From a virus, in the IMG/VR virus record IMGVR_UViG_3300032284_002041, positions 1 to 23,428 of that record: a stretch of 23,428 bases of DNA. One strand, given 5' to 3'. Position 1 is the first letter of the stretch. Every line of letters starts with the position of its first letter. The position numbers were made by a program, and so were the translations under genes. Below the pieces are notes generated by a model. It did not search any database. It was not told the origin of the DNA and saw only the letters and a program-made list of their open reading frames with translations. This document shows, piece by piece, positions 1-23,428 of this stretch.

Positions 1-1410
1 AACAGTACCATCTTGTTGGAATCCTTGTGATTGGTCATCATACATTCCTAATGCATTATTAACATCAATGCCGGATGTTCCCAAGCCAATGCGTAATGGC
101 GGTGCGTGGTCTAAATCAGCATCTAACCTTACACCAAACATACTTAAACCAGAGTTGGTGTATGTTGACATTTCAGCAGTAGTTATAGCTGATTGAACAT
201 ATCCAACTGTACCAGTTAATATTGTATCTACACCATTAGAGCCACTAAAAATTGATTGGTTAGGTCCGTAATGACCATAACTTGTATCAAATTGAATTGC
301 TGCGGTTGAACCATCACCACCTTGAGCACCGGTAGCACCAGTGTAACCAGTTGCACCATCAGCACCTTGTGTGCCTTGTGAACCATCATAACCTTGTGCG
401 CCATCTAAACCAGTTACACCAATGTAACCTTGAGCACCATCGTTGCCTTGAGTGCCATCAGCACCAATATCACCTTGTGTTCCTTGAGAACCTGTAGCAC
501 CTGGAACTCCAGTGGCACCAGTAAGACCTACTGTACCTTGTTCACCATCAGAACCGGTAGCACCTCGTAAACCATTAGAACCTTGTGTGCCACGTGAACC
601 ATTAATACCTTGAGTACCATCGTTACCGGTAACACCAGAAGCACCTTGAACTCCAGGAGCACCATCGATGTTGATAGTTACTGTACCACTACCTGTACCT
701 ACAGATTTTGTAGATGTATAATTTATTACTCCTGTACCAGAATCATATGAATTAACTGTTGCTAACGCATAATTGTTTGCATCGAGAGCGATAACAATTT
801 CCATACCAGCAGTAAATGCATATGAATAATCGCCTGTGATTGGATCTGTGTTTAGTTGTAGTGTATCGGTACCAATAAATGTGATATCAATACCAGTAGA
901 AGTAGCAACAAATCTATTGCCATATGAACCTGTAGCACCAATTTCACCTGTAGGGCCGGATGTTCCTGTGTAACCAATTTCTCCATCAGGACCTGTTGCA
1001 CCAGTTTCGCCTGTAGGTCCTTGGTCACCAGTTTGACCTAATACACCTTGTTCACCAGTTTGTCCTTGAGCACCATCTTGGCCAGTTTGGCCTATGACAC
1101 CTTGTTCACCTTGAGCACCTGAAGCACCATCTGTACCTACATCACCAGTTACTCCGGAAGCACCGGTAAATCCTGTTGCACCAATAATACCGGTAGCACC
1201 TGTATCACCTGTAATACCTTGTGAACCGTCAATACCTGTGGCACCTTGATCGCCCGTATAACCTTGAGCGCCTGTGGCACCGTAAGGACTTTGGCCTGGA
1301 CCTGAAGCGCCTACCCAATTTCCTTGCGTATCAATAACCGGGAAACCAGAGGCACCTACTGCTAAGCCGTTGCCGGCATTAAACTTTTTATTATTTGTTG
1401 TTAGTGACAC
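1..1410 (-). CDS. Collagen-like tail fiber protein, C-terminus beyond window
   Basis: I read an uninterrupted frame from a GTG at 1408-1410 to the left edge (470 residues, no stop). A GGGAGA ribosome-binding site 6 nt upstream supports the start. Residues 1-43 are an anchor-like segment (NNKKF, NGLAVG, VIDTQGNWVGA) that closely matches the start of the neighbouring 762-residue fiber. Gly-X-Y repeats run from about 44 to 160, a globular module spans about 161-250 (ending INIDGAPG), more Gly-X-Y repeats follow to about 368, and a non-collagenous region begins STAAIQF and runs off the window. The shaft is richer in GAQ, GDQ, GEQ and GQT triplets than its neighbours, which are dominated by GAT and GAS. 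A role as a host-adsorption fiber is inferred from architecture and context. The gene follows the 762-residue fiber by 27 nt and is probably cotranscribed. What the C-terminal head binds or does cannot be judged. Confidence 0.85.
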   Translation of the reverse strand, partial: MSLTTNNKKFNAGNGLAVGASGFPVIDTQGNWVGASGPGQSPYGATGAQGYTGDQGATGIDGSQGITGDTGATGIIGATGFTGASGVTGDVGTDGASGAQGEQGVIGQTGQDGAQGQTGEQGVLGQTGDQGPTGETGATGPDGEIGYTGTSGPTGEIGATGSYGNRFVATSTGIDITFIGTDTLQLNTDPITGDYSYAFTAGMEIVIALDANNYALATVNSYDSGTGVINYTSTKSVGTGSGTVTINIDGAPGVQGASGVTGNDGTQGINGSRGTQGSNGLRGATGSDGEQGTVGLTGATGVPGATGSQGTQGDIGADGTQGNDGAQGYIGVTGLDGAQGYDGSQGTQGADGATGYTGATGAQGGDGSTAAIQFDTSYGHYGPNQSIFSGSNGVDTILTGTVGYVQSAITTAEMSTYTNSGLSMFGVRLDADLDHAPPLRIGLGTSGIDVNNALGMYDDQSQGFQQDGTV

Positions 1411-1416
1411 TTATAA

Positions 1417-1422
1417 TCTCCC
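1417..1422 (-). promoter_or_regulatory. Shine-Dalgarno site fixing a GTG start
   Basis: On the minus strand this reads GGGAGA, 6 nt before the GTG at 1410. No ATG lies nearby in this frame, and the residues right after the GTG match the N-terminus of the neighbouring fiber, so this site decides the start. Confidence 0.7.
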
Positions 1423-1437
1423 GGATTAATTTTTATA

Positions 1438-3726
1438 TTAAGCTAGTACTGCTTCACGCAAGAAGTCGATTGTAGTATTTGTATTTGTTGGAGTAACTTT
1501 AACATATACAGTACCAGAATTGTAATCAGCAGATACAGTTATCAAACTAGAAGTTGAATACATTGTGGCATATTCAGTTACAGAAGCATCAACGCCATTA
1601 TGTGTAACAATAACTTCTGTTGAATGAACATCGCCGCCGTTTGTAGCTTGAATGATATACTTAGCAGTTCTGTAAACAGTAGCGTCATATGAATCGATTG
1701 TTTGATTTGCAACAGTTGTTGTGAGTGGATCATTACCTGCTGTCAGACCAGTACCAGTTGCACCGGCAAAACCTGTGGCACCTGAAGCACCTTGGATACC
1801 GGTTGCACCTGAAGCACCATCAACACCAGTAGCACCTGTATAACCTGTTGCACCTGTGTAACCAGTTGCACCTGAAGCACCTTGAATACCGGTAGCACCT
1901 GTGTAACCAGTTGCACCAGTAAGTCCTGTTGAACCTGAAGCACCTTGAATACCGGTTGCACCGGAAGCACCTTGAACACCAGTAGCACCAGTATAACCAG
2001 TTGCACCTGTGTAACCTGTGGCACCTTGAACACCTTGTGCGCCATCTAAGTTAACTGTCCATTGTGTGTATTCACCAGAACCAACTGAAGTTGTTTTAGC
2101 AAATACTAATGTTGTACCAGAATAACTTACTACAGTACCTAATTGATAGTTTTCTGGATTAGTGTAAGAAGCAACAACGATTGATTGAGCAGGAGTATAT
2201 GCAAGTCCAGCATCAACCGTTAATGTGATATTTCCTGTTCCACCAATTGTAAAATCTGAATCTGATGTTGTTGCATAAAGGTCGCCATTTGCGCCCGAAG
2301 CACCAACAATACCAGTCGCACCAGTATAACCTGTGGCACCATCAATACCTGTGGCACCCGAAGCACCGTCAATACCAGTAGCACCAGTCAGACCGGTTGC
2401 ACCATCAATACCGGTTGCACCGGAAGCACCATCAGCACCAGTTGCACCGGAAGCACCATCAATACCGGTTGCACCAGTTTCACCAGTAGCACCTGTATAA
2501 CCTGTAGCACCATCAACGCCATTATAACCTGTTGCACCAGTTAGACCGGTTGCGCCATCGATACCTGTAGCGCCTGAAGCACCTTGAATACCAGTAGCAC
2601 CAATTTCACCTTGGGAACCTGTGGCACCACTTGCACCTACAGGACCAGTTGCACCCGTATCGCCTGTATAACCTATGGCACCATCAGCACCAGTTGCACC
2701 GGAAGCACCATCAATACCGGTTGCACCAGTTTCACCAGTAGCACCTTGAACACCAGTTGCACCCGTATAACCAGTTGCACCAGAAGCACCTTGATGGCCT
2801 GTGGCACCCGAAGCGCCTTGGTCACCTTGTGAACCAGTAGCACCAGTAGGACCAGTAGAACCCGAAGCACCTTGAATACCCGTTGCACCTGAGGCACCAT
2901 CGGCACCAGTTGCACCGGAAGCACCTTGAACACCAGTAGCACCAGTATAACCAGTTGCACCAATTAAACCAACTGCACCATCAAGGTTTACTGAAAATCC
3001 GGTGGTTGGAGTTGCATTTGCGTGTGTAATGTCTGTTACAGATAATACCAAAGCACCACTACCTGAATCGTAAGATGTTACCTTAGCATTTAAATAATTT
3101 GTTGCATCAGAAGTTGATGTTACAATAACATCTTGTGCAGGAGTATAAGCAAGTCCTGTGCCAACTGTTAATGATAAAGAACTTCCAATTGTATATGTGT
3201 TTAATGTAAGAGTTGATGTTGTATCTTGTGTTGCATAAAGGTCGCCATTTGCACCGGCAGTACCAGTAGCACCAGTTAAACCGATTGCACCAGTAGAACC
3301 AGTTGCACCCGAAGCACCATCAATACCGGTTGCACCCGTTTCACCAGTAGCACCTGTATAACCTGTAGCACCATCAACGCCAGTAGCACCCGTAACGCCT
3401 GTAGCACCTGTGTAACCTGTTGCACCGTCAGCACCTGTTGCACCACTAGCACCATCAATACCAGTAGCACCGGTTAAACCTGTTGCACCTTTAACACCTG
3501 TGGCACCTGAAGCGCCGTTTATACCTGTTGCACCGGTATAACCAGTTGCACCAGAGGCACCATCAACACCGGTTGCACCGACAGAACCTGTGGCACCTGT
3601 TGCGCCACCTGGAAGTTGAGCACCTATCCAATTACCGTTTTCGTCAATAACATCTACCGGGCCGGTTGCGCCATTGCCTACGGATAGACCGTTTCTTACT
3701 ACAAATTTTGAATTATTGGTTGCCAC
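1438..3726 (-). CDS. Collagen-like tail fiber with two globular knobs
   Basis: 762 residues starting at GTG (3724-3726), with an AAGGAG site 8 nt upstream. Residues 1-40 form a presumed virion-anchor segment ([22 protein letters not shown]). Collagen-like Gly-X-Y repeats, mostly GAT, GAS, GYT and GID, occupy about 41-160, 251-480 and 563-660. Two related globular modules (about 161-250 and 481-562) interrupt the shaft. Each starts with GANGDLYAT, contains LAYTPAQ and ends VNLDGA. The last 102 residues (661-762) form a non-collagen tip with [16 protein letters not shown] and VTEYATMYS, and are homologous to the tip of the 426-residue fiber upstream. There is no S74 chaperone domain. The protein is inferred to be a trimeric adsorption fiber. 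Long near-identical DNA repeats occur within the shaft. The nearest alternative is a whisker-like or accessory fiber. Confidence 0.88.
2426..2746 (-). repeat. 69-bp exact direct repeat in collagen shaft
   Basis: Positions 2426-2494 and 2678-2746 are identical over 69 bp, in the same frame and 252 bp (84 residues) apart, within the Gly-X-Y shaft of the 762-residue fiber. Collagen coding is naturally repetitive, but identity at synonymous positions over this length indicates recent duplication or gene conversion. Confidence 0.8.
2450..3381 (-). repeat. 71-bp near-identical repeat pair flanking the first knob
   Basis: Positions 2450-2520 and 3311-3381 agree at 70 of 71 bases (one A/C difference). 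The pair lies on either side of the first globular module of the 762-residue fiber, 861 bp (287 residues) apart and in frame. Recombination between the copies would remove the knob and keep the reading frame. Confidence 0.75.
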
Positions 3727-3734
3727 AGTAATAT

Positions 3735-3740
3735 CTCCTT
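3735..3740 (-). promoter_or_regulatory. Strong Shine-Dalgarno for a GTG start
   Basis: The minus strand reads AAGGAG, 8 nt before the GTG at 3726. This is the strongest ribosome-binding site seen in the left half and supports the GTG start of the 762-residue fiber. Confidence 0.75.
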
Positions 3741-3766
3741 GATGGGTGTTTGTGCTTTAATCTTAT

Positions 3767-3774
3767 TATTTATG
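3767..3774 (-). promoter_or_regulatory. Putative T4-type late promoter (CATAAATA)
   Basis: The minus strand reads CATAAATA, one base from the T4 late -10 octamer TATAAATA and matching the NATAAATA form reported for T4-like cyanophages. It lies in the 64-bp gap between two fiber genes, about 40 nt before the GTG start at 3726. The same octamer occurs in the only other sizeable intergenic gap. The DNA is AT-rich and the octamer also occurs inside genes, so this is suggestive rather than proven. Confidence 0.45.
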
Positions 3775-3790
3775 AAATATAATGTTTGGT

Positions 3791-5071
3791 TTACACTTCA
3801 ATTGTTGTTTTTAAATACTTTAATGTTGTTGAATTATAGATTGGTTGAAATCTTAATTCTACCAATCCTGATCCTGTCCACGATACACGTCCAATCAATA
3901 ATGTTGGATTGCGTGATGTTGTTGATGTTGCATCATAAATGCCGTCTAATGTATTTACAAATGCAGTTGCTAAAGTTATACTAAATGGATTATTTGAGCT
4001 ATCATATACAGTTATTGTTGTACCAACAGGAATGGATAATAGTCCCAAAGCAACAGTAGGATTGTTTGTATAGAATCTAAGATTTGTTACTGTCCATACA
4101 GATACTCCACCAATATTAATATTTGGTGAAGAATAATCGTTTGTTAATGGTGAATAATATGAACTAAAATTACCAAGTGCATCACCAATAGCCCCATATT
4201 CTGTTAGATAAGCATTTGGTTCATCAACTAACAATCTTAATTCTGTTGCTGAGTAATGTAATCCAGAAGTAATTTGCATTTCATATTTTGCACTTCTGTA
4301 TACTGATGTATCAATTGTGTCAAACACAACTTGATTTGTATTTGATGTTGTGTATACGGTTGCGGCTTGTAAAATTCCTGAAGCACCTTGAATACCAGTA
4401 GCACCAGTTTCACCAGTTTCACCGGTTAATCCGGTTGCACCTACACCAGAAGCACCTTGAGTACCGGTGGCACCTGATGCGCCGGTTTGGCCTGTTTGAC
4501 CTGTGGCGCCCGTTAGTCCTGTTTGGCCGGTAGCTCCTTGAACACCTTGAGTTCCTGTTGCTCCTGGTATTGTTGAATCCGCACCTGTAGCACCAGTATG
4601 TCCACTAGCTCCTTGAACGCCAATAGAACCCGTTGCACCAGGTATCGTTGAAGCAGGACCTGTAGCGCCAGTATAACCGGTTGCACCTACACCAGAAGCA
4701 CCTTGAGTACCGGTGGCACCTGATGCGCCTTCGGTGCCTTGTGAGCCAGTGCTGCCGCTTGGACCGGTTATGTTTCCAACATCAATCCATTCAGTACCAC
4801 TCCAAACCCATAAATGTCCTGTGTCATCGGTAATGAAGCCATCACTAATTGCATTAGGATAAGAAGGATCTAATTCAGAAGCTGTTGCTACATGACCAAC
4901 AATTTTAACCGATGTGCCTGCGGGACCTGTAGCACCACTTGCACCCGAAACTCCTGAAATTCCTGAAGCACCAGGAACACCTGAAGCTCCCGTAGCGCCG
5001 GCTCGGCCAATTCCATTTCCGTGTCCATTACCTACTTGTACATTTACTGTACCAATTACTTGACCTGGCAT
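3791..5071 (-). CDS. Collagen-like tail fiber with glycan-binding-like module and elaborated tip
   Basis: 426 residues. The ATG directly abuts the stop of the upstream gene, with a GAGG site 7 nt before it, so translation is probably coupled. Residues 1-23 are a short Gly-rich N-terminus containing VNVQVGNG, and Gly-X-Y triplets follow to about 50. A non-collagen module at about 51-104 ([31 protein letters not shown]) resembles the TG-LWVWDG-W modules common in marine phage fibers. Collagen repeats fill about 105-232, twice interrupted by STIPGATG. The C-terminal tip (233-426) contains [17 protein letters not shown] and LTEYGAIGD and ends [10 protein letters not shown]. It matches the tip of the 762-residue fiber, except for an extra block at roughly 300-390. 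An adsorption fiber role is inferred. The binding target is unknown. Confidence 0.86.
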
Positions 5072-5413
5072 TTAAAACCTCGTAACTTGTGGAGAAACAA
5101 TCATAGTTCCTTCCAGAACTCTTGTGACTGTGTTTGCTGTATCTTGAATAGCTACGTCATAAACATAACGTCCTGCTGCAAGATTTGAAGTAACTGCAGC
5201 ATCCAATTGTAAAACAATGACACCAACTGTAGGGTCTGGTATCTGTGCATCAAATTCTGCTGCAACGTTTGCTGAATAATAAGATTTTCTTATTTGGCTT
5301 TTAGGAGTTATATTAGTTAAATCATAAACAATACCATAAACATCGTCTAATGTAACGGTTGTAACAAATGTTGTACCTTGCTCTAAATAAAGTTCTTGAA
5401 ATGCAGCTGGCAT
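5072..5413 (-). CDS. Small Ig-like virion protein
   Basis: 113 residues with an ATG start preceded by AGGA about 9 nt upstream. The protein is a single compact beta-rich domain: LYLEQGTTF near the start, LTNITPKSQIRKSYYS in the middle and LAAGRYVYDVAIQD followed by RVLEGTMIVSPQV near the end. This order (strand, KSQ-RKSYYS, GRYVYD, EG-V-V-P) is a recurrent small structural protein of T4-like marine phages with an Ig-like or fiber-adaptor look. There is no signal peptide or membrane segment. It is the first gene after a 143-bp gap with a putative late promoter, and its stop abuts the start of the 426-residue fiber. That suggests it is made together with this fiber, perhaps as its adaptor (inference). 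No enzymatic motif is seen. Confidence 0.75.
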   Translation of the reverse strand: MPAAFQELYLEQGTTFVTTVTLDDVYGIVYDLTNITPKSQIRKSYYSANVAAEFDAQIPDPTVGVIVLQLDAAVTSNLAAGRYVYDVAIQDTANTVTRVLEGTMIVSPQVTRF

Positions 5414-5443
5414 TTAACTATCCTAATTATTATTCTTATTGTA

Positions 5444-5451
5444 TATTTATG
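5444..5451 (-). promoter_or_regulatory. Putative T4-type late promoter (CATAAATA)
   Basis: The minus strand reads CATAAATA in the 143-bp gap upstream of the 113-residue gene, about 30 nt before its ATG. It is the same octamer as the one upstream of the 762-residue fiber. It would give a short leader that includes the AGGA ribosome-binding site. Confidence 0.45.
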
Positions 5452-5511
5452 TTGTTACCCATTTGTATTTGGTAATGAGCTAAAAGTAAATGCGCTTTTT
5501 GGACTTTTGAA

Positions 5512-5545
5512 TCCTGTCTCCGGAATTTTGGAGCCGGAGACAAAA
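5512..5545 (-). other. Strong RNA hairpin just after a fiber gene
   Basis: A perfect GTCTCCGG/CCGGAGAC inverted repeat (5516-5523 and 5534-5541) has a 10-nt loop. On the minus-strand RNA it extends by two further A-U and two G-U pairs to about 12 bp. It begins 11 nt after the stop of the 885-residue fiber. No U-run follows it on the minus strand, so it is not a textbook intrinsic terminator. It may be a 3'-end stabiliser, a processing site or an atypical terminator. It is the most GC-rich short element in this AT-rich gap. Confidence 0.6.
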
Positions 5546-5556
5546 ATTTCAAAATT

Positions 5557-8214
5557 TTACTTTTTCTTTAATTCGTCAACTTCAGCTTTAAGTTCTTTAA
5601 TTGCTTCAATTAACAATGGCACTAATTTGTCATATTGAACAGTTAAATAATTTTCACCCGTTTTACTTGTTCCATCATCACCAACGTCAAAAGCAGCTAA
5701 TTTTACGGCTTCTGGTTGTACTTTTTGAACTTCTTGTGCAGATAAACCAACTTGTGTATCTTTTTCATTATATCCAAAATTTGCCGCCAAATCATTTTGT
5801 ACATACAAAAATCCATTAAGTTGATTAACTTTGTCCAAAGCACTTTCGATATTACCAATTTTATTTTTTAAACGGTCATCTGAGTAATATGCAGTAATAT
5901 TATTGTATGAGTATAAAGCGCCACTTGAAGGATTTAAAAACAATAAATCTGTTCCGTATGCATTATTTCCTGAACCCCACAATATTTGATAGTTTGCATT
6001 TGTACGATTACTATAATTAATTGCATAACTTCCTGCATAATTGGCATTTTGAATGGTACCTGAACTTGTTAAGTATCCGGCCGGATTACTAGAATTGTAA
6101 GGAACATATCCTAAAGCTGTTGATATATTTGATGATGTAATACCACTAATATATCCATTTGGATTTGTAGAATTATAAGGAGTAAATCCAAGGTTTGTTA
6201 CAGCTGCACCTGAAGCTAATTGAGCAGCGGAAATTGTTCCGGTTAATTGAGAAGTAGGAATACTTGCAGAAATAGATGTAATATTGGTTACTCTACCCGC
6301 TGAATCTACGGTTACCTGAGGAATAATATTTGCAGCACCAAAAACACCAGGAGATGCGCCAGAATTTGGATGATTAATTGTTAATGTACTTCCAGAAGCC
6401 GTAACTGTTACTAAAGAAGTATTTCCACTTGTAACTGTCAAAGGACCTGGAAGATTTAAGGATCCTGTGCCAGAAGAACCTGCAATCGAAAGTGTTGTTG
6501 ATATTGAGTTATTCGATATAGAAGTTATTCTACCAAATTGGTCTACACTTATTGTTGGAATCGTTGTTGTGTTTCCATAATAACCAGCCGTTGCTCCAGA
6601 AGTTACTGGATTAATTGTTATTGTATTTCCAGAAGCTGCAATTGTGGCAAAAGAAGTTGTATTACTTGAAACTATATTTAAGGGGCCAGGAAGATTTAAT
6701 GAGCCTGTGCCCGAATTACCAGCAAGATTTAATGATGTTGAAATTGAATTATTGCTTGCTGCGGTTATACGACCAGTAGAATCTACAACAAATGAAGGTA
6801 TTTGTAAAGAGCTACCGTAACTTCCAGCTGATACACCTGAAGCTGGTAATCGTGAAGAACTTAATGTCCCTACTGTAATATAAGTAGCATTTGCAGCATT
6901 AGTATTGGCGCCATTAACAGCAGCTGTTAATGTGTTGGTATTTGATGTAATTTGAGATTGCAATGAAATTACATTTGCATCAACATAAGATTTCATACTG
7001 CTATTTGCACTAATAATGCTGTTATTCAATATATTTGCGGCATTTGAAGAAGCTGCTGTCACTTGGCTTGTTGAAATAACAGAATCACTCATCGTTTCTG
7101 TTGTCAAAATACGATAATATGTTGAATTATTAACATCTAACATATCCCAATATTTTTGCGGTTCATTCCAACGGATTGAAGCGTTTGCACCATTTCTATA
7201 AACATTAAAATAACTAATTTGATTATTACTAGAAGCGCTTAATGTAAATGTATTGGTATTATATACTGTTGTTCCATTAATAATAAAATTTCCACCAACA
7301 CTCAGTTGGCCGGTTGTTTGTACTGAGCCAAAAAATGCAGCGGATGAATTACCATTGAGTTGAGTATTAACAATTAAATTTGGTATTATAAGTGACGAAT
7401 TAGCTGTAATGTTATTAGCATAAAGATTGTTTGTGACACTTATTGTTGATGTATTAACTGTTGTATTTGCTTGTAATACATTAACATAAGAAGTTCCAGT
7501 AACACTAGATGTTGCAGTATTTACAGATGTATTTGCCTGCAGTGTGTTTGTAATAGTATCATTGGTAATTGTAGCGCCTAAAATATTTGCTCTAGTGCGA
7601 ACAATTAAATTGTTTGTATTCGATAATCCACCAGCAAAGAAATTATAAGAATTCGTATTGTTTAGAACGGTAGCATTGTTTCCAAATGAAGCATTTTCTG
7701 TAACAACGAGTGTGTTTGCCATTGTTACTGCACCAGTTACAGCTAAAGTGTTGGCCATCGTAGTCGAACCAACAACAGACAACGTATTGCCTAAAGCCGT
7801 TTGTCCGGTAATTGTTGTATTACCAGATACATTTAAATATCCGCCAATTGTTGTATTATTAGAAACAGCAAGACCAATATTTGGACTTAATGCCAACAAA
7901 GGACCACCAATATTAGCTTGGCCGAATGTGGTTATGCTTAAAATAGTATTTTGAAAATATGCTTGTTGGTCAACACGAAGGTTGTTTTGAATATATGCGG
8001 AAGATCCTACACCAGTTACTTGTAATTGTCCAGCAATAATGGCATTGTTAGCAACTTGTAAACCCAAAGTTGGGGAATTTAAAAACAATGTTCCTGTAGG
8101 CTTAATATAATTATTAGCCGCTAAATCATTGTTTTCTTTGGCCAAATTATTGGTCGTAACTACCCAATCACCAAAGGTATTTGCATAACTTAATAAAGAT
8201 ACTGTATTAGCCAT
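5557..8214 (-). CDS. Tail fiber with C-terminal S74 intramolecular chaperone
   Basis: 885 residues. The ATG overlaps the upstream gene by 8 bp and has GAAGG close before it. The N-terminus ([20 protein letters not shown], then LAANNY) is a pattern seen at the start of tail fibers in aquatic T4-like phages. Residues ~100-300 are Asn/Thr-rich short beta repeats. Residues ~459-650 hold two full ~80-residue repeats and the start of a third, marked by VDSTGRIT (477), VDQFGRIT (557) and VDSAGRVT (636), with [11 protein letters not shown] in the first two. Two fiber-type motifs follow, [15 protein letters not shown] and [15 protein letters not shown]. The last ~108 residues are a Peptidase_S74 chaperone beginning [10 protein letters not shown] (S778), with [15 protein letters not shown] and a helical end ([18 protein letters not shown]). 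In this family the domain trimerises the fiber and cleaves itself off before the Ser of the SD motif. Substrate and receptor are unknown. Confidence 0.9.
6277..6840 (-). repeat. ~80-residue tandem repeats in fiber (about 240 bp)
   Basis: Within the 885-residue fiber, VD-x-x-GR-I/V-T motifs recur at residues 477, 557 and 636, spacings of 80 and 79. Each is followed by an Asn/Ser-rich ISxS stretch. The first two also share [11 protein letters not shown] and an ASG-x-T-x-TIN end. The repeats have diverged at DNA level, so they are old structural repeats rather than recent duplications. Confidence 0.7.
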
Positions 8215-8431
8215 TTGAGCCTTCTAATAATTTTAACAATAATTGTTTAATTTCTTGCATTTCATTTTTAACGTCTGCAATTTCAGACTTTACATTATTT
8301 ATTTCTTGTTTTTGAGCAGCTGCCGCTTGTCTTTTTTTCAAATAATCATTTAAACCGTTTTGGTCATTGTTGATGAGTGCCATTGAATTGGTATCACGAA
8401 TCAATGTTGAATTTGGTATTTGGATTAACAT
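8207..8431 (-). CDS. Small coiled-coil virion-associated protein
   Basis: 74 residues, ATG start, lying 3 nt after the DUF4815 gene and overlapping the next fiber gene by 8 bp. The ribosome-binding site is weak, so translation is probably coupled. The N-terminal third has [20 protein letters not shown], a conserved motif of small proteins found beside fiber genes in T4-like aquatic phages. Residues ~33-70 are a charged helix with heptad-like hydrophobics ([20 protein letters not shown], then LLLKLL) predicting a coiled coil. The function is unknown. A fiber-assembly, adaptor or chaperone-like role is a guess from position and coiled-coil character. The short overlap in a conserved place argues that it is a real gene rather than a chance frame. 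Confidence 0.72.
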
Positions 8432-8434
8432 ATA

Positions 8435-11400
8435 TTACACCATTGTGTTAATATTTGAAGGAAGAGCAAGAGCTCGCATATTAGACAAAAACGGAACAGC
8501 TGTATTATCTGTTGTTGTTAATACTATCTTAATTGCAAACTGGCTAAATGTAGAATATGTTTGGCCATTAGTGCTTATATAAGAAACATAACCTTGGTCG
8601 GCTCCTCCTGAACCAGGAGCAAAACTATATTCGTGAGTATCTGTTCTTGTTTGTGAGAATAAAGTATCTGAACTATTTGTTTTTGTCATTAACTGCCAAT
8701 TACCATTTTCAAAAGATTGAGTATCACTTCTATTTAAAATTTTATAATAAACATTGATGTCCGTATTAACAGGACGATAAGCAGTAATATAAACATTTAA
8801 GTCACCCGAATCATTTCCAGCATCTAATACAACTTTTTTAGTCACATATTTAGCAATTGCAGGTCCACCAAAAGAAGATGTTTCTCCTGTAATTATTGCA
8901 GAAGCTCCTGAACCCGTACCATCAGTAATTGTAATGGTTGGTGTTGTTATGTAACCAGAACCCGATTGAGTGATATAAATTGATTGGATTACATTAGCAA
9001 CTACATTAGCAGAAGCATACGCTTGTGATCCATTTTTACCGGTTGGTGCTGATAATGTAATTGTTGGTGAATTGGAATAGCTTGTGCCGCCTGACACCAA
9101 AGTAATTAAATTATTTGATAGTTCACAATTATTAATATTCCAAGTAACTGTATAAGTCGTTAAACCAGCATCTGACACAATTGGACTAACGGCTGGATCA
9201 TTTGAACTTAATTGTGTGTATACAGAGAATGAGGTTTCTGAATTGGCATCAAGTATACGTTCACCTTTTCCATCATTTAAATAAATATTATCCGAAGCTG
9301 ATGTTCCATATTTTCCTGGTGTAATTGTTTGCATTCCTGAAGCAAGACCGGATTGTAAAGTTGCATTATAGGTATAACCAATATTTGTTTTGGTTGGAAT
9401 AAAATCTGTTGTTGTAATATTAAAAGCATCTACAAAAATATTTGTATTTGAAATAGAATTAATATTTGAAGATACGTTATTTGCATCTAAGTAATAATTA
9501 ACTGAATCATCAATTAAAGTTCTTTGAGGTAATTTTTTAGGAATTACATATTCAATTGTTGGTGTTACATCAGTATTAAACACACAACGGTCAATTACAA
9601 ATAATAAAGATTGATTTTGATCTGCATTCCAAGTTTGTGCATTTTGTGAAATAAACAAAGCTCCAACATATGGCGCAGAACCAATTTTAGTAATTGTTGT
9701 TGGTGTTATATCGGTTGGAAGATTTTTAACTGAAGAAGGTACAGCAATATCACCATTAGCTGCTGTCCATAAAGTATAAGCACTACTATTTGTTTTAACA
9801 ATAAATGCATATAATACATTAGGTTGTATATAAACAGGAGCATTAAAATCAAATTCAGTATAAGTATTTGAATCCAAATATTGTGGATTTTCAGAAATAT
9901 TAATTGAATTTGGAGTTTTTGTTACAATAGAATGATCTAAAGTAACTCCATTTGGATATCCGTTTAATGTTCCAACAATAGATAATGTAATTGGAGAATT
10001 ATCACTGGCTTTAGTTCTAAAATATAATTTAATTGAATTTAAGAAAATTCCATTTGGATAATTTGCGCCATCAATAATAAATGTTTGTGCAACAGGATCC
10101 CAAGGACTTGTTGTTGTAACTACAGATGTTGTTGTTTGTGAATTTGTTTGAGTAAAAGTATTCTTTGCACCTGCAGGTGAAGCACCAAAATCAACTTGTT
10201 GTGCTTGGGTTTGCAACCCTTCTGCATAATATGTACTTTCGGCATATGTTGTTGATGAAGTTTGATTACCAGAAGTACCATTGTCAATTCTTAATATTCT
10301 TTGTCCTGTATGAAACTTATTTGCTGGTATATTAAATATGCCGTAAAATGATCCATCTTCACTCGAAGAAAATGTTCCAATAGAATACACATCTCCTATA
10401 GAAACATTTATTCCTGAAGATAGATATGCAGTTTGAGTTCCAGCATCATAAGAAGAAATGATTGCAAATTGTCCTACTCCTGTACCGGCACAAATGTATA
10501 TTGTTTGTCCGTTATAACTTTCACCTGAAGCCAACGGCGACAATTTAATTTGTGTAGAGGAGGTTACAGAAATTATTCTTCCACCAAAATGTTTTGTAGA
10601 AGAAATTGTTCCTGTTGCAGTTGTTGTTACATAATTTCCAGACAGATCAAATTGAGCATTTTGGAACGTTCCTGTCGCATGATACGATGAGGTCTCACCA
10701 TCAGCAGCAACATACAATCTTACTTGAGCATTATTAGTATTTGGATAAACATAAACACCAACGACTTTACCAGCCGAAGTGAAATTTGGACTACTATAAT
10801 ATCCAATTACATCATTTTCATTAAAAATACCACTAACATTAATCAATTCGATTACGTTTGTTTTACGAATATAATTATTAACATCAACGTTATCAAAATA
10901 AGAATTTAATACGGAATTAAATAATAGTCCTTGAGATTTAACAACAACTTGTTGTGGTCTAATATAAGGTAATACTGAAACATCAGTAATATATCCATTA
11001 TTTAAAGAATATGTATTACCAATTTTGTCATATGCACCAAGAATATTGTTTTGTGCTTGTGTTGTTACTGTTTGTGTTTGGTGTGTGGCATAACCAACAT
11101 AACCATAAGGACTTGGATTAATATTATGTCCAACAGTATAACTGGTTGATGATGATGAAGTACCGGAAATAGTTTGCCAATCACCGGCCGACAAAACATT
11201 AATTGTTTGTGAATTTGCACGGAATACTTGTAAATTGGGATCAGTAATCAGTAAAGCAGGAGAATAATTTGTATCGACCCAATTATCTACATTTGGAGAT
11301 AAAGAAAGTATTCCTTCTTTTGTTGACGTTGAAAATGGATTAACATTAACTGTTCTTGATGCAAATTTCTGACTTGCCACATTGGCGGTTCCAGAAATTG

Positions 11401-14400
11401 GTAAACTAAAATAATTTACATGGCTGTCTGTATTAATTGCATATCCTAAAGCTTCAGATGTTGAGCTTGAAGGTAATCCCATATTGTAAGCCAAAGCTAA
11501 AGATTTTAATGGAAAATTTCGTACATTTTGCGTTGCAGTCAATTGACGAGTTCTACGATTAATTGTAGCACTATAATCATTATTAAATGTATCGGCTGTT
11601 GCATAACTTGAAAAGTCGTCAACCATAATTCCATTTTTAAAACGATTTAATCCATAAGCATCTGAAATTTGCAAAGATGAAGCACTCTGTTCCAATTGGC
11701 TTAATGATGTGTAGTATTCAACATTATTAATTCGTGTTTCGAGCCCAGCAATATCTTGCATTGTGTATCGTTTATGTTTAACTTTAACGATTGACAGGTC
11801 TGAAACTTGTCCATTTGGAGCTTCGGTTGGAATATAACCAGTATACGGATTATGTGTTAGTTCCGCAACAACTAAAGAGCCATCCGGTTCTGCTGGAAAT
11901 ATTGGATTAATCGAAGGAGTTCCTTCAATTATTTGAAAACTTTTATCTTTAGTCAACACCAATTTATCTTTACGACCAAGATAATAAGAATAATCACCAA
12001 CAAATATTGATAAATCGGTTGGTAAATAAACGCCGTGCTTAGCATCTACTGAATTCGTATAACGGAATGTAAATGTTGAATCGGCATTATTTCTTGTTGG
12101 CCTAAAGTCTAAACAATCACGTAACGCATAAGTTACGCCATGTTTACTGGTGTATTTTGGAATTTGTTGATAATCTTCAGGTAAAGAAGAAACACCAGTG
12201 TGAATATAAGACATCACACTAAAATATCCGTCACCACCAACGTGCTGATAATAATTAACAAATACCAAAAGATTACCGCCTGGTTGTGGTGCACCAGGTT
12301 TTAAACTAATAGTTGCATGGTCATAATAATTATCTTTTTGGCCATTATCAAAAATATAATTATTTGTAACATCCGTATAAGAAGCTAAATTTGCAGTTGT
12401 TGGAATAATACCATTGGAACGAGTATCTAAAATTTTAACAATGTTCTTAACATCAGACAAATATAAACTTTGTGCGGATCCAGCTGGCACAAGGCCAGCT
12501 TTCTGAATATAGATTTGACCTGTTGAAGTTAATGACGAATCATCAACAAAAGTATAAGTATTAACTTGTGTACCAGAAGTATATGCAATGTTTGTATTTG
12601 CATTAATTAAATTTTTGCCTTTTAATATATGACCAACATTATCGGCATTCGCAACAAATACCTTAGCAACAATATTTGCAGTAAACGGCAATAAGTCAGA
12701 TGCAGTAAAAGTGGCGATAGAAGAATCGGTATCAAGAGAAACTGTTCTTTGAACAGTTGTCCAAGGAACAATATCTCCAACTTTAATTAAAGTATTTGAT
12801 CCAGCATTTGTAACAACAATTGTATAATTTTGTTTAACGATATCAGAAGATAATGTTGAGTTTGGAGCGCCAAAATGTCTAACAATGTCAGTAAAGTCTC
12901 CTTCATAATTTAACTGTGCTGATACGCCTCCACCAGAAGCCGTAAAAGAAATGCTTCTGAATAGTTGTTGTGTTGTATATGATGTAGAACTTAATGAAGA
13001 AACATATGGACTTCCAATATTAAATAATAATTCTGGAACTGTTGGATTTTCTAAAATTGTGTCGCCTGTTGAAATTCCATTAATTCTGCTTTCTGAATTA
13101 ATATTGGCTTTAGCTTGAACTGTGGCCGGATAAGAAGTTTTATTTGTTGCAAAAATTGTTTCAATATCTGTAATATCAAAATTTAAAGCAAATATTGATG
13201 AAGTATCTGGTGTTACTGTCCAATTTTGATTTACTGTTGCTGTGTGTGTCGACCCGTTATATGCAGTAATTGTTCTAAAATCTCCCGCATCGGTACCAGT
13301 ATTAATGGAAATATTAACTCCAACATAAGCATTATTTGCTTTTGAAAAATATGTTGGAAATTGAATGGTATTTAAAGTAGCAGAAACAACATTAGCCGTT
13401 TGTGTAGCATTTTGCAAATCGGAAACATATGCTTTATACACATACGTATTTGCATCAGTATCGTTGCTATTATGGTCGTACACCAAACCACGAATGTAAC
13501 CAGAAGAAACCAAAGTAGAACTATATGCAGAAGATGTTGAAGTGTTTACATTGGCGGTATCTACGCAATGCAAATCAATAGTTTGATATGTGGTTGTATC
13601 AAAGAAAGATCCATTCGCTCCGTGCACGGTATCAACATAAAAATAAGAACCAAAGTCCATAAAAACTGGATTATTATTTTGTGTTTCTGATGTTCTTGCT
13701 CGATTTGTTATAATATCAACACCGGCTTGACTTTCAACACGATATCCGTGAACATAAGCAACGCCTTTACCAATAGACATTGTGTATGTTGATTCATTTG
13801 TTAAATTTGCTTTTGGAGTTAATTTAAAATCATTAACAATATAATCACCATTAGTTTCATAATCTCTTTTTGCAAAATAATCATCAATAACATTATAAAC
13901 AGAACCATCAACCATTTTGGAGATGTTTCCATTTTCAATTCTAACCAATTCAATAAATCCGTCATCATCACCAAAAGTTAATGGTCTGGTTTGTAATTCC
14001 AAAGAAATTTTATAACGGTCGGCTCCTGGTGCTTGATAATTTGAAGCTCCAATTGCTGGATCGAGCAAAGTGGGATCATTTACATAATCGTATATGGTTT
14101 CAGAAATATTTAAACCAATTCTTTTGCTTGGTATATTTCCGTAAACATCTAAAACAATTGTGTATGGATTAACTTGTACAAAATTTCCTGATGAAATGGT
14201 AATTCCATCGGTTCTTTTATAATTTCCTGAAATGTAAAAAACGCCTTGAGCGATTGAAGCAACTGAACTTGATCCTGTTGCATTTAATAAAATTGCTTGA
14301 GCCGCTAAATTTGATGAAGAATCATAGATAATATTATTATCGGAAAATTGAATTCCTGTTTTGTATGACACTATCAATGTGTTTGGTTCACCGGTGACAG

Positions 14401-14740
14401 ATGAAGTCGAAACGGCAACAACTTGAGCAATAATTGTTCCGGTTGAATTTTGAACGGTTTTATCTTTAAATCCGGTTACATCATAAGATGAACCCAAATA
14501 CGTATCTTGTAATTTAATATAATGACAATTTAAATTTACTGTTACTTGGCCGCCGGTTACAGGTGAATTTTGTTTAAAAATATTATCTGCAAATTTGGTT
14601 ATTTGGTCTTGTAAAATTGTTTGAGATTGAGTAAGTTCTCTTGCCTGTACAGCCGCACCTGGCTTAAACAATATACGATGGTAATTCTTTGTAGGATCAA
14701 AGTCATCGTAGTATGGTTTAATGTTAAAATTCAGAGACAT
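8435..14740 (-). CDS. Giant DUF4815-type baseplate/fiber structural protein
   Basis: 2101 residues, ATG start with an AAGGAAT site just upstream. The N-terminus (IKPYYDDFDPTKNYHRILFK, then PGAAVQARELTQSQ and DQITKFADNIFKQ) is the DUF4815 signature found in T4-like phages of aquatic bacteria. The middle contains DCLDFRPTRN and an acidic, beta-rich body. Around 1545-1720 there is a module with SPWDPVAQTF, GIFLNSIKLYF, NGYPNG, PNVLYAFIV and SQNAQTWNADQNQSLLF that recurs in these proteins. Near 1884-1953 two GxGY-type glycine-rich beta repeats occur (GGTSYSNSPTITL, GSGYITTPTITITDGTGSGA). The gene follows gp8 by 9 nt and sits where T4 has genes 9-10, so a peripheral wedge or fiber-attachment role is inferred. 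The molecular function is unproven. The protein is much larger than T4 gp10 (about 600 residues). Confidence 0.85.
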   Translation of the reverse strand: MSLNFNIKPYYDDFDPTKNYHRILFKPGAAVQARELTQSQTILQDQITKFADNIFKQNSPVTGGQVTVNLNCHYIKLQDTYLGSSYDVTGFKDKTVQNSTGTIIAQVVAVSTSSVTGEPNTLIVSYKTGIQFSDNNIIYDSSSNLAAQAILLNATGSSSVASIAQGVFYISGNYKRTDGITISSGNFVQVNPYTIVLDVYGNIPSKRIGLNISETIYDYVNDPTLLDPAIGASNYQAPGADRYKISLELQTRPLTFGDDDGFIELVRIENGNISKMVDGSVYNVIDDYFAKRDYETNGDYIVNDFKLTPKANLTNESTYTMSIGKGVAYVHGYRVESQAGVDIITNRARTSETQNNNPVFMDFGSYFYVDTVHGANGSFFDTTTYQTIDLHCVDTANVNTSTSSAYSSTLVSSGYIRGLVYDHNSNDTDANTYVYKAYVSDLQNATQTANVVSATLNTIQFPTYFSKANNAYVGVNISINTGTDAGDFRTITAYNGSTHTATVNQNWTVTPDTSSIFALNFDITDIETIFATNKTSYPATVQAKANINSESRINGISTGDTILENPTVPELLFNIGSPYVSSLSSTSYTTQQLFRSISFTASGGGVSAQLNYEGDFTDIVRHFGAPNSTLSSDIVKQNYTIVVTNAGSNTLIKVGDIVPWTTVQRTVSLDTDSSIATFTASDLLPFTANIVAKVFVANADNVGHILKGKNLINANTNIAYTSGTQVNTYTFVDDSSLTSTGQIYIQKAGLVPAGSAQSLYLSDVKNIVKILDTRSNGIIPTTANLASYTDVTNNYIFDNGQKDNYYDHATISLKPGAPQPGGNLLVFVNYYQHVGGDGYFSVMSYIHTGVSSLPEDYQQIPKYTSKHGVTYALRDCLDFRPTRNNADSTFTFRYTNSVDAKHGVYLPTDLSIFVGDYSYYLGRKDKLVLTKDKSFQIIEGTPSINPIFPAEPDGSLVVAELTHNPYTGYIPTEAPNGQVSDLSIVKVKHKRYTMQDIAGLETRINNVEYYTSLSQLEQSASSLQISDAYGLNRFKNGIMVDDFSSYATADTFNNDYSATINRRTRQLTATQNVRNFPLKSLALAYNMGLPSSSTSEALGYAINTDSHVNYFSLPISGTANVASQKFASRTVNVNPFSTSTKEGILSLSPNVDNWVDTNYSPALLITDPNLQVFRANSQTINVLSAGDWQTISGTSSSSTSYTVGHNINPSPYGYVGYATHQTQTVTTQAQNNILGAYDKIGNTYSLNNGYITDVSVLPYIRPQQVVVKSQGLLFNSVLNSYFDNVDVNNYIRKTNVIELINVSGIFNENDVIGYYSSPNFTSAGKVVGVYVYPNTNNAQVRLYVAADGETSSYHATGTFQNAQFDLSGNYVTTTATGTISSTKHFGGRIISVTSSTQIKLSPLASGESYNGQTIYICAGTGVGQFAIISSYDAGTQTAYLSSGINVSIGDVYSIGTFSSSEDGSFYGIFNIPANKFHTGQRILRIDNGTSGNQTSSTTYAESTYYAEGLQTQAQQVDFGASPAGAKNTFTQTNSQTTTSVVTTTSPWDPVAQTFIIDGANYPNGIFLNSIKLYFRTKASDNSPITLSIVGTLNGYPNGVTLDHSIVTKTPNSINISENPQYLDSNTYTEFDFNAPVYIQPNVLYAFIVKTNSSAYTLWTAANGDIAVPSSVKNLPTDITPTTITKIGSAPYVGALFISQNAQTWNADQNQSLLFVIDRCVFNTDVTPTIEYVIPKKLPQRTLIDDSVNYYLDANNVSSNINSISNTNIFVDAFNITTTDFIPTKTNIGYTYNATLQSGLASGMQTITPGKYGTSASDNIYLNDGKGERILDANSETSFSVYTQLSSNDPAVSPIVSDAGLTTYTVTWNINNCELSNNLITLVSGGTSYSNSPTITLSAPTGKNGSQAYASANVVANVIQSIYITQSGSGYITTPTITITDGTGSGASAIITGETSSFGGPAIAKYVTKKVVLDAGNDSGDLNVYITAYRPVNTDINVYYKILNRSDTQSFENGNWQLMTKTNSSDTLFSQTRTDTHEYSFAPGSGGADQGYVSYISTNGQTYSTFSQFAIKIVLTTTDNTAVPFLSNMRALALPSNINTMV

Positions 14741-14749
14741 TTTATTCCT

Positions 14750-16126
14750 TTAATTATATCTTAATACAAATTTAAATTGTTCTATTCCGTCAACACTTCT
14801 TTCGACACCGGTTCTATTTTCTATATATGCCAAATAACCTGATGGGACAAAATCTGGATAATTAACGCTTAGCAGCGTTCTTGCTGTTTTTGAAACACTT
14901 CCAAGGACTGGGTAATTTAATGTTGGAGTTCCTTGTATATTTATTAACTTAACCACATTGCTAGCAGGATCAAAACTAAGAATTGTTGCAGAAAATATTT
15001 TGTTTCCACTTGCATCATTTTGATAAGCAATTTCGTCACTAATATATTCTCCAAAACCAGAAGCAACAACTAAATCAGTAGATGCTCCGTAAATATCTCC
15101 ATTAGCGGTATAAGCGGTACCATCAATATAATTACTTTTCGTAGTAGGATTAAATATCAATCCGATTTGTCTATATGTAATGTCGGTTGGAATATATCCA
15201 TTTTCATTACCAGTAAATGTTGAGGTAAGCATAACCCGAGAAACGCCTAATTCAGACACAGGGTCAAATGCGTGGCCACCCATAGGAGAAATAGGAGCAA
15301 TAGCGGAGGCGTTTGTTCCAAGGTCTGATATGATGGTTACGTTAGCTGTTGTATAATTCGTTCCTGCATTGTCTACAACAATATTGGTAATATTACCATC
15401 AGAAGTAATGGCATGAGCAGCTGCACCGGTACCATCACCATCGATGGTAATTGTAATAGTTGCATTGGCTTGGTCATATCCACTACCCCCATCCACCACA
15501 TTAATTACCTCAATATCTCCATATCCAGCAGCTGAAGATATGGGATTGGGAGTATTTGCTCCAACAGGTACAGGAATCCAATTAATATCCATAAATTTGG
15601 TTTTTAATCCCAAATCAATTGAATACATATATTTCCATTTATATCCATCGGAACCAATAAAAATATTATTTGTTCCGTATGATCCAGGTTCAAAATAAGG
15701 TTCAGCCGTTGAAGGTTCGCCATTATTATTCCATAAACATTTAAAAATTTGTTCGTATTTGTTTTTTACATAAAATTTACGTACAAAAGTTCCATCTAAA
15801 TTTTCTTCAAACATATTAACATCATCACGATAAAAATCATATGTTGTATTTTCTGTCCAGTCAATTCTTTCTGTTACTGGAGATATATCTGTGGTTTTAA
15901 CTTGTTTGGCCACAAAGATGCTTTTAAATACTTTTTTAAAATATTTTTGATCTTCCGTTGGAGTCGGAGGAGATGTTTCATTTTCCCAAGGATCAATGTG
16001 TGCTAAAAAACAATAAATTGTACTAATAGATTGAGAAATTGGTGGAGGAATAACAGCAACTGGAGCAAAATAAAGTTGTTCAACTTGAGCAACCGATGAT
16101 GCATGTGTTAAAAGATTAGTATTCAT
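14750..16126 (-). CDS. 8: Baseplate wedge subunit gp8
   Basis: 458 residues, against about 334 in T4. The N-terminal half carries the gp8 pattern: IYCFLAHIDPWENETSPPTP (37-56), RIDWTENTTYDFYR (87-100), FVRKFYVKNKYEQIFKCLWN (114-133), GEPSTAEPYF and GSDGYKWKYMYSI (158-170). The C-terminal half has MGGHAFDPVSELG (282-294), TYRQIGLIFNP and VDGIEQFKFVLRYN at the end. An inserted glycine-rich beta module fills about 203-280 (GGSGYDQANATITI, then GDGTGAAAHA) and explains much of the extra length. In T4, gp8 dimerises and bridges gp7, gp10 and gp6 in each wedge. The start has no recognisable Shine-Dalgarno, only A/T runs, which is unusual here. The gene lies 12 nt after the gp7-like gene. Confidence 0.9.
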   Translation of the reverse strand: MNTNLLTHASSVAQVEQLYFAPVAVIPPPISQSISTIYCFLAHIDPWENETSPPTPTEDQKYFKKVFKSIFVAKQVKTTDISPVTERIDWTENTTYDFYRDDVNMFEENLDGTFVRKFYVKNKYEQIFKCLWNNNGEPSTAEPYFEPGSYGTNNIFIGSDGYKWKYMYSIDLGLKTKFMDINWIPVPVGANTPNPISSAAGYGDIEVINVVDGGSGYDQANATITITIDGDGTGAAAHAITSDGNITNIVVDNAGTNYTTANVTIISDLGTNASAIAPISPMGGHAFDPVSELGVSRVMLTSTFTGNENGYIPTDITYRQIGLIFNPTTKSNYIDGTAYTANGDIYGASTDLVVASGFGEYISDEIAYQNDASGNKIFSATILSFDPASNVVKLINIQGTPTLNYPVLGSVSKTARTLLSVNYPDFVPSGYLAYIENRTGVERSVDGIEQFKFVLRYN

Positions 16127-16138
16127 ATTTTTATTTTA

Positions 16139-18940
16139 TTAATTTATTAGTCCAAAAATTTTAACGTCTGTTGCATAAACATTTCGTTTAACAGACATTA
16201 AAGAATTTATATTATTGGATAATGGTGAATCTAAAGTTAAAATTCCATTATCATAATCAATATCTATTACTGTTTTTATTTCATCATTCTGAATAAATTT
16301 AATTTGGTCTTCAACATAAACAATAGAATTTAAAGCGCCAGCGGATCGATATTCTAGTGGTAAAAATGGCTGAACCCAATATGGATATCCGTTATTGTTA
16401 TAAATTCCATTATTAATAATATTGTAATTACCAGTCAATTCTGATATATTTATGGAGTAATCTCCAGTATTTCCTGTTACAATAGCAACATTTGGTATTG
16501 TTAACCAAGTACTATCTTTTAATGTTATTGTATTGTTTGCATCATCAACTGAAACAACTTCTGAAGAAACTTGTTCATCGTTTGTTGTTACAATTGAAAA
16601 TGTGTTTCCTGGATATACAAAATCACTTAAATTATTAAAATCATTACCATAAATTTGCACGACATTTGCGCTAAGATTTGTCCAATCCGAAGTCATAGTT
16701 GCATAAGCATCAATATTTGAAGTATAATAAGCTAATGTATGAGCTTTGTATAATGATATTGAACTATCAACTTTAAATTCGGATTGTGATTTTAATACAT
16801 ATTTTCCAAGAACTTTTAATCCTGTTGGATGTAATAAATCCAATAAAATTTTTCTATATTTTGCAATTTCTTTTTCTACTATAATTTCATAAGTGTAATT
16901 ATTATAATTTTCACTTTGAAGAACATCAAAAGCGCTTAATTGGCCAGTAGAATCTAAATATTTTCCTTCACTTATAACCAGACCATTCAAAAATTTAGCA
17001 CCTGCTTCGGCTGTACCGTCACCATATGTTATAACGCCAGAAGAATTATATCTAGAATTTTTATTTATTGTTGTATATTCATTCGACATATTCATTATAA
17101 TATCTTTAGAATAAACATTAATTGGTAATGAAAAATTTAATATAGAACTATAATTATATACCCTAAGCTTCCAAAGAGATTGTAATGGATCTCCATTGCT
17201 CACCAAAGTATCAATTGAATCGACTGTTGCAATATATGACGCACTATTTAAAGAACTTCCTTGGTAAATAATATCGCCTTTGTTTGGTAAATTTCCAACC
17301 AATAAATTTGAAACAACAATGTCTTGTACTTTTAAAGAAATATTAGGTGTTGAAATATAATCTTCGCCATAATCAGTAACATTAATATCAATAATTGATC
17401 CAACTCGGTCCACAACCACACCAAAATTTGCACCTTGGCCAAGAATTCCAGAAACGTATAAATTTGCACCTGTAGCTTCTGTATTTGCTGAATTTACTGT
17501 AAGTGTTGGCAAATTACTTGTTCGATGTCCTAATCCACCTAAAGGATAATGGTGTGGAATATCTGGATTAGGATAAACATATTTAACAGCCAAAATTTGG
17601 CCATCAGCATCAACCGAAGTTACGTTTGCATATACTCCATATCCTGAACCGCCAATAATATTGATAGTATCATTTTCAAGATATCCTGTACCACCCGAAG
17701 CAATTTGAATAGGTGCTAAAATTCCTAAATTTTTTAAATAACCAATTGAAACACCGTCTTGTGTATTATATGTTGTTTCTGCTGTAACGATTGGTGTTTT
17801 CGATATTCCTCCTCCACCATTTTCAACTAAAATTGAAGAAATAGGATAAGTTTGAAAAGATAAAAAAGAAAAAGCGTTGCTTAATGTTGTATTTGCATCT
17901 GAAACCATAACATTAGCAAAATTATAATTTGCGGCTCCAATTGAAATTCCTGTATAACTTCCGCCGGCAGTTTTTGAACCAATGCGGTCACTAGGAATAA
18001 ATGTAACGTTTGCAGTATTTGCTGAACTAGGATCCAAACTTCCAATAATTGCAATGGCACCACTTGCATTTGTAATATTAATAGCGGTATTTTGTGTATA
18101 TCCAAATCCACCATTTAAAACCGAAATTCTTTGTATAGATCCTGATGTGGTTGTTTTAATTGTTGCTGCAGCTCCGTGGCCGTTATTTGAATTTAAACCA
18201 CCATAAACAACAACAGGATCTCCAGGCAAATACAACAATCCTCTATTGCTTGGATTAACATTAATTTGAGAAATTTGTCCTACAATTTTTGCTTCTAATG
18301 TTTTTCCTTCAAAAAGAATAGGTTGATTATTGGAATCAACCACTCTAATAATTTCTCCGGACTGAAACAATCTTTCAATGTCTGAAATAAAAACTTCAAT
18401 TTTAGAACCTACAAGTAAAACATTTTCAATTGTAGCAATCGATTTTGTAGTTAAACCAAAAACCCTAAATGATCCATTTTTATTGGTTAATGTTAACCAT
18501 TTTTTATCAGTTGAATCTAATTTTAAACTCTTTGCAATATACCATTTACCCGAAGAAGCTTTTAATACCGCATCTTTTGTGTAAAAGAAATCAACATCCG
18601 AATTATAAAGTAATCTAAAAAGAAATTTATATGATGACGGAGTTCCTTTTGATTGATATAATTGTTTTGCTAACTTAACAACTTTCTGTTTATCAGCCAA
18701 AATGTCTTTTGGAAAATAAGAAAGAAAATCATTGTAAAAATAATCTAAAAATTCTTCAGACGTTTTATCTACATCTTTATAATCTAAAAGATTTTTTGTT
18801 CTATCGATTACATTATTGTTTTGTTCCAACCATTCATAATAAGCTTGTAAAAATAATACAAATTTGTCGTAAGAGGGGTCATCCCGAATAAATTCAGGAA
18901 GTTGTGATGGAATTAATAATGATGTTTTTTGGTCTATCAT
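16139..18940 (-). CDS. 7: Baseplate wedge protein, gp7-like
   Basis: 933 residues, against about 1032 in T4 gp7. The ATG overlaps the gp6 stop by 4 bp (ATGA), a translational-coupling arrangement, and no clear Shine-Dalgarno is present. The N-terminus is helical (LPEFIRDDPSYDKFVLFLQA then YYEWLEQ; DYFYNDFLSYFPKDI; LYQSKGTPSSYKFLFRLLYN), as in gp7-type wedge proteins of marine T4-like phages. Several glycine-rich GxGY beta modules lie between about 257 and 540 (NGGFGY, GGTGYLENDTINI, DYGEDYISTPNISL). A helical segment at 648-715 (FLNGLVISEGKYLD, LQSENYNNYTYEI, KYRKILLDLLHPTGLKVLG) is a recognisable family block. In T4, gp7 is the wedge initiator that contacts gp8, gp10 and gp53. Assignment as gp7 rests on position between gp6 and gp8 and on these motifs. 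Confidence 0.78.
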   Translation of the reverse strand: MIDQKTSLLIPSQLPEFIRDDPSYDKFVLFLQAYYEWLEQNNNVIDRTKNLLDYKDVDKTSEEFLDYFYNDFLSYFPKDILADKQKVVKLAKQLYQSKGTPSSYKFLFRLLYNSDVDFFYTKDAVLKASSGKWYIAKSLKLDSTDKKWLTLTNKNGSFRVFGLTTKSIATIENVLLVGSKIEVFISDIERLFQSGEIIRVVDSNNQPILFEGKTLEAKIVGQISQINVNPSNRGLLYLPGDPVVVYGGLNSNNGHGAAATIKTTTSGSIQRISVLNGGFGYTQNTAINITNASGAIAIIGSLDPSSANTANVTFIPSDRIGSKTAGGSYTGISIGAANYNFANVMVSDANTTLSNAFSFLSFQTYPISSILVENGGGGISKTPIVTAETTYNTQDGVSIGYLKNLGILAPIQIASGGTGYLENDTINIIGGSGYGVYANVTSVDADGQILAVKYVYPNPDIPHHYPLGGLGHRTSNLPTLTVNSANTEATGANLYVSGILGQGANFGVVVDRVGSIIDINVTDYGEDYISTPNISLKVQDIVVSNLLVGNLPNKGDIIYQGSSLNSASYIATVDSIDTLVSNGDPLQSLWKLRVYNYSSILNFSLPINVYSKDIIMNMSNEYTTINKNSRYNSSGVITYGDGTAEAGAKFLNGLVISEGKYLDSTGQLSAFDVLQSENYNNYTYEIIVEKEIAKYRKILLDLLHPTGLKVLGKYVLKSQSEFKVDSSISLYKAHTLAYYTSNIDAYATMTSDWTNLSANVVQIYGNDFNNLSDFVYPGNTFSIVTTNDEQVSSEVVSVDDANNTITLKDSTWLTIPNVAIVTGNTGDYSINISELTGNYNIINNGIYNNNGYPYWVQPFLPLEYRSAGALNSIVYVEDQIKFIQNDEIKTVIDIDYDNGILTLDSPLSNNINSLMSVKRNVYATDVKIFGLIN

Positions 18941-21021
18941 GACGATTTGGATATTACATTAACAACAATAGAAGTTGAATCGAATGGATCAACCGTAATA
19001 ATTCTATTATATGATGAAGAAATAATTGAAGTTGTTGGATTTGTTGTAATTGTTAATTGTCCTAATTCATTATTAACATCATATGGATTAAATGCATTTA
19101 AAGCAACAATTCCATTAATATAATCAATTGTTCCAATATTTGAATTAAAAATAGTTTTTATTGAAGAGTTATTTGTATTATTATAATAACTTCTTAATGT
19201 TCCATATCGTCCAGCTAAATTAACAACGGCTGCACCTAAAGAACCTGTGGTGTCCGATGAATCATTTGTTATAATTGCGATTGCACTGGTATATCCTGTA
19301 CCTGGAGTATCAACAACAATTTCATTAATTCTTCCGTTAACAATTACGGCATGTGCCGTTGCGCCAGTACCATCACCTTTAATAGTAATTTTTGGTGTGG
19401 CAGTATATGAAAATCCAGGATTGATTATTGATAAAGATTCAACAGTATTTGTTGATGATGGAACTTCTTCAAGGTATATACCATCAATAGTGTTTTCTAA
19501 ATTGGTCGTATCTTTAAATTTTAAAGAAGGTGAACTACTTACACCACTTAATAAAATTCCTTTTTCTAAAGAAGTACCATAATATAAGTTATATGATGTT
19601 GTATTTAATAAATTAGGCAAGAATTTTTTCTGCAACTGAATTTTATAATTACTCGAAACAATAGAAGAACTGTAATTTTGAATTGCAGTTAACATATCAT
19701 AAGCACTAAAAGTTGAATTAAAAGTATTTAAAGAACTATTGGCAAATGATTGAATTGCGGCTTTTACTCCATTTTCAATTTGTTGTGCCGTTTGAGTAGT
19801 TTTATTTGGATTGTAAACCACATCTATTGTTAATTTTAAATATGTGTAATCTGGATCAATAATTGTTGGAGTGACAGTTAGTACAGAAATTGGTTTAATT
19901 ACATCTTCAATAATTTTTTGTTTTTGTGTTGTTGTTAAATTATAACTACCTTGTGGCTTTAATGAAATGAATACTTGACCATATACGGGCGGATCGTTTT
20001 CTTCTCCACCCCAAACATTGACGGCATCAAAAGCAATATCTAATTTGTTTTGTTGAATTGCTGTAATGTAATCTTCTTTGGTTACAGCACGACTTTGTGC
20101 TGCATAAGATTTAGGTGCTTGAAATTTAACAGAAGTAATACTTTCTCTGTTACCGCCTTGAGTGGCTGAAGTTAATGGATTTAATGTATAATTTGAATAA
20201 CCAGAAATTGGATCCATCAATACAAAATTGTTTGCTCCAGCGGCCGCAGATCCTTGTGTAACAACATAAGATAATATAACAATGTTGCCATCAGAAAGTT
20301 TATTACCTAAAATTCCATCACCAAAATAAACTTGGTAATTATTGTTCAATCCTTCTTGTAGAAAATATACTTTAGAATCATTTTGTAGAGTCAAATAATT
20401 TGAGGCCAATGTATAAACTTCACTACTACTGTTTGAAGAAGATTGTTGCACAACAACCGTTAAAGTTGTAGTATCTACATTTTGATCAGGAATTTCAAAC
20501 GTATAAGATGGATTTGCACCAGAATCTACTGTAAATGAAACTGTTGCAGGAATACCTTGTTTTAAAACCACACTTTCAAACATGGCTGTATTTGCAGAAA
20601 CGTTAACTGTTTGTGTATCGGCGGAAACAAAATTATAGTTAATTCCATCAATTGCTTCAGACATAAATGTGGTAAATTTAGGTAATGTCAAAGATGCATC
20701 TGTAACACCATTCACAGTTAAATTGATTGTTGCTCGTGGAGCAATAGAAGATTTGGGTACATAATCTAATAACTTTGCCTGAGATACCACAGAACCTCGT
20801 TGAATAGCAGTATCTAAAAACATTTCATTTGCAACTTGATTCAAATAGTAAGCATTGTATTGTGTGTTGTAGGAAAGAATATCTAAAAGAACAGAAAGTG
20901 CAGAACCTTCATAATTATAATCTTTTAATATATCTTGAGATTGTAAAAACGTTTTTAAGTTGGTTTTAATTGTATTAAAATCCAAATCGGTCATTTGAAT
21001 ATTTGAATTAGCGCCTGCCAT
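18937..21021 (-). CDS. 6: Baseplate wedge subunit gp6 (baseplate J-like)
   Basis: 694 residues (T4 gp6 about 660). The start ATG lies 1 nt after the gp25 stop. The helical N-terminus has LDFNTIKTNLKTFLQSQDIL, then YEGSALSVLLDILSYNTQY and NAYYLNQVANEMFLDTA, typical of gp6 and its P2 J-like core. The beta region has VYFGDGILGNKLSDGN (231-246). The conserved block APKSYAAQSRAVTKEDYITA lies at about 302-321, followed by VNVWGGEENDPPVYGQVFIS. At ~526-605 a glycine-rich GxGY module is inserted near the C-terminus (NPGFSYTATPKITIKGDGTG, then GTGYTSA). In T4 two copies per wedge form the inner iris ring holding the wedges together around the hub. Only a weak ribosome-binding site is visible, so coupling to gp25 is likely. 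Confidence 0.93.
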   Translation of the reverse strand: MAGANSNIQMTDLDFNTIKTNLKTFLQSQDILKDYNYEGSALSVLLDILSYNTQYNAYYLNQVANEMFLDTAIQRGSVVSQAKLLDYVPKSSIAPRATINLTVNGVTDASLTLPKFTTFMSEAIDGINYNFVSADTQTVNVSANTAMFESVVLKQGIPATVSFTVDSGANPSYTFEIPDQNVDTTTLTVVVQQSSSNSSSEVYTLASNYLTLQNDSKVYFLQEGLNNNYQVYFGDGILGNKLSDGNIVILSYVVTQGSAAAGANNFVLMDPISGYSNYTLNPLTSATQGGNRESITSVKFQAPKSYAAQSRAVTKEDYITAIQQNKLDIAFDAVNVWGGEENDPPVYGQVFISLKPQGSYNLTTTQKQKIIEDVIKPISVLTVTPTIIDPDYTYLKLTIDVVYNPNKTTQTAQQIENGVKAAIQSFANSSLNTFNSTFSAYDMLTAIQNYSSSIVSSNYKIQLQKKFLPNLLNTTSYNLYYGTSLEKGILLSGVSSSPSLKFKDTTNLENTIDGIYLEEVPSSTNTVESLSIINPGFSYTATPKITIKGDGTGATAHAVIVNGRINEIVVDTPGTGYTSAIAIITNDSSDTTGSLGAAVVNLAGRYGTLRSYYNNTNNSSIKTIFNSNIGTIDYINGIVALNAFNPYDVNNELGQLTITTNPTTSIISSSYNRIITVDPFDSTSIVVNVISKSS

Positions 21022-21022
21022 G

Positions 21023-21415
21023 TTATCTGTTTCTCTCTAATAGGAGTGTTACGGTAGTTGGTAATGTTGCATTTTCTATATAAAAAGTTAATAAAACACT
21101 ATAAGCATTATTATCCGGTTGAGGATTTACAGTAATTGTTTTTAAACGAGCTCTAGTTTCATAATTTTCTATTGTTGTTCTTATTTCACGTTCAAGAGCG
21201 GCTCCTGTAATAGGAGATACCATTTCAAACAATAAAGTATCAAGATTAGATCCTAAATCGGGATTAAAAGGCCTTTCATAATTTCTGGTTGAAAGTAGAT
21301 TGCGAATTGACCTAATAACCGACTGCTCATTATAACTAAGAGCAATATCTCCTGTTACGGGTTTTCTTGTAAAAGTAAAATCAATGTCGGAGTATATTTT
21401 GCTTAGATTTGCCAT
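21023..21415 (-). CDS. 25: Baseplate wedge subunit gp25 (lysozyme-like fold)
   Basis: 130 residues, matching T4 gp25 (132). The ATG has GGAG about 11 nt upstream. Family features visible: YSDIDFTFTRKPVTGDIAL (8-26), the block SVIRSIRNLLSTRNYERPFN (32-51) with the EPR-type motif seen here as NYERPFNPDLG, LLFEMVSPITG (61-71) and the terminal beta part ending TVTLLLERNR. In T4-like and P2-like tails this small protein joins gp6 at the baseplate core and nucleates sheath assembly. It heads the tight 25-6-7-8 block and starts 3 nt after the upstream fiber gene. No catalytic lysozyme residues are expected, since the family is structural. Confidence 0.95.
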   Translation of the reverse strand: MANLSKIYSDIDFTFTRKPVTGDIALSYNEQSVIRSIRNLLSTRNYERPFNPDLGSNLDTLLFEMVSPITGAALEREIRTTIENYETRARLKTITVNPQPDNNAYSVLLTFYIENATLPTTVTLLLERNR

Positions 21416-21418
21416 TTA

Positions 21419-23428
21419 TTATTTATCTCCATTTTTGAGAACTATGCTTTCCAATACTTCAATTCTTTTTTGTTGCTCTTTAATAATTTCAATAAAAAAG
21501 CCAGATAATGCATTATAATTAACAGATTTTTTACCTTCTGAATCTGTACCAACAATTTCTGGAATATACTCTTCAACCTCTTGAGCCACAACTCCATATG
21601 ATTTAAGGCCTGTACCTGTCCAAATATACTCAACACCTCTTAAATTTTGAAGCTTTGCAAAAGCACTCTGTATCGTTTCAATGTTTGTTTTATATCTATT
21701 ATCAGATAAAGAATTAAATATAGTTGCAGCTAAAGTGCCTGTAGATGGATTATAGTTTAATTTACTATCAGAAGTATAAATTGCAGATACATTTCCTGTT
21801 GTGACATTTGAAAATAATGGATAAACAGTTTGATTTGTTGATGTATCGTTTGTTAATTTAATAGTCGTTTGATTGGTGGATATTGTTAATTCTTGTGGAT
21901 TAGCAGAATGATTTGTGGTAAGTTGAATTCCTGATCCAGCAATAACATGCAAGGTATCTTCGCCTTGAGCAACCAAACTGGTTTGACCATCCACTTCAAT
22001 GGTTCTAAATGAACTACCCAAACTTACTTTAACTTCTCCACTACCTAAATCATCTACATGAAATCCCGTATCAGTATCAAATAAGAGTGTACTTATATTG
22101 TTGACTTGATTTGTAATTGTTCCGGTTGCACCACCTGTAGCACCACTCACCGAACCAACATTTAAGTTTGTGACGCCAACACCCGTAGCACCAGTAAGTC
22201 CTGTAGCTCCAATACCTGAAGCACCTTGAATGCCGGTAGCACCGGTAGCACCAGTATAACCTGTGGCACCAGAAGCACCTTGTACACCCACATTTGTAAA
22301 CACTTTCCATGTAGTGCCGTCATAAACGGATGTGAGTAGAATTCCACTTATATCAAGAATTAAATCATCAGTAAGACCTTGAATCGTGGATCCGTTACCA
22401 TTGATTGTTAAATTGTTTGTGCTCCAAGCTTGACCACTATCAGCAAAACTTATACTATATCCCAATGAAGGAGATGCGGGTAATGTAATTGTAAATGAAC
22501 CACTGGAAGTATCGGCAGCAATAGCATCTTTGTTACCAGCGGTATAATTTGATGTTTTTACTATCCAATTTTGTAAAATACCGGTAGCACCAACAAAACC
22601 GGTTAAACCAGAAGCACCTTGTATACCCTGAATTCCGGTAGCACCAGTTAAACCGGTTAAACCAGAAGCACCTTGTATACCCTGAATTCCGGTAGCGCCA
22701 GTAAGTCCTGTTGAACCAGAAGCACCTTGAATGCCGGTAGCACCGGTAGCACCAATATAACCTGTGGCACCACTAGCTCCTCGAACCCCGGTGGCACCAG
22801 TAAGTCCTGTTGAACCAGAAGCACCTTGAATGCCGGTAGCACCGGTAGCACCAATATAACCTGTGGCACCACTAGCTCCTGGAACCCCGGTGGCACCAGT
22901 AAGTCCTGTTGAACCAGAAGCACCTTGTATACCCTGAATTCCGGTAGCACCGGTGTAACCTGTGGCGCCTGTTGCACCAGTAAGTCCGCTTGCTCCAAAT
23001 ATTCCTGTAGAACCTGAAGCACCTTGTACACCACTCGATCCTTGTATTCCTTGAACACCGGTAGCTCCTGTAAGTCCTGTAGATCCGCTAGCGCCTTGTA
23101 TGCCTTGAATACCAGTAGCACCTGTAAATCCTGTAGCACCAAAATCACCTTGTATACCTTGAACACCGGTAGCGCCAGTAAGTCCTGTCGAACCACTAGC
23201 GCCTTGTATACCAGTAGCACCTTGAACTCCTTGTGGTCCTTGAATACCTGTTGCGCCAGTAAGTCCTGTCGAACCACTAGCGCCTTGTATACCAGTAGCA
23301 CCTTGAACTCCTTGTGGTCCTTGAATACCTGTTGCGCCAGTTGATCCTGTATATCCTGTTGCACCAATAAAGCCGGTTGCGCCAGTTGATCCTGTATATC
23401 CTGTTGCACCAATAAAGCCGGTTGCGCC
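21419..23428 (-). CDS. Collagen-like fiber with S74 chaperone, N-terminus beyond window
   Basis: 669 residues are visible and the frame is open to the right edge. An internal TTG at 22463-22465 is not the start, because the same frame continues unbroken upstream through a beta domain into collagen repeats. In order: Gly-X-Y shaft (about 22580-23428, GATG/GASG-rich, with tandem DNA repeats), a beta knob (about 22290-22580, with [36 protein letters not shown] and YDGTTWKVF), a short second collagen stretch (about 22160-22290), a beta head, and a C-terminal S74 chaperone starting [10 protein letters not shown] (Ser codon 21704-21706) with [15 protein letters not shown] and a terminal helix [17 protein letters not shown]. 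Family knowledge: the S74 domain trimerises the fiber and self-cleaves at the SD motif. The fiber sits just upstream of gp25, away from the other fiber genes. The missing N-terminus would show how it attaches. Confidence 0.9.
22701..22925 (-). repeat. 99-bp tandem repeat, two full copies plus a partial
   Basis: The units 22701-22799 and 22800-22898 differ at one noticed base, which turns GVRG into GVPG in the protein. A third partial copy runs from 22899 to about 22925. Each unit encodes 33 residues (11 Gly-X-Y triplets), so copy changes keep frame and collagen register. Confidence 0.85.
23172..23333 (-). repeat. 81-bp tandem repeat, two identical copies
   Basis: The units 23172-23252 and 23253-23333 appear identical. 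Each encodes 27 residues (9 Gly-X-Y triplets) of the collagen shaft. Identity at synonymous positions indicates a recent duplication. Confidence 0.85.
23334..23428 (-). repeat. 45-bp tandem repeat at the window edge
   Basis: The units 23334-23378 and 23379-23423 are identical, and the first five bases of a third follow at 23424-23428 where the window ends. Each encodes 15 residues (5 Gly-X-Y triplets). The array may continue beyond the edge. Confidence 0.85.

Follow-up and report, generated by a model that had tools for sequence, protein, structure and literature searches.

Triplet-matched tail-fiber genes suggest heterotrimeric collagens in tailed phages

Two neighboring tail-fiber genes of a T4-like phage, here called A and B, likely encode two chain types of one heterotrimeric collagen, with the composition A2B or AB2. 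Together with tandem collagen genes of other phages, they suggest, with reasonable probability, that tailed phages have heterotrimeric collagens, both A2B or AB2 types with barrel nodes and ABC trios, and that these are the first natural ones outside animals. We arrive at this reading, which is based on sequence, because the number of triplet slots stays equal through sequence saturation, insertions and deletions are shared, and extra domains occur in one gene of a set. Both the A/B pairs and the trios consist of distinct, adjacent paralogous genes. Animal heterotrimers such as type I collagen (a1/a1/a2), C1q (A/B/C) and type IX collagen are likewise encoded by separate paralogous genes with equal triple-helix length; their globular end domains select the chains, and length is matched triplet by triplet. 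To our knowledge, mixed-chain (heterotrimeric) collagens have so far come from animals only, and a literature search returned no report of mixed-chain phage collagen. The likeness to the animal proteins lies in the paralogous genes and the equal triplets; the chains described here are phage tail-fiber genes, have other anchors and tails, and are known from sequence.

The window, i.e., the entire 23,428-nucleotide stretch of viral DNA analyzed (IMG/VR record IMGVR_UViG_3300032284_002041), encodes baseplate wedge proteins upstream, followed by fiber genes. This gene order resembles that of pelagimyophages, in which a host-recognition cluster follows VrlC and collagen repeats have been noted (PMC7029224). 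Fibers A, B and C are encoded on the minus strand. The gene for fiber A (1438..3726) is an open reading frame with a GTG start and 762 codons for amino acids (Pfam Collagen, E 4e-67). It begins with an N-terminal anchor (residues 1-40, 3607..3726), supported by orthologues and resembling that of fiber B. Counting Gly-X-Y triplets, we then find collagen segment 1 with 41 triplets (residues 41-163, 3238..3606), a knob module K1 (residues 164-249, 2980..3237; identified by BLASTP and profile), segment 2 with 78 triplets (residues 250-483, 2278..2979), a second knob K2 (residues 484-561, 2044..2277; profile match, AlphaFold2 pLDDT 96.4 for a barrel model spanning 2044-2286), segment 3 with 33 triplets (residues 562-660, 1747..2043), and a C-terminal domain T (residues 661-762, 1441..1746; AlphaFold2 pLDDT 91.7).

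Fiber B lies downstream, separated from A by 27 bases (1..1410, GTG start), and is cut at the window edge after 470 visible residues. These include collagen segment 1 with 41 triplets (residues 44-166, 913..1281), a K1 knob (residues 167-249, 664..912; BLASTP and profile), and the first part of segment 2 with 40 triplets (residues 250-369, 304..663). The collagen triple helix repeat PF01391 is matched at 222 bits in A and 122 bits in B, against a cut-off of 27.2. The remaining part of B is an inserted globular domain, also cut at the window edge (1..303), that aligns with an insert in fiber B of a related phage, L004; there, the insert is likewise preceded by 40 triplet slots, out of 78 in the whole segment. 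By inspection, the window insert appears SPRY-like, and SPRY (PF00622) is matched in other inserts of fiber B of L004 and L100. Fiber C, the upstream neighbor of A (3791..5071), has short, broken collagen, a weak T-like domain and no K, and does not pair with A and B in length. A further collagen fiber at 21419-23428 lacks its 5' end and has a C-terminal S74 chaperone domain.

The T domain of fiber A is predicted to adopt the fold of the T4 gp9 C-terminal domain (PDB 1qex; Z 14.0, rmsd 1.7, 101 of 102 residues). A and B have homologous T domains, and that of fiber B in L008 matches the PHROG "baseplate wedge tail fiber protein connector". T4 gp9 is a trimer. It is the connector of the long tail fiber and has no collagen, whereas T ends a collagen shaft.

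The initial annotation had proposed a globular module recurring three times within collagen shafts and belonging to no named family, and this is borne out, as regards the family for the libraries searched. The three copies are homologous in BLASTP comparisons (E 3e-12 for the two knobs of A, 3e-7 for K2 of A and K1 of B, and 2e-6 for the two K1 knobs), and each is bounded by uninterrupted Gly-X-Y repeats. K matches no Pfam family and has no dedicated PHROG. Scanning IMG/VR with the three copies identified at least 103 relatives, and a profile iterated from the three copies yields about 160 copies, up to five per protein, spread over 76 loci of IMG/VR and two GenBank entries for a single 735-kb phage; doubtful second hits in the C-terminal domains of L040, L051 and L053 were left out as profile drift. 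Nearly all relatives are flanked on both sides by Gly-X-Y. A tblastn search of phages and plasmids with the profile consensus returned nothing, probably because of low-complexity masking; the same type of search with real K sequences reached the 735-kb phage and two Synechococcus phages, in which K is weakly present after an alanine-rich coiled coil. K also occurs inside collagen of proteins in Bacteroidetes metagenome-assembled genomes (MAGs; L083-L092, L094) and a Woesearchaeota MAG (L093), several of which open with a signal-peptide-like sequence ("IPQGFNYQAVAR..."). K is not limited to phages, and putatively secreted, Bacteroidetes-type collagen-like proteins carry it too. The 735-kb phage encodes a 2816-residue fiber (L001, 4680-13130) composed mostly of Gly-Thr-Ser and Gly-Ser-Ser triplets, with a single K in mid-protein. 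Fibers of L010, L013, L038 and L073 have three to five copies at near-regular spacing (e.g., 348/351/372 collagen residues), and in L009 (3124-6919), L062 (6154-8989) and L032 (4448-6158) a second collagen gene starts with a K-like barrel.

K comprises about 80 residues and is modeled by AlphaFold2 from 65 sequences as a confident six-stranded all-beta barrel (the pLDDT of 96.4 given above). Among proteins of uncultured phages annotated as "Collagen triple helix repeat", Foldseek finds many with this barrel. One of these, from an uncultured member of the Caudovirales (BFVD A0A6J5MWB5), has the same K barrel (E 1.7e-9, TM 0.93, 45% identity); proteins of this type are annotated by the collagen repeat only, with the module left unnamed. 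A small six-stranded beta-barrel, as its authors describe it, forms domain VI of the JBD30 hub (PMC11445458). It resembles K in fold (Z 7.7, rmsd 2.5, 73 aligned residues, 16% identity), among many near-equal matches, but does not lie in collagen. This likeness tells no function, since barrels of F1/V1 ATPases and helicases match the same arrangement; we do not accept kinship of K with the latter, which are general six-stranded barrels only. The K profile has no match among PDB sequences at E below 0.3. The nearest described knob inside phage collagen is that of EPclB. EPclA and EPclB of Escherichia coli prophages are fibers with collagen shafts that form single-gene trimers, and their length differs between strains by multiples of three; in EPclB, the globular module Pf2 (PF03406) separates two collagen domains and is visible as a central globule in electron micrographs (PMC3368898). 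Pf2 is a different family from K: PF03406 matches none of the 65 K modules, nor fibers A and B as wholes.

Scans with the T domain of A and the anchors of A and B retrieved the full-length A and B genes of eight additional phages. Like all comparison sequences, these lie on metagenome contigs with repeats, and genomes within one lineage are not fully independent. Slots were counted in B by convention, skipping inserted globular domains and taking interruptions of three to four residues as one slot. In L104 and L152, where B has no insert, A and B match exactly, both at 41/78/33 slots per segment. The other pairs are L004 (A 41/78/33, B 43/78/33), L008 (A 41/78/33, B 41/76/33), L105 (A 41/78/33, B 39/78/33), L099 (A 43/78/33, B 41/76/33), L100 (A 43/78/33, B 40/76/33) and L103 (A 68/105/33, B 67/105/33); in the window, segment 1 has 41 slots in each gene. 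A/B pairs thus agree within zero to three slots per segment. B totals are one to two slots off when several inserts are present, and segment 1 of A reaches 43 in the two phages whose anchor continues in frame. L103, the only length change seen in the A/B lineage, is a joint one. Compared with other A fibers, A of L103 has exactly 27 more triplets in segments 1 and 2 each, and segment 3 is unchanged. Identity at X and Y positions between A and B is 0.24 in the window, the same as for shuffled triplets (0.24), and mostly near the shuffled level in other pairs, so recent duplication does not explain the equal length.

Within the lineage of the window, no third K-bearing partner with matching segments was identified downstream of B or upstream, where fiber C lies. 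Elsewhere, adjacent K proteins of L009 have 56 and 56 slots after the knob and 70 versus 79 before it, and those of L032 and L062 do not match in length, so pairing by K does not hold everywhere. Fiber B of L008, L099 and L105 has an inserted domain (ADQLTTGN-RGAWD--T-Y---DIV) with the look of a CBM5/12 carbohydrate-binding module; the L008 copy has no Pfam match above threshold.

The initial annotation had also read the shaft as a ruler, with knobs at set distances and the first knob of both fibers ending at Gly250. The first copy in each fiber indeed stops right before Gly250. This is partly a coincidence of residue numbers, since anchor, collagen and knob measure 40, 123 and 86 residues in A and 43, 123 and 83 in B; we therefore rejected Gly250 as an invariant, and the exact common quantity is 41 triplets, or 123 residues of collagen rather than the 117-120 proposed. 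Set distances hold within the lineage of the window and between the two genes, where lengths are locked, but not family-wide: collagen before the first K runs from 0 (L019) through 12 (L051) and 45 (L010) to more than 200 residues (201 in L103). Random anchor-to-knob lengths among homologues were what the annotation itself had set against its ruler, and for the family as a whole such variable lengths are found.

An independent test comes from phages without K, also reached by the anchor search, that have two or three tandem collagen genes, three being the usual number. The genes lie next to one another, in places with a few bases of overlap. All three genes of L178 exceed the cut-off for S74 (PF13884) at the C-terminus, and the other S74 trios were assigned by tail length alone. 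Slots in tandem genes are, for example, 107/107/107, 99/99/99, 166/166/167, 202/202/203, 136/135/137, 170/170/170 and 115/115. A scan with the anchor of this set identified 24 pairs of neighboring genes whose tails measure 125-170 residues; a search of cultured phages returned no match to the anchor. Slots range from 79 to 208 between genomes, and within a genome 79% of pairs are at most two slots apart, versus 8% when permuted. Taking one pair per genome (n = 14 genomes), r is 0.9996 and the mean difference 0.86 triplets versus 46 permuted, and no permutation out of 100,000 did as well. In L212 and L215, two non-adjacent collagen genes about 5 kb apart shift together in length (82/79 and 104/107 slots).

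Length changes are shared within this set. Between the sister phages L177 and L178, whose DNA is 96% identical, each of the three genes shows a single 72-nt indel; the best placements, at slots 86-89, 89-95 and 85-93, overlap or nearly so. Compared with L189, both genes of L193 have 7 more triplets at the collagen start and 14 more in all, the other half of the gain in the second gene being +8 and -1. The rule is broken in one lineage, with slots of 188/187/208 in L179, 182/175/203 in L219 and 188/181 in L221. The third gene of L179 includes an exact repeat (nt ~1350-1692 of the gene) that spans at least 90 bases, with the copies spaced 171 nt apart, and which is missing from the 99% identical gene of L222 (187/187); it may be an assembly error or a very recent duplication and would account for part of the deviation. 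The repeat occurs in L179 only and does not account for the deviation of L219.

We hypothesize that in the A/B fiber the paralogous N-terminal anchors and C-terminal T domains would hold three chains at their ends, and that the Gly-X-Y segments of A and B would wind into one triple helix. Equal triplet slots would be required because the chains share that helix. The K barrels, at two axial positions common to all chains, would form three-barrel nodes between shaft segments. Inserts found only in B (SPRY and others, some of which on inspection look like carbohydrate-binding modules) would protrude from the B chain as loops along the shaft, and are probably receptor-binding. The S74 trios would be ABC heterotrimers from three tandem genes. 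Module homology, equal slot counts and joint changes of length are observed, and the barrel and T folds are models; co-folding of A and B, its stoichiometry, the node role of K and adhesion by the B inserts are inferred.

K is most simply a three-barrel node, given its place at the same slot in both chains, and may serve register, stiffness or binding. It is a serious if somewhat weaker possibility that it is chiefly a ligand-binding or adhesion domain along the shaft. K1 ranks with those parts of fiber A that diverge fastest, T being 82-89% identical between phages; K is found in the collagen-like proteins of Bacteroidetes; and S74 trios hold register over 200 triplets without it, which makes K dispensable for register in general. 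Its nearly invariant residues (D2, Y4, L28, Y30, Q34, Y55, W76, N79), on the other hand, look structural.

The initial annotation had suggested that two fibers are bundled side by side. An association of A and B is supported, and equal segments with joint length changes would fit any association in register, including separate homotrimers lying knob to knob, for which bundling needs equal length. We consider that arrangement unlikely, and one triple helix fits better. The contour length of a homotrimer tracks its residues, but the agreement is one of slots, with two-residue interruptions counted as whole ones (mean difference 0.8 slots versus 2.35 by residues, and in L222 187 and 187 slots versus 187 and 175.7 by residues). 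Inserts in all three chains of a B homotrimer would disturb side-by-side packing more than loops on a shared helix, and three, the usual number of S74 tandem genes, is the number of chains in a triple helix.

Still less probable are independent homotrimers whose length is set from outside, e.g., by the distance from baseplate to cell, each gene keeping its own ruler. Orthologues of A do keep their segment lengths while X/Y identity falls to 58-78%, and segment 3 remains at 33 triplets at about 48%. Yet one distance needs neither equality per segment between knobs nor exact triplet agreement, the total length of gene B varies widely with its inserts, and neighboring collagen genes with longer, other tails match less (40/34/31 and 40/33; few cases, some of them close). 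Recent duplication or gene conversion between neighbors is very improbable. In its favor, the genes are paralogues whose anchors and tails are related, but in the S74 set these ends are only 38-76% identical, collagen X/Y identity is typically about 0.12 versus 0.12 when shuffled, and the extra 72-nt stretches of L177 are unlike each other among the three genes.

If the heterotrimer reading is true, mixed-chain collagen evolved independently in phages, and host-binding domains can vary on one chain while the shaft is held constant by the others. Phages would also supply numerous natural sets of chains, 80-200 triplets long, for the study of chain selection and register in E. coli without hydroxyproline. 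Triplet matching is a simple way to spot partner chains in any genome.

Follow-up and report, generated by a model that had tools for sequence, protein, structure and literature searches.

A cluster of baseplate genes sharing a glycine-rich module

The window, meaning the whole stretch of DNA analysed here, is a 23.4-kb virus record. On its minus strand the genes run in the order gp25, gp6, gp7-like, gp8 and DUF4815/VrlC, followed by fibre genes, which is also the gene order of Pelagibacter phage HTVC008M. The baseplate wedge protein gp6 (694 aa; 18937..21021, minus strand, as are all features below; phrog_219) is a member of the T4 gp6 family, matching the helical and C-terminal gp6 domains of Pfam (PF21379, 9e-17; PF21871, 9.5e-8) and the fold of T4 gp6 (5iv5_B; VIA Z 22.9 over 509 residues, rmsd 7.3). 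The adjacent gp7-like wedge protein (933 aa; 16139..18940) belongs with phrog_26741 and phrog_17744. The wedge protein gp8 (458 aa; 14750..16126; phrog_438) can be placed in the T4 gp8 family by its predicted fold, the model aligning with T4 gp8 (1n7z) by VIA at Z 20.4 over 268 residues of the 328-residue chain (rmsd 3.4). The fourth gene codes for a DUF4815/VrlC-type baseplate protein (2101 aa; 8435..14740; PF16075 DUF4815, 9e-58; phrog_358).

A first-pass annotation of this DNA had proposed that the same GxGY module sits in all four proteins, and a unit profile finds it in each of them, close to where it had been placed. The module is about 80 aa long and consists of two units of about 38 aa (unit-profile consensus IQSINVTNGGSGYTSNPTITITAGGDGTGATANAVVVN). 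Two-unit modules occur in gp6 (aa 525-606; 19204..19449), with unit matches at aa 528-562 (48.6 bits) and 565-601 (37.6 bits); in gp8 (aa 203-284; 15275..15520), with matches at aa 205-242 (48.1 bits) and 246-280 (30.6 bits); and near the C-terminus of the DUF4815/VrlC protein (aa 1877-1955; 8876..9112), where the matches span aa 1879-1951 (26.8 + 31.1 bits). The several copies suggested for the gp7-like protein amount to two good units, at aa 269-301 (18038..18136; 37.4 bits, 7.8e-13) and aa 410-443 (17612..17713; 33.0 bits, 1.9e-11), plus a degenerate one at aa 518-535 (17336..17389; 6.1 bits, 0.0047), without the paired modules of gp6 and gp8. The first of these units is also matched by the gp6 and gp8 module profiles.

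AlphaFold models the gp8 module with a pLDDT of 95-97 (93 for the protein overall) and the gp6 module mostly at 78-91 (84 overall). In gp6 the module is predicted to form six strands, three per unit (526-534, 544-549 and 552-561; 564-575, 580-585 and 597-603), and sits in the model between strands 511-519 and 608-614 of the C-terminal domain. Among the matches listed by VIA for the gp6 model, none is confined to the module.

Homology of the four copies

Pairwise comparison alone gives an uneven picture, with a Smith-Waterman score for gp6 against gp8 that lies far above shuffled sequences (z 11.9) and weaker values for pairs involving the gp7-like or DUF4815 proteins (z 2-6; 2.2 for gp6 against gp7-like). 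Leave-one-gene-out profiles settle the membership of these two proteins despite the weak pairwise scores. With E-values computed for a set of 8 proteins, a profile trained on gp6 finds gp8 (3.6e-17), DUF4815 (8e-9) and gp7-like (4e-6), and one trained on gp8 finds gp6 (8e-14), DUF4815 (5e-9) and gp7-like (7e-7); the gp7 and DUF4815 profiles find gp6 and gp8 more weakly. The gp6 and gp8 profiles have no significant match to the glycine-rich collagen-like and fibre proteins. Among 2,955 ORFs from related loci the unit profile recovers about 930 copies, whereas reversed sequence yields 7, all with low scores, and the G and Y positions are invariant over 20-25 diverse module copies. These profile comparisons demonstrate, at the level of sequence, that the four wedge-region copies are one homologous module.

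Insertion and age of the copies, gene by gene

The distribution of the module differs between host genes. In gp6 the two-unit module is found in all 75 window-type relatives and in none of 85 pelagiphage-type proteins, and it is absent from gp6 of P-SSM4, ACG-2014i, Cr30, Moby and T2. Its insertion point is a beta-hairpin (pelagiphage 'YFLNDDG-GNVRLYY' vs window 'IYLEEVPSST-[module]-GRYGTLRSYY'), a placement judged by eye, the gaps set by MAFFT being less neat. The gp6 module is a clean insert relative to T4. The DUF4815 copy appears to be a recent gain, being present in 62/69 window-type and 1/49 pelagiphage-type proteins; these counts include proteins cut short at contig ends, and part of the misses come from genes that are split (e.g. 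L232).

The copies in gp8 and gp7 look older than those in gp6 and DUF4815. In window-type and pelagiphage-type proteins alike, the G, GDG and Y positions of the gp8 module vary little or not at all, and gp8 of Moby and Cr30 carries the module; a segment of 120 residues (aa 191-311) corresponds to about 47 residues in T2 gp8. Units are likewise found in 88/91 and 55/56 of the gp7-type proteins of the two clades.

The suggestion that T4 gp6 and gp8 lack the module is borne out for the T4-type phage T2, whose whole genome has no match to it at E 1e-3. Since the T2 genome lacks a match and the window's gp6 and gp8 match T4 structures, the modules are not ancestral parts of the T4 folds: both host proteins keep those folds, at Z about 23 and 20, and carry the module in addition. 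This supports the reading of a shared insert that has spread through structural proteins. The proposal of parallel insertion into these genes captures the kind of event correctly; the insertions, however, look old and differ in age, gp7 and gp8 preceding gp6 and DUF4815.

Once in place, the copies have descended with their host genes. They group by host gene in a module tree, the window's copies each with their own gene, and 25 sampled gp6 modules form one clade with that of the window, at a support (0.79) that is modest and comes from a short alignment. The similarity of gp6 and gp8 modules is the same within genomes as between them (115.9 vs 116.0, p 0.52), which gives no signal of within-genome gene conversion. 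Because the copies group by gene and show no within-genome excess of similarity, the module seems to have spread long ago and is now inherited with each host gene. By these comparisons, the likeness of GDGTGATAHA in gp6 to GDGTGAAAHA in gp8 does not point to recent copying. The modules have diverged about as fast as the proteins that carry them, conservation being 63.0% for the module and 63.8% for the host protein in gp6, and 56.9 vs 60.1% in gp8.

Carriers beyond the baseplate wedge

The module is contained in 17 PHROGs, covering wedge, hub (gp5), tail fibre, neck (gp14) and giant structural proteins. A search of 15 related records located it mostly in large structural-type ORFs; P-SSM4 has it in 21 places, many of them within its 7,312-aa gp7, and relatives of the window encode a 288-292-aa 'SSWGNNDNAANAPYWAV' protein with a module. 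It also occurs in tail sheaths, namely those of Stenotrophomonas phage Moby (aa 240-319, 1e-13) and of Pseudomonas phages Persinger and PPpW-3, the latter two reached with a natural sheath module as query. A composed generic consensus gave 0 matches to phage records by tblastn, probably owing to the low-complexity filter.

Scanning genomes with a gp6-type consensus gave no match, and neither did searching plasmids for the module. With the same generic consensus as probe, the genome scan gave 138 relatives, of which 80 were kept, and the unit profile confirmed 79 of these 80 loci, which lie on bacterial and archaeal contigs. Ten of the contig ORFs were checked. They comprise three sheaths, of which two are rhizobial and one is from Nostoc, along with two tail-tube proteins, a capsid cement protein, two beta-helix/pectate-lyase-like spike candidates and two DUF2589 proteins. 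The module is an insert in the cement protein and in one tube protein, since matches to the host family flank it on both sides.

A possible link to T4 gp18 domain I

In a second VIA comparison, gp8 aa 206-279 aligned with residues 99-186 of T4 gp18, i.e. domain I (71 residues, rmsd 2.8), at Z 5.8, which is below Z 8 and at a level where a common arrangement alone could explain the alignment. Like the module, domain I (PF22639, PDB 3FOA) has six strands, in about 90 aa, and lies within another domain of a tail protein; its GSNYAVGD motif lines up with GxGY (T2 gp18 reads 'ISTPGSNYAVGDKITV' in this region). It differs in being a single diverged copy with an alpha-helix, and in belonging to the sheath rather than the wedge.

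Profiles match in both directions. Domain I of gp18 ranked first among 43 T2 ORFs with all four module profiles, at weak scores, and hmmscan independently matched T2 gp18 residues 100-146 to phrog_26741, a family of the gp7-like protein (E 8e-4). Conversely, when a domain I profile built from 11 phages was run against the 2,955 ORFs, the best 30 matches were all gp7-type proteins, 23 of them on GxGY units (matches that are not independent, coming from related proteins), whereas six reversed or shuffled control profiles gave 0-1. The unit that the T4-type domain I profile matched is the relatives' counterpart of the gp7-like unit at aa 410-443. Alignment of module and domain I by hhalign gave probabilities of 7-37%, and in a Pfam search at E 1 none of 20 module members matched Gp18_dom_I (PF22639). 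Each of these items is weak but they converge, and the GxGY module is probably a distant homologue of T4 gp18 domain I. We have nevertheless kept it out of the Gp18_dom_I family assignment.

In T4, domain I forms a barrel of six strands set into domain II. It protrudes, has no sheath-sheath contacts and binds the retracted long tail fibres and the baseplate; fibre retraction is inhibited when it carries point mutations (PMC3004832).

Possible role of the module

The first-pass annotation had suggested either that the module decorates the outside of the baseplate or that it pairs wedge proteins. Decoration is the better reading, as sheath, tube, cement, neck and spike proteins of unrelated phages carry the same module. 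We consider it likely, on balance, that the module is a promiscuous virion-surface decoration domain forming an outward accessory patch, gained early by gp7 and gp8 and later by gp6 and DUF4815, with a binding function that we infer. An outward accessory surface is the likeliest role given the range of carriers, the insertion into host proteins, the absence from sister phages and the parallel with gp18. Phages would insert the module, with its two three-stranded units, into loops or at the ends of virion proteins; gp7 and gp8 would have acquired it early and gp6 and DUF4815/VrlC later, each copy then descending with its host gene. By analogy with gp18 domain I, the wedge modules, if exposed outward, most likely make weak, replaceable contacts to fibres, to cell-surface glycan or to neighbouring fibre proteins, and would not hold the wedge together. 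Weak surface contacts of this kind have been proposed for Ig-like additions to sheaths (PMC9230969).

The main rival explanation is that the module serves as a structural spacer or stabiliser, stiffening or lengthening its hosts or filling gaps between subunits without any outside ligand. In sheaths, a tail-cementing function has been suggested for extra domains (PMC9230969), and the near-equal conservation of module and host in gp6 and gp8 is unlike that of a fast-evolving receptor-binding patch. Sister phages without the gp6 module must nevertheless have working baseplates, and if gp18 domain I is a homologue, its lack of sheath-sheath contacts (PMC3004832) also speaks against such a role. 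We regard stabilisation as unlikely. The C-terminal region of T4 gp6 takes part in inter-wedge dimers (PMC3004832), and a structural role of the gp6 module at a T4-like inter-wedge dimer junction is possible.

Like-with-like contacts between the modules of gp6, gp7 and gp8, bracing the wedge, have some appeal, as T4 gp8 and gp7 form a platform under gp6 (PMC3004832) and all three proteins carry the module here. Yet pelagiphage-type phages have it in gp8 and gp7 and never in gp6 (0/85), gp6 and gp8 modules do not co-vary within genomes (p 0.52), and the same module is found in sheath, tube, cement and spike proteins, so that pairing is improbable and the earlier suggestion is not upheld. As for chance convergence of several families of glycine-rich beta repeats, the sequence is indeed rich in glycine and threonine and partly low-complexity, and certain pairs, such as gp6 against gp7-like, score little better than shuffled sequence, but the leave-one-out profiles, the reversed-sequence control, the invariant G and Y positions and the ordered folds predicted in gp6 and gp8 make it very hard to credit.

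More tentatively, and at somewhat less than even chances, GxGY modules could represent a second widespread class of virion decoration beside Ig-like domains, occurring on baseplate, sheath, tube, neck, cement and spikes, in contractile and non-contractile phages and in cellular proteins, with gp18 domain I as an unrecognised member and the wedge copies docking fibres or glycan. The analysis names a recurrent beta-domain of phage virion proteins for which Pfam and NCBIfam have no model, and T4 gp18 domain I gives it a tentative link to a solved structure. The gp6 proteins of the window's clade and of pelagiphages provide natural pairs with and without the module, in which its role can be tested.

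Relation to known domain families

Searches of Pfam and NCBIfam with the module gave nothing significant. By sequence, the only PDB match was a marginal one to a tailspike (28lx/8ck1, residues 430-525, E 0.054), the unit profile matched nothing in the PDB, and our searches of the open literature found no description of the GxGY module. In behaviour the module has a parallel in phage Ig-like/Big domains, which are likewise small beta-domains scattered by promiscuous insertion over unrelated tail and head proteins; they are dispensable and thought to bind cell-surface carbohydrate weakly, as discussed for sheaths (PMC9230969). The module differs from them in being built of GxGY units of about 38 aa and in having no Ig family match above threshold (among 20 module members, Big_12 reached 0.08 in one and Ig-like families were otherwise unmatched). 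Sharing of domains among tail and baseplate proteins is also known as domain mosaicism (PMC10684548), and the passages of that paper on mosaicism do not mention the GxGY module.

Two existing families, phrog_438 (gp8) and phrog_460 (cyanophage gp14, 'head closure Hc2'), contain the module inside their profiles; these are families of host proteins, and only the module is common to them and gp6, gp7 and DUF4815. The sharing of the module probably explains annotation errors such as the label 'head closure Hc2' on the gp7-like gene in the HTVC008M record, since the PHROG of that name contains the module too.

Baseplate genes and their annotation

The gp7-like gene of the Pelagibacter phage HTVC008M (L003:8436-11486) bears the label 'head closure Hc2' in its record, yet its place is between gp6 and gp8. 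The label was probably misled by the shared GxGY module, which is contained in the profile of phrog_460, the 'head closure Hc2' family of cyanophage gp14. Gp7 of P-SSM4 (L085:9145-31083) is 7,312 aa long and carries about 10 GxGY units. In some relatives, for example at L232:411-8017, the DUF4815 gene is divided between two ORFs, the second of which carries the module.

On either side of the baseplate genes (window 1-5071 and 21419-23428), the same strand encodes several collagen-like repeat proteins (GATGATG/GASG), in which the GxGY profile found no match. The C-terminal ends of the collagen-like protein at 21419-23428 and of an 885-aa fibre protein (window 5557-8214) resemble intramolecular chaperone domains of the S74 type.

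Other carriers of the module

Three window relatives (L362, L363 and L364) encode a protein of 288-292 aa that starts with MSSWGNNDNAANAPYWAV at its N-terminus, has no match in Pfam and bears the GxGY module at about residues 73-135. The module is also inserted within DUF2589 proteins of Kordia and Kribbia contigs (L381, L421), the setting of which is either cellular or an unrecognised phage.
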